Shown one piece after another: positions 1-64,000 of a stretch of 64,000 bases of DNA. The notes beneath the pieces are model-generated. The model saw only the letters and a list, made by a program, of their open reading frames with translations. It ran no database searches and was not told the DNA's origin. Source of the DNA: Gammaproteobacteria bacterium (lineage in GTDB: Bacteria > Pseudomonadota > Gammaproteobacteria > Steroidobacterales > Steroidobacteraceae); NCBI GenBank assembly GCA_021323735.1, contig JAJPKM010000006.1:62001-126000 (forward strand), written 5' to 3'. The position numbers and the translations under genes are program-made. Position 1 is the stretch's first letter, and every line of letters begins with the position of its first letter.

Positions 1-209
1 CGCCCACGGCGGTGACGCCACACAACTACGATCTGGTCGGCGCCTTGGCGGTGTCGCATGCGTTGCTCGATCCACCGAACGCCCACGCGATCTTGCCGGA
101 TGCTCCGCAGGATCAAAGCATCGATTCGCAATACCTTGCGGGATTGCATGCGCCTTTCGATTGGCAGGAAGCGGAGCGCCGCGTTGCGAATGCATTGAGG
201 CCAACCTAA
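1..209 (+). CDS. C-terminal end of an HDOD-like signalling protein (partial)
   Basis: The reading frame enters from the left edge (first full codon at base 3) and stops at 207-209, so only about 68 C-terminal residues are visible. The tail, with a helical stretch around AVSHALLDPPNAHAIL and a final DWQEAERRVANAL helix, resembles the end of HDOD-domain proteins, which often sit beside response regulators. The stop overlaps the next start as TAATG, so the two are probably translationally coupled. The HDOD call rests on weak similarity and on the neighbour; the start and main domain lie outside the window. Confidence 0.45.
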   Translation, partial: PTAVTPHNYDLVGALAVSHALLDPPNAHAILPDAPQDQSIDSQYLAGLHAPFDWQEAERRVANALRPT

Positions 210-1360
210 TGACAACTACGACGACGATCATGAACCAAGACCTGGCCGCTATTCTGTGCGTGGACGATGAACCCCGGATCGTGGAGAGTCTGGCGCTGCA
301 TTTGCGCCGCGAATACCAGGTTCTTGCCGCGACCGGCGGAAACGACGCACTGCAGGTACTCAAAGAGAAAGGGGCGCCCGCGGTAATCGTGTCGGATATG
401 CGAATGCCGGGCATGGATGGTGCGACTCTGCTGAAGCACGTCAAACGGCTGTATCCGGAAACGACTCGTATTCTGCTTACGGGTGAACCGGGCCGAGATG
501 CGGCCGTTGCGGCCGTCAATGAAGGACAGATCTTCCGTTTCCTGACCAAACCCTGCCCTCCGGATCAGTTGCGCAGCGCCATCGAAGCGGGCGTGGCGCA
601 TCACCGACTATTGATCGCCGAGAAGGTGTTGCTGCAAGAGACCTTGATCGGTTGTATCAAGGCGCTCGTCGACATCCTCGCCATCACCAATCCCGTGGCG
701 TTTGGCCGTGCCACCCGGGTCAAGCGCCTGGCCATGGAGCTGTCGGCATCGCTCGGCAATCCGAAATTTTGGCAGCTCGAAGCCGCGGCGATGCTCTCGC
801 AGATCGGTTACATTTCATTGCCGATTGAACTGGTGGAGAAGCTGTACTACGGCAAGCGCCTGACGCCCGAGGAACGGGTGCTTGCAGACGGAGCCCCCTT
901 GGTGGCTCAGAAGTTGCTTGGCCGCATTCCCCGTCTAGAGCCGGTCATGGAGATACTGGATGCCTGCCGGGGCAAAAACGATTTGCCCGAAGGTTTGACC
1001 AGAACCGGCGCCGGCATCTTGAGCTTGGTGCTCGAATATGACGCGCAGATTGCCCAGGGCCACGGCGTGGATGTGGCACTCTCGGCAGTTCGCGCGCAAG
1101 CAGGCCGATTCGATGCCAAATGGGTCGACAGCCTCGGTTCTCTCGTGGGACTCGCCGCAGGCGCTCGCGTCGTTGCGGAAGTGCCCGTCGGCCGGCTCGC
1201 GCCGGGCATGGTGTTCTTAGACGATCTTTATACGCAGATCGGGACTTTGCTGGTTCCCAAGGGTTTCGAAGTCACGGAAACCTTTCTGGAGCGCGCGCGA
1301 AACTTCGGCCCCGGCATCCTGCAGGAAAAAGTGCGCGTCACCGCGCCGGCGAAATCCTAG
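209..1360 (+). CDS. Response regulator with a degenerate HD-GYP output domain
   Basis: A 383-residue protein. Residues 13-130 form a receiver domain: acidic pair D19/D20, phospho-acceptor D63 in VSDMRMPGMDG, and K114 in LTKP. Residues 155-285 follow the HD-GYP layout (an RATRVKRLA helix, AAAMLSQIGYISLP, LTPEE, then a final helix), but the metal-binding HD is replaced by SQ and the later HHE-type motif by LDAC. It therefore probably cannot hydrolyse cyclic di-GMP and may act by binding or protein contact. I chose ATG 209 over an in-frame start at 161, because 161 would lie well inside the upstream gene and 209 gives a TAATG junction. Its stop shares the bases CTAG with the convergent gene's stop. 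Confidence 0.85.
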   Translation: MTTTTTIMNQDLAAILCVDDEPRIVESLALHLRREYQVLAATGGNDALQVLKEKGAPAVIVSDMRMPGMDGATLLKHVKRLYPETTRILLTGEPGRDAAVAAVNEGQIFRFLTKPCPPDQLRSAIEAGVAHHRLLIAEKVLLQETLIGCIKALVDILAITNPVAFGRATRVKRLAMELSASLGNPKFWQLEAAAMLSQIGYISLPIELVEKLYYGKRLTPEERVLADGAPLVAQKLLGRIPRLEPVMEILDACRGKNDLPEGLTRTGAGILSLVLEYDAQIAQGHGVDVALSAVRAQAGRFDAKWVDSLGSLVGLAAGARVVAEVPVGRLAPGMVFLDDLYTQIGTLLVPKGFEVTETFLERARNFGPGILQEKVRVTAPAKS

Positions 1361-2073
1361 GAGCCTGTCTGAGTAGCCCCCGTGGCCGCAAAGGCTACGA
1401 TGGCCTGCGCCAGGACGTCGAGTGAATCGACGAAGGGCACCGTGATGCCCGTGGCGATCACCGACAGTTCGCTGCAGGCGATCAGAAGCATGTCGCACTT
1501 GCCGGTCATCTCCAGGGCCAACCGGCCGAGCGCGGCCTGCGCCCCCGCGCCGCCATCGCCGCGCTTCACGCCTTTGATCAGCGCCATGACCTCGTCCTGC
1601 CGCGGCGGCAGCACTGTGACGATGCCATGGGCCAGGAACGCTTGTGCATACAATTCAGCCGCGTTCACCGCGGTGGATGCCAGCATCCCGACGCGCGCGG
1701 CTCGCCCCTGGAGGCCGATCCGGTCGACGGTCAGGTTCACCATGTCGAGCAGCGGGATGCTGACCGCGCGGCGGATCGAATGGGCATAGGCATGCGCCGT
1801 GTTGCAGGGTATCGCCAGAGCGTCCGCCCCGGCGCGCTGCAGATTGCCGGCGATACGAACCAGTTCGGGCGTGGGATCGGCGCCGGTGCCGTCGATCAGG
1901 TGCGCGATGCGCGAGGGGATCTTGGGATTGCTCTCCACGATGAGATGGACGTGGTCCTGATCGTCCTGCGCCGGCGTCTTTGCGACCACCCGGCGCATGA
2001 GATCCACGGTGGCCTCGGGGCCCATTCCGCCGATGATGCCGACGATGCGATGCGTCGAAGTCAGGCTATGCAT
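1357..2073 (-). CDS. Aspartate/glutamate racemase family enzyme
   Basis: A 238-residue cytosolic enzyme of the Asp/Glu racemase superfamily, which interconverts amino-acid enantiomers by a cofactor-independent two-cysteine mechanism. It has the N-terminal [13 protein letters not shown] loop. Both catalytic cysteines appear present: C90 in [11 protein letters not shown] and C200 in LIACSELSV. The start ATG (complement of 2071-2073) lies 8 bases inside the end of the PLP-enzyme gene, so the two form a coupled operon. That pairing suggests the racemase feeds or spares a stereospecific lyase acting on a cysteine-, cysteate- or aspartate-like substrate; the true substrate is not readable from sequence. 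Confidence 0.88.
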
Positions 2074-3079
2074 GCCGCGAAGCGAAGCCGAAATCACCGA
2101 CGTAGCCAAAGAGGCCCGCACTGCCCCCCGTGTGGATGAACACGATGTTCTGGCCTTTCTTGAACATGCCCTTGCGGACCAAGTCGATGAAGCCCGCCAT
2201 ACCTTTGCCCGTGTACACGGGGTCGAGGAGGATTCCCTCCAGCCGAGCGAGCGTGCGTATAGCAGCCAGGGAGTCGGGCGTCGACAGACCATATCCCGCA
2301 CCGACGTAGTCGCTATTCGCGACGACATCCTCGCGGCGCACCGCGCCGGCGGCGCCGCACATCTCGGCGGTGGCGCAGGCCAGCTTGAACACGTTCTCCT
2401 CCTGCCGATCGCGCGGCGCGCGAACTCCAACACCTAACAAGGGGACGCCTGAGCGCATGCCGGCGAGTCCGGCGATCAATCCGGCCTGCGTCCCCGCGCT
2501 GCCGGTGGCGTGCACGACATGATCCACCTTGAGGCCCATGTCGTTTGCCTGCCCCATGAGTTCCATCGCCGCGTTGACATAGCCGAGCGCGCCCGTTGGG
2601 TTCGAACCGCCACCGGGTATGAGATAGGGCTTGCGTCCATCGGCTTTGAACCGGGCAGCCACTTTGACCAGTTCTCCGTTCATGTCCGGATTGGCCGCGC
2701 AATGTTCGATGGTCGCCCCGTGCAGATGATCGAGGAGCACATTGCCGCTTTGCCTGTAGTCATGGTCGGTCTTGCCGGTTCTATCCTCGAGCAGGATGTG
2801 GCAGTCGATGCGCATTTTCGCGGCGCATGCCGCCGTCTGCCGCGCATGATTCGATTGCGTCGCCCCCTGGGTCAAAACGATATCGGCACCCTGCGCCCGC
2901 GCTTCGGCGAGCAGAAATTCGAGCTTCCGGGTCTTGTTGCCGCCGCTCGACATGCCGGTGCAATCGTCGCGCTTCATGAAAATCTCAGGTCCCTCCAGCG
3001 CTCGGCTCAAGTTCGGCAGGTGCTCCAGCGGGGTCGGCAGATGGGCAAAGCGAATTCGCGGGAATCGTCCAAGGTTCAT
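2066..3079 (-). CDS. PLP-dependent D-cysteine desulfhydrase / L-cysteate sulfo-lyase family
   Basis: A 337-residue fold-type II PLP enzyme of the ACC deaminase/D-cysteine desulfhydrase family. The PLP lysine is K49 in [12 protein letters not shown]. Other family blocks are [42 protein letters not shown] and the terminal [11 protein letters not shown]. Members cleave D-cysteine to pyruvate, ammonia and sulfide, or L-cysteate to pyruvate, ammonia and sulfite (CuyA). From memory the [18 protein letters not shown] and [13 protein letters not shown] blocks look closer to CuyA than to E. coli DcyD, but I cannot align them here. It is the first gene of a two-gene operon with the racemase, divergent from the efflux operon. 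Confidence 0.85.
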
Positions 3080-3136
3080 CTATAGGCTCACGTTGAGAAG
3101 GGATGTGAATAGTCTCATCCCTGGCGTTCCCCGCCC

Positions 3137-3173
3137 AGTGTCCGGTGGCGTCCGCGGACACTGTCCGCGGACA
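3137..3173. promoter_or_regulatory. Palindrome cluster, candidate activator-binding site (UAS) for the efflux operon
   Basis: Two copies of the palindrome GTCCGCGGAC lie at 3150-3159 and 3163-3172; the second extends to the 12-base TGTCCGCGGACA (3162-3173). Their centres are 13 bases apart. A further half-site TGTCCG at 3139-3144 makes an outer dyad: AGTGTCCG (3137-3144) pairs with CGGACACT (3155-3162). The block sits about 70-85 bases upstream of the sigma54 -24 element, where dimeric NtrC-type activators bind. The NtrC-type regulator encoded at the end of this operon is the obvious candidate ligand; that is inference. Confidence 0.6.
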
Positions 3174-3236
3174 ACCCGGCGGTCGCCCGATGGAAAATAA
3201 GCTATATAGAACAACCTGCTAGGGCATTTCCTGGCA

Positions 3237-3252
3237 TGGCACGAGTCTTGCT
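3237..3252 (+). promoter_or_regulatory. Sigma54 (-24/-12) promoter of the efflux operon
   Basis: TGGCACG at 3237-3243, four bases, then TTGCT at 3248-3252: a full match to the sigma54 consensus TGGCAC-N5-TTGCW with GG-to-GC spacing of 10. If the C at 3251 is -12, transcription starts near 3263, directly at the tolC-like ATG (3264), which would make the message leaderless or nearly so. An NtrC-family activator with a sigma54-interaction domain lies in the same operon. Confidence 0.82.
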
Positions 3253-3263
3253 AAATCAAGCGC

Positions 3264-4622
3264 ATGTTGCGATTTTCGCCGGTACTCGTCGCCTTGAGCC
3301 TAACGGCCTCACTGGCCGGCGCCAATGATTTGAAGGACTTCTACGAACTCGCGCTCACCCGCGACACCGCGTTACAAGCGGCCCACTTCCAGCGCGATGC
3401 GCTGGTAGAGGCGCGGCCTCAGGCCATCGCGCAGTGGCTGCCGCAGGTCTCTGCGAATGCCTCGGCGGCCCGGGAGCGCGCCGGCTTCGACACCGGTCCG
3501 GCATTGGGCAGCACCGCGGCCGATTGCGCGATCAGCTCCACCGGCACCACCCAGCGCTGCTATGGCACCGCCCATTCTCTGGGGCTCAACCTGTCGCAGA
3601 CCTTGTGGAGTTTCCAATCCTTCAGCCAGCTCAGGGAAGCGAATTTCCAGGTTGCGGCCGCCGAGTCCAGCTATCAGAGCGCGCAGCAGAATGTCGTGCT
3701 GCGTGTGGCGCAAGCCTACTTCAACATCTTGTCGGCAACCGATCAGCTGGCCACCAACGTTGCCGAGCGCGATGCCTTCAATACGCTTCTGAACCAGGCC
3801 AAGTCGCGTCAGCAAACCGGTGTCGGTCCCCGCGGCGACGTGGATCAAGCGCAGGCCTTTTATGATACGACGGAGCAAAGTGTCATCGATGCGCGCAACG
3901 CGCTCGACGACGCAAATCTTGCGCTGTCGGAGATCATCGGTCAGCACGTCGAGCGCGTGGCCCCGCTGCGGGACGACATTCCTCTGCTTGCGCCGGAGCC
4001 GGCATCCGCGGACGACTGGGTGACATCGGCGCGCCAGGACAATTTCGACGTGCGCACCGCGCAGCTGAACATGGAAGCAGCGTCGCGGGACATCTCGGTG
4101 CAGCGCGGGAAGGGCCTGCCGAGCATTTTATTGACCGGCTCCGGCTCCAAAATCACCCAGGATGCCGTGCTCGGCGGCAATCAAACGCTGGACACCGTGG
4201 GCGTATCGTTCAACTGGCCGTTGTTCCAGGGCGGGGCGATTGCCTCTGCGGTACGCCAATCACGAGCGCTGTTTCGCCAGGCGCAAGTCAACTATGAGGC
4301 GGTTCAACGCGACACCGAACGCCTCACGCGCGCGGCGTATCGGAACATCGTCACCGGCATACAGCGCATTCACGCGGCACATCGCGCGCTGGAATCCGGC
4401 CAGCAAGCCGTCGAGGCCACGCGCCGCAACGTGGAGTTCGGCACCGGCTCGGAGTTCGAACTCCTGGATGCGCAAAACAACTACTTCGCGGCACAGCGTG
4501 CCTATAATCAAGTTCGATACGACTACCTGACCAGCGTATTGACCCTCAAGCAGCAAGCCGGCCGCCTGACCGAGCAAGATCTCGTCGCCATTGACAATCT
4601 TCTCATCGAGAGCGCCCGATGA
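3264..4622 (+). CDS. TolC-family outer-membrane efflux protein
   Basis: A 452-residue outer-membrane channel subunit. Residues 1-20 (MLRFSPVLVALSLTASLAGA) form a signal peptide with a likely cut before ND. Two repeated outer-membrane-efflux halves follow, rich in long amphipathic helices with Q, A and N (for example the stretch ending VRLAQAYF-like VVLRVAQAYFNILSA), as expected for a TolC trimer forming a barrel and periplasmic tunnel. It would complete an envelope-spanning exporter with the adaptor, ATPase and permeases encoded next. There is no recognisable ribosome binding site before ATG 3264, consistent with the predicted start of transcription falling at the codon itself. The stop overlaps an upstream in-frame ATG of the next gene. 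Confidence 0.93.
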   Translation: MLRFSPVLVALSLTASLAGANDLKDFYELALTRDTALQAAHFQRDALVEARPQAIAQWLPQVSANASAARERAGFDTGPALGSTAADCAISSTGTTQRCYGTAHSLGLNLSQTLWSFQSFSQLREANFQVAAAESSYQSAQQNVVLRVAQAYFNILSATDQLATNVAERDAFNTLLNQAKSRQQTGVGPRGDVDQAQAFYDTTEQSVIDARNALDDANLALSEIIGQHVERVAPLRDDIPLLAPEPASADDWVTSARQDNFDVRTAQLNMEAASRDISVQRGKGLPSILLTGSGSKITQDAVLGGNQTLDTVGVSFNWPLFQGGAIASAVRQSRALFRQAQVNYEAVQRDTERLTRAAYRNIVTGIQRIHAAHRALESGQQAVEATRRNVEFGTGSEFELLDAQNNYFAAQRAYNQVRYDYLTSVLTLKQQAGRLTEQDLVAIDNLLIESAR

Positions 4623-4651
4623 GCATGCGTCTCTTACCCAAGGAACCCATC

Positions 4652-5923
4652 ATGCTTCGCGATACATCCGCGCAGGATCGCGTAATCGAGCAGAAAAATC
4701 TTTTCAAGCGTCATCGCAAGCTCATTCTGGCCGGACTGGCCGGCATTGCCGCACTCGGCATGCTGGTGATTTTCTTGGCCCGCTATTCGGGGGCCGCGAT
4801 TTCGGTCGACCGCGCTCGGGTATCGATCGCTGTCGTGGAGCGCGGCAACTTCGTGCGCGACATCGCCGCCGATGGCCAGGTGGTGGCCGCCGTCAGCCCG
4901 ACCTTGTATGCCAACGCCCTGGGCACCGTCACACTCAAGGTGCACGCCGGCGACACGGTGTCCAAGGGCCAGGTGCTGGTCGTGGTCGACAGCCCGGATC
5001 TCACGGCCAAGATGTCGCAGGAAGAGGCCACCTTGGTGGGACTGCGCCTCGACTGGCAGCGCGCCACGCTGGATGCGGATCACAAGCTCTCGCAGCTGCG
5101 CGACGCCTATGCCCAGGCAGAGGTCGATCAGAAGACAGCGCAGCGCGAGCGTGATCGCAGCCGCAAAGCCTACGAACTCGGATCATATTCGGAATTGCAG
5201 GCACTGAGAGCCGAGGACGCCTTGGAGAAGGCGCAATTCGCCTTCCAGCAGGCCAAGAGCACCTTCGATGCTCAGCCGAAGCAAAATCGCTTCGACATCG
5301 ACAGCAAGAAGGCGCTGCTCGACCGCCAACAATTTCTGGTGGCCGATCTCAAGCGCCAAGTGGATGGCCTCAACGTCCGGTCACCGGTGGACGGCCAAGT
5401 GGGCCAGGTGCAGGTCGCGGACCGTGCCAGTGTCGCGAAAGATGCACCCTTGCTCACGGTGGTGGACCTGTCGGCGCTCGAGGTCGAGATCAAAGTGACT
5501 GAAAGTCTTGCACGCGATCTGCGCTCGGGAATGACCGCTGATATGGAAGGCGGCGGGCATCATTGGCAGGGCGTCGTGAGCGGCGTCTCTCCCGAAGTCG
5601 TCGCCGGGCAGGTCACCGCGCGTCTGCGTTTCGGCACCGAGAAGCCGGCGGGGCTGCGCCAGAGCCAGAGGCTCTCCGTGCGTATTTTCATCGACCGGCG
5701 GGACAACGTGCTGATGGTGGATCGCGGATCCTTCGTCGACCAGGAGGGCGGCGGATTCGCCTATATCGTTCACGGCAACATCGCCGAGCGCCATCCGGTG
5801 CAGCTCGGCGCCGCCAGCATAGCCAAGGTCGAAATCCTCGAGGGATTGTCGGCGGGCGACCAGATCGTCATTTCCGGTACCGATGCGTTCAACGGCGCGC
5901 AGCGCGTCATTCTCAGTCACTAA
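4652..5923 (+). CDS. HlyD/MacA-type periplasmic adaptor protein
   Basis: A 423-residue membrane-fusion protein linking an inner-membrane ABC transporter to TolC. There is one N-terminal membrane helix at about residues 23-43, then a lipoyl-like half (GTVTLKVHAGDTVSKGQVLV), a long charged coiled-coil hairpin (about 110-220), the second lipoyl half (LNVRSPVDGQVGQV) and beta-barrel/membrane-proximal domains. I prefer ATG 4652 because AAGGAA lies at 4640-4645 with 6-base spacing; an in-frame ATG at 4619 overlaps the tolC stop but has no such site. The stop is followed by a 13-base tandem repeat array before the ATPase gene. Confidence 0.92.
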   Translation: MLRDTSAQDRVIEQKNLFKRHRKLILAGLAGIAALGMLVIFLARYSGAAISVDRARVSIAVVERGNFVRDIAADGQVVAAVSPTLYANALGTVTLKVHAGDTVSKGQVLVVVDSPDLTAKMSQEEATLVGLRLDWQRATLDADHKLSQLRDAYAQAEVDQKTAQRERDRSRKAYELGSYSELQALRAEDALEKAQFAFQQAKSTFDAQPKQNRFDIDSKKALLDRQQFLVADLKRQVDGLNVRSPVDGQVGQVQVADRASVAKDAPLLTVVDLSALEVEIKVTESLARDLRSGMTADMEGGGHHWQGVVSGVSPEVVAGQVTARLRFGTEKPAGLRQSQRLSVRIFIDRRDNVLMVDRGSFVDQEGGGFAYIVHGNIAERHPVQLGAASIAKVEILEGLSAGDQIVISGTDAFNGAQRVILSH

Positions 5924-5924
5924 C

Positions 5925-6000
5925 TTCAAGTCACCGATTCAAGTTACCGATTCAGGTCACCAATTCAAGTCACCAATTCAAGTCACCAATTCATCACCAA
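5925..6000 (+). repeat. Tandem array of a 13-base repeat, about six copies
   Basis: Head-to-tail units begin at 5925, 5938, 5951, 5964, 5977 and 5990. The unit is TTCAAGTCACCGA in copy 1, with single changes afterwards (TTCAAGTTACCGA, TTCAGGTCACCAA, TTCAAGTCACCAA twice); the last copy is shortened to 11 bases. The array fills almost the whole gap between the adaptor stop (5923) and the ATPase start (6025). It is AT-richer than its surroundings and lies inside the operon transcript. Role unknown: possible copy-number-variable spacer affecting translation, or simple slippage. Confidence 0.93.
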
Positions 6001-6024
6001 TCAACCCGCCCTCGTGAGGCCACC

Positions 6025-6732
6025 ATGCTAAAAATGACCCACCTGTCCAAAGCCTACCGCACCGAGGTCGTCGAGACCTTCGCCTTGCGCGACTTCTCGA
6101 TCCATGTGCGCGAAGGCGAGTTCGTGGCGGTGACCGGACCTTCCGGCTCCGGCAAAACCACCTTCTTGACCATCGCGGGGCTTCTCGAAGAGTTCAGCGG
6201 CGGTGAGTATCAGTTGGACGGCGCCAATGTGCGCGGGCTGAATGACAACCAGCGCTCGAAGCTGCGCAATGAAAAAATCGGCTTCATCTTCCAGGCCTTC
6301 AATCTGATCGCCGATCTGAATGTTCAGGACAATATCGACGTGCCGCTGCGCTACCGCGGTTTCAACGGCGCGGAAAGACGCCGACGAATCCAGGAAGCCT
6401 TGGGCAGGGTGGGGTTGTCGGCACGCTCGCGGCACTATCCGGCGGAATTGTCGGGCGGGCAGCAGCAGCGCGTGGCCATCGCGCGCGCACTCGCCGGATC
6501 TCCGCGGCTGCTGTTGGCCGACGAGCCGACGGGTAATCTCGACACGCAGATGGCGCGCGGCGTCATGGATCTGCTCGAGGAACTGCATCGCGACGGCGCG
6601 ACCATCGTCATGGTGACACATGATCCCGAGCTCGCGGTTCGCGCGCAGCGCGAGGTGCATATCGTCGACGGCCAAGTGGTCGACATGGCGCCGCAACCAC
6701 GGTTGGTCGAGGCGGCGCAGGCGGGTTCGTAG
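6025..6732 (+). CDS. ABC transporter ATP-binding protein (MacB/LolD type)
   Basis: A 235-residue ATPase that powers the permeases downstream. Walker A GPSGSGKT is at 38-45, the Q-loop glutamine at about 90 (IFQAFNL), signature LSGGQQQR at 142-149, Walker B LLLADE at 162-167 and the switch histidine H199 in MVTHD, all intact. The length and ADEPTGNLD block match the MacB/LolD/FtsE subgroup, which works with mechanotransmitting FtsX-fold permeases. It is the only ATPase in the operon, yet six permease subunits follow, so it presumably serves all of them as a homodimer. ATG 6025 follows the repeat array; no strong ribosome binding site is evident. Confidence 0.95.
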   Translation: MLKMTHLSKAYRTEVVETFALRDFSIHVREGEFVAVTGPSGSGKTTFLTIAGLLEEFSGGEYQLDGANVRGLNDNQRSKLRNEKIGFIFQAFNLIADLNVQDNIDVPLRYRGFNGAERRRRIQEALGRVGLSARSRHYPAELSGGQQQRVAIARALAGSPRLLLADEPTGNLDTQMARGVMDLLEELHRDGATIVMVTHDPELAVRAQREVHIVDGQVVDMAPQPRLVEAAQAGS

Positions 6733-6741
6733 GAGTCCGCC

Positions 6742-8061
6742 ATGTTCGGCTACTACTTCAAGTTGGCGCTGGGCAGCCTCAGGCGCAATGCCGTGCTCAC
6801 GGCGCTGATGATCGCCGCCATCGGTGTGGGCATCGGTGCCCTGATGACCACCTTGACGGTATTTCGCGCCATGGCGGCGGATCCGATTCCGTCCAAGTCC
6901 CGGCAACTCTTTGCCGTGCAAATCGATAACTGGGGGCCGAAGAAGGGAGTGTCGCCCGGCGACAAGGACAACCTGCAAGTACAGCTCAGCTACATCGATG
7001 CCATGGGGCTCATGAATGCGAACGCCGCGCACCGGCAGACGGTCATGTATGTAACCGGATTCGCGCTGACGCCCGTGAATCCCGACCTGCGGCCGTTTCA
7101 GGTGCAGGCGCGTGCGGCGTACGCGGATTTCTTCTGGATGTTCAATGCGCCCTTTCGTTACGGCGGCCCTTGGAGCGCTGCGGACGACAGCGGCCATGCG
7201 GATGTGGTGGTGATTGGAAACGAGCTGAACGAGAAGGTCTTCGGCGGGGCGAATTCCGTCGGCAAGACCATTGATCTCGATGACCATGAGTATCGCATCG
7301 TCGGCGTACTGGACCGCTGGCAGCCGACGCCGAAATACTTTGACCTCAACGGTAACACCTACGGCACCCCGGAGGATGCATTCATTCCCTTCACGCGGGC
7401 CATCGATCAGCAGATGGCTTCGTGGGGCAATACCAATTGCCCGAGCGGCGGAGGTCCCTCGGGATGGGACGCGCGATTGCAGTCCGAATGCATTTGGATG
7501 CAGTTCTGGGTGGAGTTGCCGACACCGGCCGATGCCGCGCGCTATCGCGCCTTCTTGAACAACTACGCCGCGGAGCAACAGCGCTCGGGCCGGTTTTCCT
7601 GGCCACCCAATACCCGGCTGCGCGATGTGCGCGAATGGCTGGTTTATCAGCACGCCGTCGACGACGGCGTGAGAATTCTCGTGCTGGTGTCGTTCAGTTT
7701 TCTCCTGGTCTGCTTGCTCAATGCCATGGGGTTGATGCTCGCCAAGATCATGGGACGCGTCGCGGACATCGGCGTGCGCCGTGCCTTAGGTGCGAATCGG
7801 CGGGCGATTTTCAGCCAGTGCCTGATCGAGGCGAGTGTGGTGGGCCTCGCCGGTGGTTTGCTGGGGTTGCTGCTCACCGCGCTGGGGCTCTTGGGTCTGC
7901 GTTCATTGTTGTCGGAGGACGTCGGCAGGCTGACCCACTTCAGTCCGGCCGATGTCATCATCGCAGTGACGTTGTCGATCGCGGCAACCACTCTCGCGGG
8001 ACTCTATCCGACCTGGCGCGCCGCGCAGGTTCAACCGGCTTGGCAGTTGAAGTCTCAATAG
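6742..8061 (+). CDS. FtsX/MacB-type ABC permease, pair 1 subunit A
   Basis: A 439-residue inner-membrane permease. One membrane helix at about 16-40 is followed by a large periplasmic MacB-type domain (about 45-295) and three C-terminal helices (about 310-335, 360-385, 405-425). The coupling segment between helices 2 and 3, KIMGRVADIGVRRALGANR, is the FtsX hallmark that contacts the ATPase. AGGAG at 6731-6735 precedes ATG 6742. It is the first of three A-type subunits (6742, 9308, 11869), each followed by a B-type subunit. Pairs 1 and 2 look most alike. Three to nine bases separate it from the next gene depending on the start chosen there. Confidence 0.92.
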   Translation: MFGYYFKLALGSLRRNAVLTALMIAAIGVGIGALMTTLTVFRAMAADPIPSKSRQLFAVQIDNWGPKKGVSPGDKDNLQVQLSYIDAMGLMNANAAHRQTVMYVTGFALTPVNPDLRPFQVQARAAYADFFWMFNAPFRYGGPWSAADDSGHADVVVIGNELNEKVFGGANSVGKTIDLDDHEYRIVGVLDRWQPTPKYFDLNGNTYGTPEDAFIPFTRAIDQQMASWGNTNCPSGGGPSGWDARLQSECIWMQFWVELPTPADAARYRAFLNNYAAEQQRSGRFSWPPNTRLRDVREWLVYQHAVDDGVRILVLVSFSFLLVCLLNAMGLMLAKIMGRVADIGVRRALGANRRAIFSQCLIEASVVGLAGGLLGLLLTALGLLGLRSLLSEDVGRLTHFSPADVIIAVTLSIAATTLAGLYPTWRAAQVQPAWQLKSQ

Positions 8062-8070
8062 GCGGTGAGC

Positions 8071-9294
8071 ATGGAACTGGGTCCAATCATCTCGGCGATG
8101 CGTCGCAATAAAGTGGGCGCCATCGTGGTCGGCGTACAGATGGCGATCACCCTGGCGATTCTGTGCAACGCGCTGTTCATCATCGAGCAGCGGGTCGCGC
8201 TCGGCAAAAGACCCACCGGTACCGATGAGGCAAACATCGTCGTGATCACCAATCAGTGGGCGGGCCATCCGACCGATCTGGCGGCCAAGCTGCAGGGGGA
8301 TTTGGCGGCGCTACGCTCGATGCCGGGTGTGGTGGATGCTTTTGCCAGCAATACCTATCCCCTGAGCAACGGTGGCTCGAGTTTGAATCTCAAGCTCAAT
8401 CCTGAGCAACGCGAATCGACGGCGCAGACCGCCTTGTACATCGCGGACGAGCATGGTCTTCAGACTCTGGGACTGAAGCTGATCGCCGGCCGAAATTTCA
8501 CCGCCGACGAAGTGCTGGACAGAATGCCCGGCACCAATGTCCCACCATCGGCCGTCATCGTCACACGAGCCTTGGCCGAAAAGCTGTTTCCCGGCAAAAA
8601 CGCGGCGGGACAGTCCGTGTACAGCGAATACCAAAAGACGCTGGCGCCCATCGTCGGCGTCGTGGACAAGCTGCAGGTGCCGTGGACGCAGGCCGGCGGT
8701 TTCGGCAGCAAATTCAACGACAGCTCGCTGCTCGAGCCCTACCGCCATGAGGCCCCGTACGGCTACTACTTGGTGCATGCACAACCGGGACAGGCCGTTG
8801 CGGTGATGAAGGCGGCGGAAAAGAGGCTGATCGAGGTAAACCGGGCGCGAGTATTGCAAAAGAGCCAGACGCTTACCGAGGCACGCGCCGAGGCCTATAA
8901 GGACGACCGCGGACTGGTGATCATTCTCGGCGTGGTTTGCGCCGCTCTCGTGGCCGTCACGGCATTCGGCATCGTGGGGTTGACGAGCTACTGGGTGGCG
9001 CAGCGTCGGCGCCAGATCGGCATCCGCCGGGCCTTGGGTGCGACGCGTACCGCCATCATTCGCTATTTCCAAACCGAAAACTTCCTGATCGCGGCGGTGG
9101 GATCCATCGGCGGCATCGGTTTGGCGCTTTCATTGAATCTGTGGATGGTCACCGCCTTCGAAATGGAACGCCTGGACACCCGCTATGCCTTGATCGGCGC
9201 CGTCTTCGTGCTGCTGCTGGGGCAGCTGGCCGTGCTGTGGCCGGCACTGAAAGCCGCATCCATTCCGCCCGCGCTGGCGACGCGGGCTGCCTGA
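8071..9294 (+). CDS. FtsX/MacB-type ABC permease, pair 1 subunit B
   Basis: A 407-residue permease with the same topology as subunit A but a shorter periplasmic domain: helix 1 at about 14-36, periplasmic MacB-type domain to about 275, then three helices. The coupling motif is SYWVAQRRRQIGIRRALGATR-like (VAQRRRQIGIRRALGATR). I start it at ATG 8071 (MELGPIISAMRRNK) because the B subunits of pairs 2 and 3 begin with MEL at the matching place; an in-frame GTG at 8065 is possible. A and B probably form a heterodimer around one ATPase dimer. The last 57 bases (9238-9294) are nearly identical to 11794-11850 in the second B gene. Confidence 0.9.
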   Translation: MELGPIISAMRRNKVGAIVVGVQMAITLAILCNALFIIEQRVALGKRPTGTDEANIVVITNQWAGHPTDLAAKLQGDLAALRSMPGVVDAFASNTYPLSNGGSSLNLKLNPEQRESTAQTALYIADEHGLQTLGLKLIAGRNFTADEVLDRMPGTNVPPSAVIVTRALAEKLFPGKNAAGQSVYSEYQKTLAPIVGVVDKLQVPWTQAGGFGSKFNDSSLLEPYRHEAPYGYYLVHAQPGQAVAVMKAAEKRLIEVNRARVLQKSQTLTEARAEAYKDDRGLVIILGVVCAALVAVTAFGIVGLTSYWVAQRRRQIGIRRALGATRTAIIRYFQTENFLIAAVGSIGGIGLALSLNLWMVTAFEMERLDTRYALIGAVFVLLLGQLAVLWPALKAASIPPALATRAA

Positions 9295-9307
9295 TGGGAG
9301 ATCCACC

Positions 9308-10627
9308 ATGTTTAGCTATTATCTGAACCTCGCCCTACGCAGCCTCAAACGCAATGTGGTGCTCACGATGTTGATGATCGCCGCCATCGGCGTCGGTATC
9401 GGCGCTTCGATGACCACGTTGACAATATTTCGCGCCATGGCTGCCGACCCCATCCCGAACAAGTCGCGGCAGTTGTTCGCGGTGCAGATCGACAATTGGG
9501 GTCCGTCGAAAAGCGGGGTGCAAACACCGGATGACAAGCTGCAACAGCAAGTCAGTTATACCGACGCCATGGGACTCATGAATGCCCATGCGGCGCTTCG
9601 TCAGACGGTGATGTACAGCACCGGATTTGCGCTGTCTCCGCCCAATCCGAATCTACGGCCATTTCAGGTCCCGGCTCGCGCGACCTACATGGATTTCTTC
9701 CCCATGTTCGAGGTACCGTTTCGATTCGGAACTCCCTGGACCCGTGAGGATGACGAAGGACGCGCACCCGTTGCGGTGATTTCGCGCGAACTCAACGACA
9801 AGGTTTTCGGCGGCGCGAATTCCGTCGGCAAGACGCTGAATCTCGACAAGCACGATTATCGCGTGGTGGGTGTGCTCGATCGCTGGCAACCCGTACCGAA
9901 ATTCTATGATCTTAACAACAACCAGTACGGAGAAATCGAGCAGGCATTCATCCCCTTCACGCGCGCCATCGAGAACCAGATGACGACCTGGGGTAACAAC
10001 AATTGCAGCCGCGATGCCGTGGCGCCAGGATGGGAGGGGCATCTGCATTCCGAATGCGTTTGGTTCCAGTTCTGGGCCGAGCTTCCCACCGCCGCCGATG
10101 CCGAGCGCTACCGCTACGTACTGAACAACTATGCCGCCGAGCAGCAGCGCCTGGGACGCTTCCACTGGGCTGCACACACTCGCCTGCGCGACGTACGCGA
10201 GTGGCTGGCCGATCAGCATGTCGTCACCGACGAAGCGCGCATCCTGGTGCTGGTGTCGTTCAGTTTCCTTCTGGTCTGTCTGTTGAATGCCATGGGCCTG
10301 ATGCTGGCCAAGATCATGGGACGAGCCGGGGACATCGGCGTGCGTCGTGCGCTTGGCGCCAATCGCCGCGCCATCTTCGGTCAATGCCTGATCGAGGCGG
10401 GGGTGATCGGATTTGCGGGTGGACTCGTGGGGCTGGCATTGACGGCGGCCGGCCTCCTGGGTCTGCGTGCGCTGTTGTCGGAACAGACCACCCGCCTGAC
10501 TCATCTGGGTTTCTGGGAGGTCGGTATCACGGTAGGGACAGCCGTCATAGCGACTACATTGGCGGGGCTGTACCCCACGTGGCGCGCCGCCCACATTCAA
10601 CCCGCTTGGCAACTCAAAGCTCAGTAG
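9308..10627 (+). CDS. FtsX/MacB-type ABC permease, pair 2 subunit A
   Basis: A 439-residue paralogue of the protein at 6742, identical in length and collinear throughout (for example both carry FRAMAADPIP, KSRQLFAVQIDNWGP and RRALGANRRAIF). Topology is the same: one N-terminal helix, a large periplasmic domain and three C-terminal helices with the GRAGDIGVRRALGANR coupling segment. GGGAG ahead of ATG 9308 serves as ribosome binding site. Differences cluster in the periplasmic domain (for example KSGVQTPDDKLQQ against KKGVSPGDKDNLQ), which is where substrate or adaptor specificity would be expected to diverge after duplication. Confidence 0.92.
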   Translation: MFSYYLNLALRSLKRNVVLTMLMIAAIGVGIGASMTTLTIFRAMAADPIPNKSRQLFAVQIDNWGPSKSGVQTPDDKLQQQVSYTDAMGLMNAHAALRQTVMYSTGFALSPPNPNLRPFQVPARATYMDFFPMFEVPFRFGTPWTREDDEGRAPVAVISRELNDKVFGGANSVGKTLNLDKHDYRVVGVLDRWQPVPKFYDLNNNQYGEIEQAFIPFTRAIENQMTTWGNNNCSRDAVAPGWEGHLHSECVWFQFWAELPTAADAERYRYVLNNYAAEQQRLGRFHWAAHTRLRDVREWLADQHVVTDEARILVLVSFSFLLVCLLNAMGLMLAKIMGRAGDIGVRRALGANRRAIFGQCLIEAGVIGFAGGLVGLALTAAGLLGLRALLSEQTTRLTHLGFWEVGITVGTAVIATTLAGLYPTWRAAHIQPAWQLKAQ

Positions 10628-10635
10628 GAAATGCC

Positions 10636-11850
10636 ATGGAACTAGTTCCCATACTCTCCGCCATGCGCCGCAATAAAGTCGGCGCCATCATCATTGTGGT
10701 GCAAATGGCGGTCACGCTTGCCATCCTATGCAACGCGCTATTCATCATCGAGCAGCGCATCGCCTGGAGCGAACGTCCGACGGGGGCGGATGAGCGCAAT
10801 GTTTTCGTCATTATCAATCAGTGGGTAGGCGATCCTACGAACCTCCCTGCGCTCCTACAGGCGGATCTCGCCGGGTTGCGCGCCCTGCCTGGCGTGATCG
10901 ACGCATTCGCCAGTAATTCCTTCCTTTTGAGCAACGGTGGATGGAGCTATGGGGTCGATCTGATGCCCGATCAAAAAGAGTCTACGGCCCAGGCCGCGCG
11001 GTACTTCACGGACGAACATGGCTTGCAATCACTGGGGCTCAAGTTGATCGCAGGTCGCAATTTCAACGCGGACGAAATCGCCGATTTGTTCGGTGTCAAC
11101 GACCAGACACCGGCCGTGTCCGTGATCATCACCAAGGCGCTGGCAGAGAAGCTGTTCCCGGGCAAGAGCGCATTGGGTCAATCCGTCTGGATCGCAAACC
11201 ACGCCGCCAACATCATCGGCATCGTCGACCGGCTGCAGGTGCCCTGGGTGGACCCCTCGGTCGCGAAGTTCAGCGACTATTCGATCCTCGAGCCGTTTCG
11301 GTACGTCGCGTCGGGCTTGTACTACATCGTGCGCACTCAACCGGGTCAGCTCGAGGCGGTTTTGAAGGCGGCGGAGAAAGAGCTTTTCGATCTCAATCGC
11401 GAGCGAGTGCTGGGAAAATCCCGGTCGCTCACCGAGGCGCGAGTCGAGGCCTATAAGGACGATCGGGGCCTCGCCGTGATTCTCGGTGTGGTCTGCGCGG
11501 CGCTGCTCGTGATCACCGCATTCGGCATCGTCGGGCTGACCAGCTATTGGGTGGCGCAGCGCCGCCGCCAGATCGGCATCCGCCGTGCACTCGGCGCCAC
11601 CCGGCATGCCATCGTCCGATACTTTCAGACGGAGAATCTGCTCATCGCGGGTGCCGGCGCGGCCATCGGTGTTGCCTTGGCGCTGTCGTTGAATCTGTGG
11701 ATGGTCAACGCCTTTGCGATGCAGCGGCTGCATGGCAGCTACCCCCTCGTCGGTGCCATCGTGGTGCTTATCCTGGGGCAGGCGGCTGTGCTTTGGCCGG
11801 CACTCAAAGCCGCATCCATTCCGCCCGAGCTGGCGACGCGGGCTGCTTGA
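10636..11850 (+). CDS. FtsX/MacB-type ABC permease, pair 2 subunit B
   Basis: A 404-residue B-type permease. The frame stays open far upstream (to 10003), but ATG 10636 is the right start: it gives MELVPILSAMRRNK, matching the other B subunits, and TAGGAA lies just before it. One N-terminal helix, a periplasmic domain and three C-terminal helices with the VAQRRRQIGIRRALGATR coupling motif. The carboxyl end (ALKAASIPPELATRAA) is almost the same as in pair 1, including at DNA level, so recombination or gene conversion between copies is plausible. Confidence 0.91.
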   Translation: MELVPILSAMRRNKVGAIIIVVQMAVTLAILCNALFIIEQRIAWSERPTGADERNVFVIINQWVGDPTNLPALLQADLAGLRALPGVIDAFASNSFLLSNGGWSYGVDLMPDQKESTAQAARYFTDEHGLQSLGLKLIAGRNFNADEIADLFGVNDQTPAVSVIITKALAEKLFPGKSALGQSVWIANHAANIIGIVDRLQVPWVDPSVAKFSDYSILEPFRYVASGLYYIVRTQPGQLEAVLKAAEKELFDLNRERVLGKSRSLTEARVEAYKDDRGLAVILGVVCAALLVITAFGIVGLTSYWVAQRRRQIGIRRALGATRHAIVRYFQTENLLIAGAGAAIGVALALSLNLWMVNAFAMQRLHGSYPLVGAIVVLILGQAAVLWPALKAASIPPELATRAA

Positions 11851-11868
11851 CGTAGGCGGGAGCAGGAA

Positions 11869-13182
11869 GTGTTCGGCTACTATTGTCGTCTGGGTTTACG
11901 CAGCCTGAAGCGCAACATGGTATTGACGGCGCTGATGATTGCCGCCATTGCCGTCGGCATAGGCGCCTGCATGACCACCCTCACGGTATTTCGGGCCATG
12001 TCGGGCGACCCCATTCCGCAGAAGTCCAGCCGCCTGTTCTCGGTGCAGATCGACAACTGGGGTCCGGACAAACACGCCGGTGGCGGCGCGGATCACCTGG
12101 AGTTTCAGTTGAGCTACATCGACGCCATGGGACTGATGAGGGCGCGTGCCGCCAAACACCAAAGCGCCATGTATGCAACGCGCCTGCCCCTGCGCCCGGC
12201 GGATGCGCGGCAAAAGCCGACCAAGGTATTCGTGCGGGCTGCCTTTACGGATTTCTTCCCGATGTTCGACGTGCCGTTCAAATTCGGCGCTCCGTGGAGC
12301 GCATCGGACGACGAAGCCCGTGCCGCGGTGGTGGTGCTCACCAAGGACACCAACGATCGGCTGTTCGGGGGCGCCAACAGCGTGGGCAAGACCATTCGCC
12401 TCGACAACGAGCCCTATACGATCACCGGTGTGCTGGACGACTGGCGGCTGCTACCGCGCTTCTACGACATCACTCTGCGTCCATTCGGCGACGGCGACGC
12501 GATTTTTCTGCCGTTCAACCGCGCCATCGACAAGCATATGGGCAACGTCGGCAGTACTCAATGCAACGGCGATGCCGACCCGGGCTGGGAAGGGCGTCTG
12601 AAGTCGGACTGCGTGTGGCTGCAATTCTGGGCGGAACTGCCCGGCGAAATCGACGTGCAGAAGTACCGCGCGTTTCTCGATAACTACGCCGCCGAGCAAC
12701 AGAAGATTGGCCGATTTCATTGGCCGCCGCACACCCAATTGCGTGATGTCATGCAATGGCTGCAATACATGAAAATCGTACCGAGCGAGGTGCGCATTCT
12801 GATCTTGGTTTCGTTTGGATTCTTGCTGGTCTGCCTGATGAATGCCATGGGCTTGATGCTGGCGAAGATCATGGGGCGCGCCGCCGATATCGGCGTGCGT
12901 CGTGCGCTGGGGGCGAGCCGCAAGGCCATATTCGGGCAATGCCTGATCGAGACCAGCATGATCGGGCTCGCCGGCGGATTGTTCGGGCTGCTGCTGACGG
13001 CAGCGGGGTTGTGGGCGGCGCGCTCCCTGTTGACCAAGGAGTTCGTGGCGCTGGCCCATCTTGATTGGGCGGATACGGGCATCACGGTGCTGCTGGCCGT
13101 ATCGGCGACGGTGCTGGCGGGGCTGTATCCCACGTGGCGCGCGGCGCATGTGCAGCCGGCCTGGCAACTCAAGACACGGTAG
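11869..13182 (+). CDS. FtsX/MacB-type ABC permease, pair 3 subunit A
   Basis: A 437-residue A-type permease starting at GTG 11869 (MFGYYCRLGLRSLKRN), aligned with the ATG starts of the other two A subunits; a GGGAG lies about 8 bases upstream. It keeps the fold and the GRAADIGVRRALGASR coupling segment, but its periplasmic domain differs more from pairs 1 and 2 (RAMSGDPIPQKSSRLFSVQID, then a distinct RLPLRPADARQKPTKVF stretch). This suggests the third pair is the oldest branch or has been adapted to another partner or substrate. Confidence 0.91.
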   Translation: MFGYYCRLGLRSLKRNMVLTALMIAAIAVGIGACMTTLTVFRAMSGDPIPQKSSRLFSVQIDNWGPDKHAGGGADHLEFQLSYIDAMGLMRARAAKHQSAMYATRLPLRPADARQKPTKVFVRAAFTDFFPMFDVPFKFGAPWSASDDEARAAVVVLTKDTNDRLFGGANSVGKTIRLDNEPYTITGVLDDWRLLPRFYDITLRPFGDGDAIFLPFNRAIDKHMGNVGSTQCNGDADPGWEGRLKSDCVWLQFWAELPGEIDVQKYRAFLDNYAAEQQKIGRFHWPPHTQLRDVMQWLQYMKIVPSEVRILILVSFGFLLVCLMNAMGLMLAKIMGRAADIGVRRALGASRKAIFGQCLIETSMIGLAGGLFGLLLTAAGLWAARSLLTKEFVALAHLDWADTGITVLLAVSATVLAGLYPTWRAAHVQPAWQLKTR

Positions 13183-13190
13183 GAAATCCG

Positions 13191-14408
13191 ATGGAACTTC
13201 GTCCCATTCTGTCCGCCATGCGCCGCAACAAGTTCGGCGCCCTTCTCATTGCCACCCAGATGGCGGTAACTCTGGCGTTCCTGGCCAACGCGCTCACCCT
13301 GGTCGAACAGCGCATCGCGTGGAGCGACCGGCCTACCGGCATGGCCGAAGCGGATGCCTTCGTGGTGCATACCGAAACCGTGGACCACCCCGATGATCTC
13401 GCCGCGCGCCAAGAGCGGGACATCGCGGGCTTGCGCGCGCTTCCAGGCGTGGTGGATGCCTACACCACGGACATGTATCCCCTGGAAGGAGGCGGATGGA
13501 CGGAAACGGTCAATTTGACTCCCGATCAAAAGACTCCCACGGCATTTGCGTCGCATTACATGGGGGATGAACATGCCTTGCATACGCTGGGACTCAAACT
13601 GATTGCCGGCCGGAATTTCTCCGCCGATGAAATCGCGAATCGCACGGACAACGACGTGCCGCGGACCAGCGGCTACATCGTGACGAAGTCGCTGGCGGCA
13701 AAGCTCTTCCCGAATGGCGATGCGCTCGGCAAGCCGATTTTCGTCGAGACCAACAATCCCGCACCCATCATCGGCATCGTGGATCGTTTGCAAGGACCTT
13801 TCACCATTGCCACGGGGCTGTTCAGTACGTTTGCCGAGAACTCGGTCCTATCGCCTTATCGGCTGATCGGCGAGAGCAGCGTATACATGGTGCGTGCGCA
13901 GCCCGGCCAGCGTGATGCCGTCATGAAATCGGCCGAGGCCAAGCTCTTCGCTCTGGACGAGAATCGAATACTGAAATTCCGGTCGATGCAAGAAGTTCGC
14001 GCCGATGCCTATCGCGGCGAACATGGTCTCATTGTGCTGCTCAGCGCCATCTGCATCGCGTTGCTCATCGTCACGGCATTCGGCATCATCGGTCTCACCA
14101 GCTACTGGGTGGCGCAGCGCCGGCAGCAGATCGGCATTCGCCGCGCACTGGGTGCCACTCGCCAGGCCATCGTGCGCTACTTCCAAACCGAGAACTTCAT
14201 GATTGCCGCGGCGGGCGCCGCGGTCGGCATCGCATTCGCCATCGCATTGAATCTTTGGATGGTTCGCAGCTTCGAAATGGTGCGCATGGACAGCAGCCGC
14301 GCCCTCGTCGGTGCCCTCGTGATCCTGGTGCTCGGGCAGTTTGCGGTGATATGGCCGGCGCTGCGCGCGGCATCCATTCCTCCTGCTCTGGCGACCCGCG
14401 GCGGGTGA
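13191..14408 (+). CDS. FtsX/MacB-type ABC permease, pair 3 subunit B
   Basis: A 405-residue B-type permease beginning at ATG 13191 (MELRPILSAMRRNKFGA), with TAGGAAA just upstream; the frame is open earlier but homology fixes this start. Same four-helix topology; the coupling motif reads VAQRRQQIGIRRALGATR. As with its A partner, the periplasmic part is the most divergent of the three B subunits (YPLEGGGWTETVNLTPDQK). It is followed by 86 bases without a gene before the regulator. Confidence 0.91.
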   Translation: MELRPILSAMRRNKFGALLIATQMAVTLAFLANALTLVEQRIAWSDRPTGMAEADAFVVHTETVDHPDDLAARQERDIAGLRALPGVVDAYTTDMYPLEGGGWTETVNLTPDQKTPTAFASHYMGDEHALHTLGLKLIAGRNFSADEIANRTDNDVPRTSGYIVTKSLAAKLFPNGDALGKPIFVETNNPAPIIGIVDRLQGPFTIATGLFSTFAENSVLSPYRLIGESSVYMVRAQPGQRDAVMKSAEAKLFALDENRILKFRSMQEVRADAYRGEHGLIVLLSAICIALLIVTAFGIIGLTSYWVAQRRQQIGIRRALGATRQAIVRYFQTENFMIAAAGAAVGIAFAIALNLWMVRSFEMVRMDSSRALVGALVILVLGQFAVIWPALRAASIPPALATRGG

Positions 14409-14494
14409 GGGGGCGCGTGATTCGGTGTCTTGGGACTTGGTATCTGCGTTTCTCGGCGGATGTGATTCTGCTTCACACCCGTTAACATGTCCTT

Positions 14495-15841
<1,347 letters not shown>

Positions 15842-15848
15842 GGATATC

Positions 15849-17174
15849 GTGAGCCTCAAGGCCAAGTTGACCCTGCTGTTGCTCGGCATTGTGGGCACTA
15901 CCGCCGCGATCGCCGCGCTTGCTGCGCGCCTATTCGGTAACGCGCTGCTCGGCTGGGTGCTCATCGTGGCGGTGGCGCTGCCGTCCGTGCTGTGGCTGTC
16001 CTCGCGGGTCATGCGTCCCATCCAGCAATTGCTGCGGGCCCTGTCGGGCACGGTGGCGAGCTACCGGGAGGGAGACTTCAGCCGGTCCTTGGTGGCCGAT
16101 CGGGACGATGAGCTCGGCGAACTGATGACGGCGCTCAATGACCTGGCGGGGGCCATGCGACAGCAGCGCGCCCACCTGGTGCAGCGCGAGCTGTTGCTCG
16201 ACACGGTGATGCAGAATTCGCCGGTCGCGCTTGTGTTGGTCGATGCCAACGATCGCATCGCATATGCCAATATCGCTTCGCGCCACCTGCTGAGCGGCGG
16301 GCGCAGCCTCCAGGGTTTGAGATTCAAGGACGCTTTGATCCGGGCGCCGGCGGCGGTACGGCGCGCAGCTGACGAAGCGGGCGACACCTTGTTCTCGGCG
16401 GAGATCGACGGAGTCGAGGAGACGTTCCACTTGTCGCAGCGCTCCTTCATCCTGCAAGGGCGCACCTTCCGGCTGTATCTTTTGAAACGACTGACGCGAG
16501 AGCTGTCCCGACAGGAAGTATCCACGTGGAAGAAGCTCATTCGCGTATTGAGCCACGAACTCAACAACTCCCTAGGACCGTTGTCGTCGCTGGCACACTC
16601 CGGCGCCGAAATCGCGCGGCGTGCGGACTATGGGTCGTTGCCCGCGGTTTTCTCCGCGATCGCGGAACGCGCCGCACACCTGCATGAATTCGTGAGCGGC
16701 TACGCCGCCTTCGCCAAACTGCCGGCGCCCCGGCCGCAAGCCGTGCAGTGGGCTTCCTTCGTCGCGGACCTGAAGGGTCAGCAGCCATTTGCGGTGGCCG
16801 CACCGCTGCCCGAGTTGCCCGGCTGGTTCGATCGCGTGCAGGTCGAGCAAGCCCTCATCAATCTACTCAAGAACGCGCACGAGGCGGGTGGCCCGGCGGC
16901 GGACGTGGAACTGTCGATCGTCTGCGCCAGCCACCATCAACACATCGAGGTGCGCGACCGAGGCGCAGGGATGAGCCAGACCGTGCTGGCTCAGGCCTTG
17001 CTGCCCTTTTACTCCACCAAGCGCAGCGGCACCGGCTTAGGGTTGGCCCTGGCCCGCGAGATCGCGGAGGCCCATGGCGGCCGGATCCAATTGGCGAACC
17101 GCGAGGGCGGAGGACTCATCGTTGCGCTGGACTTGCCGTGGAGAGCCGATGCAGTGGATGCTACAGTGTCATGA
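15849..17174 (+). CDS. Sensor histidine kinase (NtrY-like) partner of the sigma54 regulator
   Basis: A 441-residue kinase from GTG 15849, with GAGGA close upstream at the end of the regulator gene. Two membrane helices (about 5-29 and 33-55) are separated by only a few residues, so it has no periplasmic sensor domain. A HAMP-like region (55-108), a PAS-like domain (118-210), the phospho-acceptor H236 in VLSHELNNSLGPL, and an ATPase domain with NLLKNAHEAGG, DRGAGM and TGLGLALAREI complete it. This intramembrane design recalls kinases that sense activity of an associated transporter; whether this one does so is inference. Confidence 0.92.
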   Translation: MSLKAKLTLLLLGIVGTTAAIAALAARLFGNALLGWVLIVAVALPSVLWLSSRVMRPIQQLLRALSGTVASYREGDFSRSLVADRDDELGELMTALNDLAGAMRQQRAHLVQRELLLDTVMQNSPVALVLVDANDRIAYANIASRHLLSGGRSLQGLRFKDALIRAPAAVRRAADEAGDTLFSAEIDGVEETFHLSQRSFILQGRTFRLYLLKRLTRELSRQEVSTWKKLIRVLSHELNNSLGPLSSLAHSGAEIARRADYGSLPAVFSAIAERAAHLHEFVSGYAAFAKLPAPRPQAVQWASFVADLKGQQPFAVAAPLPELPGWFDRVQVEQALINLLKNAHEAGGPAADVELSIVCASHHQHIEVRDRGAGMSQTVLAQALLPFYSTKRSGTGLGLALAREIAEAHGGRIQLANREGGGLIVALDLPWRADAVDATVS

Positions 17175-17208
17175 TATGCGGACTGCCGCGCCTGAATCTT
17201 AAGCTCAC

Positions 17209-17913
17209 ATGGGTGTTATCTACGTCGTTCGCCACGGTCAGGCGGCTTTCGGTACCGATCATTATGACCGCCTGACCGAGATCGGCTTTACGCAGGCTCG
17301 GCTTCTGGGCGCCTACTTTGCCCGGCGCAACATTCGATTCGACGCGGTGTTCACCGGCACGCTGCGGCGGCAGGCCGAGACAGCGCAAGGCATTTTCGAG
17401 GGCCACTCCGAACTCGCATCGCAGTCTTTGCAGCTTTCGCCGGAAATCTTTCCGGGGCTCGACGAATACAAACCCGAGGCGGTCATGATGGCGCTGACCG
17501 GCACTGCTCCGGTACCCGTACCGGCCGCCGCTCGGCGCGACCCAGTGGTGGTGCGCGAACACTTTCGGGTTCTGCGTGAGGCGCTTCTCGCCTGGGCCGA
17601 AGACCGAACCCAGCCGGAAGGCATGCCCCACTGGCAGGCGTTTCAGGATGGCGCCGTGGCGGCGCTCATCGAGGCGCGCCAGCGGTTACCCGACGGTCAC
17701 GTGCTCATCGTCAGTTCCGGTGGTCCCATTGCCGCCATGGTGGCCGGCGCCTTGAACGCGCCCCCGGCGAGTGCCGTCGAGTTGAATCTGCGTATTCGCA
17801 ACAGCTCGCTTACCGAGTTTGCCTCGACGCCGCGCCGCCATCACCTCGTGAACTTCAATGGCCTGCCCCATCTCGATACGCATCCTGACTCGACACTGAC
17901 GACCTACGCCTAG
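17209..17913 (+). CDS. Histidine phosphatase family protein
   Basis: A 234-residue cytosolic protein of the phosphoglycerate-mutase-like histidine phosphatase superfamily. The N-terminal catalytic RHG motif is at 8-10 (VVRHGQAAFG), followed by LTEIGFTQARLLG. The second catalytic histidine, usually in an S-H-G-G context near the C-terminus, appears as IVSSGGPIAAM, so that histidine is missing; I believe other members share this variant. Substrate unknown. It starts 35 bases after the kinase gene, in the same direction, and is convergent with the SnoaL-like gene, 27 bases away. Confidence 0.85.
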   Translation: MGVIYVVRHGQAAFGTDHYDRLTEIGFTQARLLGAYFARRNIRFDAVFTGTLRRQAETAQGIFEGHSELASQSLQLSPEIFPGLDEYKPEAVMMALTGTAPVPVPAAARRDPVVVREHFRVLREALLAWAEDRTQPEGMPHWQAFQDGAVAALIEARQRLPDGHVLIVSSGGPIAAMVAGALNAPPASAVELNLRIRNSSLTEFASTPRRHHLVNFNGLPHLDTHPDSTLTTYA

Positions 17914-17940
17914 GAGCAGGGCCGGCGCGCGGTTCGCAGT

Positions 17941-18324
17941 TCAGCGCGGCGCGAAGAATTCGGTGTAAACCTGGATGCTGTCCTCGTTGAGCTGCGCCAC
18001 ATCGACCAGTTCCGTCGGGACCGTCACCCCGGTGACCTTGGAGTAGATGTCCGCCCGCCAGTGCGCAACCGCTCGCGGCCATTCCACCGTGAGGCTCAGC
18101 AGTTGATAGTGGGTGATTCTGAAAACCTTGACCATCATCGAGAGCCAAGGCCGAAATTCGGCCACGCCATTCGCGCGAATGGCGATCGACTTGTCGGCGC
18201 TGGCACCCAAGATCTCGAATCGACCATGATTTGCGAAGACGCGGCACATACCGGACAGATCGCCGGCCACCCGGGCCGCATGCAGTTGTTCGATCAATCG
18301 CTGCGCCATGATGCGCTCGGACAC
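17941..18324 (-). CDS. SnoaL-like / NTF2-fold protein
   Basis: A 127-residue small protein with the look of the SnoaL/nuclear-transport-factor-2 fold: an N-terminal helix (AQRLIEQLHAARVAGDLSGMCRVF), then alternating strands (GRFEIL, VEFRPW-like, VAHWRADIYSKVTG). Such proteins serve as small cyclases, isomerases, dehydratases or ligand-binding proteins, often in secondary metabolism. It is the last gene of a minus-strand run: acyl-CoA dehydrogenase-like, carrier-protein ligase, esterase, this gene; it starts 11 bases after the esterase stop. An internal ATG six codons in is an alternative start. Function within the pathway is unknown. Confidence 0.7.
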   Translation of the reverse strand: MSERIMAQRLIEQLHAARVAGDLSGMCRVFANHGRFEILGASADKSIAIRANGVAEFRPWLSMMVKVFRITHYQLLSLTVEWPRAVAHWRADIYSKVTGVTVPTELVDVAQLNEDSIQVYTEFFAPR

Positions 18325-18335
18325 GTTCGTTCTCC

Positions 18336-19283
18336 CTATAGGCGAGGAGCCGGGGTCAGCGCCGCGCGAATTTCACCGCCGATCTGGTCCAACGCGCTAT
18401 GCGCATAGGGAATCACGGCCCCCAACGCATAGAAAAGATGGATCATACCCGGATGGCAAGTGTAGGACACTTCATTGCCCGCTTGGGCCAGGCGCTCGAA
18501 ATAATTCCGTCCCTCATCACGCAACGGATCGAATTCCGCGGTGTGAATCAGGGTCGGCGGCATTCCCGCTAAGTCCGTGGCAAGCAATGGCGACACCAGC
18601 GGATTGCCGGGATTCGTCTGATCATTGGGCAGGTAGTGCATCAGATCATGATCCAGTGTCGCCTGATCGACCAGATAGCCACTCGCGAATTCTCGTTTCG
18701 AAGGTGTTCCGCGGCTGTAGTCGAGAATAGGGCAGATGAGCAGCTGCAAGGCGAGGCGCGGCCTGCCCGCACGAGCCGCCGCCTGGCACGCGACCGCCGC
18801 CAACGTGGCGCCGGCCGAATCGCCGGCGACGCCCAGCCGCTCGTGGTCGATGCCGAAATCCGCAGCGTGCGTGCTGATATGCGCCAAGGCGGCCATCGCA
18901 TCTTCCACCGCGGCGGGAAAGGGGTGCTCGGGCGCCAAGCGGTAGTCCACCGATGCGACGCGCACGTTTCCCGCACAGGCCAGGGCGCGCGCAACGCTGT
19001 CATGCGTGTCCAATGACCCGGCGACCAAGCCGCCGCCATGAAAATAGATCAAGCCGGGAAGCGTTTGCGCGGGCGTCGGCGAATACAAGCGTATTCGCAG
19101 CTCGCCCCCCGGTCCGGCCAGGGTTCGAGTTTCCACCCGATTCACGGCGGCTTCGTTCCCCGCGAATTTCATCAGCGCGATAAGCCCGGCGCGCCGGTCC
19201 GCGACGCTTTGCGCTCGCGCGTCGGGAGGATTGCCTGCGGCCAGGAGGTTCAAGAAACGTGCGACGCGCGGGTCGAGGGGCAT
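18336..19283 (-). CDS. Alpha/beta hydrolase, hormone-sensitive-lipase-type esterase
   Basis: A 315-residue hydrolase of the bacterial HSL family. The oxyanion-hole motif is HGGG (LIYFHGGGLVAGS), the nucleophile serine lies in GDSAGATLA, the acid is probably the Asp in EFDPLRDEG and the base the His in GMIHLFYALG. There is no signal peptide, so it acts in the cytosol. It lies between the amino acid:carrier-protein ligase (13-base gap) and the SnoaL-like gene. In that setting it could release a product from the carrier as a thioesterase-like step or hydrolyse a product ester; that role is inference. Confidence 0.88.
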   Translation of the reverse strand: MPLDPRVARFLNLLAAGNPPDARAQSVADRRAGLIALMKFAGNEAAVNRVETRTLAGPGGELRIRLYSPTPAQTLPGLIYFHGGGLVAGSLDTHDSVARALACAGNVRVASVDYRLAPEHPFPAAVEDAMAALAHISTHAADFGIDHERLGVAGDSAGATLAAVACQAAARAGRPRLALQLLICPILDYSRGTPSKREFASGYLVDQATLDHDLMHYLPNDQTNPGNPLVSPLLATDLAGMPPTLIHTAEFDPLRDEGRNYFERLAQAGNEVSYTCHPGMIHLFYALGAVIPYAHSALDQIGGEIRAALTPAPRL

Positions 19284-19296
19284 CGGCGCCGAGTGA

Positions 19297-20223
19297 TCAG
19301 AGTGCCAGGGCGGACCTGGTCGCCGCCGGCCACTTCTTCAAATCGAGGCCATGGTTCGCAAATAAGGCCACAGCCAATCGGTCGATGCCGAAAGCCACGC
19401 AGCTGGTATGCGCCGGCTCGCCCTGTTCATCACGGATGCCCCATACCTGTCCGAAGTGTTCACGGTGATAGTTGAAGCTCATGCATGCGGTGGGCGCTGC
19501 GCCCTGATAGTAGGGAATCAGCAGTTCGAACTTCAAAGCTTGCTGGCGCTGGCTCACTGCCATGACCTTGCCGACTCGGCCGAAAAAGGGATCGTTGGCC
19601 ACATCCATGGTGTGCGGCAGCCCCAAGTCCGCCGCCATTCGAGGCGCTCTGGCCATCCATTGCTCGCGGAACTGTACGATCTCGTCCGGCGCGCCGATCC
19701 TGACGAATTCGCGCATGCGGAAGGATTGAAGCCGATCGAGGCTCAGTGAAGGTTCATGCCGGAAGACATCGGCTTCGATATCGAACTTGAGGCCGCCGGG
19801 CGGCAGCGCGCCGCGCGCCGCCGCGATCGGATACACCGGATAGCAGGCCGCGGGAGACAACACGAGATCCGAGGAGGTCAGCGAGCTGGTCCAGTCGCCG
19901 CCGTTGTCGTACCGCTCGACCGCCGAGCGAATGGCGGCTTCGGAGCCGTGCAATGCGCACACGCAGCCGAGCAGATTGGGAAAGCTCTTCAAGTACCCGG
20001 ATTTCTCCAGCTGTGTGCGGCTCATCACCGGCGGAAAGCGCAGGACTTCCGCCTGCGGATCGCGCTGGCGCGTGATGTATTGCTCCAGCCGCTCGACCAG
20101 ATCGACGTACAGAGCGGTGCGTGCGTAGACACCCTCGACGCCCATGGGCCGGAAAAGTTGATCGGCAAGATGAGCGACCGGATAGGACATAGAACTGTCG
20201 GGCGGCACGGCCGGATTATCCAC
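19297..20223 (-). CDS. Amino acid:[carrier protein] ligase (SerRS-like, class II synthetase homologue)
   Basis: A 308-residue class II aminoacyl-tRNA-synthetase catalytic core without a tRNA-binding arm, matching the seryl-tRNA-synthetase-like ligases first described in Bradyrhizobium and Agrobacterium. These activate a small amino acid with ATP and load it onto the phosphopantetheine arm of a dedicated carrier. Motif 2 is FRHEPSLSLDRLQSFRMREF (154-173), motif 3 is GIDRLAVALF (279-288), and a Cys-Glu-Cys set (C127, E172, C275) sits where the active-site zinc ligands are expected. GTG at 20221-20223 overlaps the dehydrogenase stop by 8 bases; ATG 20190 is an alternative. The carrier gene is 1.4 kb away. 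The amino-acid substrate (glycine or alanine in known members) is not determinable here. Confidence 0.9.
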   Translation of the reverse strand: MDNPAVPPDSSMSYPVAHLADQLFRPMGVEGVYARTALYVDLVERLEQYITRQRDPQAEVLRFPPVMSRTQLEKSGYLKSFPNLLGCVCALHGSEAAIRSAVERYDNGGDWTSSLTSSDLVLSPAACYPVYPIAAARGALPPGGLKFDIEADVFRHEPSLSLDRLQSFRMREFVRIGAPDEIVQFREQWMARAPRMAADLGLPHTMDVANDPFFGRVGKVMAVSQRQQALKFELLIPYYQGAAPTACMSFNYHREHFGQVWGIRDEQGEPAHTSCVAFGIDRLAVALFANHGLDLKKWPAATRSALAL

Positions 20224-21424
20224 TGATCGAAGCGGGCAGCGGCGTCATCAGCGACGTCGTGGCGAGATTGGTCAGGATGCGGTCGTTGCTGATCATGAGC
20301 GGCGCGGAAAGCACGTCGCGCAGCAGGCGGCCGATGGCAAACTCGGTGTCATTGCGATATCCGGAGAGTCCGCAGGCTCGCATCGAAGCCATCACGGCGG
20401 TCACCGCAAGTTCCGATACCTGTACCTTCGTCAGAGTAATCGTGGCCTGAAATTCCAGGGAAGCGATGGCCTTTTCATCGGAGAGGATGGCCTCGTAGCT
20501 GCGCAAGCCGGACGCCAGCACGCCGCGAAGCGTGCGTAAGGTCGATACGGCCTGGGTGAAGTGGGCGGCGCCGGGCGGCATTTGACCATTCGCTTGGCGT
20601 ACCACGTGGCGCACGAAGGCCTGCGCCTTGGCCACGGCGGCGGCCGCGATTCCCGCCCACACGGAACCCCACAACAGATGCGCGAACGGCACCATGGTTT
20701 GCGCATGAATTCGCTCATAGGGTTCCGGCATGATCTGCCCTGCCGCCGCACGGGCTCGAAGCGTGAAGCCTTCGCTGTGCGTGCCGCGCATCCCCAAGGT
20801 ATCCCACACCTGCAATCGTTCCAAGGTGTAATCCGCCTTCAACAACACCACGAGGACCTGATCGTTGCCCGGCGCGTCGGCGGCACGCCGAGCGGTCGTG
20901 ACGATGCCGTCTGCCTCCACGGCGTAGGAGATGACCGTGGCCTTGCGTTCGAGGGTGATCTGGGCGCCGTCGTGCTCGACGGCGGCCTCGCTGGAGCGCA
21001 CATTGCCGCCGGCCTGGCCTTCGGTGGTGGAGGATGCCATGAGCAGCTGCTCGTCGGCGATTCGCCGCAGGATCCGCTCGAGTGTGGGGTGGTTCTTGAA
21101 GTGGCGCACCATGCACGCCATCTTGATTTGGTGCATCGCATAAATCAGGCCGGTCGAAGAACAGGCTTGGCCGAGGGTGTAGCACGCATCCGCGATCTCC
21201 GCGATCGTGGCGCCTTCACCGTCCAGAGACTGGGGCACCTGGATGCCAAGCAGCCGCTGCTTGCGCAGTTCCGCGAAGGCCTCACTGGGAAAACGCGCTT
21301 CCGCATCGACGGTGGCCGCATGGGCCTTGGCCACATCGGCGGCCGCGCGCGCCCGCGCCGCCATATCGGCTTGCCGTGCGTTGGGAGTTAGGCTTCCCGG
21401 AAGCCGGTGGGTTTCTGTTGCCAT
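20216..21424 (-). CDS. Acyl-CoA dehydrogenase-like flavoprotein
   Basis: A 402-residue protein with the acyl-CoA dehydrogenase fold: helical N-terminal domain (to about 125), a central beta domain around ASSTTEGQAGGNVRSSEAAVE, and a C-terminal helical domain with RACGLSGYRNDTEFAIGRLLRD. The usual substrate-loop consensus in the beta domain (TEP-G-AGSD) is strongly altered, and I cannot place the catalytic glutamate with confidence. The family also includes monooxygenases and N-hydroxylases that lack this base. Its gene is first in the operon and overlaps the carrier-protein ligase by 8 bases, so its substrate may be the aminoacyl group on the carrier rather than an acyl-CoA. Confidence 0.85.
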   Translation of the reverse strand: MATETHRLPGSLTPNARQADMAARARAAADVAKAHAATVDAEARFPSEAFAELRKQRLLGIQVPQSLDGEGATIAEIADACYTLGQACSSTGLIYAMHQIKMACMVRHFKNHPTLERILRRIADEQLLMASSTTEGQAGGNVRSSEAAVEHDGAQITLERKATVISYAVEADGIVTTARRAADAPGNDQVLVVLLKADYTLERLQVWDTLGMRGTHSEGFTLRARAAAGQIMPEPYERIHAQTMVPFAHLLWGSVWAGIAAAAVAKAQAFVRHVVRQANGQMPPGAAHFTQAVSTLRTLRGVLASGLRSYEAILSDEKAIASLEFQATITLTKVQVSELAVTAVMASMRACGLSGYRNDTEFAIGRLLRDVLSAPLMISNDRILTNLATTSLMTPLPASISG

Positions 21425-21617
21425 GTCATCGCCTCGAGGGCCTGGAATTGGTCAATTATGCGGACCTGCTTATGGGGGGACAATGACACGCCGGAGAAAA
21501 TAAAGGTACTTAGTGACGGCTCACTCAGTTCTATAAATATATGTCAAAGCTGCGGCGTATTCCGTATCCTGCGCCACACGGTATCATCGGTGCTGGTTTT
21601 GTCGGGAGAAGAATCGA
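21425..21617. other. Divergent intergenic region between the flavoprotein operon and the carrier-protein gene
   Basis: A 193-base spacer holding the promoters of both arms of the carrier-protein cluster. It contains an AT-rich stretch around 21530-21543 (TTCTATAAATATATG), unusual for this GC-rich window and a candidate -10 region, but I find no convincing -35 partner and no clear operator. On the plus strand GGGAGAAG at 21604-21611 is the ribosome binding site for the carrier gene. Confidence 0.5.
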
Positions 21618-21890
21618 GTGGATTCGCAGGCGAATGAGCGGGTAAGCGACCGGTTGATCACGCTCGTCACGGCGGTTTTGGGGGCAGGAGGCGTCGTTCC
21701 GAAGCCCTTTCCTCTGGAGGCTCAACTCAGCGACTTAGGGATCAGCTCCTTGAAAATGGTCAATTTGATGCTGGCCGTCGAGGTGGAGTTCGATATCGCC
21801 ATCGCCCAAGGGGATATCACCCCCGAGAACTTCCATTCCCTGCAGTCGATTGAGGCCTTGATCGAACGGACCCTGTCGCAGAGATCCTAG
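21618..21890 (+). CDS. Small acyl/aminoacyl carrier protein
   Basis: A 90-residue acidic four-helix carrier protein starting at GTG 21618 behind GGGAGAAG. The phosphopantetheine attachment serine is S44 in DLGISSLKMVNLM, at the start of helix 2, where carriers usually read DSL. It is probably the acceptor for the amino acid activated by the ligase at 19297. It reads away from the ligase operon and is convergent with the PLP decarboxylase. A phosphopantetheinyl transferase is needed from elsewhere in the genome. The spelling SSL instead of DSL fits an atypical, dedicated carrier rather than the fatty-acid ACP. Confidence 0.88.
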   Translation: MDSQANERVSDRLITLVTAVLGAGGVVPKPFPLEAQLSDLGISSLKMVNLMLAVEVEFDIAIAQGDITPENFHSLQSIEALIERTLSQRS

Positions 21891-21951
21891 TCGGTTGGAG
21901 ATACGGGCCTGCAGCCGTTCTTGCCATCATCAGCGCAAATCCGACATGCGG

Positions 21952-23367
21952 CTAGCTTCGCTCGTTGAGCGCGGCAATCAGCGCATTCACGTCGTCCATC
22001 CCGGTCTCGCCGTGGGTGGCGCAGATGCGCACCACATCCCGGCCTTCGAAAAGCGCGGGAGCCACCCACGCGCGGCCGGAGGCCACCACCCGCCGCACCA
22101 AGTCCCGCGCCGAGCCTAAGTGTGCGGGCGGGATGGCGTTGAGGACGGCCAGCGGTGAATCGTTGGCAATTTCCCAGCCCGAGGCGATCAGCCGCTGTCT
22201 GACACGCTCTATCACTTCCACGCCCCGTTCCACATGCGCGCCCATCCCCGTCCAGCCGGCTGCGGCGAGGGCGAGAAACAAGCGCAGCCCCAGAAATCGC
22301 CGCGACCATTGCACCGTGTTCAAGTAAGGATCCACGCCTGGGATGCTCGAAGGCATGAAGCTGGTCGAGGCATGGAATGCCTCGGATAGCAGCCCGCCGC
22401 GCCCCGTGATGAACATGGCACATCCCATCGTTGTCGCAAACCATTTATGCGCGTCGATGGTCAGTGAATCGGCACGCTCGATGCCGTCGAGCACACTGCG
22501 CAGGCGATTCGAGGCGAGCGCCGCGCCGCCCCAGGCGGCATCCACGTGAAACCACAGTCCTTCCTGCTTGGCGATGTCGGCGCAAGGGTGCAAGGGATCG
22601 ATCATTCCGCCGGCGGTGGTTCCGGCCGTGGCGACCACCATCACGGGAACCGCACCGGCCGCGCGGTCCAGGGCAATGGCCTGTCGCAGGGCCGCAGGGT
22701 CCAACCGTCCGCGGCCGTCGGTGTCGACGAGGCACAGTGCCGCACGTCCGATACCGGCTTGATGCGCGATTTTCAGCCACGCGATGTGGCAGTCGCGCGA
22801 AGTATAGAACCTCACAGGGCCTGCAAAGGCACGCGCGCCTTGGTCCGAGAAATTGGCATGGGCGCCTGTCAGTGCGCAGAGCAGGGCGGTGTAATTCGCC
22901 TCGGAGCCGCCGGTCGCAAAGTGTCCCGTCGCTTCACTGCCCAATCCAGCACGGTGCGCAAGCTTGCTGATCACATGGCTTTCCAGCGCCACCGGCACGG
23001 GAGAAGAGGCTGAACTCGCCAGCTGCGGATTGAAGCACCCCGCGATGCGATCTGCACATTGAGAGGGGAAGTTCGCGCCCGGATTGAACAGCCCGAAGTA
23101 GCGCGGATTCGCCATTTGCACGATGCCGTGCTCCATGCGCTCAATCGTCCAGCGCAGCGCATCCTCGAGCGGCTGCGGCTCGTTGAAATCGAAGCCATTG
23201 AGCTCGGCGCGAAATCTCTGCATATCGAGGTTGGGCGCCACCGGGCCCGCCTGTACCCGCCGCAAGGACTGTTCCAGCTCGAGCTGCAGCCAGCCCCCGA
23301 TCCGGTCGCGGTCAGGGGTCTTCGGGAATAACGCCGGAATCGGATCCGGCAATGATCTCTGATTCAA
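21952..23367 (-). CDS. PLP-dependent group II amino-acid decarboxylase family
   Basis: A 471-residue fold-type I PLP enzyme of the aromatic-L-amino-acid/glutamate decarboxylase group. The PLP lysine lies in TIDAHKWFATT; HVDAAWGG supplies the cofactor-binding aspartate; HFATGGSEANYTALL binds phosphate. It starts with TTG (complement of 23365-23367), overlapping the sulfhydrylase stop as TTGA, so the two are coupled. Substrate is unclear: group II members decarboxylate aromatic amino acids, glutamate, aspartate or cysteine sulfinate, and some catalyse aldehyde synthesis. Next to a carrier-protein pathway it might supply an amine such as beta-alanine or taurine-type products; that is speculation. 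Confidence 0.88.
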   Translation of the reverse strand: MNQRSLPDPIPALFPKTPDRDRIGGWLQLELEQSLRRVQAGPVAPNLDMQRFRAELNGFDFNEPQPLEDALRWTIERMEHGIVQMANPRYFGLFNPGANFPSQCADRIAGCFNPQLASSASSPVPVALESHVISKLAHRAGLGSEATGHFATGGSEANYTALLCALTGAHANFSDQGARAFAGPVRFYTSRDCHIAWLKIAHQAGIGRAALCLVDTDGRGRLDPAALRQAIALDRAAGAVPVMVVATAGTTAGGMIDPLHPCADIAKQEGLWFHVDAAWGGAALASNRLRSVLDGIERADSLTIDAHKWFATTMGCAMFITGRGGLLSEAFHASTSFMPSSIPGVDPYLNTVQWSRRFLGLRLFLALAAAGWTGMGAHVERGVEVIERVRQRLIASGWEIANDSPLAVLNAIPPAHLGSARDLVRRVVASGRAWVAPALFEGRDVVRICATHGETGMDDVNALIAALNERS

Positions 23368-24638
23368 AGCGCGGCGCCGAGTGCTTGATCCAAATCGGCG
23401 AGGATGTCATCGATGTGTTCGATGCCCACGCTCAGTCGAATGCTGCCGGGACCGACGCCGGCTGCGAGTTGCTCCTCCGGGGACATTTGCCGATGCGTCG
23501 TCGATGCGGGATGGCACGCCAGCGACTTCGCATCGCCTAAATTCACCAGTCGCTTGAACAGCTTGAGCGCGTTGTAGAAACGCATGCCCGCCGGCAGCCC
23601 GCCGCGTATCTCGAAGGTCATGAGCGAGCATGCGCGGCCGCCCAGATATTTCTGCACCAAGGCATGGTAGGGATTGTCGGGAAATCCGGCGAAATTCACC
23701 GATTCGACGCGCGCGTCATCGCGCAGGAATTCGGCCACCTTGCGGGCATTGTCCACGTGCCGATCCACCCGCAGAGCCACCGTTTCAATGCCTTGCAGCA
23801 GCAGGAATGCATTCATGGGGGAAAGCACCGCCCCCACCGTGCGTTGATACACGCTGCGGCATCGGCCAATGAAGGCGGAAGCACCAAAATGATCGGTGTA
23901 AACCAATCCGTGATAGGACTCGTCAGGCTCGGTGAACATGGGGTAGCGGGCCGCGTGCGCGATCCATGGAAACCGCCCGCAGTCGACGATGATCCCGCCC
24001 AGCGTAGTGCCGTGGCCGCCCATGAACTTGGTCAAGGAGTGAACGATGACATCGGCGCCATAATCGATGGGCCGAACCAACATCGGCGTCGCCACCGTGT
24101 TGTCGACGATCAAGGGCATACGGTGCCGATGAGCCAGAGCTGCCAGCGCTTCCAAATCGCATACGTTGCCGGCCGGGTTGCCGACGGTTTCGCAAAAGAT
24201 CGCACGGGTATTTTCGTCGATCAGGGCCTCGAGATCGGCGGGCCGGTCGGATTTCGCGAACCGGACCTCGATTCCCATCTTCGGCAAGATGTGGGCGAAC
24301 AAGGTGTAGGTCGTGCCGTAGAGCTGCGGCACGGAGACGAGATTACGGCCCATCTCCAGCGCATTCATCGCGGCGTAGAAGAGCGCCGTTTGTCCCGAAC
24401 TCACGCACAGCGCGCCGATGCCGCCCTCGAGCTCGGTGACCCGCTGCTCGAGAACGTCGGTGGTCGGGTTGCTGATCCGCGAATACCGGTATCCTGGAAC
24501 TTCGAGGTTGAACAAGGCGGCGCCATGCTCGGCGCTGTCGAAGGAATATGCGGCCGTCTGGTATATCGGCACGGCGACTGCCTTGGTGGTGGGGTCCGAA
24601 TCGAAGCCCCCGTGTACGGCGATGGTTTCGCGCTTCAT
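23364..24638 (-). CDS. metY: O-acetylhomoserine sulfhydrylase-like Cys/Met-metabolism PLP enzyme
   Basis: A 424-residue enzyme of the cystathionine-gamma-synthase superfamily, with length and blocks typical of O-acetylhomoserine aminocarboxypropyltransferase: ETIAVHGGFDSDPTTKAVAVPIYQ-like opening, YSRISNPT, the PLP lysine in VHSLTKFMGGHGT, and FIGRCRSVYQRTVGA. The expected reaction joins O-acetylhomoserine with sulfide (or methanethiol) to homocysteine (or methionine). I chose the ATG at 24636-24638 (MKRETIAVHGG); the frame is open to 24710 but the extra residues are not family-like. It heads a two-gene unit with the decarboxylase and is divergent from the acyl-CoA synthetase, 91 bases away. 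Confidence 0.88.
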   Translation of the reverse strand: MKRETIAVHGGFDSDPTTKAVAVPIYQTAAYSFDSAEHGAALFNLEVPGYRYSRISNPTTDVLEQRVTELEGGIGALCVSSGQTALFYAAMNALEMGRNLVSVPQLYGTTYTLFAHILPKMGIEVRFAKSDRPADLEALIDENTRAIFCETVGNPAGNVCDLEALAALAHRHRMPLIVDNTVATPMLVRPIDYGADVIVHSLTKFMGGHGTTLGGIIVDCGRFPWIAHAARYPMFTEPDESYHGLVYTDHFGASAFIGRCRSVYQRTVGAVLSPMNAFLLLQGIETVALRVDRHVDNARKVAEFLRDDARVESVNFAGFPDNPYHALVQKYLGGRACSLMTFEIRGGLPAGMRFYNALKLFKRLVNLGDAKSLACHPASTTHRQMSPEEQLAAGVGPGSIRLSVGIEHIDDILADLDQALGAAL

Positions 24639-24729
24639 CTTGGCAATTTTGGTAGTGAGTTTGTACCAGTGTATATCGAACCTTAAAGTTAGTCGTGGTA
24701 TGGTTCGCAATTCCCCGGATGACGATTAA

Positions 24730-26535
24730 ATGCCCATTTCCGTGACAAAGTCCGGCGACGTCGATTCAAAATTCGCGCGCGACGCCTGGATCCGGGCACT
24801 GGCGAAGACGGCCCCGATCGCCGATCGGGGCGAGACCCTTCCGGAGCTGATTGCGCGTCTGAGCCTGGAATTCGGCGCCGCGCCCGCTCTCCTGTCCGCC
24901 GAAGCCTCCATGACGTACCGGCAGTTGGGGTCGCGGTGCCATCAGTACGCCCGCTGGGGAATTTCACAGGGCATCTTCCGGGGCGATGCCGTCGCGCTGC
25001 TGATGCCTAACTGCGCTGAGTACTTGGCCGTCTGGCTTGGGCTGACGCGTATCGGTGCCGTGGTTGCGCTGGTCAATTCGCAACTGGCCGGGGATGTATT
25101 GGCGCATTCGATCAACATCGTTCAGCCGAAGTTCTTGATCGTCGGTGCGGATCTCGCGCCCCGCATCGCGGCCATCCGCCCACATTTGGACAAGTCGCTT
25201 CAGTGCCGCGTGTTCGGAACGAGCCCGCTCGATATCGCTTCCCTCGGAGCGGAGCTCGCGGCCGTCAGTTCAGCGCCACTGTCTTCATCCGAGCGCGCGG
25301 CGCCTCCTCTCGACGCGACGGCGCTGTATATCTACACCTCGGGCACGACCGGCTTGCCAAAGGCGGCTAAGGTCAGCCATTACCGTCTCATGCAGTGGAC
25401 TCATTGGTTCGCCGGCATGATGGATACGGCGCCCGCCGATCGCATGTTCAATTGCCTACCTCTCTACCACAGCATCGGCGGGGTGGTCGCGACCTTCGCG
25501 ACACTGGTGAGCGGTGGGGCCGTGGTGATCCGCCCGCGCTTCTCGGCGTCCGATTTCTGGCGGGATGTGCGCGATGAGCGCTGTACGCTGTTTCAATACA
25601 TCGGAGAGCTGTGCCGCTACTTGGTCAATTCGCCTCATCGGCCGATCGAGACCGAACATTCGCTGCGTGTGGCGTGCGGCAACGGGTTGCGGGCAGACGT
25701 CTGGGACGCATTCAAGACGCGCTTCAAGATTCCGCGCATCCTCGAATACTACGCGTCGACCGAGGGCAATTTTTCCTTGTACAACTGCGAGGGGCGGCCG
25801 GGTGCCATCGGCCGCATTCCCCCGTTTCTCGCCGGCCGATTGCCCGTGGCGCTGCTGAAGATCGACGTCGACACTTCGGAACCACGGCGCAACGCGCAGG
25901 GATTTTGCGAACGCTGCGCGGCCGATGAGATCGGAGAGGCCGTAGGGCTCATGCCCAAAGCTGATGGGCAGCGCGCGGGTCGATTCGAGGGCTACGCGGA
26001 TCCGGAGGCCTCGCAGCGCAAGGTGCTGCGCAATGTCTTCCAGGAGGGCGATTCGTGGTATCGGACCGGCGATTTGATGCGCCGTGACGAACGCGGGTTT
26101 TATTACTTCGTCGACCGGGTCGGAGATACCTATCGCTGGAAGGGTGAGAATGTTTCGACCGCCGAAGTCTCGACCGCGCTCACGGCATGCCGCGGCGTGA
26201 TCGGTGCCGTCGTTTACGGCCTGGGCGTGCCGGGAGCGGAGGGCCGGGCGGGGGCCGCCGCGCTTCAGGTGAACGATGAATTCGATCTTGCCGCGTTTCG
26301 CGCCGAGGCGGCCTTGCGTCTGCCCCCCTATGCACGGCCACTGTTTCTGCGGATCGTGCCGATGTTCGACGCCACCGCGACCTTCAAGCCGCGCAAGCAG
26401 GCGCTGATCCAGTCGGGGTTCGATCCTAAGCTCATCGACGATCCGCTGTTCTTCGACGATCCCCGGTTGCAGCGCTACGTTGCGCTTGATGCCGCGCTGT
26501 TCGCAGAGATATCGAGCGGTGCGCTGAAGATCTAG
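24730..26535 (+). CDS. FATP-type long-chain acyl-CoA synthetase
   Basis: A 601-residue AMP-forming ligase. The ATP/AMP signature is YIYTSGTTGLPKAAKVSH, and the EYYASTEGNFSLYNCEGRPGAIGR block is diagnostic of the fatty-acid-transport-protein/very-long-chain acyl-CoA synthetase branch (FadD6-like), as are WYRTGDLMRRDERGFYYFVDR and RWKGENVSTAEV near the C-terminus. It should activate a long or bulky carboxylic acid with ATP and CoA. It is divergent from metY and convergent with the histidine kinase. It may belong functionally to the carrier-protein cluster (acyl donor) or to lipid metabolism in general. Confidence 0.9.
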   Translation: MPISVTKSGDVDSKFARDAWIRALAKTAPIADRGETLPELIARLSLEFGAAPALLSAEASMTYRQLGSRCHQYARWGISQGIFRGDAVALLMPNCAEYLAVWLGLTRIGAVVALVNSQLAGDVLAHSINIVQPKFLIVGADLAPRIAAIRPHLDKSLQCRVFGTSPLDIASLGAELAAVSSAPLSSSERAAPPLDATALYIYTSGTTGLPKAAKVSHYRLMQWTHWFAGMMDTAPADRMFNCLPLYHSIGGVVATFATLVSGGAVVIRPRFSASDFWRDVRDERCTLFQYIGELCRYLVNSPHRPIETEHSLRVACGNGLRADVWDAFKTRFKIPRILEYYASTEGNFSLYNCEGRPGAIGRIPPFLAGRLPVALLKIDVDTSEPRRNAQGFCERCAADEIGEAVGLMPKADGQRAGRFEGYADPEASQRKVLRNVFQEGDSWYRTGDLMRRDERGFYYFVDRVGDTYRWKGENVSTAEVSTALTACRGVIGAVVYGLGVPGAEGRAGAAALQVNDEFDLAAFRAEAALRLPPYARPLFLRIVPMFDATATFKPRKQALIQSGFDPKLIDDPLFFDDPRLQRYVALDAALFAEISSGALKI

Positions 26536-26601
26536 CCTGAAACATCATCGATTATCGGCATATATCCCGGTGCACTCGAGCCCTTCCCCGGTGCGCATGA
26601 G

Positions 26602-28032
26602 TTAACTGTTCAGGCTGCCCGCCTCCGGTTCGCCGACATGCGCCAATGCATTGGCGATCGGTATTTGCACGATGAGCATCGTGCCGCCGGATGCCGGGCT
26701 CCTCACGTCCAGGCGCCCGCCGAGTGCACGGACTCGATGGCGCATCGAAGCGAGGCCGTGCGAGGCGATGGATATGAAACGTTCAGGCGGTATGCCGATG
26801 CCGTCATCGGCGATGCGCATCACCAAGGTCTCGTCGTCCATGTCGAAGCCGATGTCGGCAGATTTCGCCCCCGAATGTTTCAGAATATTACTAAAGGCCT
26901 CCTGGGCGATGCGAAACAGCGCGATCGAAGCTTCAGATTTGAAGCGCGGCTCCTCCTCGGGATAGGACTCGGTGCACTTGAGTCCGGCGCTGCCGCAGGT
27001 TTCCTTCATCTGCCAGCGCAGCGCGGCGAACAAGCCCACATTGTCCAGAAGCGTCGGTCGCAGTTCCTCGATGATGCGCCGTTTCAAGTCGACTCCGGCC
27101 GAGAGATTCTGCTGTACCCGATGGAGCCGCTGCTTCAGATCGGGATCGTTCTTCGCGTAGTGCTGCTCGGCCCATGAAATGTCCATGCGTGCACCGACCA
27201 GCAAGCCCCCGAGCTCGTCATGCAACTCGCGCGCCAGGCTGGCTTTCTCGCGTTCGGCCACATTCTGCAAGTGGGTGGACAGTTCCACCAGTTCACGGGT
27301 TCTGTCCTCCACCTCGTGTTCCAGCTGCAGCTTTTGATCCTGCAATTCGACGGTGAGCGCCGTGCGCCGGCGTATATCCAGCCACACCAGGCGCGAGGCG
27401 ACACCGACGAGCAACATGCTGAAAACAGTACCGCTGAGGGTGATCCAGCGGCTCAAGGTCTGCGAGCCGGCCCAATGCGCGCTGGCGGCCTGATGCTCGG
27501 CCGTTTCGCGATTGCGCAGCTCGTCCAAAACGGCATTGATCTTCGCGCCGGTATCGGCGCCGACGCTGGTTTTTACCAGCGCCACCGCCGCCGTAACGCC
27601 CTGTGCCTGCTGAATGGCCACGATCATGGACAAATCCGCCAGACGCTTGCCGATCAGGACATGCAGGTCACGCACTTGACCCAGCTCCATGTCCGAACCC
27701 GCATAAGCCAAACGCAGCTGCTCCAGATGCGGCTCCACGTCGGCAACGACTCGATTGTAGATGTCGATGTAGCGCTGGTCTTCGGTCAGCAAAAACCCCC
27801 GCTGGGCGCTCACCGATTGTGCCAGCGTATTCTGCAGCGCTTCGAGGGCATGTTCGCGCGCGGCGGATTTCTGCAGCCGCTCGCCCGCTTCCTGCAGCCG
27901 CGCGTGACCCTCGCTCGTCACGAAGAACAAAGCGGCCAAGAAGCCGACGATGAGAAACGGAGGAATCGCCACGTACCAGCGGCCCAAACCGTCCAGCGCT
28001 TGACTCAGCAAGTTCTTGCGATTCGCGCCCAT
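26602..28032 (-). CDS. Membrane sensor histidine kinase with CHASE3 domain (NarL-partner type)
   Basis: About 476 residues from ATG 28032; the frame is open to a TTG at 28098, which I find less likely. A membrane helix at about 20-40, a periplasmic CHASE3-like domain (about 40-175, containing QRGFLLTEDQRYIDIYN), a second helix, a coiled coil (QDQKLQLEHEVEDRTRELVE region), then a HisKA_3 dimerisation domain with phospho-acceptor histidine in LARELHDELGG and an ATPase domain with DDGIGIPPERF and GLASMRHRVRALGG. Such kinases normally phosphorylate a NarL/LuxR-type regulator, but none is adjacent, so it is an orphan here. Confidence 0.9.
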   Translation of the reverse strand: MGANRKNLLSQALDGLGRWYVAIPPFLIVGFLAALFFVTSEGHARLQEAGERLQKSAAREHALEALQNTLAQSVSAQRGFLLTEDQRYIDIYNRVVADVEPHLEQLRLAYAGSDMELGQVRDLHVLIGKRLADLSMIVAIQQAQGVTAAVALVKTSVGADTGAKINAVLDELRNRETAEHQAASAHWAGSQTLSRWITLSGTVFSMLLVGVASRLVWLDIRRRTALTVELQDQKLQLEHEVEDRTRELVELSTHLQNVAEREKASLARELHDELGGLLVGARMDISWAEQHYAKNDPDLKQRLHRVQQNLSAGVDLKRRIIEELRPTLLDNVGLFAALRWQMKETCGSAGLKCTESYPEEEPRFKSEASIALFRIAQEAFSNILKHSGAKSADIGFDMDDETLVMRIADDGIGIPPERFISIASHGLASMRHRVRALGGRLDVRSPASGGTMLIVQIPIANALAHVGEPEAGSLNS

Positions 28033-28212
28033 GTCGCCCCGAAGATTGCGCCCCTCGGCGGGTAAGGAGCCTGAAGGATACTGCAACGCGCGCGCCAAGG
28101 TATGGCGGATCAGTGGCCGAGACGCGTGATCATGGGACGGAAATGGTCAAACTGCTTCCGGCGCGATCGTCGTCGCAAAATCGCCTCACCGGGGGCCGCG
28201 AACGCGAGCGGC

Positions 28213-28244
28213 GGCTCCCGTGTAAGGTTTACACGCCAGGAGCC
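28213..28244. other. Nested inverted repeat between kinase and EAL genes
   Basis: Outer arms GGCTCC (28213-28218) and GGAGCC (28239-28244) enclose inner arms GTGTAA (28220-28225) and TTACAC (28229-28234). The inner part, GTGTAAGGTTTACAC, also looks like a dimeric-repressor operator. It lies in the 280-base gap between two minus-strand genes; there is no T-tract on either side, so an intrinsic terminator is less likely. I see no other gene in 28033-28313. Confidence 0.5.
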
Positions 28245-28313
28245 CTGGCCGAGCAATTCATGGACAGCGGAAAATAACCATCCTATCTGCCCTTAGTGCA
28301 CGAATAGTCCAGC

Positions 28314-30644
28314 CTAGTACGTGACCAAGGCCACCGTATCGGTTACGTCGTCCGCGGCAAAGGCCGCCGGCAACGCGATGACCGGTACGCGGGATCGATC
28401 CTTCAGCCAGGCCTCAAAGTCCTCGCGGGGCATCGGTTTGGCATAGTGGAAGCCCTGCGCGATATCGCACCCGAATTGGCGCAGCCGGTCGGCCGCCGCC
28501 GCCGTCTCGATACCCTCGGCCACCACTTTCAATCCCAACCCGTGCCCCATGTCGATCGCCGAGCGCACCACCGTCGCAAATTCCGGATCGGATTCCAGAC
28601 TCAGAATGAAGCTGCGGTCGATTTTCATCTCATGCACGGGCATCCGGGCGAGATGGCTCAGTGACGAATATCCGGTGCCGAAATCGTCGATCGACAGGCT
28701 GACGCCCAATGCTGCGATGGCGGTGAGCATATGCAAGGCCCGTGCAGGATCTTCGATAGCTCCGCTTTCCGTCAATTCCAAGGTGAGCAGCGAAGGGGGC
28801 AGCTTGTGCCGGCTCAACTGCGCGGCAAGCCGAGCGTCAAAGCGTGAGTCGCCGATGTCCTCGGCGCTGATATTCACCGCCAAATTTATCGCCATGCCGG
28901 CGTGCTGCCATTGCACTGCCTGCGCCATCGAGTGATCCAGCGTCCAACGGGTCAACCAGCGGATGAATCCGGTCTGTTCGGCAAAGGGAATGAAATCCGC
29001 CGGGCTCAACAAGCCGCGCGTCGGATGCTGCCAGCGCAGCAGGACCTCCGCGCCGGCGACGCGACCGGTACTGAATTCGATTTTGGGCTGGAAGTGCAGG
29101 CATAGCTCATCGTGTTCCACCGCGTGGCGCAATTCGCCCAGTAGCGAAAGCTGATCCCGGGCCGCCGGTTTGAGTGCGTTCTCATAGATCGCCATGGCGC
29201 GTTTTTCACCCCGCGCACGGTCCAGGGCCAAGTCGGCGCAGCGCATCAACTCATCGGGTGAGGAGATGCCGCCGACCGATGCCGACAACCCCAAGGTCGC
29301 ACTGATGTCGATGGGCTGGGCTTCCACCATCACCGGTTCGGCCAATGCCAGTAGCAGTGAGGTGCCCCAGGCATGCAGTCCGGCCGGGCTATTGAGTGGA
29401 GTAAACGCGGCGAACTGATCGGCCGCGAACCGTGCCACCGCCGACTTCACCGAGGGTACCGCCGCGATCCGGGTGGCGATTTCGGTCAGGACGGCATCCC
29501 CGACCGAATAGCCCAAGTGCTCGTTGATGCGGCGGAATCGATGCAAATTGATGACCACCACGCCGATGGGCTTGTCGCCGGCATCGCGCAGCGCATCGCT
29601 CAAGGCCGCGCTGAATGCGGTCCGGTTCATCAGCCCCGTCAGCGTATCCTCGTAAGCCAGGCGCCGGATGGATTGATCGCGACTGTGCACCGCCGATTGC
29701 ATCAGGTGCAGACCTTCGGCGAGCACGCCCAGTTCATCGCCGCGCTGCACGCTCTGCTTGGCATCGTAAGTACCGGCGCGCATGCGATCGACCACCTTGG
29801 TCAGGTCTTGCAAGGGCCGCGTAATATTGCGCGCCAGCCAGAAAGCCGCCACCGCGAACGCGATCAGGCTGACGCCCGCAATCACGAACAGCACCTTGGT
29901 GAGGCGTTCGAACGGTGCACGAGCGTCCGCCAGGGAACGGGACAGCACGGCAACGATCTCGGTGTCGCCGACTTCGGAGATTTCGATTCGGCGGGTAACC
30001 ACGTCCGCGGCGGGCAGCGTAGGGTCCGCGACGGTGCTGATGACGTCCGTCCAATGGCCCCCGGTGCCCACCGACAGGGTCACCGCCAGGCCGGTGATAT
30101 CCGCAAGCTCGTGCGCTGCCCTGTTGTCCAGTTCGAACCCCATGGCAATCCAGGCCACAGGCAGGGGACTGCGCACCGCCACGGTCACCAGCTGATAGAT
30201 GCGCCCGCCGTCCACCATCATGCTGGCCGCGTTGTCCACGGCGGCGCCGCTTTCCTGCAGCGAAGAGATGGGAAAGGAGGTGCCGGCCGGCAGATGGGTG
30301 CCGGAGGCGGCGATGACCTTGCCGCTCAACGAGGTGAGCACGACCATCGCTGCGCCGATGCGTTTGCCGCTGTTCCCCAGCGCCGAGGAGAGGGTGTCGG
30401 TGTCGCGGGCGGCAACCGCCTCGCGAAATCCATAATCGGCGGCGACGGCCTGCGCCGCCTGAGTCAGCTGTCGGCGATTGCTCTCGAGCAGGCGCGAGAA
30501 TACCAGCGTACCCACGTCGAGCTGGCGCTGCACTTCTCGGCCCGCGCTGTCGCGGTTGGTCGCCAGCACCGCCCCAAGAGCAGCAGCCAGCACTGCCGCG
30601 AGGAGCAGCAGAAAAGTCAAGGCAATTCGGGTCCGCAGCGCCAA
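28314..30644 (-). CDS. Membrane cyclic-di-GMP phosphodiesterase: sensor-HAMP-degenerate GGDEF-EAL
   Basis: A 776-residue inner-membrane protein. Helix 1 at about 7-28, a periplasmic sensor region (about 30-250), helix 2 (VLFVIAGVSLIAFAVAAFWLA region), HAMP, a GGDEF-fold domain and an EAL domain. The GGDEF signature is replaced by AADQF (RFAADQFAAF), so cyclase activity is unlikely. The EAL domain looks active: EVLLRW, the DDFGTGYSSL loop, KIDRSFI, VVAEGIET and QGFHYAKPM are all present. The protein therefore probably degrades cyclic di-GMP in response to an external cue. It is divergent from the uup-like gene, 200 bases away. Confidence 0.93.
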   Translation of the reverse strand: MALRTRIALTFLLLLAAVLAAALGAVLATNRDSAGREVQRQLDVGTLVFSRLLESNRRQLTQAAQAVAADYGFREAVAARDTDTLSSALGNSGKRIGAAMVVLTSLSGKVIAASGTHLPAGTSFPISSLQESGAAVDNAASMMVDGGRIYQLVTVAVRSPLPVAWIAMGFELDNRAAHELADITGLAVTLSVGTGGHWTDVISTVADPTLPAADVVTRRIEISEVGDTEIVAVLSRSLADARAPFERLTKVLFVIAGVSLIAFAVAAFWLARNITRPLQDLTKVVDRMRAGTYDAKQSVQRGDELGVLAEGLHLMQSAVHSRDQSIRRLAYEDTLTGLMNRTAFSAALSDALRDAGDKPIGVVVINLHRFRRINEHLGYSVGDAVLTEIATRIAAVPSVKSAVARFAADQFAAFTPLNSPAGLHAWGTSLLLALAEPVMVEAQPIDISATLGLSASVGGISSPDELMRCADLALDRARGEKRAMAIYENALKPAARDQLSLLGELRHAVEHDELCLHFQPKIEFSTGRVAGAEVLLRWQHPTRGLLSPADFIPFAEQTGFIRWLTRWTLDHSMAQAVQWQHAGMAINLAVNISAEDIGDSRFDARLAAQLSRHKLPPSLLTLELTESGAIEDPARALHMLTAIAALGVSLSIDDFGTGYSSLSHLARMPVHEMKIDRSFILSLESDPEFATVVRSAIDMGHGLGLKVVAEGIETAAAADRLRQFGCDIAQGFHYAKPMPREDFEAWLKDRSRVPVIALPAAFAADDVTDTVALVTY

Positions 30645-30844
30645 CGCTTTGCTCCAGCTGGCTGGGGTAGACTACACAGCGCAGGTTAAGCGGTGCAGGC
30701 TGCGAGTGCTGTGCGCCTGCACACAACTGTGCACCGGGACGCACCCTGCGGAGGACAAGAGCGTGACCTGGTTCTCACATCGCATTCATCACGGAGCAGC
30801 GTCACGCGGCTCTCGCGCAATACGCAGGCAGGCTCCTGATATTC

Positions 30845-32695
30845 ATGCCCATCGTTCGTCTCGATAAAGTTTCCTTGAGCTTCGGGCTGAGGCCATTGCT
30901 CGACAACGTCAACCTGCAGCTGCGCAGGGGCGAACGCGTCTGTCTGCTCGGCCGCAACGGCGAGGGAAAGTCCTCGCTGCTGCAGCTGATAGCCCGAAAC
31001 ATACAACCCGACAGCGGCGAGATCTGGGTCCGTCCGGGCGCGCGGACCGCAAGCCTGGCGCAGGAAGTTTCCGCCGGCAGCGACGCCACAGTCCATGACG
31101 TGGTGCTGGGCGGCGTCGAATCGAAGACGCCCGAAGATGAGTGGCAGGCCCGGTTGCAGGTCGACCAAGTGATATCGCGGCTGGGGCTGATGGAAGAGGT
31201 ATCGATGAGCGCCTTGTCCGGCGGCTGGCGCAGGCGCGTGATGCTGGGGCGTGCGCTGGTCGCCGCCCCCGACGTGCTGTTGTTGGACGAGCCGACGAAT
31301 CACCTGGACATCGAGGCCATTACTTGGCTCGAGAACATGATGATCGAATATCCGGGGGCACTACTTTTCGTCAGCCACGACCGCGCCTTCGTCCGCCGTC
31401 TGGCGACGAAGATCGTCGAACTTGACCGAGGACAGCTACGGGTATGGCCCGGCGGCTACGATGACTATGTGTTGCAGAAGCGTGCAGCTCTCGAGGTCGA
31501 GGCCAAACACGCGGCTTTGTTCGACAAGAAGCTGGCCGAGGAGGAGGTCTGGATTCGCAAAGGTGTGGAAGCACGGCGGACCCGTAATGAGGGCAGGGTG
31601 CGCGCGCTCGAGCAATTGCGAATACAGAGGCGTGAGCGGCGTGAGCGCATCGGTACCGTGGAATTGCGGGCGCAAGACGCCACACCATCCGGAAAATTGG
31701 TGTTCGAGGCGAGTCACGTCGCGCACTCCTTCGGCGCGGTGCCGATATTGCGCGATTTTTCGGTGCGCATACAGCGCCAAGACCGCATCGGCATCATCGG
31801 GCCCAACGGCTGCGGCAAAACCACGTTGATCAAGCTTCTGATCGGCGAGTTGGAGCCGGTCTCGGGCCAGATCAGGCGCGGCACGAAGCTCTCGCCCGCC
31901 TATTTCGATCAACAGCGCGAGCAGCTCGATCCCAATGCATCCATCATGGACAATGTCACGGGCGGCAGCGGCGATACGGTGACCATCGACGGCCAGGCCC
32001 GGCATGTCTCCGGCTATCTTCGCGATTTCCTGTTTCCGCCGGAGCGATTGCATGCGCCGGTGAGCATGCTGTCGGGCGGTGAACGCAATCGATTGCTGCT
32101 GGCGCGCCTATTTGCCCGCCCCAGCAATCTCTTGGTGATGGACGAACCCACCAACGATCTCGACGCGGAAACACTTGAACTGCTGGAGGAAATGGTCGCG
32201 GACTATGCCGGGACCCTGCTGCTCGTCAGCCACGATCGCGCGTTCCTCGACAATGTGGTCACCAGCACGCTGGTCTTCGAGGGCAATGGGCAGATCAACG
32301 AGTATGTAGGCGGCTATACCGATTGGCTGCGGCAGCGAAAGGTCACCGCACCGGCGACGGCCAAGATAACGGCCGTCGAGCCGTCGACCGCACCTACCGC
32401 AATGCCTGCCGCTGCGCCGCGGAGCGCCGTGCCGACGAACCCCTCGCCCAAACCCAAGCGCTTGTCGTACAACGAGCAGCGCGAACTCGCGCAGCTGCCC
32501 GAGAAGATTCAGCAACTCGAGGCCGAACAGGCGCAGCTCAACGCGCTGATCAGCGATCCTGCCGTCTTCCGGCGCGGCAAGGACGAAAGCCAGGCCGCGC
32601 TGCGGCGCCTGGAGGCCGTGTCCGCGGAGCTGGAGAGCGCGTATTTGCGCTGGGATGCGCTGGACAGCTCGGCAGGCCCCGCGGCACGGGCATAG
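30845..32695 (+). CDS. uup: ABC-F family ATPase, Uup-like
   Basis: A 616-residue cytosolic protein with two ABC ATPase domains and no membrane helices. Walker A sites are GRNGEGKSS and GPNGCGKTT; signatures LSGGWRRR and LSGGERNR; Walker B LLLDEPTNHLD and LVMDEPTNDLD. Between the domains is the charged ABC-F linker (EEEVWIRKGVEARRTRNEGR region), and the C-terminus carries a coiled coil rich in Q, E and R (KPKRLSYNEQRELAQLPEKI region), the feature of Uup. Uup-type proteins act on ribosomes and influence transposon excision and ribosome assembly. Monocistronic; convergent with the small hypothetical gene. Confidence 0.9.
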   Translation: MPIVRLDKVSLSFGLRPLLDNVNLQLRRGERVCLLGRNGEGKSSLLQLIARNIQPDSGEIWVRPGARTASLAQEVSAGSDATVHDVVLGGVESKTPEDEWQARLQVDQVISRLGLMEEVSMSALSGGWRRRVMLGRALVAAPDVLLLDEPTNHLDIEAITWLENMMIEYPGALLFVSHDRAFVRRLATKIVELDRGQLRVWPGGYDDYVLQKRAALEVEAKHAALFDKKLAEEEVWIRKGVEARRTRNEGRVRALEQLRIQRRERRERIGTVELRAQDATPSGKLVFEASHVAHSFGAVPILRDFSVRIQRQDRIGIIGPNGCGKTTLIKLLIGELEPVSGQIRRGTKLSPAYFDQQREQLDPNASIMDNVTGGSGDTVTIDGQARHVSGYLRDFLFPPERLHAPVSMLSGGERNRLLLARLFARPSNLLVMDEPTNDLDAETLELLEEMVADYAGTLLLVSHDRAFLDNVVTSTLVFEGNGQINEYVGGYTDWLRQRKVTAPATAKITAVEPSTAPTAMPAAAPRSAVPTNPSPKPKRLSYNEQRELAQLPEKIQQLEAEQAQLNALISDPAVFRRGKDESQAALRRLEAVSAELESAYLRWDALDSSAGPAARA

Positions 32696-32753
32696 CCGAA
32701 CGAGCTCCAAAAATACCTATCCCATCCGGCCTCTTTTGGGCGCCGGCGCAGGA

Positions 32754-33152
32754 TTACCGTCGAGGCCGGCCGCCTCTCAGCAAATCGTTGGGATTCGGCA
32801 GTGAGGCCCCGGCGGCATCGGGGATTACCAGGGAGGAAGCTTGTTCGCGGCGCATTTCCTGCAGTTCCCGCATGGTCTGCTGAACCGCTTGTTCGGCGGT
32901 GGCACCGAACTTCTCGATGGCATCCTTGAGCGTGGCGGCATCGAGTTCGAAACTGATGGGCAGGCCGCCCATCGGGGTCATGACCTGTGCCTGCCCGACG
33001 AATATGACGGGGCGCTTGTCATCCGCCGTGCCGTCCGAGGTAACAGGCGTCAATCGACGGATGGTACCGACTTTCCTATCGGTGAAAGTTTCCTCCCGGT
33101 AGACCTGTGCCGAGTCCATGGTTGCCTGGCGGCTCTCGTTGGCGGAACTCAT
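32754..33152 (-). CDS. Conserved-looking hypothetical protein, 132 residues
   Basis: I do not recognise a named family. The protein has no signal peptide or membrane helix. Its centre reads as a compact domain (VIFVGQAQVMTPMGGLPISF, then a helix DAATLKDAIEKFGATAEQAV and a second, charged helix QTMRELQEMRREQ), followed by a disordered basic tail ending GGRPRR. The codon pattern matches the surroundings, and it fills a 450-base space between convergent uup and divergent mprF, which supports a real gene. Confidence 0.7.
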   Translation of the reverse strand: MSSANESRQATMDSAQVYREETFTDRKVGTIRRLTPVTSDGTADDKRPVIFVGQAQVMTPMGGLPISFELDAATLKDAIEKFGATAEQAVQQTMRELQEMRREQASSLVIPDAAGASLPNPNDLLRGGRPRR

Positions 33153-33212
33153 TGATGCATACCCCTCAACATCGCTGCGAAAGCGCCAACCCTAGCAGTT
33201 TTCAGCGCGGGG

Positions 33213-35801
33213 TTGGAGGCTGATACGATACGGAGCGTGCCACATTCGATCACAGCGCCCAAGATTCCCGCGTGGAGCACCTTGCTCGGCCTTGCCTTTC
33301 TCGTGGCCGCGCCCTTTTTGGTGCACCATCTGCTCGGCCATTATCACTGGCGCGACATCCTGGCGCGCGTGGATGCGATTTCGAATGCGAAATTGCTGAG
33401 AGCGGCATTCTTCGCTTGCCTAGGTTACGGCTGTCTTACCCTCTACGACGCGCTCGCGGTTCGATTCGCCGGCGCCAGGGTGCCATATCCCCGCGTGGCC
33501 CTCATTTCTTTCATGGGCTATGCCATCGGCCACAACGTCGGACTGAATTCCATCAGTGGCGGTGCGATTCGCTATCGCGCCTACACTGCGCTTGGCCTGA
33601 GCGCCAAACAAATCGCGACCATCATTGCCTTCGGCACGCTGACTTTTTTCCTCGGCGCCAGCGTGCTGCTCGGCCTGTCTCTGCTGTCGAACGCCGGGAT
33701 ATCCGGCTCGATACTGCATGTGCATGCGTGGTTGGCGATCGTGGCCGGCGCCGCGCTGCTGACCGGCGTCGCCGGCTACCTCTGGCTGGTGTGCACGCGC
33801 CATGCGCCATTGAAGTTTCGTCATTTTGAAATTCCCGTGCCCAAACCGAAGATTGCCTTCGCGCAGATCGGCGTCAGCTGTGTCGACATGCTGTTCGCCT
33901 CGAGCGTGCTTTTCGCGCTGTTGCCGCACGAGGCGTCGATCAGTTTCTTCGCCTTTGCCGGCGTATACCTCATTGCGCTTGCCGCCGGTGCCATCAGCAA
34001 CGTTCCCGGCGGCATCGGAGTGTTTGAATTCGTTTTGCTGTTGCTAATGCCTGCGGTGCCCAAGGACCGCCTACTCGGCGCGCTGGTGGCCTACCGAGCT
34101 ATTTATTATTTCGCGCCCTTTGCCCTGGCACTCGTGCTGCTGGGTGCCCACGAGGTCTGGATACATCGTGCACCGGTGATTCGCTGGGCGCGGCTGCTGC
34201 GGGCATTCTTGCTGGCCGTCACCCCCCAGGCTATCGCCGTCGCGGTATTTCTGGCCGGTGCCGTGCTGCTGTTCTCCGGTGCTACCCCCGGCCTCGGCAA
34301 GCGTCTGGCGTTGCTGCAGGATTTCGTGCCTCTGCCGGTACTGGAGCTGTCGCACCTTCTAGGCAGCGTGGTGGGCGTGGGATTGCTCATCATTGCGCAT
34401 GGACTGTACCGGCGGCTGAATGCCGCATGGTGGATGACCATTTGGCTGCTGTGTGCCGGAATCTTGCTCTCGCTGCTCAAGGGATTCGACTACGAAGAGG
34501 CCACGGTGTTGAGCGTCGTGGCGGTGCTACTGACCTCGGCGCGCGCCCGCTTCAAGCGCCGTGCTTCGCTGCTCGAGCAGCACTATTCGAGCGCGTGGAT
34601 CGCGGCGTTTCTCCTCGTATTGTTCACCGCCGCATGGCTGGTGATCTTCGCCTACCGGCATTTGCCCTATGACAATGAACTCTGGTGGCAGTTTGCCTTC
34701 GAGGCTTCCGCCCCGCGCAGTCTGAGAGCGTCGCTGCTTGCAGTCATCATTGCCGCCGCCTACGGCCTGTGGCGCGTGCTGCGCCCCGCGCCGCCGCGGT
34801 TTTCTGCGCCCGGCGCGGCGGATTTGGAGCGCGTGGCCGAGTTGATCGAGAAGTGTGAGGATGCGACCGCGAACCTCGCCCTGCTCGGCGACAAGAATTT
34901 GCTGTTCAACGAGCAGCGCTCCGCCTGCATCATGTGGCAATCCTCCGGCAACAGCTGGGTGGCGATGGGCGATCCGATCGGGCCTGCCGAACTCGGCGAG
35001 GCCCTGGCCTGGGAGTTTTTGGAGAATTGCGATCGTATGGCGGTCTCTCCGGTGTTCTACCAGGTCACGCCGGAAAGGCTGCCGTTGTACATCGATCTGG
35101 GTTTGACCTTGAGCAAGCTGGGCGAAGAGGCGCGGGTGCCGCTCGAACAGTTCTCCCTGGAAGGAGCGGCGCGTGCGGATCTGCGCCAGGCACACCGGCG
35201 TGCCGGCCGTGACGGCGTCAGCTTCGAAATGATCCTGCGGCGCGACGTGCCGGCCATGCTGCCGGCGCTGCGCGCGATCTCGGAGAATTGGCTTGCGGAA
35301 AAAGACACCGCCGAGAAGCGCTTTTCCCTCGGGTTCTTCGATGAACGCTACATCGCCAACTTCGATGTCGGCGTGGTTCGCCACCAGGGTGCGGTGGTCG
35401 CTTTTGCCAATCTGTGGCGGGGCGGTTCGAACGAACTATCGGTGGATCTCATGCGCTACCAATCGGCCGCGCCCAAGGGCGTCGTAGAATTCATGCTGAC
35501 CGAATGCATGTTGTGGGGCCACGCGCAGCGCTTTCGTTGGTTCAATTTAGGCATGGCGCCCCTGTCGGGGCTCGAAGAGCATGTACTCGCTCCGGCGTGG
35601 CACAAGCTGGGACGAATGGTGCAAAGGTACGGAGAAACGTTTTATAACTTCGAGGGCTTGCGCAAATTCAAGCAGAAGTTCGATCCTGTCTGGCGTCCTC
35701 GCTACTTGGCCGGACCGGACGGTCTGGCCATGGCCGGTGCGCTGCTCGATGTGACCGCGCTGATTTCAGGCGGTGTGCGCAATGTACTGCGGAAAAAATA
35801 G
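33213..35801 (+). CDS. mprF: MprF-type phosphatidylglycerol aminoacyltransferase/flippase
   Basis: About 862 residues. The N-terminal two-thirds is a flippase-type membrane domain with about 14 helices, including the conserved NSISGGAIRYRAYT block. The C-terminal part from about residue 525 is the soluble DUF2156 aminoacyltransferase domain (LLFNEQRSACIMWQSSGNSWVAMGDPIG region, SVDLMRY, FNLGMAPLSG, LRKFKQKFDPVWRPRYLA region). The enzyme moves lysine or alanine from charged tRNA to phosphatidylglycerol and flips the lipid, lowering negative surface charge and giving resistance to cationic peptides. TTG 33213 and GTG 33237 are both possible starts; neither has a clear ribosome binding site. It ends 4 bases from the convergent IclR gene. 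Confidence 0.93.
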   Translation: MEADTIRSVPHSITAPKIPAWSTLLGLAFLVAAPFLVHHLLGHYHWRDILARVDAISNAKLLRAAFFACLGYGCLTLYDALAVRFAGARVPYPRVALISFMGYAIGHNVGLNSISGGAIRYRAYTALGLSAKQIATIIAFGTLTFFLGASVLLGLSLLSNAGISGSILHVHAWLAIVAGAALLTGVAGYLWLVCTRHAPLKFRHFEIPVPKPKIAFAQIGVSCVDMLFASSVLFALLPHEASISFFAFAGVYLIALAAGAISNVPGGIGVFEFVLLLLMPAVPKDRLLGALVAYRAIYYFAPFALALVLLGAHEVWIHRAPVIRWARLLRAFLLAVTPQAIAVAVFLAGAVLLFSGATPGLGKRLALLQDFVPLPVLELSHLLGSVVGVGLLIIAHGLYRRLNAAWWMTIWLLCAGILLSLLKGFDYEEATVLSVVAVLLTSARARFKRRASLLEQHYSSAWIAAFLLVLFTAAWLVIFAYRHLPYDNELWWQFAFEASAPRSLRASLLAVIIAAAYGLWRVLRPAPPRFSAPGAADLERVAELIEKCEDATANLALLGDKNLLFNEQRSACIMWQSSGNSWVAMGDPIGPAELGEALAWEFLENCDRMAVSPVFYQVTPERLPLYIDLGLTLSKLGEEARVPLEQFSLEGAARADLRQAHRRAGRDGVSFEMILRRDVPAMLPALRAISENWLAEKDTAEKRFSLGFFDERYIANFDVGVVRHQGAVVAFANLWRGGSNELSVDLMRYQSAAPKGVVEFMLTECMLWGHAQRFRWFNLGMAPLSGLEEHVLAPAWHKLGRMVQRYGETFYNFEGLRKFKQKFDPVWRPRYLAGPDGLAMAGALLDVTALISGGVRNVLRKK

Positions 35802-35805
35802 CTAC

Positions 35806-36633
35806 TTAGGTGAATTGAGTCTCGATCTTCTGTGCCACCTCACGCATCTTCGGCAGGAATTGCTCGATCGCAGTACGCAGCGGCACCGCGGTGGCAGCAT
35901 AGCGGACCGTGACAGTTGCCAGGATTCGATCCTTGGCGCGAACCGGGATGGCCAGACTGGTCTCCTCGGAGACGCGCCGGGCGCGATGCGCCATGCCAAA
36001 GCCCTGCGTGCGCGTTTCGTTGAGCAATCTCTCGACTTCAACCCGATTGCGAGCCAGGCGATCCTCCGGCAGCGACGAACGCGCCAGTAGTTCGAGCATT
36101 GAGTCGCGCTGTTGCGTCGAGCAAAACGCCAGGTAGGCACGTCCCGCGGCTGAACCCAGCATCGGTACCCGAACGCCGGCGCTGTACTGCTCCAATGCCA
36201 GCGGGCTCTGGCGATCCGTCGTTTCCCGAATCATCATGGTAGAGCCGGAGGGCGTTGCCACTGCCACGGGCCAAACGATTTGCGCGCCGAGGGTGGCGAG
36301 CAGCGGCTTGGCGATGTGCGCGACCAGCGCCTCATCGTCGAAACCGTCCGAAAGAGCTCGGACCATGATGGTGGGCCGGTAACAATCGTCATGGGCGTCC
36401 CGCGTCACGTATCCGGCCAGACGCAGAGTTTCCAGAATACGGTAAGTCGTGGTTCGCGGCAGCGCCACGGCGGCTGCCAGGGTATTGATGGCCGCTCGCT
36501 CCAAGCGATTCAGCTCGGTCAGGACTTCAAGTCCGCGATTCAAGGCGCGGATGGGTCGGGTCGAATCGCGCGCCCCGTCCTCGGGAGAATCCAAGTGTTC
36601 GTCAGAATGCGGGGTAACTTGTGCGTGCATCAT
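35806..36633 (-). CDS. IclR-family transcriptional regulator (MhpR-like)
   Basis: A 275-residue regulator. The N-terminal winged helix-turn-helix (about 28-85) contains NTLAAAVALPRTTTYRILETLRLAGYV; the C-terminal effector-binding domain follows with RVPMLGSAAGRAYLAF. The sequence around VRALSDGFDDEALVAHIAKPLL resembles MhpR-type regulators of aromatic-acid catabolism, but no aromatic operon is next to it. It is divergent from the NAD(P)H reductase gene (244-base gap), which it may control together with itself. Confidence 0.9.
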   Translation of the reverse strand: MMHAQVTPHSDEHLDSPEDGARDSTRPIRALNRGLEVLTELNRLERAAINTLAAAVALPRTTTYRILETLRLAGYVTRDAHDDCYRPTIMVRALSDGFDDEALVAHIAKPLLATLGAQIVWPVAVATPSGSTMMIRETTDRQSPLALEQYSAGVRVPMLGSAAGRAYLAFCSTQQRDSMLELLARSSLPEDRLARNRVEVERLLNETRTQGFGMAHRARRVSEETSLAIPVRAKDRILATVTVRYAATAVPLRTAIEQFLPKMREVAQKIETQFT

Positions 36634-36877
36634 CGTCCCTCTATCCTTCCGGGCTGGACCATAATTACTTGATAAACAAAGACATACGCTTACGAGACTT
36701 TACCGTCAGCGCTGCCGCTGCCTTTGAGACGGGGTCGCTTCGCGATAAACCAGCTCAAGTTCCGGGACCCAGCCTCGTACATGAGTACCGCCTGGATCGA
36801 ATCTGGTTGCTTGGGATATGGGGTTGCGGATTCAGCTACAATCCGCGGCCCGATTATGGTGAGGAATGACGCTTTAA
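36634..36877. other. Divergent intergenic region, IclR gene and reductase gene
   Basis: A 244-base region with no gene I can support. It must hold the promoters of both flanking genes, and IclR regulators commonly bind such shared regions. I could not pick a convincing -35/-10 pair or a symmetrical operator by eye. Confidence 0.4.
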
Positions 36878-37918
36878 ATGTCGGAACAATACGTCGAAAC
36901 GGTGATCATCGGCGCCGGCCCCGTGGGTCTTTTTCAAATCTTCGAACTGGGCTTGCTGGGTATCCGCGCGCACATCATCGATTCGCTGAGCCTCCCCGGC
37001 GGACAGTGCACCGAGCTCTACCCCGAGAAGCCGATCTATGACATTCCTGCGCTGCCCGTCTGCGGTGCTCAGGAGTTGATCGATCGGTTGCTGGAACAGG
37101 TGAAGCCGTTCAATGCGACATTCCATCTGGGCCAAGAGGTGACCGGACTGCGCGTATTGGATAATGGTAAGTTCCATGTCGCGACCTCCACCGGCACGCG
37201 GCTCACCGCCGGTGCGGTGGTCATTGCCGCGGGGGTGGGTTCCTTCCAGCCGCGGCGCTTGAGTATTCCAGGGGCAGAAGAGATCGAGGGCAAGTACATC
37301 CACTATCGCGTCAAGTCGGCCGGCGATTTCTTCGACCAGGATCTGATGATTTGCGGCGGAGGAGATTCGGCACTGGATTGGACGGTGGCTCTGTGCGACA
37401 AGGCACGCTCGCTGACCTTGGTGCATCGTCGCGCGGAATTTCGCGCGGCGCCCGCGACGGTGGCGCGTATGCGCGAACTGGTGGCGGCAGGCAAGATGCA
37501 GTTGCTCGAGGGAAATGCGGTCGGGATCCACAAGGATCGGGAGAAACTCACCGGCATCGACGTGCAGTCCGCCGACGGGCAAACCCGGCGAGTCCCGGTA
37601 GATCATGTGTTTGCTTTTTTCGGCCTGCATCCCAAGCTTGGGCCCATCGCCGAGTGGGGCCTGGAACTGGAGAAGAGGGCGCTCAAAGTCGATACCGAAA
37701 AATTTCAAACCAGCGTGCCGGGAATCTTCGCCATCGGCGACATCAACACCTACCCCGGCAAGAAGAAACTGATCCTGAGCGGTTTTCACGAAGCCGCGCT
37801 CGCGGCATTTGCCATCCAGCATCATTTATTCCCCGAGAAGCGCCAATTTCTCCAGTACACGACCACCAGCCCCATCATGCAGAAGCGGCTGGGCGTCGCC
37901 GGCGCGGATTCGGCCTGA
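36878..37918 (+). CDS. Ferredoxin/flavodoxin--NADP reductase, thioredoxin-reductase-like
   Basis: A 346-residue FAD enzyme of the YumC-type ferredoxin-NADP reductase group. The FAD-binding motif is IIGAGPVGLFQ (10-20), the NADPH site GGGDSALDWTVAL (about 160), and the C-terminal FAD contact GIFAIGDINTYPGKKKLI. The redox-active CxxC of true thioredoxin reductases is absent, supporting the reductase assignment. The C-terminal TTTSPIMQKRLGV tail is typical of this subfamily. It passes electrons between NADPH and small iron-sulfur or flavin proteins. tesB begins 3 bases after the stop, so the genes are co-transcribed. Confidence 0.92.
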   Translation: MSEQYVETVIIGAGPVGLFQIFELGLLGIRAHIIDSLSLPGGQCTELYPEKPIYDIPALPVCGAQELIDRLLEQVKPFNATFHLGQEVTGLRVLDNGKFHVATSTGTRLTAGAVVIAAGVGSFQPRRLSIPGAEEIEGKYIHYRVKSAGDFFDQDLMICGGGDSALDWTVALCDKARSLTLVHRRAEFRAAPATVARMRELVAAGKMQLLEGNAVGIHKDREKLTGIDVQSADGQTRRVPVDHVFAFFGLHPKLGPIAEWGLELEKRALKVDTEKFQTSVPGIFAIGDINTYPGKKKLILSGFHEAALAAFAIQHHLFPEKRQFLQYTTTSPIMQKRLGVAGADSA

Positions 37919-37920
37919 CG

Positions 37921-38775
37921 ATGGATCAGCTCCTCGAAGACCTGATCAAGGTAATGACCCTCGAGCGGCTCGAGATCAATTTGTTTCGCGGGCAGAGCCG
38001 CGACATCGGCAGTCCGCAGGTTTTCGGCGGTCAAGTCTTGGGCCAAGCCCTGGTGGCCGCGACCGCGACCGTGGAAAATCGCGCGGTACATTCGCTGCAT
38101 GCCTATTTTCTACGGCGCGGCGACTTCAACTCCCCCATCGTCTACGAAGTGGATCGCGCTTGGGACGGCAAGCATTTCGCGACGCGCCGGGTGGTCGCCA
38201 TCCAGCACGGCCAGCAGATATTCAACATGTCGGCGTCGTTCCAAACGCCTGAGGCCGGCCTGGATCACCAGATTCCCATGCCCGACGTGCCGCAGCCGGA
38301 AGCCCTGCCCAATCTCGAGCATTATCTGGCGGGTCTGCCGAATCTGCCTCCGATTCTCTTGAAGGTGCTGGATCAGAAGCGTCCTTTTGAATTCAAACCG
38401 GTCGAGCCGCCGAACTTCGTGCGCCCGGTGAAGGCGCCGCCCCTGAAATTTGTCTGGATCCGCGCGGTCGATACCCTGCCGGACGATGAAGCCCTGCATC
38501 GCTGCCTCTTGGCTTATGCTTCGGATTTCCAGCTGCTCGACACCGCGCTCAAGCCGCATGGGCTGTCCATGGCCAGAGATAAGATGACGATCGCGAGCAT
38601 CGATCATGCGATGTGGTTTCACCGCAGCGTCCGGGTCGACGACTGGTTGCTGTACGCCATGGACAGTCCGAGCGCCTCCGGCGCCCGCGGCTTCACCCGC
38701 GGCAGCGTGTTCGCGCGCGATGGCCGCTTGGTCGCCAGCGTCTCACAGGAAGGACTGATCCGAGTGAAGTCCTGA
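37921..38775 (+). CDS. tesB: Acyl-CoA thioesterase II
   Basis: A 284-residue cytosolic double-hotdog thioesterase that hydrolyses medium- and long-chain acyl-CoA. The frame is open upstream within the reductase gene, but ATG 37921 gives the standard TesB N-terminus (MDQLLEDLIKVMTLERLEIN...). Family blocks visible are FRGQSRDIGSPQVFGGQVLGQAL, HSLHAYFLRRGD, the catalytic-triad region SDFQLLDTALKPHG (Asp), and SIDHAMWFHR with the following FTRGSVFARDGRLVASVSQEGLIR. It shares its stop with the next start (TGATG). Confidence 0.93.
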   Translation: MDQLLEDLIKVMTLERLEINLFRGQSRDIGSPQVFGGQVLGQALVAATATVENRAVHSLHAYFLRRGDFNSPIVYEVDRAWDGKHFATRRVVAIQHGQQIFNMSASFQTPEAGLDHQIPMPDVPQPEALPNLEHYLAGLPNLPPILLKVLDQKRPFEFKPVEPPNFVRPVKAPPLKFVWIRAVDTLPDDEALHRCLLAYASDFQLLDTALKPHGLSMARDKMTIASIDHAMWFHRSVRVDDWLLYAMDSPSASGARGFTRGSVFARDGRLVASVSQEGLIRVKS

Positions 38776-38939
38776 TGCTCCGGGGCCTGATCATCTTCGT
38801 GGTGGTGATCGCCGTGTTGGTGGGCGGATTGCTGGCTCTACGCAGCACCCGACGTTTGGGCATGCCGAGCGACGATGTCTTGAAGCGTGCCGCGGATCGC
38901 GCACGCAAGCAGTCAGCCAAAGACGAAGCCGAAAGATAG
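38775..38939 (+). CDS. Small single-helix membrane protein, 54 residues
   Basis: ATG 38775 overlaps the tesB stop (TGATG), so translation is coupled. The protein is one hydrophobic helix (LRGLIIFVVVIAVLVGGLLAL, about 3-23) followed by a highly charged cytosolic tail with DDVLKRAADRARKQSAKDEAER. Small proteins of this build (DUF2897-like) are common in gammaproteobacteria and have no known function; the family link is a guess from shape. The end is convergent with the acetyltransferase gene. Confidence 0.6.
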   Translation: MLRGLIIFVVVIAVLVGGLLALRSTRRLGMPSDDVLKRAADRARKQSAKDEAER

Positions 38940-38987
38940 CCAGGCTCTGGCCTGCGGGAAAAACTTGCGACGCGATGCCATACTGCC

Positions 38988-39551
38988 TCACCGCAGCGTT
39001 GCCTTCGAGTCCTCCCACACCGCCCGCGGCAGCGTGAACAAATGGCAGTCCCACCAGCGGTTCTTCGCGCGCCGATGCCTGCGGTATACCGCTTCCCAGC
39101 GCATGCCGACTTTCTCGAGCACTCGGATCGACGCGGCGTTGTTGACATCGACGGTGGAAATCACCCGCTCGGCGCGCAGCTCGGAGAATGCCGCATCGAT
39201 CAAGGCCAGGGCGATTTCGGTGGCGTAGCCATGGCCCCACTGTTCGACACCCAGCATGTAGCCTAGGTCCACGACCTTGGCCTCGATCAAGGACAGGTCG
39301 CAGGCGCCGATCAGCCGCGCCGTGGCGATCTCCTCCACGGCGAGTTCGAATCGCGTGCGTGGACGTTCGCGCTGCGAAGCCAACAATTCCGCCAAATAGT
39401 CGGCGCAACTCTCCTCGTCGCGCGGACCGAAAAAAAGATAGCGGGTGACCCTGGGATCCGACGAGTAGGCGTGGACGGCCGCGAGATCCGTGGCGACGAA
39501 TTCGCGCAGATTCAAGCGTGCCGTGCGGACCGGCACGGTCAGTTTGCGCAC
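38988..39551 (-). CDS. GNAT-family N-acetyltransferase (RimJ/RimL-like)
   Basis: A 187-residue acetyltransferase. It opens with the RimJ/L pattern (VRTARLNLREFVATDL), has IGACDLSLIEAKVVDLGYML in the central sheet, the acetyl-CoA loop region EQWGHGYATEIALALIDAAF, and NAASIRVLEKVGMRWEAV near the end. Substrate may be a protein N-terminus, an antibiotic or a small amine. It overlaps the end of the FAD-oxidase gene by 13 bases, so it is expressed from the same minus-strand transcript. Confidence 0.9.
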   Translation of the reverse strand: MRKLTVPVRTARLNLREFVATDLAAVHAYSSDPRVTRYLFFGPRDEESCADYLAELLASQRERPRTRFELAVEEIATARLIGACDLSLIEAKVVDLGYMLGVEQWGHGYATEIALALIDAAFSELRAERVISTVDVNNAASIRVLEKVGMRWEAVYRRHRRAKNRWWDCHLFTLPRAVWEDSKATLR

Positions 39552-40969
39552 AGCACCTTGCCCGGATTCATGATGCCCTTCGGATCGAGCGCCTTCTTCA
39601 AGAGATGCATGACGTGCAGTTCCACCGGATCTGCGCGGCGCGCCAGTTCCGCCGCCTTGAGCCGGCCGATACCATGTTCGGCGCTGATACTGCCGCCCAA
39701 GCTTTCCACCAGGTCGAACATCGCGCGCTCGAGAGCGTGCGTGCGTCCGGTAAACGCCGCCAAATCCGTGCCTGGCTTTTGACTGACGTTGAAATGCAAG
39801 TTGCCGTCGCCTGCGTGTCCGTAGGAAACCACGTCGCCCTCGGGGGCCAATTGCTCGATCAGCGTAGTGCCTCTCTCGATCAGTGCGGGGATCGCGGACA
39901 CCGGAACGGATACGTCATGCTTGATGCTTGCGCCGTGGCGGCGTTGCGCCTCGGGTACGGATTCGCGCAATTTCCACATGGCCTGTGCCTGGGCGAGCGA
40001 GGAGGCCAGCATGGCATCTTGCACGGCGCCGGCCGCGGCGGCCTCCTCCAGCTCCCGGGTCAGCAGGGCGGTGAGATTTTGATGCGGATTGGGCGAGCCT
40101 AACTCGATGAGCAGGTACCAGGCGCAATCGAAGTCCAGCGGGTTCGCAACGCCCGGCACGTACTGCACGGTCATTTGCACGGCGATTCTCGGCATGAGCT
40201 CGCAGGAACTTACCTGATCGCCCGCCGCGCCGCGCAGCCGCGCGAGCAGCTCGAGCGCCCGGCCGGGTGAGTCGATGCCGACCAGCGCGGTGGCCGTGTC
40301 GGCCGGCACCGGAAACAGTTTCAAGGATGCCGCCGTGATCAACCCCAAAGTCCCTTCGGCGCCGATGAACAGAGATTTCACGTCGTAGCCGGTGTTGTCC
40401 TTGCGCAGGCTCTTGAGCGCTGAAACCACCTGCCCATCCGCCAGCACCACCTCCAAGCCCAACACCAGATCGCGCATCATTCCGTAGCGCAGCACGGCCG
40501 TGCCGCCGGCATTGGTCGACAAATTGCCGCCGATTTGCGCCGTGCCTTCTGATCCTAAGCTCAAAGGAAACAAGCGATTCGCGTCGCGAGCGGCGGCTTG
40601 AGCGCCGGCCAGCGTGCAGCCGGCTTCGACGATCATCGAATAGTTGGCAGCATCGACATGCCGCACGCGGTTCAAGCGCTGCATCGACACCACGATTTGC
40701 GAACCGCTCTCATCCGGGGTGGCACCCCCGCAATAGCTGGTATTGCCGCCATGCGGCACTACGGCGACTTCTTCGCGATGACAGATGGTCATGATACCGG
40801 CGACCTGCTCGACGCTGCGGGGCCGTAGCACCAAGGGCGTTGCGCCCCGGTACAGATGCCGAAAATCGCTTAAGTAAGGAGCCACGTCGCCGGCCGAGTC
40901 GAGCCAATCGCCGGGGGCCACTGCGGCCTTGAGTTGCGCGAGCGTCGCAGGACTAGGCGGGCGAGGCAT
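39539..40969 (-). CDS. FAD-binding 2-hydroxyacid oxidase/dehydrogenase (GlcD/D2HGDH type)
   Basis: A 476-residue flavoenzyme of the PCMH-type FAD family. The N-terminal FAD domain shows VLRPRSVEQVAGIM, the VVPHGGNTSYCGGATP loop, GCTLAGAQAAARDANRLFPLS and GGNLSTNAGGTAVLRYGMMRD; the C-terminal cap shows SYGHAGDGNLHFNV with metal/substrate histidines and SISAEHGIGRLKA. Relatives oxidise D-lactate, glycolate or D-2-hydroxyglutarate. The start is the ATG at 40967-40969 (MPRPPSPATLAQL); the frame is open to 41137 but not family-like. The cognate electron acceptor is not evident nearby. Confidence 0.9.
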   Translation of the reverse strand: MPRPPSPATLAQLKAAVAPGDWLDSAGDVAPYLSDFRHLYRGATPLVLRPRSVEQVAGIMTICHREEVAVVPHGGNTSYCGGATPDESGSQIVVSMQRLNRVRHVDAANYSMIVEAGCTLAGAQAAARDANRLFPLSLGSEGTAQIGGNLSTNAGGTAVLRYGMMRDLVLGLEVVLADGQVVSALKSLRKDNTGYDVKSLFIGAEGTLGLITAASLKLFPVPADTATALVGIDSPGRALELLARLRGAAGDQVSSCELMPRIAVQMTVQYVPGVANPLDFDCAWYLLIELGSPNPHQNLTALLTRELEEAAAAGAVQDAMLASSLAQAQAMWKLRESVPEAQRRHGASIKHDVSVPVSAIPALIERGTTLIEQLAPEGDVVSYGHAGDGNLHFNVSQKPGTDLAAFTGRTHALERAMFDLVESLGGSISAEHGIGRLKAAELARRADPVELHVMHLLKKALDPKGIMNPGKVLCAN

Positions 40970-41022
40970 GGACTTGGACCATTGGCGTGGTGGGAAGGAG
41001 TCTGGCGAATACTTGAGGCGGG

Positions 41023-42003
41023 CTATAGGCGTTTGGTGCCGCCGTCTCGGACCGACCCCGGCACGGGCTTCAAGTCCCAGATCAGCCCGAAAAATGCCAT
41101 CAGCTTCAGCAAGTAGAAGGTGGCGTCGAATTCCCACCAGTAGAAGCCCTGGCGCGCCGAGGCGGGGTAATGATGGTGGTTGTTATGCCAACCCTCGCCC
41201 AGGGTAATGATCGCGAGCCACGGGTTGTTGCGGCTGGAATCGCCGGTCTTGTAGCGTTGCCGGCCGAACACGTGGGAGAGTGAGTTGATGGTGTACGTGC
41301 CGTGGTACAGCAGCACGGTCGAAACGAAAAAGCCCCAGACCAGCATTTGCCAGCCACTGGTATGAAGTCCTGGTGCGACATGCTTCAAGAGCACGCCGAG
41401 CAGAAAAACGCTCACGCCCAAGACAGTGGGCACCACCACATCGAAGCGATCCAAGAAGCGCAGTTCCGGATACTTGAGCAGATCCTTCACCCGCGACAGG
41501 TCCGCCGCGAAGTGCCCATGGGACATGAACCATCCCATGTGGCTCCAGAAGAACCCGTGCTGCACCGGAGAGTGCACATCCTCCGGCTTGTCCGAATACA
41601 CATGGTGGTGCCGATGATGGGCGGCCCACCAAATCGGGCCGCGCTGGACGGCCGATGCGCCCAGCATGCCGAATACGAACTGCCCGACGCGCGAAGTTTT
41701 GAAGGAGCGATGGGAGAAGTAACGATGGTAGAAACCCGTGATGGCGAACATGCGCAGCAAGTACATCACGACAGTGACCGCCAGGGCAGCCCAGCTGAAG
41801 CCCACCCAGATCACCGCCAGGCAGACCGCATGCATCAGCAGAAACGGCAGCGAGCGAGCCCAGTCGATGCGGCGTCCCGAATCGAGCAGCTTGGGCTCGC
41901 GTGGCTGATCCGTAAGGTCGCTGGCACCGAACCACTTCGAGAGTTCGCGGCCGACGCGTACGGCGGCGGGGGGGTCGATCACGAGTTCATCTTCCTGCGT
42001 CAT
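41023..42003 (-). CDS. Membrane acyl-CoA/fatty-acid delta-9 desaturase
   Basis: A 326-residue di-iron desaturase with four membrane helices. All three histidine boxes are present: HRYFSH, HRHHH (in AAHHRHHHVYSD) and HNNHHH (in GEGWHNNHHHYPASARQG). It inserts a cis double bond into saturated acyl chains, tuning membrane fluidity; an electron donor is required. Its start overlaps the htpX stop as ATGA, so it is co-translated with a membrane-stress protease, which suggests joint control of membrane quality. Confidence 0.93.
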   Translation of the reverse strand: MTQEDELVIDPPAAVRVGRELSKWFGASDLTDQPREPKLLDSGRRIDWARSLPFLLMHAVCLAVIWVGFSWAALAVTVVMYLLRMFAITGFYHRYFSHRSFKTSRVGQFVFGMLGASAVQRGPIWWAAHHRHHHVYSDKPEDVHSPVQHGFFWSHMGWFMSHGHFAADLSRVKDLLKYPELRFLDRFDVVVPTVLGVSVFLLGVLLKHVAPGLHTSGWQMLVWGFFVSTVLLYHGTYTINSLSHVFGRQRYKTGDSSRNNPWLAIITLGEGWHNNHHHYPASARQGFYWWEFDATFYLLKLMAFFGLIWDLKPVPGSVRDGGTKRL

Positions 42004-42884
42004 ATGATTCTCGAGCCCTCGAGTGCGGCGATTCGCTCATCCAGCGGCGGGTGAGTCATGAACAACCGCATGATTCCCGTCGGGCTGCCGGTATTGATAC
42101 CGAAAGCCTGCATCTGCGGCGGCATCGGCTGACCGTGGCTGCGCTTCAACATCTGCAGCGCAGCGATCATGTTGGCGCTGCCGGCGAGGTCCGCGCCGCC
42201 CCGATCGGCTCGAAACTCGCGCCGCCGCGAATACCAGCACACGATCACACTGGCGAGTATGCCTAGGACAAACTGCGCTACCATGGTGGTCAGGAAAAAG
42301 CCGATACCCGAATCCTGCCTGTCGTTGCGCAGCAGCGCTCGATCGACGATGCCGCCGATGATGCGCGCCAGAAAGATCACGAACGTATTCAGCACCCCTT
42401 GCAAAAGGGCGAGGGTAACCATATCACCATTTACGACGTGCGTGATTTCGTGACCGAGCACCGCCTCGACCTGCGTGCGCGACAGGCTGCGCAGAAGCCC
42501 GCTGCTGACGGCCACAAGGGCTGCGTTGCGGCGCGCGCCGGTGGCGAAGGCATTCATTTCCTCGGCGTCGAATATGCCGACTTCGGGCATGCCGATGCGG
42601 GCCTGGTCCGCCAATCGTTTGACCGTGCCGACCAACCAGCGCTCCAATTCGGTTTCGGCGCTTTGGATCACCCGCACACCCATCACTCGCTTTGTGGTCC
42701 ACTTCGATAGCGCCAGCGATATGAGAGAGCCGCCGAAGCCGAAGATGGCTGCAAAAACCAGCAAGCTGCCGGTTCCGCCCCGCATCAAGTGCACGCCGAA
42801 TACGCTCTCGACGATGAACAGCACCAGGCTGAGCAGGGCCAGAACGGCCAGATTCGTGACGATGAACAGAAAAATACGTTTCAT
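42000..42884 (-). CDS. htpX: HtpX membrane zinc metalloprotease
   Basis: A 294-residue inner-membrane M48 protease that degrades misfolded membrane proteins together with FtsH. The zinc motif is HEITH in AVLGHEITHVVNGD, with the third ligand in the RRREFRADRGGADLAG glutamate. Two N-terminal helices (4-25, about 33-55) and two central helices are visible. The ATG at 42882-42884 gives the standard MKRIFLFI start; the frame is open upstream but not conserved. It is divergent from cbpA, and a possible heat-shock promoter lies 60-95 bases upstream of the start. Confidence 0.95.
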   Translation of the reverse strand: MKRIFLFIVTNLAVLALLSLVLFIVESVFGVHLMRGGTGSLLVFAAIFGFGGSLISLALSKWTTKRVMGVRVIQSAETELERWLVGTVKRLADQARIGMPEVGIFDAEEMNAFATGARRNAALVAVSSGLLRSLSRTQVEAVLGHEITHVVNGDMVTLALLQGVLNTFVIFLARIIGGIVDRALLRNDRQDSGIGFFLTTMVAQFVLGILASVIVCWYSRRREFRADRGGADLAGSANMIAALQMLKRSHGQPMPPQMQAFGINTGSPTGIMRLFMTHPPLDERIAALEGSRII

Positions 42885-42945
42885 GGGGGCTTTAGATCGG
42901 GAAAAAGGACGCAATAAACGCACGCAATATGGTAACGCCGTAACC

Positions 42946-42977
42946 TCATGGTCGGGACGTTGCCGTTCAATTTCAAG
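42946..42977 (-). promoter_or_regulatory. Candidate sigma32 promoter for htpX
   Basis: On the minus strand CTTGAAA (complement of 42971-42977) is a perfect sigma32 -35 element. After 17 bases comes GACCATGA (complement of 42946-42953), matching the CCAT core of the -10 consensus CCCCATNT. The spacing is at or just over the long end of the usual range, so this is tentative. Other stretches of the 255-base htpX/cbpA spacer show no feature I can support. Confidence 0.4.
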
Positions 42978-43139
42978 CAATTCAGCGCGGGCGGCTATAT
43001 TCGATGCGAGTTGGCAGTCCGCCTCATGAGCCGGGTGGGGATCGGCCTCATGCGAGGGTCGCGGTCCGGTCCGCCTATGACCTGTCGGCTGATTATGGGA
43101 TATTGCTGTAAAATCAAGGGTTAACGTTTTCAGGTAGGT

Positions 43140-44009
43140 ATGCAATACAGGGATTATTACGAGATTCTCGGGGTCACTCGCGGGGCCGATGCCGACGAGG
43201 TGAAGCGCGCCTACCGCAAGCTGGCGCGCAAGTATCACCCAGACGTCAGCAAAGAGAAGAACGCCGAAGACAAATTCAAGGAGGTCCAGGAGGCCTACGA
43301 GGTGCTGCGCGATGCCGAAAAGCGCGCCGCCTACGACCAACTGGGCCGTAATTTCCGCAATGGCCAGCAATTTCGGCCGCCACCCGATTGGTCGCAACGA
43401 TTCGGGTCGTCCGGTGGCCAGCGCTTTTCCGATCTCAACGGCTTCAGCGATTTCTTCTCCAGTCTTTTCGGCGGAGCGGGCATGGGCCCCGGACAGCATG
43501 AGGAATCAGAGGCCGGCCACCTGGATGTCACGGTGGAGGAGGCTTTTGGTGGGACCAAGCGTCGCGTGACGCTGAACGAAAGCGGCCGGCTTCGCCAAGT
43601 TGACGTGCAGATTCCTGCCGGCGTGACGGAAGGCCAATCGCTGCGAATACCCGGGGTGGGTGGCCGCAATTCATTACTCCTGAAAATTCGCCTTCGAGAG
43701 CATCATCTTTACGACGTGGTAGGCAGGGATGTGCAGATCGAGTTGCCTCTGGCCCCGTGGGAAGCCGCCCTGGGGGCCAAGGTGGCCGTTCCCACGCTCG
43801 GCGGCACGGTCGAATTGACGGTGCCTGCCGGTGCGCAGTCGGGGCAGAAGCTGCGTCTGCGAGGCAGGGGGCTTCCCGGTACGCCCAGCGGCGATCAGAT
43901 CGTGACCATCAAACTGGTCGCGCCGGCGGCGCACACACCGGCGGCCAAGGAGGCTTACGAGCGGATGAAACGCGACTTACAATTCGATCCACGCGCCGAC
44001 TGGCCGTAA
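43140..44009 (+). CDS. cbpA: DnaJ-class co-chaperone CbpA
   Basis: A 289-residue class II J-domain protein. The J domain (1-70) has DYYEILGV, the HPD motif in [10 protein letters not shown] and a full helix IV. A glycine/phenylalanine-rich linker ([17 protein letters not shown]) follows, without zinc-finger cysteines, then two C-terminal substrate-binding beta domains ([63 protein letters not shown]) and a terminal dimerisation helix. It stimulates DnaK. No CbpM modulator follows. Divergent from htpX. Confidence 0.94.
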
Positions 44010-44026
44010 CGGGGGCTGGCCCGTGA

Positions 44027-44073
44027 CGCATGGGCCGTGTCGCATGGGCCGTGACCTATGGGTGGCATGGGCC
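44027..44073 (+). repeat. Short direct repeats, CGCATGGGCCGTG-type
   Basis: CGCATGGGCCGTG occurs at 44027-44039 and again at 44041-44053 (14-base period), and GCATGGGCC recurs at 44065-44073. With the preceding GGCCC (44018-44022) the copies can form alternative hairpins. They fill much of the 112-base gap between cbpA and the molybdenum-hydroxylase genes; a cbpA terminator or a slippage product are both possible. Confidence 0.65.
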
Positions 44074-44121
44074 ATACCATAAGGTGCAAGATTTGCGGGC
44101 CGTTCATTCGAGGGGGTTAGG

Positions 44122-44607
44122 TTGCAGTACACGATACGGGTCAACGGGAAAGCGCGTGCGATCGAGGCCGATCCGCAGATGCCGCTGCTCTGGGTGCTGC
44201 GCGATTTGCTCGATCTGAAGGGCACCAAATTTGGCTGCGGCAGGAGCTTTTGCGGCGCCTGCACCGTTCATCTCGATGGCGCCGCCGTGCGCTCCTGCGT
44301 GACGCCGGTATCGTCGGTGGGCGCCGCATCGATTACCACGATCGAGGCGGTGGCCGGCACGCCGGCGGGCAAGGCCGTGCAAAACGCCTGGCTCGAGGCC
44401 GATGTCGTGCAATGCGGCTACTGCCAAGCCGGGCAGATCATGTCCGCCAGCGCCTTGCTGGCGAAGAATCCCAAGCCCAGCGACGCGGATATCGATCAGG
44501 CCATGTCGGGCAACATTTGCCGCTGCGCCACGTACACGCGAATTCGCGCCGCCATCAAGCAGGCCGCCGGGATGCCGGCCGCCGATAGCCGCGATACGCT
44601 CCGATGA
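44122..44607 (+). CDS. [2Fe-2S] subunit of a molybdenum hydroxylase (IorA-like)
   Basis: A 161-residue electron-transfer subunit of the xanthine-oxidase family. The plant-type [2Fe-2S] cluster ligands are C39, C44, C47 and C59 ([11 protein letters not shown]); the second cluster uses C98, C101, C133 and C135 (QCGYCQAGQ and NICRCATY). It starts at TTG 44122 behind AGGGGG. Its stop overlaps the next start as ATGA. Partner identity (IorB-like, two-subunit without FAD subunit) suggests an isoquinoline-1-oxidoreductase or aldehyde dehydrogenase type enzyme that passes electrons to a membrane acceptor. Confidence 0.93.
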
Positions 44608-46832
44608 GGCACATCGATGAAGCACACCGCAGAAGCGCGTCGATGAATCGCACCGACAATCCAGCGCTGTCGGCCGTGGCGGAATCGCGGCGTGCCTTTC
44701 TTCGGGCCGGCATTGCCGTGGGCGGCGGACTGCTGCTCGATTTCTCCCTGCCACAGTCTTTGAGCGCCGCCGATTCAACGATCGAGAGCACGCTCAATGC
44801 CTTCGTTCAGGTGTCGAACGAGGGTGTAGTCACCATCGTTTCCAAGAATCCGGAAATCGGCCAAGGCATCAAGACCATGCTGCCCATGCTGATCGCAGAG
44901 GAACTGGATGTGGACTGGGGCGATGTTCGCATCGAGCAGGCACTCAGCGATCCTGCGAAATACGGCGCGCAATTTGCCGGCGGCAGCCGGGCAACGCCGC
45001 TGAATTGGGATGCGCTGCGCCGAGTCGGCGCGGCAGGGCGGCAGATGCTCATGAGCGCCGCGGCGCAAGGTTGGGGTGTGCCCCTGTCCGAGTGCGAAAC
45101 CGCCTCCGGCCGTGTGCTGCATGTGCCCACTCGCCGTTCGTTGACCTACGGGCGCTTGGCCGCGAAGGCCGCGATGCTGCCGGCGCCGGATTTGGCGCAG
45201 GTGCCGCTCAAGGATCCTAAGGATTTCAAGATCATCGGCAAGTCGCATGGCGGCATCGACAGTCCGCTGGTAGTGACGGGGAAGCCCTTGTTCGGCATCG
45301 ACGTGAGCGTGCCGGGCATGCTGTATGCGGTGTTCGTGAAATCGCCGGTGTTCGGCGGGACGGCGGTATCGGCCAACCTGGAGGCGGTGAAGTCGCAACC
45401 CGGTGTGCGGGATGCCTTCATCGTGAACGGCAGCCCGGTCTTCAATGGTCTCGCCAGCGGAGTGGCCATCGTCGGCACGAACTGGTGGCTCATCGACAAG
45501 GCCCGCGAGGCCTTGGAGGTCAAGTGGGAGAAGGGCGCAACCTCAACGCAGAGTACGGTAGGCTTCGCCGCCCAGGCCGCGCAGATTTCGACCCAGCCAG
45601 CCGCAACGACATTGGTCCGCGATGGCGACGTCGCTGAAGCGCTGGCGCGATCGGCGCAAAGACTGGAAGCCGGGTACAGCTATCCCTTCCTGTCGCACGC
45701 CACCTTGGAACCCCAGAATTGCACGGCACATGTCCGCGCAGGAAAGGCGGAGATTTGGGCGCCGACCCAGAATCCCGACGCGGGACGGAAAATAGTCGCG
45801 AAGACCTTGGGGCTGAGCGATGCGGACATCACCATTCACATGACCCGCTGCGGCGGCGGGTTTGGACGCCGCTTGATGAATGACTACATGGTCGAGGCGG
45901 CATGGATATCGAGGCAAGCGGGTGCGCCGGTCAAGCTGCTGTGGAATCGGCAGGATGATATGCAGCATGATTTCTACCGTCCCGCCGGATTTCATTTCCT
46001 CAAGGCGGGCCTCGATGGCGGGGGACGACTACAGGCCTTCAGCAACCATTTCGTCTCCTTCGGCGAGAACGGCAAGGCCGTGTCCAGCGCGGATTTGAAG
46101 GCCGACGAGTTCCCGGCGAAATTCGTGCCCAACTTGGAATTGGGGATGTCGTTGATGCCCTTGGGGGTGCCCACCGGACCCTTGCGGGCACCCGGCAGCA
46201 ACGCTCTGGCGTTCGTATTCCAGTCGTTCATCGATGAAATTGCCCACGCGGCCGGCCAGGATCCCCTGCAATACCGTATCGATCTTCTGGGCGAGCGCCG
46301 CCAAGTCGGCACCTTCGATACCGGCCGCATGATCGATGTGCTGAAGCTGGTCCGCGAAAAATCGGGCTGGGGCAGACGCACACCGCCCAAAGGGTCCGGC
46401 ATGGGGGTCGCGTTTTATTTCAGTCATCTGGGATACTTCGCCGAAGTAGTCCACGCGAGCTTAGGAAAGGATGCCAGGATCACCGTGGACAAGGTGTGGG
46501 TGGCCGGCGATGTCGGCAGCCAGATCATCAACCCGACAGGGGCCGAGAACCAGGTCCAGGGTGCCGCGCTCGACGGCATAGGCGAAGCGCTGGGGCAGGC
46601 GATCACCCTCGACGGCGGCCGGGTCATGCAAAGCAACTTCCACGATTTCCCCCTGCTGCGCATGAAGCAGGCGCCGCCGGTCGAGGTGCATTTTCTGAAG
46701 ACCGAGTTCCCGCCCACGGGACTCGGCGAACCGGCGCTGCCGCCCGTGATTCCGGCGCTGTGCAACGCACTGTTCGCGGCCACGGGCGTGAGGATTCGCA
46801 GCCTGCCGATCGATCCCAAGCTCCTGGCTTGA
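44604..46832 (+). CDS. Molybdopterin subunit of a Tat-exported aldehyde/isoquinoline oxidoreductase (IorB-like)
   Basis: A 742-residue catalytic subunit. Near the N-terminus is a twin-arginine motif with hydrophobic stretch, [20 protein letters not shown], indicating folded export with the small subunit to the periplasm. Molybdenum-hydroxylase blocks include [21 protein letters not shown]-type opening, FGGGSRATP-like [43 protein letters not shown] and the terminal [23 protein letters not shown] containing the catalytic glutamate. It oxidises an aldehyde or N-heteroaromatic using water. No cytochrome or maturation gene (XdhC-like) is adjacent. The stop sequence overlaps the htpG heat-shock promoter. 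Confidence 0.92.
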
Positions 46833-46855
46833 AACATCGGCGGGCGGCCCCACCT
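46828..46855 (+). promoter_or_regulatory. Sigma32 heat-shock promoter of htpG
   Basis: CTTGAAA at 46828-46834, 13-base spacer, CCCCACCT at 46848-46855. This matches the sigma32 consensus CTTGAAA-N11-16-CCCCATNT in all but one defined base. The -35 overlaps the stop codon of the preceding gene. Transcription would start near 46862, about 24 bases before the htpG ATG. Confidence 0.8.
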
Positions 46856-46885
46856 CAAGGCCGATCCACTACCCAAGTTAAGGCC

Positions 46886-48781
46886 ATGACCACAGAAACC
46901 CAGACTACGGCGGAAGCACAGCCGCAAATCAAAGAGTTCCAGGCCGAAACCAAGCAGGTACTGCGCTTGGTCATTCACTCGTTGTACTCCCACAAGGAGA
47001 TCTTCCTGCGCGAGTTGGTCTCGAACGCCTCCGATGCCTGCGAGAAGCTGCGCTTCGAGGCCATTGCCAAGCCCGACCTGCTGGGCGCCGACTCGCTGTC
47101 GGTGACGCTCAGCCCGGATAGCGCGGCCGGTACTTTGAGCATCAAGGACAACGGCATCGGCATGAGCGAGGCTGAGATCATCGACAATCTCGGTACCATC
47201 GCCCGATCGGGAACCAAGAAATTCCTGGAGACTCTGAGCGGCGATTCCGCCAAGGACGCGCAGCTCATCGGCCAGTTCGGCGTCGGCTTCTACTCCGCCT
47301 TCATCGTCGCGGACAAAGTCACCGTGCTCACCAAGCGTGCCGATGCGCCTGCGGTGCGCTGGGATTCGGACGGCGAGGGCCGGTACGAAATACGCGGCAG
47401 CGAGAAAGCCGATCGCGGCACCGAAGTCATCCTGCACCTGCGCGATGAGGACAAGGAGTTCCTGGAGCCGGCGCGGCTGCGGCAATTGGTCCGCAAGTAC
47501 TCGGATCATTTGAGCATCCCGATCGTCTTGAAGACAGGCGAGAAAGACGAGACCTTGAACCAAGCCAAGGCATTTTGGACGCGTCCGAAATCGGATCTGA
47601 AGGACGAGGACTATCAGGGGTTCTACAAACACCTGACTCACGATTCGGAAGATGCGCGCGTCTGGGCCCACAACAAGGTGGAGGGCAATATCGAGTACAC
47701 CTCGTTGTTGTATCTGCCGAAGCGTGCGCCGTTCGATCTGTTCGAGCGCGAACAGAAGGGCGGTATCCAGCTCTACGTGAAGCGCGTGTTCATCATGGAC
47801 AAGGCCGCGGAATTGCTGCCGCCGTATCTGCGCTTCATGCGCGGACTGGTCGACTCCTCCGACCTGCCGCTGAACGTGTCGCGCGAACTCCTGCAAAACA
47901 ACCGCACCGTCGAGAAGATCAAATCGGCGCTGGTCAAGCGTTCGCTGGATCTGCTCGAAGACCTGGCCACCAACAAGCCGGAGGAATATGCCGAATTTTG
48001 GAAAACTTTCGGCGCGGTGTTGAAGGAAGGCATCATCGATGATCCGGGCCAGAGAACGCGGATCGCCAAGTTGCTGCGCTTCAACTCGAGCGCGGACAGC
48101 GCCGATGCGCCGGCGGTCACCTTGGAGGCCTATGTAGCGCGCATGAAGGCGGACCAAAAGAGCATTTATTATCTCACTGCCGATTCGCTGACCGCCGCGC
48201 GCAACAGCCCGCATCTGGAAGGCTTCCGCGCCAAGGGGATGGAAGTGCTGCTGCTGACCGACCGTATCGACGAGTGGGTGGCTGCGCACTTGCATGAATT
48301 CGACGGCAAGCCACTCGCCAATGTGGCGAGCGCGGCGGCCGATGTGGCCTCGGCCATCGAAACCCCCGATAAGGCGGCGGCGGAAACCGCGTTCAAGGAT
48401 ACCCTGGACCGGCTCGGCAAGGGACTCACCGGCAAGATCGCGAGCGCACAAGTGTCCGCCCGGCTCACCGACTCGCCCGCGGTTCTGGTGGCCGGTGAAT
48501 TCGGCATGAGCTTGCGCATGGGCCGCATTTTGAAGCAGGCCGGGCAGAACAATCCCTTTGCGACGCTGCCGATTCTCGAGGTGAATCCGAAGCATCCGCT
48601 GGTCGAGAGGCTCAAGGATACGGCCGATGAGGCGTCGTTCTCGGATCTGGCGCACGTGCTCTACGACCAGGCGATGTTGGCGGAGGGCGGCGAATTGGAC
48701 GACCCTGCGATCTTCGTGCGGCGCGTAAATCGGCTCATCGTGGAAGGGTTGTCCGCGCAGCCGAAAATCATTCTGAGCTGA
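46886..48781 (+). CDS. htpG: Chaperone HtpG (bacterial Hsp90)
   Basis: A 631-residue GHKL-ATPase chaperone. The N-terminal ATP site shows ELVSNASDACEKLRFEA, DNGIGM, GTIARSGTKKF and GQFGVGFYSAFIVAD; the middle domain has the catalytic-loop region YLRFMRGLVDSSDLPLNVSRELLQ; the C-terminal dimerisation domain ends ILEVNPKHPLVERL and a short tail. ATG 46886 gives a short acidic leader (MTTETQTTAEAQPQIKEF) before the conserved core. It is driven by the sigma32-type promoter just upstream and followed at once by a protease and a thioredoxin-fold gene. Confidence 0.96.
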   Translation: MTTETQTTAEAQPQIKEFQAETKQVLRLVIHSLYSHKEIFLRELVSNASDACEKLRFEAIAKPDLLGADSLSVTLSPDSAAGTLSIKDNGIGMSEAEIIDNLGTIARSGTKKFLETLSGDSAKDAQLIGQFGVGFYSAFIVADKVTVLTKRADAPAVRWDSDGEGRYEIRGSEKADRGTEVILHLRDEDKEFLEPARLRQLVRKYSDHLSIPIVLKTGEKDETLNQAKAFWTRPKSDLKDEDYQGFYKHLTHDSEDARVWAHNKVEGNIEYTSLLYLPKRAPFDLFEREQKGGIQLYVKRVFIMDKAAELLPPYLRFMRGLVDSSDLPLNVSRELLQNNRTVEKIKSALVKRSLDLLEDLATNKPEEYAEFWKTFGAVLKEGIIDDPGQRTRIAKLLRFNSSADSADAPAVTLEAYVARMKADQKSIYYLTADSLTAARNSPHLEGFRAKGMEVLLLTDRIDEWVAAHLHEFDGKPLANVASAAADVASAIETPDKAAAETAFKDTLDRLGKGLTGKIASAQVSARLTDSPAVLVAGEFGMSLRMGRILKQAGQNNPFATLPILEVNPKHPLVERLKDTADEASFSDLAHVLYDQAMLAEGGELDDPAIFVRRVNRLIVEGLSAQPKIILS

Positions 48782-48783
48782 AC

Positions 48784-49845
48784 GTGTCCATCCTCAAGCA
48801 GGATGTGTTGCCGCAATGGTTGTCCGACGACGGCCACGCAGCTTCCGGTGCCGCCGAAGCGGCATCGGACGATGATGGCCGCTTGCTCGATGCTTATTCC
48901 GGTGCGGTCGTAGGCGCATTGGAACGCGTCGCACCGGCAGTCACTTTCATCGAGGTGACCGGCCGAACACGCGGTGCCGTGCGCAGCCGCCGCGCCGAAC
49001 GCGGCAACGGGTCGGGTTTCCTTTTCACGCCCGACGGTTATTTACTGACCAACAGCCATGTGGTGGAAGGCGCCGACGAAATTACCGTCCGTCTCAACGA
49101 CGATACGCTGTTCCACGCGGACCTGGTGGGCAGCGATCCGGACTCTGATCTGGCGGTGCTGCGCATCGGATCTCCGGGGGCCTTGCCCTATGTCGAATTC
49201 GGCGACTCATCGCGCCTGAAAGTGGGCCAGGTGGCTATCGCCATCGGCAATCCGCTCGGCTACTCGAAAACCGTGACCACCGGCGTGGTGTCGGCGCTGG
49301 GCCGCACCTTGCGGACTTCTTCCGGGCGGTTGATGCACGATGTCATTCAGACCGACGCCGCGCTCAATCCCGGCAATTCCGGCGGACCGCTCTGCGACTC
49401 CAAGGGGCGCGTCATCGGTGTGAATACCGCCATGATCCCCCAGGCGCAGGCGATTTGTTTTGCCACCGGTATCAATACGGCAAAATGGGTCATCGGCCAG
49501 TTGTTCGCCCATGGTAGGGTACGCCGTGCCTACATCGGCGTTTCGGGCGCGACGGTGCCGATTGCCACGCGGGTCGTGCGCCATTTCAGCCTATCCGGAA
49601 ACACGGCCGTACATGTCGCGGACATCGTGCCGGGTAGTCCGGCCGCGCGTGCCGGTGTGCAGACCGGCGACCGCGTGGTCGCGCTCGATGGGGTGCGCAT
49701 CAATGGCATCGACGGCTTGCAGCGCAAGCTCGATGCCAGCCTGATCGGCCGCGATTGTGAGTTGCAGCTGCTGCGCAGGTCGAGTGTGATGAAACTGACC
49801 ATACGGCCGATCGAAATGCCGGCACATCGAGACGGCGGCAAGTAA
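48784..49845 (+). CDS. Trypsin-like serine protease of the DegP/HtrA type, apparently cytosolic
   Basis: A 353-residue S1C protease with one PDZ domain (about 255-345). The triad is intact: H92 in TNSHVVEGAD, D122 in DSDLAVLRIG and S199 in NPGNSGGPLCD. The N-terminus (MSILKQDVLPQWLSDDG) has no signal peptide or membrane anchor, unlike periplasmic DegP/DegQ/DegS, so it appears to act inside the cell. GTG 48784 lies 2 bases after the htpG stop without a good ribosome binding site, implying coupling to htpG and heat-shock co-expression. An error in the N-terminus hiding a signal peptide cannot be excluded. Confidence 0.9.
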   Translation: MSILKQDVLPQWLSDDGHAASGAAEAASDDDGRLLDAYSGAVVGALERVAPAVTFIEVTGRTRGAVRSRRAERGNGSGFLFTPDGYLLTNSHVVEGADEITVRLNDDTLFHADLVGSDPDSDLAVLRIGSPGALPYVEFGDSSRLKVGQVAIAIGNPLGYSKTVTTGVVSALGRTLRTSSGRLMHDVIQTDAALNPGNSGGPLCDSKGRVIGVNTAMIPQAQAICFATGINTAKWVIGQLFAHGRVRRAYIGVSGATVPIATRVVRHFSLSGNTAVHVADIVPGSPAARAGVQTGDRVVALDGVRINGIDGLQRKLDASLIGRDCELQLLRRSSVMKLTIRPIEMPAHRDGGK

Positions 49846-49846
49846 C

Positions 49847-49864
49847 CTTCAAGTAACCTTGAAG
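49847..49864. other. Inverted repeat between protease and DsbA-like genes
   Basis: CTTCAAG (49847-49853) and CTTGAAG (49858-49864) form a perfect 7-base dyad with a 4-base loop, embedded in a duplicated AAGTAACCTT. It lies in the 69-base spacer just after the protease stop. The hairpin is AT-rich and has no T-tract, so it is a weak terminator candidate or a processing/regulatory site. Confidence 0.4.
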
Positions 49865-49914
49865 TCTGGGCAAGCGGCTGTGCTGCTGGTGACAACATCG
49901 AAGGACTAGCCTCA

Positions 49915-50469
49915 ATGAATCCGACGGCACATCCCATGACCTTGGCAGTTCCGCCGCAACCAACCGATCACTCGCTGGGCTCCGAACATGCGCGGGTGGT
50001 GGTGGTCGAGTACGGGGATTTCGAGTGCCCGAGCTGCAAAGTGGCTGCCACGACGCCTGCCTTGCTGCTGGAGCGCTTCCCCAGCCAAGTGCGCTTTGTC
50101 TTCCGGCACTTCCCCTTGGAAGAGGCCCATCCGCACGCCCTGCCGGCGGCGGAAGCGGCCGAAGCGGCAGGCGCGCAGGGAAAATTCTGGCTGATGCACG
50201 ATGTGTTGTTTCGCAATCAAGCGCATCTCAAGAGCACCGATCTGCGGCGCTATGCCGGCGAATTGGGCATCGACATGGCGCGCTATGTGGCTGAAATAGA
50301 CGACCGCATATATTTGCAGAAGGTTCGCGAGCACATCGAGGGCGGACGCCTCAGCCATGCTCGCGCGACACCCGCGTTTTTCATCAATGGTGTAGTACAG
50401 GACATTTCATTCGGCATGAAGGCATTGCACGATGCCGTGGCCGCCGCCGTGACCCGGCATCACAGGTAG
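49915..50469 (+). CDS. DsbA-family thioredoxin-fold protein, no signal peptide
   Basis: A 184-residue DsbA-like oxidoreductase. The active site is C38-P-S-C41 in GDFECPSCKVAA, followed by the helical insertion typical of DsbA/DSBA-oxidoreductases and the cis-proline loop ATPAFFING. The N-terminus (MNPTAHPMTLAVPPQPTD) is not a signal peptide, so the protein is probably cytosolic, as in the related FrnE/YyaL-neighbour types. It may reduce or isomerise disulfides during oxidative or heat stress, together with HtpG and the protease upstream. Confidence 0.9.
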   Translation: MNPTAHPMTLAVPPQPTDHSLGSEHARVVVVEYGDFECPSCKVAATTPALLLERFPSQVRFVFRHFPLEEAHPHALPAAEAAEAAGAQGKFWLMHDVLFRNQAHLKSTDLRRYAGELGIDMARYVAEIDDRIYLQKVREHIEGGRLSHARATPAFFINGVVQDISFGMKALHDAVAAAVTRHHR

Positions 50470-50476
50470 GACGCGC

Positions 50477-50508
50477 AAATAAAATGGGCGCCCTTGCGGG
50501 GCGCCCAT
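50477..50508 (-). terminator. Intrinsic terminator of the TPR/glycine-rich gene
   Basis: Perfect 10-base arms ATGGGCGCCC (50484-50493) and GGGCGCCCAT (50499-50508) with a 5-base loop. Read on the minus strand, the stem is followed by TTTATTT (50483 down to 50477), the U-rich run of a Rho-independent terminator. It lies between convergent genes and could also stop the plus-strand transcript less efficiently. Confidence 0.85.
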
Positions 50509-50531
50509 CGCAGCCGAGGATAGGAGCGGTT

Positions 50532-51341
50532 TCAGCTCCAGTCGTCTCCACCGCCGCCACCCCCAAAGCCGCCGCCGTCGTCCCAGGAGCCGGGATCGCC
50601 GGCGCCAAAGTCCGCACCGCCCATGTCGCTGTTACTGGACGCGGGCTCGGAGGCTTCCGCGGAGGGGATGATGCCGCCGCTGCTGCGGCCGCCGTCCAGA
50701 AAATGATGCGCCAACTCTTCTCCGGCCACCACGCCGGCGCCAACCGCCAAACCTGAGGCGAGACCGCCGACGATGCCGGAGCCCATGCCGCCGCCCATGG
50801 GCGCAGGACCGTAGCCGGGGCCATATCCGCCGGGTGCGCCGCCCATGCCGGGGCCTGCGCCCGCGGTCGGATACTGGCCGTAAGGTGTCCGCCGCCGGAA
50901 CAGCATCATCAGGACGCCCACGACCACCGCAAGAATGAGCACCGTGCCCCAGGGGAAGTGGGGCTCAGCGCGCGCAGGAATGGAGACAATTCGGCCGCCC
51001 GAACCGCTCATCCCCAGCTGCGATTTGAGCTCCTGAACCGAGCGTGGGCTGAAGGAGGTCAAACCGGGATTGAGACGCTCGGCGGTGGCGAGTTCCGCGC
51101 GCGCCAGCGAGGGCTTGCCCTCCTTGGCGAACAGTTCGGCTTGCACGTAGTGCGCCTTGGCGCTGTTCGGACGGTCGGTCAACACCTGAGAGATCATCTG
51201 CTGTGCCTGGTCGAGATGGCCGGCCGCGGCGGCATCGTAGATCTGAGTCATCGTCGGATCAGCAGCTTGCGCGAAGCCGGGCGACACAAACGCCAGAGCG
51301 ACGCCCATGCCGAGTGCAGCAGTGAGGATCAATTTCCGCAT
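50532..51341 (-). CDS. Secreted/membrane TPR protein with glycine-rich tail
   Basis: A 269-residue protein from the ATG at 51339-51341. Residues 1-26 form a signal peptide (MRKLILTAALGMGVALAFVS...AQAA). A TPR-like pair of helices follows (YDAAAAGHLDQAQQMISQVL; AKAHYVQAELFAKEGKPSLARAEL), then a membrane helix (about 130-150, VLILAVVVGVLMMLF), an MGG/GGYGPGYGP-rich segment, and a C-terminal tail of G, D and S ending GGGGGGDDWS. The TPR half faces the periplasm; the glycine-rich tail would be cytosolic. I recognise no named function. It ends at a strong terminator. Confidence 0.8.
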   Translation of the reverse strand: MRKLILTAALGMGVALAFVSPGFAQAADPTMTQIYDAAAAGHLDQAQQMISQVLTDRPNSAKAHYVQAELFAKEGKPSLARAELATAERLNPGLTSFSPRSVQELKSQLGMSGSGGRIVSIPARAEPHFPWGTVLILAVVVGVLMMLFRRRTPYGQYPTAGAGPGMGGAPGGYGPGYGPAPMGGGMGSGIVGGLASGLAVGAGVVAGEELAHHFLDGGRSSGGIIPSAEASEPASSNSDMGGADFGAGDPGSWDDGGGFGGGGGGDDWS

Positions 51342-51413
51342 ACAGGCCCCCAATAGGTCGAATTGACCAGGTGATGGATTAGATATGGGCGTTCGGGTGA
51401 AGTTCAACACTCA

Positions 51414-52466
51414 CTAGAGGACTCCGCGACGCTTTTGATCCAGTTCGATGGATTCAAACAGCGCCTGGAAATTCCCTTCACCGAAACCGTCGTTGCCCTT
51501 TCGCTGGATGATCTCGAAAAAGATGGGACCGATGGCGTTTTTGGTGAATATCTGCAGGAGGATGCCCTTCTTGCGATCGCCATCAATGAGGATCCCGCGC
51601 CGTTCCAGTGCGGCCACCGCTTCCTCATGTCCCGCGACGCGGCCGTCGATACCTTCGTAGTAGGTCGCCGGGGTTTCCTGGAATTCCACACCCTGACTGC
51701 GTAATGCGTCGACGGTCCTGTAGATATCCTCGGTACCCAGCGCGATATGCTGGATGCCTTCGCCCTTGTACTCGTTCAAGTACTCCTCGATCTGGCTCTT
51801 GTCGTCCTGGCTTTCATTGATGGGAATGCGAATCTTGCCGCAGGGCGAGGTGAGCGCGCGCGAGAACAAGCCGGTCTGTTTTCCCTCGATGCTGAAATAG
51901 CGGATCTCCCTGAAGTTGAACAGCTTTTCGTAAAATCCGGCCCACACGTTCATGTTGCCGCGGCGTACGTTGTGCGTAAGATGATCGATGCGCATCAGTC
52001 CCACGGGCGGCCGGGACGGCGGGACGCTGACGGGCAGGAAATCGACATCGTAGATGGTGCGCCCGCCATAACGGTCGACGAGATAGACGAGACTGCCGCC
52101 GATGCCCTCGATCGACGGGATATTGAGTTCCATGGGGCCTGCCGTGACGGGGCCGGGTTTGGCACCCAGATCGAGCGCCCGCGCATAGGCGAATCGCGCA
52201 TCCGCGACACGAAATGCCATGGCGCAGGCACAGGGACCGTGCATGCGCGCAAATTTCTGCGCGAAACTGTCCGGTTCCGCATTGATGATGAAATTGATGT
52301 CGCCCTGATTGTGCAGGGTCACGTTCTTGGAGCGGTGCCGCGCCACGGCCGGCAGCCCCATGCGGTCAAACAGCCGCCGCAGCAATTCAGGATCGGGCGC
52401 GGCGTATTCGACGAATTCGAATCCGTCGGTGCCCATGGGATTGGTGATGCCGGGCACGGCGTTCAC
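51414..52466 (-). CDS. hpd: 4-Hydroxyphenylpyruvate dioxygenase
   Basis: A 350-residue non-haem iron enzyme that turns 4-hydroxyphenylpyruvate into homogentisate in tyrosine catabolism. The C-terminal barrel carries the iron ligands: His in RIDHLTHNV, His in GIQHIALGTED and Glu in IGPIFFEIIQRKG. FGEGNFQALFESIE near the end is the typical gate-helix region. It starts with GTG (complement of 52464-52466), overlapping the stop of the hydroxylase gene as GTGA. Homogentisate dioxygenase and later pathway genes are not in the window, so homogentisate could be exported or oxidised to pyomelanin unless those genes lie elsewhere. Confidence 0.96.
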   Translation of the reverse strand: MNAVPGITNPMGTDGFEFVEYAAPDPELLRRLFDRMGLPAVARHRSKNVTLHNQGDINFIINAEPDSFAQKFARMHGPCACAMAFRVADARFAYARALDLGAKPGPVTAGPMELNIPSIEGIGGSLVYLVDRYGGRTIYDVDFLPVSVPPSRPPVGLMRIDHLTHNVRRGNMNVWAGFYEKLFNFREIRYFSIEGKQTGLFSRALTSPCGKIRIPINESQDDKSQIEEYLNEYKGEGIQHIALGTEDIYRTVDALRSQGVEFQETPATYYEGIDGRVAGHEEAVAALERRGILIDGDRKKGILLQIFTKNAIGPIFFEIIQRKGNDGFGEGNFQALFESIELDQKRRGVL

Positions 52467-53026
52467 GGTGAGACGGTGACTTTGCCTCGGGCGGAAATGG
52501 CGGTGCCGAACACGTAATCCCAGAGCGGTGTGGTGACGCCGAAATTGCCGCGTTTCGGCGAATGGTGATGGCGCATATGCCAGGCGCGCAGCTCATTGAA
52601 ATAAGCGGACGATGTGTTGCGCGCATGATGGTGAATCACATGATGCACGTATCCGTACCACCAGTAACCGAGCATTACCCCCACCGTGAGTCCATTGGCA
52701 ATGTTGAAGGAGCCCCACCACCACGCCGGCAGAAAAATCACGCCGAGCCATACCGTGACGCTCACCCACGAGGGCGTGCCGATGAAGTCCAACGGTGCGC
52801 CGTGATGCAGGCTGTGCATGGGGGAGAAAACAGGCATGTGATGCAGGGCAATGCGGTGCAGGACATATTCCAGCAAGGTCCATAGAACCAAGCCTGCCAG
52901 GCACGCACCGGCCCAGTCCCTGGCGCCGTGTCCGGCATAATGGCTGAAATTGACCGCCGCCAGCCCAATCACCACCACCGGATAAACCACGAAATCCGAG
53001 TAATAGCTGAATTTGCTGAGTTGCAT
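52463..53026 (-). CDS. Sterol-desaturase/fatty-acid-hydroxylase superfamily membrane protein
   Basis: A 187-residue, four-helix di-iron membrane protein. The histidine clusters expected for the superfamily are present: HRIALHH, HSLHHG, HHVIHHHA and HMRHHHSPKRGNFGVTTPLWD, the last being a clear family signature. It probably hydroxylates a lipid chain (for instance a fatty acid, ornithine lipid or carotenoid). The gene is translationally coupled to hpd by a 4-base overlap, an unusual pairing. I see no supported gene in the 186 bases upstream. Confidence 0.88.
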   Translation of the reverse strand: MQLSKFSYYSDFVVYPVVVIGLAAVNFSHYAGHGARDWAGACLAGLVLWTLLEYVLHRIALHHMPVFSPMHSLHHGAPLDFIGTPSWVSVTVWLGVIFLPAWWWGSFNIANGLTVGVMLGYWWYGYVHHVIHHHARNTSSAYFNELRAWHMRHHHSPKRGNFGVTTPLWDYVFGTAISARGKVTVSP

Positions 53027-53212
53027 CGTTGCCCCTCGCTCTTGGAATGAGCTATTTGACCACGAACCTAGGAGCCTTCTTAAGTATTCCCGCGAGCCGG
53101 CTCCTTGGCAAATGTTAGCGGAAGAACAGGCTCAGCGCACAGCCTTCTGGCCTCGGGCGCAGAATTACCCGATGCGTGAGAGCCCTGGTGCGTAAGAGAG
53201 CGACCCGCTCTT

Positions 53213-54442
53213 CTATGAGGCCAGCTTGACGATGCCGGCCAGCAGGCGCTCCAGATCCTTGCGTGAGCTGTACATCGAGACGCCCGTGCGCAGCAGGCCG
53301 CCGCGCTCGCTGAGCCCCAATACACCCACGGCGCGCGCCGCATAGAAGTGTCCGTCCCAGACGCAGATGCCCTCCTTCCCGAGGGCCTCCGCCGCCGCGC
53401 CGGCGCCGATTCCGTCCAGCGTGATCGACACGGTGGGCGCGCGGCTGCGCGCGCTGAAATCCGGACCCCAGACTCGGGCGCCGGGGAGAGTGCGGACGGC
53501 ATCGTGATAGAACTTGGCGAGTCCGTGCTCGTACGCGGAGATGGCGGACATGGCATCCACGATGCGCTCCCGCAGCGTCGCGCCGCTGCCCCAGCCGGCC
53601 AGGTATTCCACTGCGGCGCGCAGCCCGTCGATGGCCGCGTGATTCAGCGTGCCGGTCTCGATGCGATGGGGTGCGGCCGGATCTTGAACGCTCAATCGAT
53701 CCGTGGGCAATCGGTCAAGTGCGCCGGGCTTCGAATACAGCACGCCCACGTGGGGTCCGTAAAATTTGTAGCCCGAGCACAGCAGGAAATCCATGCCGAG
53801 CGTCTTGACGTCGAGCGGAAAATGCGGCGCGTAGTGTACGGCATCCACCACCAATAGGGCCCCGACCACGTCGGTGAGGCGCCGAGCAAGGGCGATGTCA
53901 TTGACCGTGCCCAGCGCGTTCGATGAGGCGCCCACCGCAAAGACCTTGGTCCTCGAGGTGATCTTGGCGGCCATGTCGTTGAGGTCCAGCAGGCCCGAGC
54001 CGAGCAGCCGCACCTCTTGAATGACCACGCCGTGTTCCTGCAAGCGCAGCCAGGGGCCGCGATTGGCCTCGTGGTCGAGCTGGGTAATGAGAATTTCATC
54101 GCCCTTGCCGAGGGTGCGGCCGATGGCGGCGCTCAACGCATAGTTCAGCGTGGTCATGTTCTGACCGAATGAAATGCAGGCCGGACTCTCCGCCCCGAGG
54201 AAGCTCGCCACGGCGGCGCGCGCCAAATCCATGCGCCGATCGACCTCTTGCGAGGGCGCGAATTTGCCGTGCGTGTTGACGTTGCAGGTGGCGTAGAAAT
54301 CGCCCATGGTATCGATCACGATACGCGGGACTTGGCTGCCTCCGGGTCCGTCGAGATACGCCAGGTCCAAGCCCTGGGGCTTGTGCGACAGCGCGGGGAA
54401 GTCCGCGCGGCAGCGAAGAGAGTGTTCGTCGGTGAATGCCAT
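53213..54442 (-). CDS. Class V aminotransferase-fold PLP enzyme (cysteine desulfurase-like)
   Basis: A 409-residue fold-type I PLP enzyme. The PLP lysine lies in CSGYKFYGPHVGVLYSK, the cofactor aspartate in LLVVDAVHYAPHFPLD, and ISFGQNMTTLNYALS binds phosphate. The KFYGPHVGVLY pattern fits the VC1184-type group annotated as cysteine desulfurase-like proteins; the flexible active-site cysteine loop of IscS/SufS is not obvious, so a desulfurase role is unproven. The start is the ATG at 54440-54442; the frame is open further upstream. It is divergent from the class I aminotransferase, 51 bases away. Confidence 0.87.
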   Translation of the reverse strand: MAFTDEHSLRCRADFPALSHKPQGLDLAYLDGPGGSQVPRIVIDTMGDFYATCNVNTHGKFAPSQEVDRRMDLARAAVASFLGAESPACISFGQNMTTLNYALSAAIGRTLGKGDEILITQLDHEANRGPWLRLQEHGVVIQEVRLLGSGLLDLNDMAAKITSRTKVFAVGASSNALGTVNDIALARRLTDVVGALLVVDAVHYAPHFPLDVKTLGMDFLLCSGYKFYGPHVGVLYSKPGALDRLPTDRLSVQDPAAPHRIETGTLNHAAIDGLRAAVEYLAGWGSGATLRERIVDAMSAISAYEHGLAKFYHDAVRTLPGARVWGPDFSARSRAPTVSITLDGIGAGAAAEALGKEGICVWDGHFYAARAVGVLGLSERGGLLRTGVSMYSSRKDLERLLAGIVKLAS

Positions 54443-54493
54443 TATAAAGTATGCCAAGTGCGCGACGTGCGTGGCAAGAGAAGCAATCAACTC

Positions 54494-55663
54494 ATGAAAT
54501 TTTCGCCGCTGGTGGATCGGGTCAAGGGCGAGAGCGTGGCGGCGTGGACCATTCACGCCGAAGCGCGCGACGCAAAATTGCGTGGCGAGGATGTCATCGT
54601 GCTCAGCATCGGAGATCCAGAACTGCCGACGCTGCCGCCTGTGCTCGATCGGGCCGTCGATACCCTGCGAGCCGGTGACATTCGCTACACCCCGGCGGCC
54701 GGACGCCGCGGCTTGCGCGAAGCAATTGCCGAAGTGCATCGGCGGCGCACCGCGCAGGCGGTCGACGCGGACAACGTCATTTTTCTCTCGGGCGCGCAGA
54801 ATGCGCTGTTCGCGGCGTCGCTGTGCATCGCGGGAGCCGGCGATGAGGTAATTGCCTTAGAGCCGCTGTATCCGAGCTACCCGGCCACCATCCGGGCGTC
54901 CGGTGCGCAGTTGGTGCGCGTGCCGGCACCGGCCTCGGGCGGATTTCGCCCCAACTTGGACCTGCTCGAAGCGTCGATCACGGCGCGTACGCGCGCGCTG
55001 TTCTTCGCGACGCCGAACAATCCCAGCGGCGTGATATTGAACGACAGTGAGCTGGCGCAGATAGGCGCGCTGGCACGCCGCCACTCGTTGTGGATCGTGG
55101 CGGACGAAGTCTATGCAGGGTTGGCTCCGGAGGGGCGCGTTCCCGGTCTCGCCGCGCTGCTGCCCGATCAGGTGGTGACGATCGGCAGCCTGTCGAAGTC
55201 CCATTCCATGCCGGGATTTCGGGCCGGCTGGATGGTAGGGCCCAAGGCGCTCATCGAACACGCCGAAGCCCTGTCCCTGTGCATGCTGTACGGCTTGCCC
55301 GGCTTCATTCAAGAGGCGGCGCTCACGGCGTTGCGGGGGACGAACGCACCGGAACTGCGGATTCGCGAGTTGTGCACGGCCCGGCGTGACCAGCTGTTGC
55401 AGGGGCTGAAAGGCGTCAAGGGCATCCGCTGCTGCGCACCGGAGGCCGGCATGTTCACGCTCATCGACGTGCGCGACACCGGGCTTTCAGGCTACGATTT
55501 CATGCGCGGGCTGTTCGCTTCCGAGCGCGTTTCGGTGCTCGACGGCGGCGTCTTCGGCGAGGAGACGCGCGGATTCGTGCGGTTATGCTTCGCCACCGAT
55601 GAGGCGACGCTGCGCGAGGCCATGGCCCGTATCCGACGTTTTTTGGGCACATTGACGAGGTAG
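54494..55663 (+). CDS. Class I/II aminotransferase
   Basis: A 389-residue PLP aminotransferase of the aspartate-aminotransferase fold. Visible blocks: LSIGDPELPTLPPVL, IRYTPAAGRRGLREAI, FATPNNPSGVIL, DEVYAGLA, the PLP lysine in SLSKSHSMPGFRAGWMVGP, and FVRLCFATDEATLREAMARI. Specificity cannot be read; relatives act on aspartate, aromatic or branched amino acids. ATG 54494 is favoured because the upstream open frame lies in the divergent gene. Its stop overlaps a GTG of the quinone-oxidoreductase frame, so the two are an operon. Confidence 0.9.
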   Translation: MKFSPLVDRVKGESVAAWTIHAEARDAKLRGEDVIVLSIGDPELPTLPPVLDRAVDTLRAGDIRYTPAAGRRGLREAIAEVHRRRTAQAVDADNVIFLSGAQNALFAASLCIAGAGDEVIALEPLYPSYPATIRASGAQLVRVPAPASGGFRPNLDLLEASITARTRALFFATPNNPSGVILNDSELAQIGALARRHSLWIVADEVYAGLAPEGRVPGLAALLPDQVVTIGSLSKSHSMPGFRAGWMVGPKALIEHAEALSLCMLYGLPGFIQEAALTALRGTNAPELRIRELCTARRDQLLQGLKGVKGIRCCAPEAGMFTLIDVRDTGLSGYDFMRGLFASERVSVLDGGVFGEETRGFVRLCFATDEATLREAMARIRRFLGTLTR

Positions 55664-55668
55664 TGGTG

Positions 55669-56652
55669 ATGGACCCGGCGACGGATTTTGGCATCATCGT
55701 GCGAAGCCCAGGCCCACCTGAGGCGCTGGAATGGAGTGAACTTCAGACCGCGGCGCCGGGCCCCGGCGAGGTGCGCCTGGTGCAGCGCGCGATCGGCGTG
55801 AATTTCATCGACACCTACTACCGCAAGGGCCTGTATTCCTGGCCAAGCAGCCCGTTGATTCCGGGCGGCGAGGCTGCGGGAGTCGTCGAAGCGGTGGGCG
55901 AGGGCAGCGCGTTCCGGGTCGGCGATCGTGTGGCGTATACCATGCCGATCGGTGCGTATCGTACGCGTCGCGTGGTGCCCGCCGACCGGCTCGTCAAACT
56001 GCCGCAGACAATCGCCTTCGACGTAGCGGCAGCCCTGATGCTGAAAGGCCTCACCACTCAGTTCCTGCTAAATTCCTGCTACGAGGTCAAATCAAGCGAC
56101 ATCGTGCTGGTGCATGCCGCCGCCGGCGGGGTGGGCGTGTTGATGGGCCAATGGCTCAAGTCCCTGGGCGCAACCTCCATCGGCACGGTGGGCTCGGCGG
56201 ACAAGCGAGCCGTTGCCGAGGCGAACGGTTTCTCGCATGTCATCGATTATCGCGCGGAAGATTTTCCCGCGCGGGTGAACGAGATTACCGGCGGCCGCGG
56301 CTGCGACGTGGTTTACGATTCGGTGGCGAACGACACGTGGCGGGGGTCGCTGAAGTGCTTGCGCAGGCGTGGCTTGTTCGTCTGTTTCGGCCAGTCATCG
56401 GGGCCCATCGCCGATTTCAAGATGTCCGACCTCGCCGCGGGCGGATCGCTGTATGCAACCCGGCCGACGCTGTTCGACTACATCAAGACGGGCGAGGAAC
56501 TTCAACACCGCGCCGCAGAACTGTTTGCCAAGATCGCCTCGGGGGCGGTGCGGGCGAACATCGGGCAGCGGCTAAGCTTGCGTGATGCTGCGCAGGCGCA
56601 TCGGGACCTCGAGGCACGACGTACCACGGGCGCGACGATATTGCTGCCGTGA
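55669..56652 (+). CDS. NADPH:quinone oxidoreductase-like (zinc-free MDR)
   Basis: A 327-residue medium-chain dehydrogenase/reductase of the QOR group. The GroES-like half shows VRLVQRAIGVNFIDTYYRKGLY and PLIPGGEAAGVVEAVGEG; the Rossmann half shows VLVHAAAGGVGVLMGQWLKSLGA with SADKRAVAEANG, all typical. No zinc-ligand cysteines are present. It reduces quinones or alpha,beta-unsaturated ketones with NADPH. GAGG about 9 bases upstream supports ATG 55669; a GTG at 55663 overlapping the aminotransferase stop is the alternative. Confidence 0.92.
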   Translation: MDPATDFGIIVRSPGPPEALEWSELQTAAPGPGEVRLVQRAIGVNFIDTYYRKGLYSWPSSPLIPGGEAAGVVEAVGEGSAFRVGDRVAYTMPIGAYRTRRVVPADRLVKLPQTIAFDVAAALMLKGLTTQFLLNSCYEVKSSDIVLVHAAAGGVGVLMGQWLKSLGATSIGTVGSADKRAVAEANGFSHVIDYRAEDFPARVNEITGGRGCDVVYDSVANDTWRGSLKCLRRRGLFVCFGQSSGPIADFKMSDLAAGGSLYATRPTLFDYIKTGEELQHRAAELFAKIASGAVRANIGQRLSLRDAAQAHRDLEARRTTGATILLP

Positions 56653-56683
56653 TGCCGCAGCCCCGGTAGAGCCGGTACGGCGG

Positions 56684-57166
56684 TCAGATTCCCAACGGCA
56701 GCGCGCTGGATTCCTTGATGACAGTCACCGCGACCGATGAATTGACCGATCGCACGCAGGGAATGCGCGATAAGTAGTCAAGATAGAACGCCTCGTAGGC
56801 CTTGATGTTCTTGGTGACGATTTTCAGCAGAAAGTCCCATTCGCCGGTCAGCGTGTAGCATTCGAGCACTTCGGCGCGATCGCGAATGGCCGCCTCGAAT
56901 TCGGCGAGTGCATCGCGGCCGGTCGTCGCCAGCTTGACGTGCGCGAAGATGGTTACATCCAGTCCCAGGGCGTTTCGATCCAGCAATGCAACGCGTGCCT
57001 TGATCACGCCGTTTTGTTCGAGCTGCTGAATGCGCCGCCAGCAGGTGGTGGTGGACAGTTTGGTTTGTGCGGCCACTTCGGCCACCGACAGGGCGCCCTG
57101 CCTTTGTAGGATGTCCAGCAGCCGCAAATCTAGCCGGTCGATGGCCTGTCGGTTATTCTGTTCCAC
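56684..57166 (-). CDS. bkdR: Lrp/AsnC-family regulator, likely BkdR
   Basis: A 160-residue regulator with N-terminal helix-turn-helix (SVAEVAAQTKLSTTTCWRRIQQLEQNGVI) and C-terminal RAM ligand-binding domain (LECYTLTGEWDFLLKIVTKN). I start it at GTG 57166, because AAAGGAA lies about 5 bases upstream; a frame open to 57229 has no such site. It is divergent from the branched-chain keto-acid dehydrogenase operon, the same arrangement as bkdR in Pseudomonas, where the Lrp homologue activates the operon in response to branched-chain amino acids. The 92-base shared spacer is AT-rich, with a dyad ATTCC-N7-GGAAT at 57170-57186 over the gene's own leader. Confidence 0.9.
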   Translation of the reverse strand: MEQNNRQAIDRLDLRLLDILQRQGALSVAEVAAQTKLSTTTCWRRIQQLEQNGVIKARVALLDRNALGLDVTIFAHVKLATTGRDALAEFEAAIRDRAEVLECYTLTGEWDFLLKIVTKNIKAYEAFYLDYLSRIPCVRSVNSSVAVTVIKESSALPLGI

Positions 57167-57258
57167 AAAATTCCTTTCTTTGGAATGAATATACCGGATT
57201 ATTGGGCTGATCCCTAATGATTGCAACATCAGCCTTGCTGCGGACGTAAATTACCTGG
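57167..57258. promoter_or_regulatory. Shared bkdR/bkd regulatory region
   Basis: A 92-base AT-rich divergent spacer. It contains the bkdR ribosome binding site (AAAGGAA on the minus strand), the dyad ATTCC (57170-57174) / GGAAT (57182-57186), and AT-rich half-turn-spaced tracts of the kind Lrp proteins bind. No confident -35/-10 pair was found for either direction. Confidence 0.5.
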
Positions 57259-58494
57259 ATGAGCAACAAATCCCGTCTGCATCTGCCGCACGTCCCGGCG
57301 CGTCCTGGTGAAACTCCGGACTTCAGCTACGTCCAGCAATCGCCCGCCGGCGCCGTGCCTAGGCCGGAGGTCAATACGCGCGCCCGGGACATGCTCTCTC
57401 TGTCGACCGATCTGGTGCGCGTACTGAATGATGACGGTCAGGCCGTGGGCCCCTGGCATCCGCATCTCGATGCCGCCGACCTGCAGGTGGGCTTGCGGCA
57501 CATGCTGCTCACGCGATTGTTCGATGATCGCATGCAGCGCATACAGCGCGCCGGCAAGATCTCCTTCTACATGCGCTCGCTGGGGGAGGAAGCGGTGTCG
57601 GTGGCCCAAGGCATGGCGCTGCGCCCCAGCGACATGTTATTCCCCGGCTATCGCAATCAGGGCTTGCAGGTCGTGCGCGGCATTCCGCTGGTCGATCTGA
57701 TGTCTCAGCTGTTGTCCAACACCAACGACATGTGCAAAGGCCGGCAGCTGCCCGTCATGTATCACTCGCGGGCCAATAATATTTTCTCGATTTCAGGCAA
57801 CCTCGCGACGCAGTTTCCCCAAGCCGTGGGCTGGGCCATGGCCGCTGCCATCAAGGGTGAGGACAATGTGGCCGCGACCTGGATCGGGGAGGGCAGCAGC
57901 GCCGAGGCCGATTTTCATCATGGCTTGTTGTTCGCTTCCGTGTACCAGGCGCCGGTGATTCTCAACGTGGTCAACAATCAGTGGGCCATCTCCACCTTCC
58001 AGGGGTATGCCGGCGGAGAGCAACGTTCCTTCGCGGCCCGCGGACCCGGGTACGGCATGGCCGGCATTAGGGTCGACGGCAACGATTTCCTGGCCGTGTA
58101 TGCGGTTACCCAATGGGCCGCGGAACGCGCCCGAACGGGCGGGGGGCCCACGCTGATCGAACTGGTGACGTATCGAGGCGCGGCGCACTCGACCAGCGAC
58201 GATCCCGCGCGCTACCGCGCCAAAGACGATGCCGAGCACTGGCCCTTGGGCGATCCCATCCTGCGTCTGAAGGCTCATTTGATCAAGATCGGTGAGTGGT
58301 CGGAGGAGCGCCACCAAGCGCTGAATGCTGAGCTGGAAGCGCTGGTCGCGTCCAGCTGGAAGGAAGCGGTGGCGTTCGGCACGATGACCGAAGGTCCGCG
58401 GCTGGATGCCGACACGATGTTCGAGGATGTGTTCAAGGAAATGCCGCGGCACTTGCAGCGGCAACAGGCCGCGCTGCGCCAGGAACGCAGCTGA
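57259..58494 (+). CDS. bkdA1: Branched-chain 2-oxoacid dehydrogenase E1 alpha subunit
   Basis: A 411-residue thiamine-diphosphate subunit that decarboxylates the 2-oxoacids of valine, leucine and isoleucine. Family blocks: RIQRAGKISFYMRSLGEEAVSV, LFPGYRNQGLQVVRG, QLPVMYHSRANNIFSISGNLATQ and the thiamine-diphosphate motif GEGSSAEADFHHGLLFASVYQAPVILNVVNNQWAIS-type stretch, with GAAHSTSDDPARYR as phosphorylation-loop region. Length and the Y-R-G-A-A-H-S-T-S-D-D-P pattern match BkdA1 rather than pyruvate dehydrogenase E1. First gene of a four-gene coupled operon. Confidence 0.94.
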   Translation: MSNKSRLHLPHVPARPGETPDFSYVQQSPAGAVPRPEVNTRARDMLSLSTDLVRVLNDDGQAVGPWHPHLDAADLQVGLRHMLLTRLFDDRMQRIQRAGKISFYMRSLGEEAVSVAQGMALRPSDMLFPGYRNQGLQVVRGIPLVDLMSQLLSNTNDMCKGRQLPVMYHSRANNIFSISGNLATQFPQAVGWAMAAAIKGEDNVAATWIGEGSSAEADFHHGLLFASVYQAPVILNVVNNQWAISTFQGYAGGEQRSFAARGPGYGMAGIRVDGNDFLAVYAVTQWAAERARTGGGPTLIELVTYRGAAHSTSDDPARYRAKDDAEHWPLGDPILRLKAHLIKIGEWSEERHQALNAELEALVASSWKEAVAFGTMTEGPRLDADTMFEDVFKEMPRHLQRQQAALRQERS

Positions 58495-59510
58495 TGGCCA
58501 GCATGAACATGATCCAGGCCCTGAACTCCGCCATGGACATCATGCTGGGGAAGGACCCTTCGGTGGTGCTGATGGGCGAGGACGTTGGCTATTTCGGCGG
58601 CGTGTTCCGCGCCACCGAAGGCCTGCAGCGCAAATACGGCGAGCACCGAGTCATCGATACGCCCATTGCGGAAGGCGGCATCGTGGCGGCCGCCATCGGC
58701 ATGAGCGTCAATGGCCTGCGCCCCGTCGCCGAAATTCAATTTGCCGACTACATCTATCCGGGCTTCGATCAAATCGTCAGCGAGCTGGCGCGCATCCGCT
58801 ATCGCAGCGCCGGCGATTTCTTCGCCCCCGTCACCATACGCACACCCTGCGGCGGGGGTATTCGCGGCGGCCAGACGCATTCGCAGAGCCCGGAAGGCAT
58901 ATTCACGCATGTCAGCGGCATCAAAGTCGTGATGCCCTCCAATCCCTTCGATGCCAAAGGTTTATTGATCACCTGCATCGAGGATGACGATCCGGTGGTG
59001 TTCTTCGAACCGAAGCGGCTGTACAACGGACCCTTCGACGGTGATCCGAACAAGCCCGCCGTGCCGTGGAGCGCGCACGCCAAGGGGCAAGTCGATGAGG
59101 GCTACTACAAGGTCCCCTTGGGCAAGGCCGACGTCGTACGTGCCGGCGCCGCGGTGAGCATCATCACCTACGGCACCATGGTGCATGTCGCGGCTGCCGC
59201 CGCCGCGGCGATGAATGTCGATGCCGAGATCATCGATCTTCGATCGCTGGTGCCGCTGGATGTGGACACCATTTGCACTTCGGTCAAGAAGACCGGGCGC
59301 TGCGTCGTGGCGCATGAGGCCACTCGGTTCTCCGGGTTTGGTGCGGAAATTCTGTCGATCGTCCAAGAGGAATGTTTCTGGGACTTGGAGGCGCCCATCG
59401 CGCGCGTCACGGGCTGGGACACGCCTTATCCGCATGCGTTCGAATGGGAATATTTCCCTGGCCAAGCGCGTGTCCAAGCGGCTCTCAAGAGTGTGATGGA
59501 ACCTGCATGA
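58494..59510 (+). CDS. bkdA2: Branched-chain 2-oxoacid dehydrogenase E1 beta subunit
   Basis: A 338-residue beta subunit completing the E1 heterotetramer. Blocks: MNMIQALNSAMDIML, MGEDVGYFGGVFRATEGL, the VIDTPIAEGGIVAAAIGMSVNG region, FAPVTIRTPCGGGIRGGQTHSQSPE and the C-terminal transketolase domain with AEIIDLRSLVPLD and VAHEATRFSGFGAEI. The start shares one base with the E1 alpha stop (TGATG) and the stop overlaps the E2 start (ATGA), so stoichiometric translation is likely. Confidence 0.95.
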   Translation: MASMNMIQALNSAMDIMLGKDPSVVLMGEDVGYFGGVFRATEGLQRKYGEHRVIDTPIAEGGIVAAAIGMSVNGLRPVAEIQFADYIYPGFDQIVSELARIRYRSAGDFFAPVTIRTPCGGGIRGGQTHSQSPEGIFTHVSGIKVVMPSNPFDAKGLLITCIEDDDPVVFFEPKRLYNGPFDGDPNKPAVPWSAHAKGQVDEGYYKVPLGKADVVRAGAAVSIITYGTMVHVAAAAAAAMNVDAEIIDLRSLVPLDVDTICTSVKKTGRCVVAHEATRFSGFGAEILSIVQEECFWDLEAPIARVTGWDTPYPHAFEWEYFPGQARVQAALKSVMEPA

Positions 59511-60793
59511 GCCAGTTCACCTTCAAGATGCCGGATTTGGGGGAAGGCACGGTGGATGCGGAGATCGTCGCCTGGCACGCCAAACCGGGCGATGTCGTCA
59601 CCGAAGACCAACTCATCGTTGAAGTCATGACGGACAAGGCTGCCGTGGAAGTGCCCGCGCCCGTGAGTGGACGGGTGGTATCCGTGACCGGCGCCCCCGG
59701 CGACAAGATCGCCGTCGGTTCGCCGCTGATCGTGTTCGAGACCTCAGAGAGCGTTGCGCCCGCGCCCGCCGCTCTGGCTGCGACATTGCAGCCGGCATCG
59801 CAGCCGGCCCCATCGCCACCGGCGACGGCCGCCCCCCAGAAGCCGGTACCGCCTAAGGCAGTGGCGGCCTCCGCGCAGACCGTGGCCGCGGCTGCCCCGG
59901 CGAGTGCCGCTGTTTCTCCTCGCGTGGGTCGAGTGATGACCTCGCCGGCCAATCGGCGCCGGGCGCGCGAAGCCGGCATCGATCTTTCCCGCGTGGTGGG
60001 TTCCGGCCCCGGGGGAAGAATTCTGCGAGCGGACCTCGAGTCAGGTGCATTGCGCGCCGCCGTGGCCAAGGCGGATAGTGCCGATACCACCGAGATCAAA
60101 GTCATCGGCCTGCGCCGTCTCATCGCCGAGCGGATGAGCGAAGCGAAACGCACCATTCCGCACTTTGCCTATGTCGAGGAAGTCGACGTCACCGAGCTCG
60201 AATCGCTGCGGACGCACCTGAATGACTCGCAGCCCAAGGGGTCGGACTCCATGAGCTACCTGCCCTTGGTGGTGATGGCGCTGACGCGTGTCCTGGAGTC
60301 ATTTCCGCAATGCAACGTTTTGTACGATGCCGCGCGCGGCGTATTGATCCGGCATCGCGCCATGCATGTCGGCATTGCCACGCAGACGCCGGACGGATTG
60401 AAAGTCCCCGTGGTGCGTAACGCGCAGAGGCTGGGGTTATGGGAACTGGCGGCTGAAATCCGGCGCCTGGCCGAGCGCGCCCGCAGCAACAAGGCGACGC
60501 GTGAGGAACTGGCCGGATCGACCATCACCGTCACCAGCTTGGGAAAACTCGGTGGCATCGCCTCCACGCCCATCATCAACGCGCCGGAGGTGGCCATCAT
60601 CGGGCTCAACAAGGCCGTCGAGCGCCCGGTGGTGCATCAGGGTGCCGTGGCGGTGCGGCGAATCATGAACCTGTCCTCTTCGTTCGATCATCGCTTCGTG
60701 GACGGCTACGATGCCGCGGCGATGATCCAGGCATTGAAACAGCGGCTCGAACATCCAGCGACGATATTCATACCTACGGTGAAACTCTCATGA
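59507..60793 (+). CDS. bkdB: Branched-chain 2-oxoacid dehydrogenase E2 (lipoyl acyltransferase)
   Basis: A 428-residue E2 core. One lipoyl domain (1-80) with lipoylated K44 in EVMTDKAAVEVPAP; an Ala/Pro-rich linker (about 90-140); the peripheral-subunit-binding domain (MTSPANRRRAREAGIDLSRV and GSGPGGRIL); and the catalytic domain with the histidine motif SSFDHRFVDGYDAA near the C-terminus. It moves the branched acyl group to CoA. ATG 59507 overlaps the E1 beta stop. An E3 lipoamide dehydrogenase gene is not in this operon, and ilvE takes the next place. Confidence 0.95.
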   Translation: MSQFTFKMPDLGEGTVDAEIVAWHAKPGDVVTEDQLIVEVMTDKAAVEVPAPVSGRVVSVTGAPGDKIAVGSPLIVFETSESVAPAPAALAATLQPASQPAPSPPATAAPQKPVPPKAVAASAQTVAAAAPASAAVSPRVGRVMTSPANRRRAREAGIDLSRVVGSGPGGRILRADLESGALRAAVAKADSADTTEIKVIGLRRLIAERMSEAKRTIPHFAYVEEVDVTELESLRTHLNDSQPKGSDSMSYLPLVVMALTRVLESFPQCNVLYDAARGVLIRHRAMHVGIATQTPDGLKVPVVRNAQRLGLWELAAEIRRLAERARSNKATREELAGSTITVTSLGKLGGIASTPIINAPEVAIIGLNKAVERPVVHQGAVAVRRIMNLSSSFDHRFVDGYDAAAMIQALKQRLEHPATIFIPTVKLS

Positions 60794-61794
60794 CGTCCCA
60801 ACCTCAGCGACCCGCATTCGGCACCTTGCTCACCTCGCACATGGCGGTGGCCCACTACCGCAACGGCTGGAGCAAGAGCGAGATTCAGCCTGTCGGACCG
60901 ATCGAAATCAGCCCGGCCGCGCACATGCTGCATTACTCCAGCACCTGTTTCGAAGGTTTCAAGGCGTTCCGCCGCGCCGACGGATCGGTGCATGTATTTC
61001 GCATGGATCGGCACATTCAGCGCCTGCAGCAAAGCACGCGCCAGCTGGTGCTGCCCGAGCCCGATCCGGCTCAAGTGGCGGACATGGTGCGTGCCGTGAT
61101 CCAGCGCTGCCGCGACGCGGTGCCGGAAGCGCCGGGCGCGCTGTACCTGCGCCCGATTATTTTTGGCACCACGGCCAACATCGGCGCGGCCACGACCCCC
61201 ACGACCGAGGCTATGATGATCGTGCTGGCAAGTCCGGTGTGGGATTACTTTGCCGGCGGCGCGAAACCGCTGCGCATCCTCGTCGACGATCAGAACACCC
61301 GCTCGGCCGGCCACATGGGTGTGGTGAAGACCGGCGGCAACTATGCCGCAGCGCTGGCGCCCATCATGAATGCGCGCACGAAATATCAGGCGGACCAGGT
61401 ATTGTTCTGCCCGGGAGGCCAGGTGCAGGAAACCGGCGCTGCCAATTTCATCCTGATCCGCGAAGGTGAACTGCTCACGCGCAGTCTCGACTCCACGTTT
61501 CTGCACGGCGTCACCCGAGATTCCTTGCTGACGCTGGCCCGCGATATGGGATATACCGTGTCGGAGCGCAAATTCGATGTCCTCGAAATGCTCGACTGGG
61601 TGCGCAGCGGCGAGGCGGCGCTGTCGGGCACCGCGGCCGTGCTCACCGGAGTGGGCACGCTGATTTACAACGGCAAGGAACATCCGGTAGCCGATGGCCA
61701 GATGGGGCCGATTACCCGGAAACTGCGCGCGCAATTGATCGCGGTACAACAGGGCGACGCGCCGGATCGGCACGGCTGGTTGGAACGCGTCTAG
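60790..61794 (+). CDS. ilvE: Branched-chain amino-acid aminotransferase
   Basis: A 334-residue fold-type IV PLP aminotransferase. Conserved parts: MLHYSSTCFEGFKAFRRADGSVHVFRMDRHIQRL region, YLRPIIFGTTANIG, the PLP lysine in MGVVKTGGNYAAAL, and the phosphate-cup stretch FCPGGQVQETGAANF. It interconverts valine, leucine and isoleucine with their 2-oxoacids, so it supplies the substrate of the dehydrogenase encoded just upstream. Its start overlaps the E2 stop (ATGA). A strong hairpin follows the gene. Confidence 0.94.
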   Translation: MTSQPQRPAFGTLLTSHMAVAHYRNGWSKSEIQPVGPIEISPAAHMLHYSSTCFEGFKAFRRADGSVHVFRMDRHIQRLQQSTRQLVLPEPDPAQVADMVRAVIQRCRDAVPEAPGALYLRPIIFGTTANIGAATTPTTEAMMIVLASPVWDYFAGGAKPLRILVDDQNTRSAGHMGVVKTGGNYAAALAPIMNARTKYQADQVLFCPGGQVQETGAANFILIREGELLTRSLDSTFLHGVTRDSLLTLARDMGYTVSERKFDVLEMLDWVRSGEAALSGTAAVLTGVGTLIYNGKEHPVADGQMGPITRKLRAQLIAVQQGDAPDRHGWLERV

Positions 61795-61810
61795 CAGACT
61801 TGGACGGCTT

Positions 61811-61831
61811 GCCGCCCAGGTCCTGGGCGGC
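61811..61831 (+). terminator. GC-rich hairpin after ilvE, possible terminator
   Basis: Arms GCCGCCCA (61811-61818) and TGGGCGGC (61824-61831) with loop GGTCC, 17 bases after the ilvE stop. There is no T-tract, so it is a Rho-dependent or stabilising hairpin rather than a classical intrinsic terminator. Downstream, ACCGGAGCGGTTA is repeated (61837-61849 and 61852-61864). I see no gene in 61795-61916. Confidence 0.5.
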
Positions 61832-61916
61832 TACGTACCGGAGCGGTTACGACCGGAGCGGTTAAGGCCGGGGTGATTACGGCAAGGGCGGCCACGACCC
61901 TAGCGGCCGACACACC

Positions 61917-62243
61917 TCAGTATTCCTCGCGGTCCTCTTCGTCCTCGTCTAGATCGTCTTCGTCATCCTCATCGTCTTCATCTTCATCCCAGTCTTCGTC
62001 ATCCTCGTCCTCATCGTCTTCGGCATCTTTCTCGTCCTTGGAACCTGACCAGCCTTCCGGCTCCTCGGTCAGTTCCAGATCCAGCTCCGCCCAGTCGTCG
62101 ACATCGAGCTCTTCCGTATCGCCATCGAGATGCTGAATCTCAACGGTTTCCCTGTCCTCATCCACTTTGAGAACCTGAAAGGTTTCGTCATTCTCCAAGT
62201 CGTCATACCACTGCCCGACGGTCGGTTCGTACTCTCTACCCAC
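61917..62243 (-). CDS. Very acidic DUF6763-like protein
   Basis: A 108-residue protein starting at GTG 62243 behind AAGGA. The N-terminal half (EPTVGQWYDDLENDETFQVLKVDED, ETVEIQHLDGDTEELDVDDWAELDLE, EEPEGWSG) matches what I recall of the DUF6763 family of gammaproteobacteria: a small beta-rich module of unknown role. Unusually, the last 40 or so residues are nearly all D and E (EDDEDEDDEDWDEDEDDEDD), giving an extremely acidic tail that could mimic nucleic acid or bind cations or basic proteins. The DNA there is a low-complexity TCGTCCTCATC-type run. Divergent from proB. Confidence 0.85.
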   Translation of the reverse strand: MGREYEPTVGQWYDDLENDETFQVLKVDEDRETVEIQHLDGDTEELDVDDWAELDLELTEEPEGWSGSKDEKDAEDDEDEDDEDWDEDEDDEDDEDDLDEDEEDREEY

Positions 62244-62314
62244 GGTTCGTCCTTATTTGAAGCTTGCGCTGGAATCAGGTCGTGAATATTAGGTGAGGCT
62301 ACTCCGCTAAGTAA

Positions 62315-63479
62315 ATGGCAATATCGGGTCCTATGACCGCCGAAGACCGAAAACTTGCCGCTCGCCGGTTGACGGACGCAAAGCGTCTCGTGGTAAAAGT
62401 CGGCTCGAGCCTGTTGGTAGATAGCGACAAAGGCCGCCTCAATCGCGCCTGGCTGGAGAGCCTAGCGGCGGACGTGGCAGCCTGCCGCAAGCGCGGCCAG
62501 GAAGTGATTTTGGTCTCCTCCGGTGCCATCGCGCTGGGACGCCGCCATCTGGGGTTGGGCACCGGCAAGCTGAAACTCGAGGAGAGTCAGGCCGCCGCCG
62601 CCGTAGGTCAAATCCGACTCGCGCATGCCTACAAAGACCTGGGATCTGCACGAGATCACGGTGGCGCAAATTCTCTTGACCCTGGGCGATACCGAGCAGC
62701 GCCGCCGTTATTTGAATGCGCGCGGCACGCTCAACACGCTGCTGTCGCTCGGTGCCGTGCCGGTGATCAATGAGAACGATACGGTGGCGACGGCGGAAAT
62801 CCGCTACGGCGACAACGATCGGCTGGCAGCTCGAGTGGCGCAGATGGTCGGCGCTGACTGCCTGGTCTTGCTGTCGGATATCGATGGTCTGTACACCGCC
62901 GACCCGAATATCGACCCGGATGCTCAGTTCATTGCCCGAGTCTTGGATATCACGCCTGCCATCGAAGCCATGGCCGGCGGCTCCGGCAGCGATTTGGGCT
63001 CGGGAGGCATGCAGACGAAAATCGCCGCGGCCAAGATTGCCATGGCCGCAGGGTGCCATCTGTGCATCGCCCCGGGCACCGTCGAACACCCGCTGCAGCG
63101 CATCGCCGACGGTGCACGCTGTACCTGGTTCATGCCCTCGTCCAATCCGGTGGCCACGCGCAAGCAATGGATTGCCGGCACTTTGCGGCCCGCGGGTGCG
63201 ATCCATGCCGACGATGGTGCGGTTCGTGCGCTGATGAGCGGCAAAAGTCTGCTCCCCGCGGGTGTGACCCGGGCCGTCGGCCGGTTCGATCGGGGCGATA
63301 CCGTGAGTATCGTCGGTCCCGACGGCACCGAGATCGGCCGCGGAATTTGTGCTTATTCGGACGTCGATGCGGCACGCATCATCGGACGCAAGTCCGCGGA
63401 CATCGAGAAAGTGCTGGGATTTCGCGGCCGCGAGGAGATCGTGCACCGCGATGACCTGGTGTTGCTGAGAATCCTTTGA
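62315..63479 (+). pseudogene. proB: Glutamate 5-kinase proB, interrupted by a +1 frameshift
   Basis: Proline-biosynthesis glutamate kinase. The first frame (from ATG 62315, or 62333) encodes the kinase N-terminus: [54 protein letters not shown]. The second frame continues [20 protein letters not shown] through [16 protein letters not shown], then a PUA domain ([25 protein letters not shown] to the end). Removing one G from GGG at 62641-62643 joins them as [14 protein letters not shown], restoring a normal-length ProB. As given, the gene encodes a truncated kinase of about 152 residues with 35 out-of-frame ones. A sequencing error in a G-run is as likely as a mutation. It is coupled to proA. 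Confidence 0.88.
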
Positions 63480-64000
63480 ACGGTGTCGCGGACCTGATGC
63501 AGAGCATGGGCCGATCTGCCCGGTCGGCGGCGCGCGTGCTGGCGTTCGCCTCCGCGGTTGACAAGGATCGGGCGCTGCTGGCGGCAGCTGCAGCGCTGCG
63601 AAGCTGTGCTTCGAAGATCCTGGCGGCCAACCAGGCCGATATCCGCGAGGCCGGCACCGGGCTGTCCGGTGCGCTGCTCGATCGGCTGCAGTTGAACGAA
63701 GTCCGTATCGAGACGATGGCCCGCGGGTTGGAGGATATCGCTCAGATGCGCGACCCCATCGGCGTTCGCTTGGCAGAATGGTCGCGGCCCAATGGCATGG
63801 TGATCCAGCGGATCTGCGTTCCACTGGGCGTCATCGGCATCGTCTATGAAAGCCGGCCGAATGTTACCGCCGATGCGGGAGCGCTTTGCCTGAAATCCGG
63901 CAATGCCGTGATCCTGCGAGGTGGGTCGGAGAGCGCGCGCTCCAGCGCCGCCATACATGCCTGCCTGCAGGAGGGACTGGTGGTCGCCGGCTTGCCCCCG
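63476..64000 (+). CDS. proA: Gamma-glutamyl phosphate reductase proA (partial, runs off the window)
   Basis: The first 175 codons of ProA, which reduces glutamyl-5-phosphate to glutamate semialdehyde with NADPH, after ProB. The translation reads [88 protein letters not shown], unmistakable for the family. The catalytic cysteine lies beyond the window. TTG 63476 overlaps the proB stop (TTGA); ATG 63497, seven codons on, is the other possible start. No ribosome binding site decides it. Confidence 0.95.

What the first reader, a model, noticed from the sequence alone, without database searches (positions are those of the whole stretch)
19297..21890. Orphan amino acid:carrier-protein ligase system with a flavoprotein partner
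A tRNA-synthetase-like ligase (motifs 2 and 3 intact, Cys-Glu-Cys at C127/E172/C275) is coupled to an acyl-CoA dehydrogenase-like flavoprotein whose substrate-loop consensus is altered, with a dedicated carrier (S44) transcribed divergently. The ligase family is known to load glycine or alanine onto such carriers, but the fate of the loaded amino acid is, as far as I know, unresolved. The 8-base overlap of the flavoprotein and ligase genes suggests oxidation (dehydrogenation or N-oxidation) of the carrier-bound amino acid. No NRPS or PKS module is present, so this would be a minimal free-standing pathway.
Basis: partly seen in the sequence, partly recalled or inferred. Interest (0 to 1): 0.9.

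Follow-up and report, generated by a model that had tools for sequence, protein, structure and literature searches.

The report
Carrier-bound amino acid oxidation gene cluster
A tRNA-synthetase relative probably loads a small amino acid onto a carrier protein, and its constant flavoprotein partner most likely adds oxygen to that amino acid; in this bacterium the three genes sit inside a larger cluster that looks like an undescribed biosynthetic pathway.

Summary
The genes are real and at the stated coordinates. The ligase (19297-20223) scores over the cut-off of the amino acid:[carrier protein] ligase family, matches the solved B. japonicum enzyme over 297 residues and keeps all zinc ligands. 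The flavoprotein (20216-21424) stood beside the ligase in 109 of 109 strong-ligase loci read, the carrier (21618-21890) in 105 (some loci are repeats). The pathway is not minimal: in the window's relatives the triple lies in a conserved cluster with an O-acetylhomoserine sulfhydrylase, PLP decarboxylase, alpha/beta-hydrolase, SnoaL protein, acyl-CoA synthetase and often a MetA-like enzyme and a second carrier/adenylase/reductase set. And plain dehydrogenation is unlikely: both known catalytic-glutamate sites of acyl-CoA dehydrogenases lack Glu in the 54 homologues that could be read there, and FAD-binding motifs are lost. The best precedent is ChmG of chalkophomycin biosynthesis (2024), a Glu-less relative that N-oxygenates carrier-bound proline beside a carrier, adenylase and hydrolase. 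I favour N-oxygenation of carrier-bound Gly/Ala. Monooxygenation was already predicted in print in 2010 for related operons; the gene cluster around this branch and the active-site evidence are what is added here.

The parts
19297..20223 (-). amino acid:[carrier protein] ligase (class II SerRS-like), Zn ligands C127/E172/C275
   Evidence: NF005479 3.6e-136 over cut-off; Bll0957 structure match; residues
20216..21424 (-). acyl-CoA-dehydrogenase-fold flavoprotein without the catalytic Glu; proposed N-oxygenase
21618..21890 (+). dedicated carrier protein, phosphopantetheine site S44, divergent
   Evidence: PF00550 1.3e-6; A3
18336..19283 (-). HSL-type alpha/beta-hydrolase (HGGG, GDSAG, D, H motifs present); proposed release enzyme, 13 bases after the ligase
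   Evidence: PF07859 7.3e-69; motifs; in 22 of 24 loci of the window's group
17941..18324 (-). SnoaL-like protein, 11 bases after the hydrolase
   Evidence: PF12680 2e-6; 21 of 24 loci
21952..23367 (-). PLP group II decarboxylase, Lys308 in DAHKW
   Evidence: PF00282 1.5e-53; at 70% identity or more only in ligase-bearing genomes of the genus, 8 of 9 against 0 of 14
23364..24710 (-). O-acetylhomoserine sulfhydrylase-like PLP enzyme, 4-base overlap with the decarboxylase
   Evidence: TIGR01326 over cut-off
24730..26535 (+). acyl-CoA synthetase, divergent, 19 bases from the sulfhydrylase
   Evidence: NF006134 over cut-off; 7 of 8 long-flank loci

Best explanation
A thiotemplated amino-acid-oxidation module inside a larger cluster. 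(1) The SerRS-like ligase activates a small amino acid (Gly or Ala by family precedent) as its adenylate and loads it on the dedicated carrier at S44 (inferred from close homology to characterised enzymes). (2) The Glu-less acyl-CoA-dehydrogenase-fold flavoprotein oxygenates the carrier-bound amino acid, most likely on nitrogen, giving an N-hydroxy (or more oxidised) aminoacyl thioester (inferred from residues, fold and the ChmG precedent). (3) In this lineage the adjoining alpha/beta-hydrolase releases or transfers the product; Bradyrhizobium-type loci have a GNAT-like protein and class I loci a DUF1839 protein near the ligase instead (presence shown, role inferred). (4) The sulfhydrylase (with a MetA-like partner in many relatives), decarboxylase, acyl-CoA synthetase and, in many relatives, a second carrier/adenylase/reductase set make or attach the partner moiety (membership shown, chemistry unknown).
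For: Flavoprotein on the ligase's strand in 109 of 109 strong-ligase loci, carrier found in 105, and 0 of 10 weak-ligase loci has the flavoprotein. In 55 hand-picked rows of both classes the MCAD Glu376 site is Ile (53) or Val (1) with 1 gap, the IVD Glu254 site is Ala 35, Ser 16, Cys, Gly or Thr 1 each and 1 gap, the Phe of RxxFG is absent from 55 of 55, and the second Gly of QxxGG is Leu/Ile/Met in 54 with 1 gap (motif names and site numbers recalled). Four ordinary dehydrogenases of the same genome (those of 8 fetched loci that matched the family profile) have a Glu at one of the two sites and largely keep the motifs. Foldseek of the model: 7 of the first 11 hits are TdsC/DszC, KijD3, DnmZ or another nitrososynthase. 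ChmG, with Met for the Glu and KijD3 as structural relative, N-oxygenates ACP-bound proline; alpha/beta-hydrolase ChmF releases the final product and adenylase ChmK reloads it (PMC11177257, section 7 read, other passages seen). bll0957 and the next locus tag bll0958 (acd) both show a 3.0-fold change in a B. diazoefficiens phaR mutant (PMC10888616, table passage).
Against: No flavin reductase gene was recognised among the window genes scanned, as a two-component oxygenase would want. By sequence the best hits are dehydrogenases, with oxygenases mixed among them. Among the 50 Foldseek rows shown TMq overlaps: oxygenases 0.74-0.80, dehydrogenases 0.72-0.76, with similar E-values. The model has pLDDT below 50 at 135-141, 207-216 and 378-386, which includes the Ile378 region. 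One of 55 rows keeps the Gln of QxxGG. The substrate was not tested. ChmF did little on the N-hydroxyprolyl intermediates themselves.
Confidence: 0.5

Rival explanations
1. The flavoprotein is still a dehydrogenase/oxidase: it oxidises carrier-bound Gly/Ala to an imine (then glyoxylyl or pyruvyl), with another residue such as the invariant His98 or His249 as base.
For: Best sequence matches are dehydrogenases; His98 and His249 in 54 of 54 rows with a letter; prolyl-carrier dehydrogenases are among the weaker hits (RedW model; 4irn).
Against: Both known Glu positions and the FAD motifs are lost; the pyrrole-forming enzymes AnaB and Bmp3 need the Glu (PMC11177257).
Confidence: 0.2
2. Cell-surface aminoacylation: the (oxidised) amino acid is transferred to an amino sugar of a surface polysaccharide, as Iyer et al. 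proposed in 2010 for the related operons; the window's version is a variant of this.
For: DUF1839 and a GH2-like protein in 16 of 16 class I loci and 0 of 86 others; WcaJ- or Wzc-type genes near 6 of 16 class I loci and 3 of 6 of the other unnamed class II loci; in the own genome an F21-F20 pair lies beside a WcaJ-type gene.
Against: No sugar enzyme among the cluster genes of the window; WcaJ-type gene near 2 of 24 loci of the window's group (L004, L008) and 0 of 56 Bradyrhizobium-type loci.
Confidence: 0.2
3. The sulfhydrylase, MetA and acyl-CoA synthetase are ordinary metabolic neighbours; only carrier, ligase, flavoprotein and perhaps hydrolase form the pathway.
For: In 47 Bradyrhizobium-type loci with long flanks the sulfhydrylase is near only 6; MetA and sulfhydrylase are methionine genes elsewhere (recalled); the own genome has no MetA.
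Against: 8 of 8 long-flank loci of the window's group carry sulfhydrylase, decarboxylase, hydrolase, SnoaL, F21 and F20; 0 of 14 class I loci carry any of them; sulfhydrylase and MetA also occur together in 3 of 5 other class II loci; the decarboxylase tracks the ligase within the genus, 8 of 9 against 0 of 14 genomes.
Confidence: 0.25
4. Oxygenation occurs on carbon or on a different tethered group (DszC-like), not on nitrogen.
For: TdsC and DszC rank first and second by fold.
Against: Gly/Ala offer few such sites (inference); ChmG and KijD3 are N-oxygenases.
Confidence: 0.15

Closest known systems
Amino acid:[carrier protein] ligase Bll0957, B. japonicum (PDB 3mey and others)
   Same: Near full-length match, catalytic and Zn residues, similar helix after DPFFG, same flavoprotein and divergent carrier beside the ligase in Bradyrhizobium loci
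   Different: The window's version lies in a larger cluster; the GNAT-like F4 of Bradyrhizobium is absent (0 of 24)
StRS-ACP-redox operons with an uncharacterised protein and a glycosidase (Iyer et al. 2010, PMC2922099, passage)
   Same: Ligase, carrier and a redox enzyme; monooxygenation of the aminoacyl group already proposed
   Different: No DUF1839 or GH2 protein in class II loci (0 of 86); ligases of the two classes fall on two sides of one branch (98/91)
ChmI/ChmJ/ChmG/ChmF of chalkophomycin biosynthesis (PMC11177257)
   Same: Free-standing carrier, adenylating enzyme, Glu-less ACAD-fold flavoprotein, alpha/beta-hydrolase, and a further adenylase (in 9 of 24 loci of the window's group, 8 of 8 with long flanks)
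   Different: Adenylating enzyme of another fold (inference); proline; a second, Glu-bearing dehydrogenase (ChmH); feeds an NRPS
Valanimycin VlmD/H/R/L/A (VlmL/A in PMC2922099, VlmH/R in PMC11705231, passages; VlmD and the fold of VlmH recalled)
   Same: Amine from decarboxylation, flavin N-hydroxylase, SerRS relative
   Different: tRNA, not a carrier protein, is charged; dedicated flavin reductase

Membership tests
Amino acid:[carrier protein] ligase (NF005479) | Score over curated cut-off | tested here: met
   453.3 vs 357 bits
Amino acid:[carrier protein] ligase (NF005479) | Zn ligands Cys-Glu-Cys and motif 2/3 Arg; catalytic core without tRNA-binding domain | tested here: met
   308 aa, matches only the C-terminal core (residues 305-503) of a type-2 SerRS
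Amino acid:[carrier protein] ligase (NF005479) | Loads Gly/Ala on its cognate carrier | not testable with these tools
   needs an assay
Acyl-CoA dehydrogenase (true dehydrogenase) | Catalytic Glu at the MCAD-376 or IVD-254 position | tested here: not met
   Ile378 and Ala248
Acyl-CoA dehydrogenase (true dehydrogenase) | RxxFG and QxxGG FAD motifs | tested here: not met
ACAD-fold flavin N-oxygenases (KijD3, DnmZ, ChmG) | ACAD fold without the catalytic Glu | tested here: met
ACAD-fold flavin N-oxygenases (KijD3, DnmZ, ChmG) | Structure clearly nearer to N-oxygenases than to dehydrogenases | tested here: inconclusive
   oxygenases rank first but scores overlap
ACAD-fold flavin N-oxygenases (KijD3, DnmZ, ChmG) | Reduced-flavin/O2-dependent N-oxygenation | not testable with these tools
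   needs an assay
DUF1839-linked operons (Iyer 2010 type) | DUF1839 and glycosidase neighbours | tested here: not met
   0 of 86 non-class-I loci; not among the window genes scanned

The most novel reading that the evidence does not exclude
A tRNA-synthetase-derived ligase, a discrete carrier and an ACAD-fold oxygenase form a general module for making N-oxygenated glycine or alanine on a carrier, and in the window's lineage this module feeds an undescribed pathway that joins it to a homoserine-derived, decarboxylated partner, in many relatives through a second carrier/adenylase set.
Probability: 0.3. Interest if true: 0.82.

Novelty: new variant of a known kind. Interest (0 to 1): 0.6.

Why it matters
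The fate of amino acids loaded by this ligase family was described as unknown in a 2022 review (PMC9437257, passage seen). A strictly conserved, Glu-less flavoprotein with a biochemical precedent turns that question into one mass-spectrometry experiment with three small proteins, and the larger cluster gives a parts list for the final product.

Tried and rejected
Dehydrogenation as first reading: put down because of the residue survey, kept as a rival. Housekeeping role of the sulfhydrylase: the own genome has other, distant paralogues (31-37% identity); 5 ligase-free genomes have a 58-60% homologue and one a partial 48% match; the form at 81% or more is in 6 of 9 ligase-bearing and 0 of 14 ligase-free genomes. 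Of the other three ligase-bearing genomes, G021 has a 59% homologue, G020 and G008 nothing above 41%; in all three the ligase locus meets a contig end, so the cluster copy may be missing there. MetA in the own genome: not found, so the source of O-acylhomoserine here is unknown. F21/F20/F24/MetA in the window: no match; a 57-60% F21 and a 66% F20 lie on another contig, F24 was not found there. Valanimycin-like azoxy chemistry: considered for decarboxylase + oxygenase + SerRS relative, but a carrier replaces tRNA and Bradyrhizobium-type loci lack the decarboxylase (0 of 47). In the phaR table metZ (bll1105) is listed too; not used, its link is untested. Literature for a described class II cluster: the listings showed none in the held library. 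The 2010 PNAS paper was not held and the 2013 Structure paper was not tried, so their remarks on gene neighbourhood are unseen.
Full report
What is there. The three genes are as described. On the minus strand the order is sulfhydrylase-like (24710-23364), decarboxylase (23367-21952, 4-base overlap), then flavoprotein (21424-20216), ligase (20223-19297, 8-base overlap), alpha/beta-hydrolase (13 bases on) and SnoaL-like (11 bases on); the carrier runs divergently in between and an acyl-CoA synthetase divergently outside.

The ligase. NF005479 score 453 against a cut-off of 357, match to Bll0957 over residues 11-307, Zn ligands and motif residues kept in 109 of 109 strong homologues. The helix after DPFFG reads RVGKVMAVSQRQQ in the window; the commonest class II form is RVGQMKAVSQKQQ (50 of 93 rows end it with QLKFE), class I rows read RAGKMLANNQRDQ (3 of 16) or similar. 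The two PDB sequences shown differ just there, and I recall, from no call, that this helix recognises the carrier.

Conservation. Genus search: 9 of 23 genomes have a match, 8 over the cut-off. Phylum sample: 44 of 398 genomes, 28 over the cut-off. In the 80 loci the flavoprotein is on the ligase's strand in 80 and the carrier is found in 78 (L005 and L011 are cut short upstream); in 29 strong-ligase loci the numbers are 29 and 27 (none found in L150, L151); in 10 weak-ligase loci the flavoprotein is in 0.

Two classes. Class I (16 loci): carrier on the ligase's strand, DUF1839 and GH2-like protein in 16 of 16 and in 0 of 86 others; its ligases lie on one side of a branch with support 98/91, though the tool warns of long branches; in the quick flavoprotein tree class I needs two changes rather than one, with the 45-residue fragment L131 in it. 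This is very probably the operon that Iyer and colleagues noted in 2010, where they predicted that the redox enzyme modifies the aminoacyl moiety 'probably via monoxygenation' (PMC2922099, passages seen). They call the enzyme a Rossmann-fold monooxygenase/dehydrogenase, which I take to be this flavoprotein; I did not test that their Atu2574 is the DUF1839 protein. DUF1839 was classed as papain-like in 2023 (PMC10318531, passages).

The larger cluster. 24 loci form the window's group; most are titled Gammaproteobacteria, but the group includes records titled Proteobacteria, Betaproteobacteria (L024) and Acidimicrobiaceae (L005). Eight (L006, L008, L012, L016, L020, L024, L033, L050) have at least 7 kb upstream and 5 kb downstream of the ligase. 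In those: SnoaL, hydrolase, decarboxylase, sulfhydrylase, F21 (adenylase) and F20 (SDR) 8 of 8, acyl-CoA synthetase 7 of 8, MetA-like 5 of 8, F24 (second carrier) 5 of 8; over all 24 in the same order: 21, 22, 18, 13, 9, 9, 11, 15, 6 (short contigs explain part of the lower counts; identity thresholds were mine). Among 14 class I loci with the same flanks each of these is 0. In 47 Bradyrhizobium-type loci with these flanks the GNAT-like F4 is in 47, the sulfhydrylase and MetA in 6, the hydrolase in 5, the decarboxylase and SnoaL in 0. L149 unites acyl-CoA synthetase, sulfhydrylase, MetA, F4, F24, F21 and F20 around the triple. Within the genus the decarboxylase at 70% or more is in 8 of 9 ligase-bearing and 0 of 14 other genomes. 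In the window itself MetA, F24, F21 and F20 are absent.

The flavoprotein. It belongs to the ACAD superfamily: PF02771 over its cut-off, PF02770 below, PF00441 marginal, and no NCBIfam model of a specific family reaches its cut-off. Alignment with four ordinary dehydrogenases of the same genome (L167, L168, L170, L171; the four of eight fetched loci that matched the family profile) shows their YEGT Glu (two) or their ER Glu (two) opposite Ile378 and Ala248 of the window protein, and the loss of RxxFG and QxxGG. Over 55 rows of both classes neither site holds Glu in the 54 that can be read there; one row keeps the Gln of QxxGG. The AlphaFold model (pLDDT 83, pTM 0.85) ranks TdsC, DszC, KijD3 and DnmZ among its first hits, but dehydrogenases follow closely and the TM-scores overlap; the stretches 135-141, 207-216 and 378-386 are poorly modelled. 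Sequence searches rank dehydrogenases first. Taken together: not a standard dehydrogenase, probably an oxygenase.

Precedent. ChmG, annotated as an acyl-CoA dehydrogenase, has Met in place of the Glu, resembles KijD3, and N-oxygenates ACP-tethered proline outside an assembly line; its neighbours are a carrier, an adenylase, a hydrolase that frees the finished product and an adenylase that reloads it (PMC11177257, section 7 read in full, other passages). The window's group has the same kinds of parts, with a tRNA-synthetase relative in place of the adenylase. This is a likeness in logic, not homology of the whole.

Expression. In B. diazoefficiens bll0957 and bll0958 (acd) both show a fold change of 3.0 (second column log2 2.5 and 1.7) in a phaR mutant at 0.5% O2 (PMC10888616, table passage only). 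That bll0958 is the flavoprotein follows from the adjoining locus tag and name; I did not compare its sequence.

What stays open: substrate, position of oxygen, flavin source, the partner moiety and the end product.

Noticed in passing
window 33213-35801 (+): A protein with the C-terminal domain of phosphatidylglycerol lysyltransferase (PF09924), MprF-like, lies about 7 kb beyond the acyl-CoA synthetase; not one of the conserved neighbours.
   Followed up: no
window 3264-13182 (+): An outer membrane efflux protein and a HlyD-like protein followed by four MacB/FtsX-type permease genes (6742, 8065, 9308, 11869), an unusually repeated exporter set.
   Followed up: no
L149 (whole) and L161:9966-12018: F24-F21-F20 (small carrier, AMP ligase, FabG-like SDR) forms a block of its own, beside the cluster in many genomes; in the window's genome an F21-F20 pair is on another contig beside a WcaJ-type gene.
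   Followed up: partly
L152-L160, L166: A divergent set of ligase homologues (26-34% identity to the window's) keeps the Zn ligands but has Thr (8) or Ser (2) for Arg169 and no flavoprotein beside it in 10 of 10 loci.
   Followed up: partly
Bradyrhizobium-type loci among L021-L081: Families F7 and F8, which I read as methionine-salvage mtnP and mtnA (labels recalled; only F7 was scanned, PF01048), adjoin the carrier in 20 and 19 of the 23 such loci clustered; possibly chance synteny.
   Followed up: no
G003 (L162 and L163): One genome of the window's genus carries both a class I and a class II locus.
   Followed up: no
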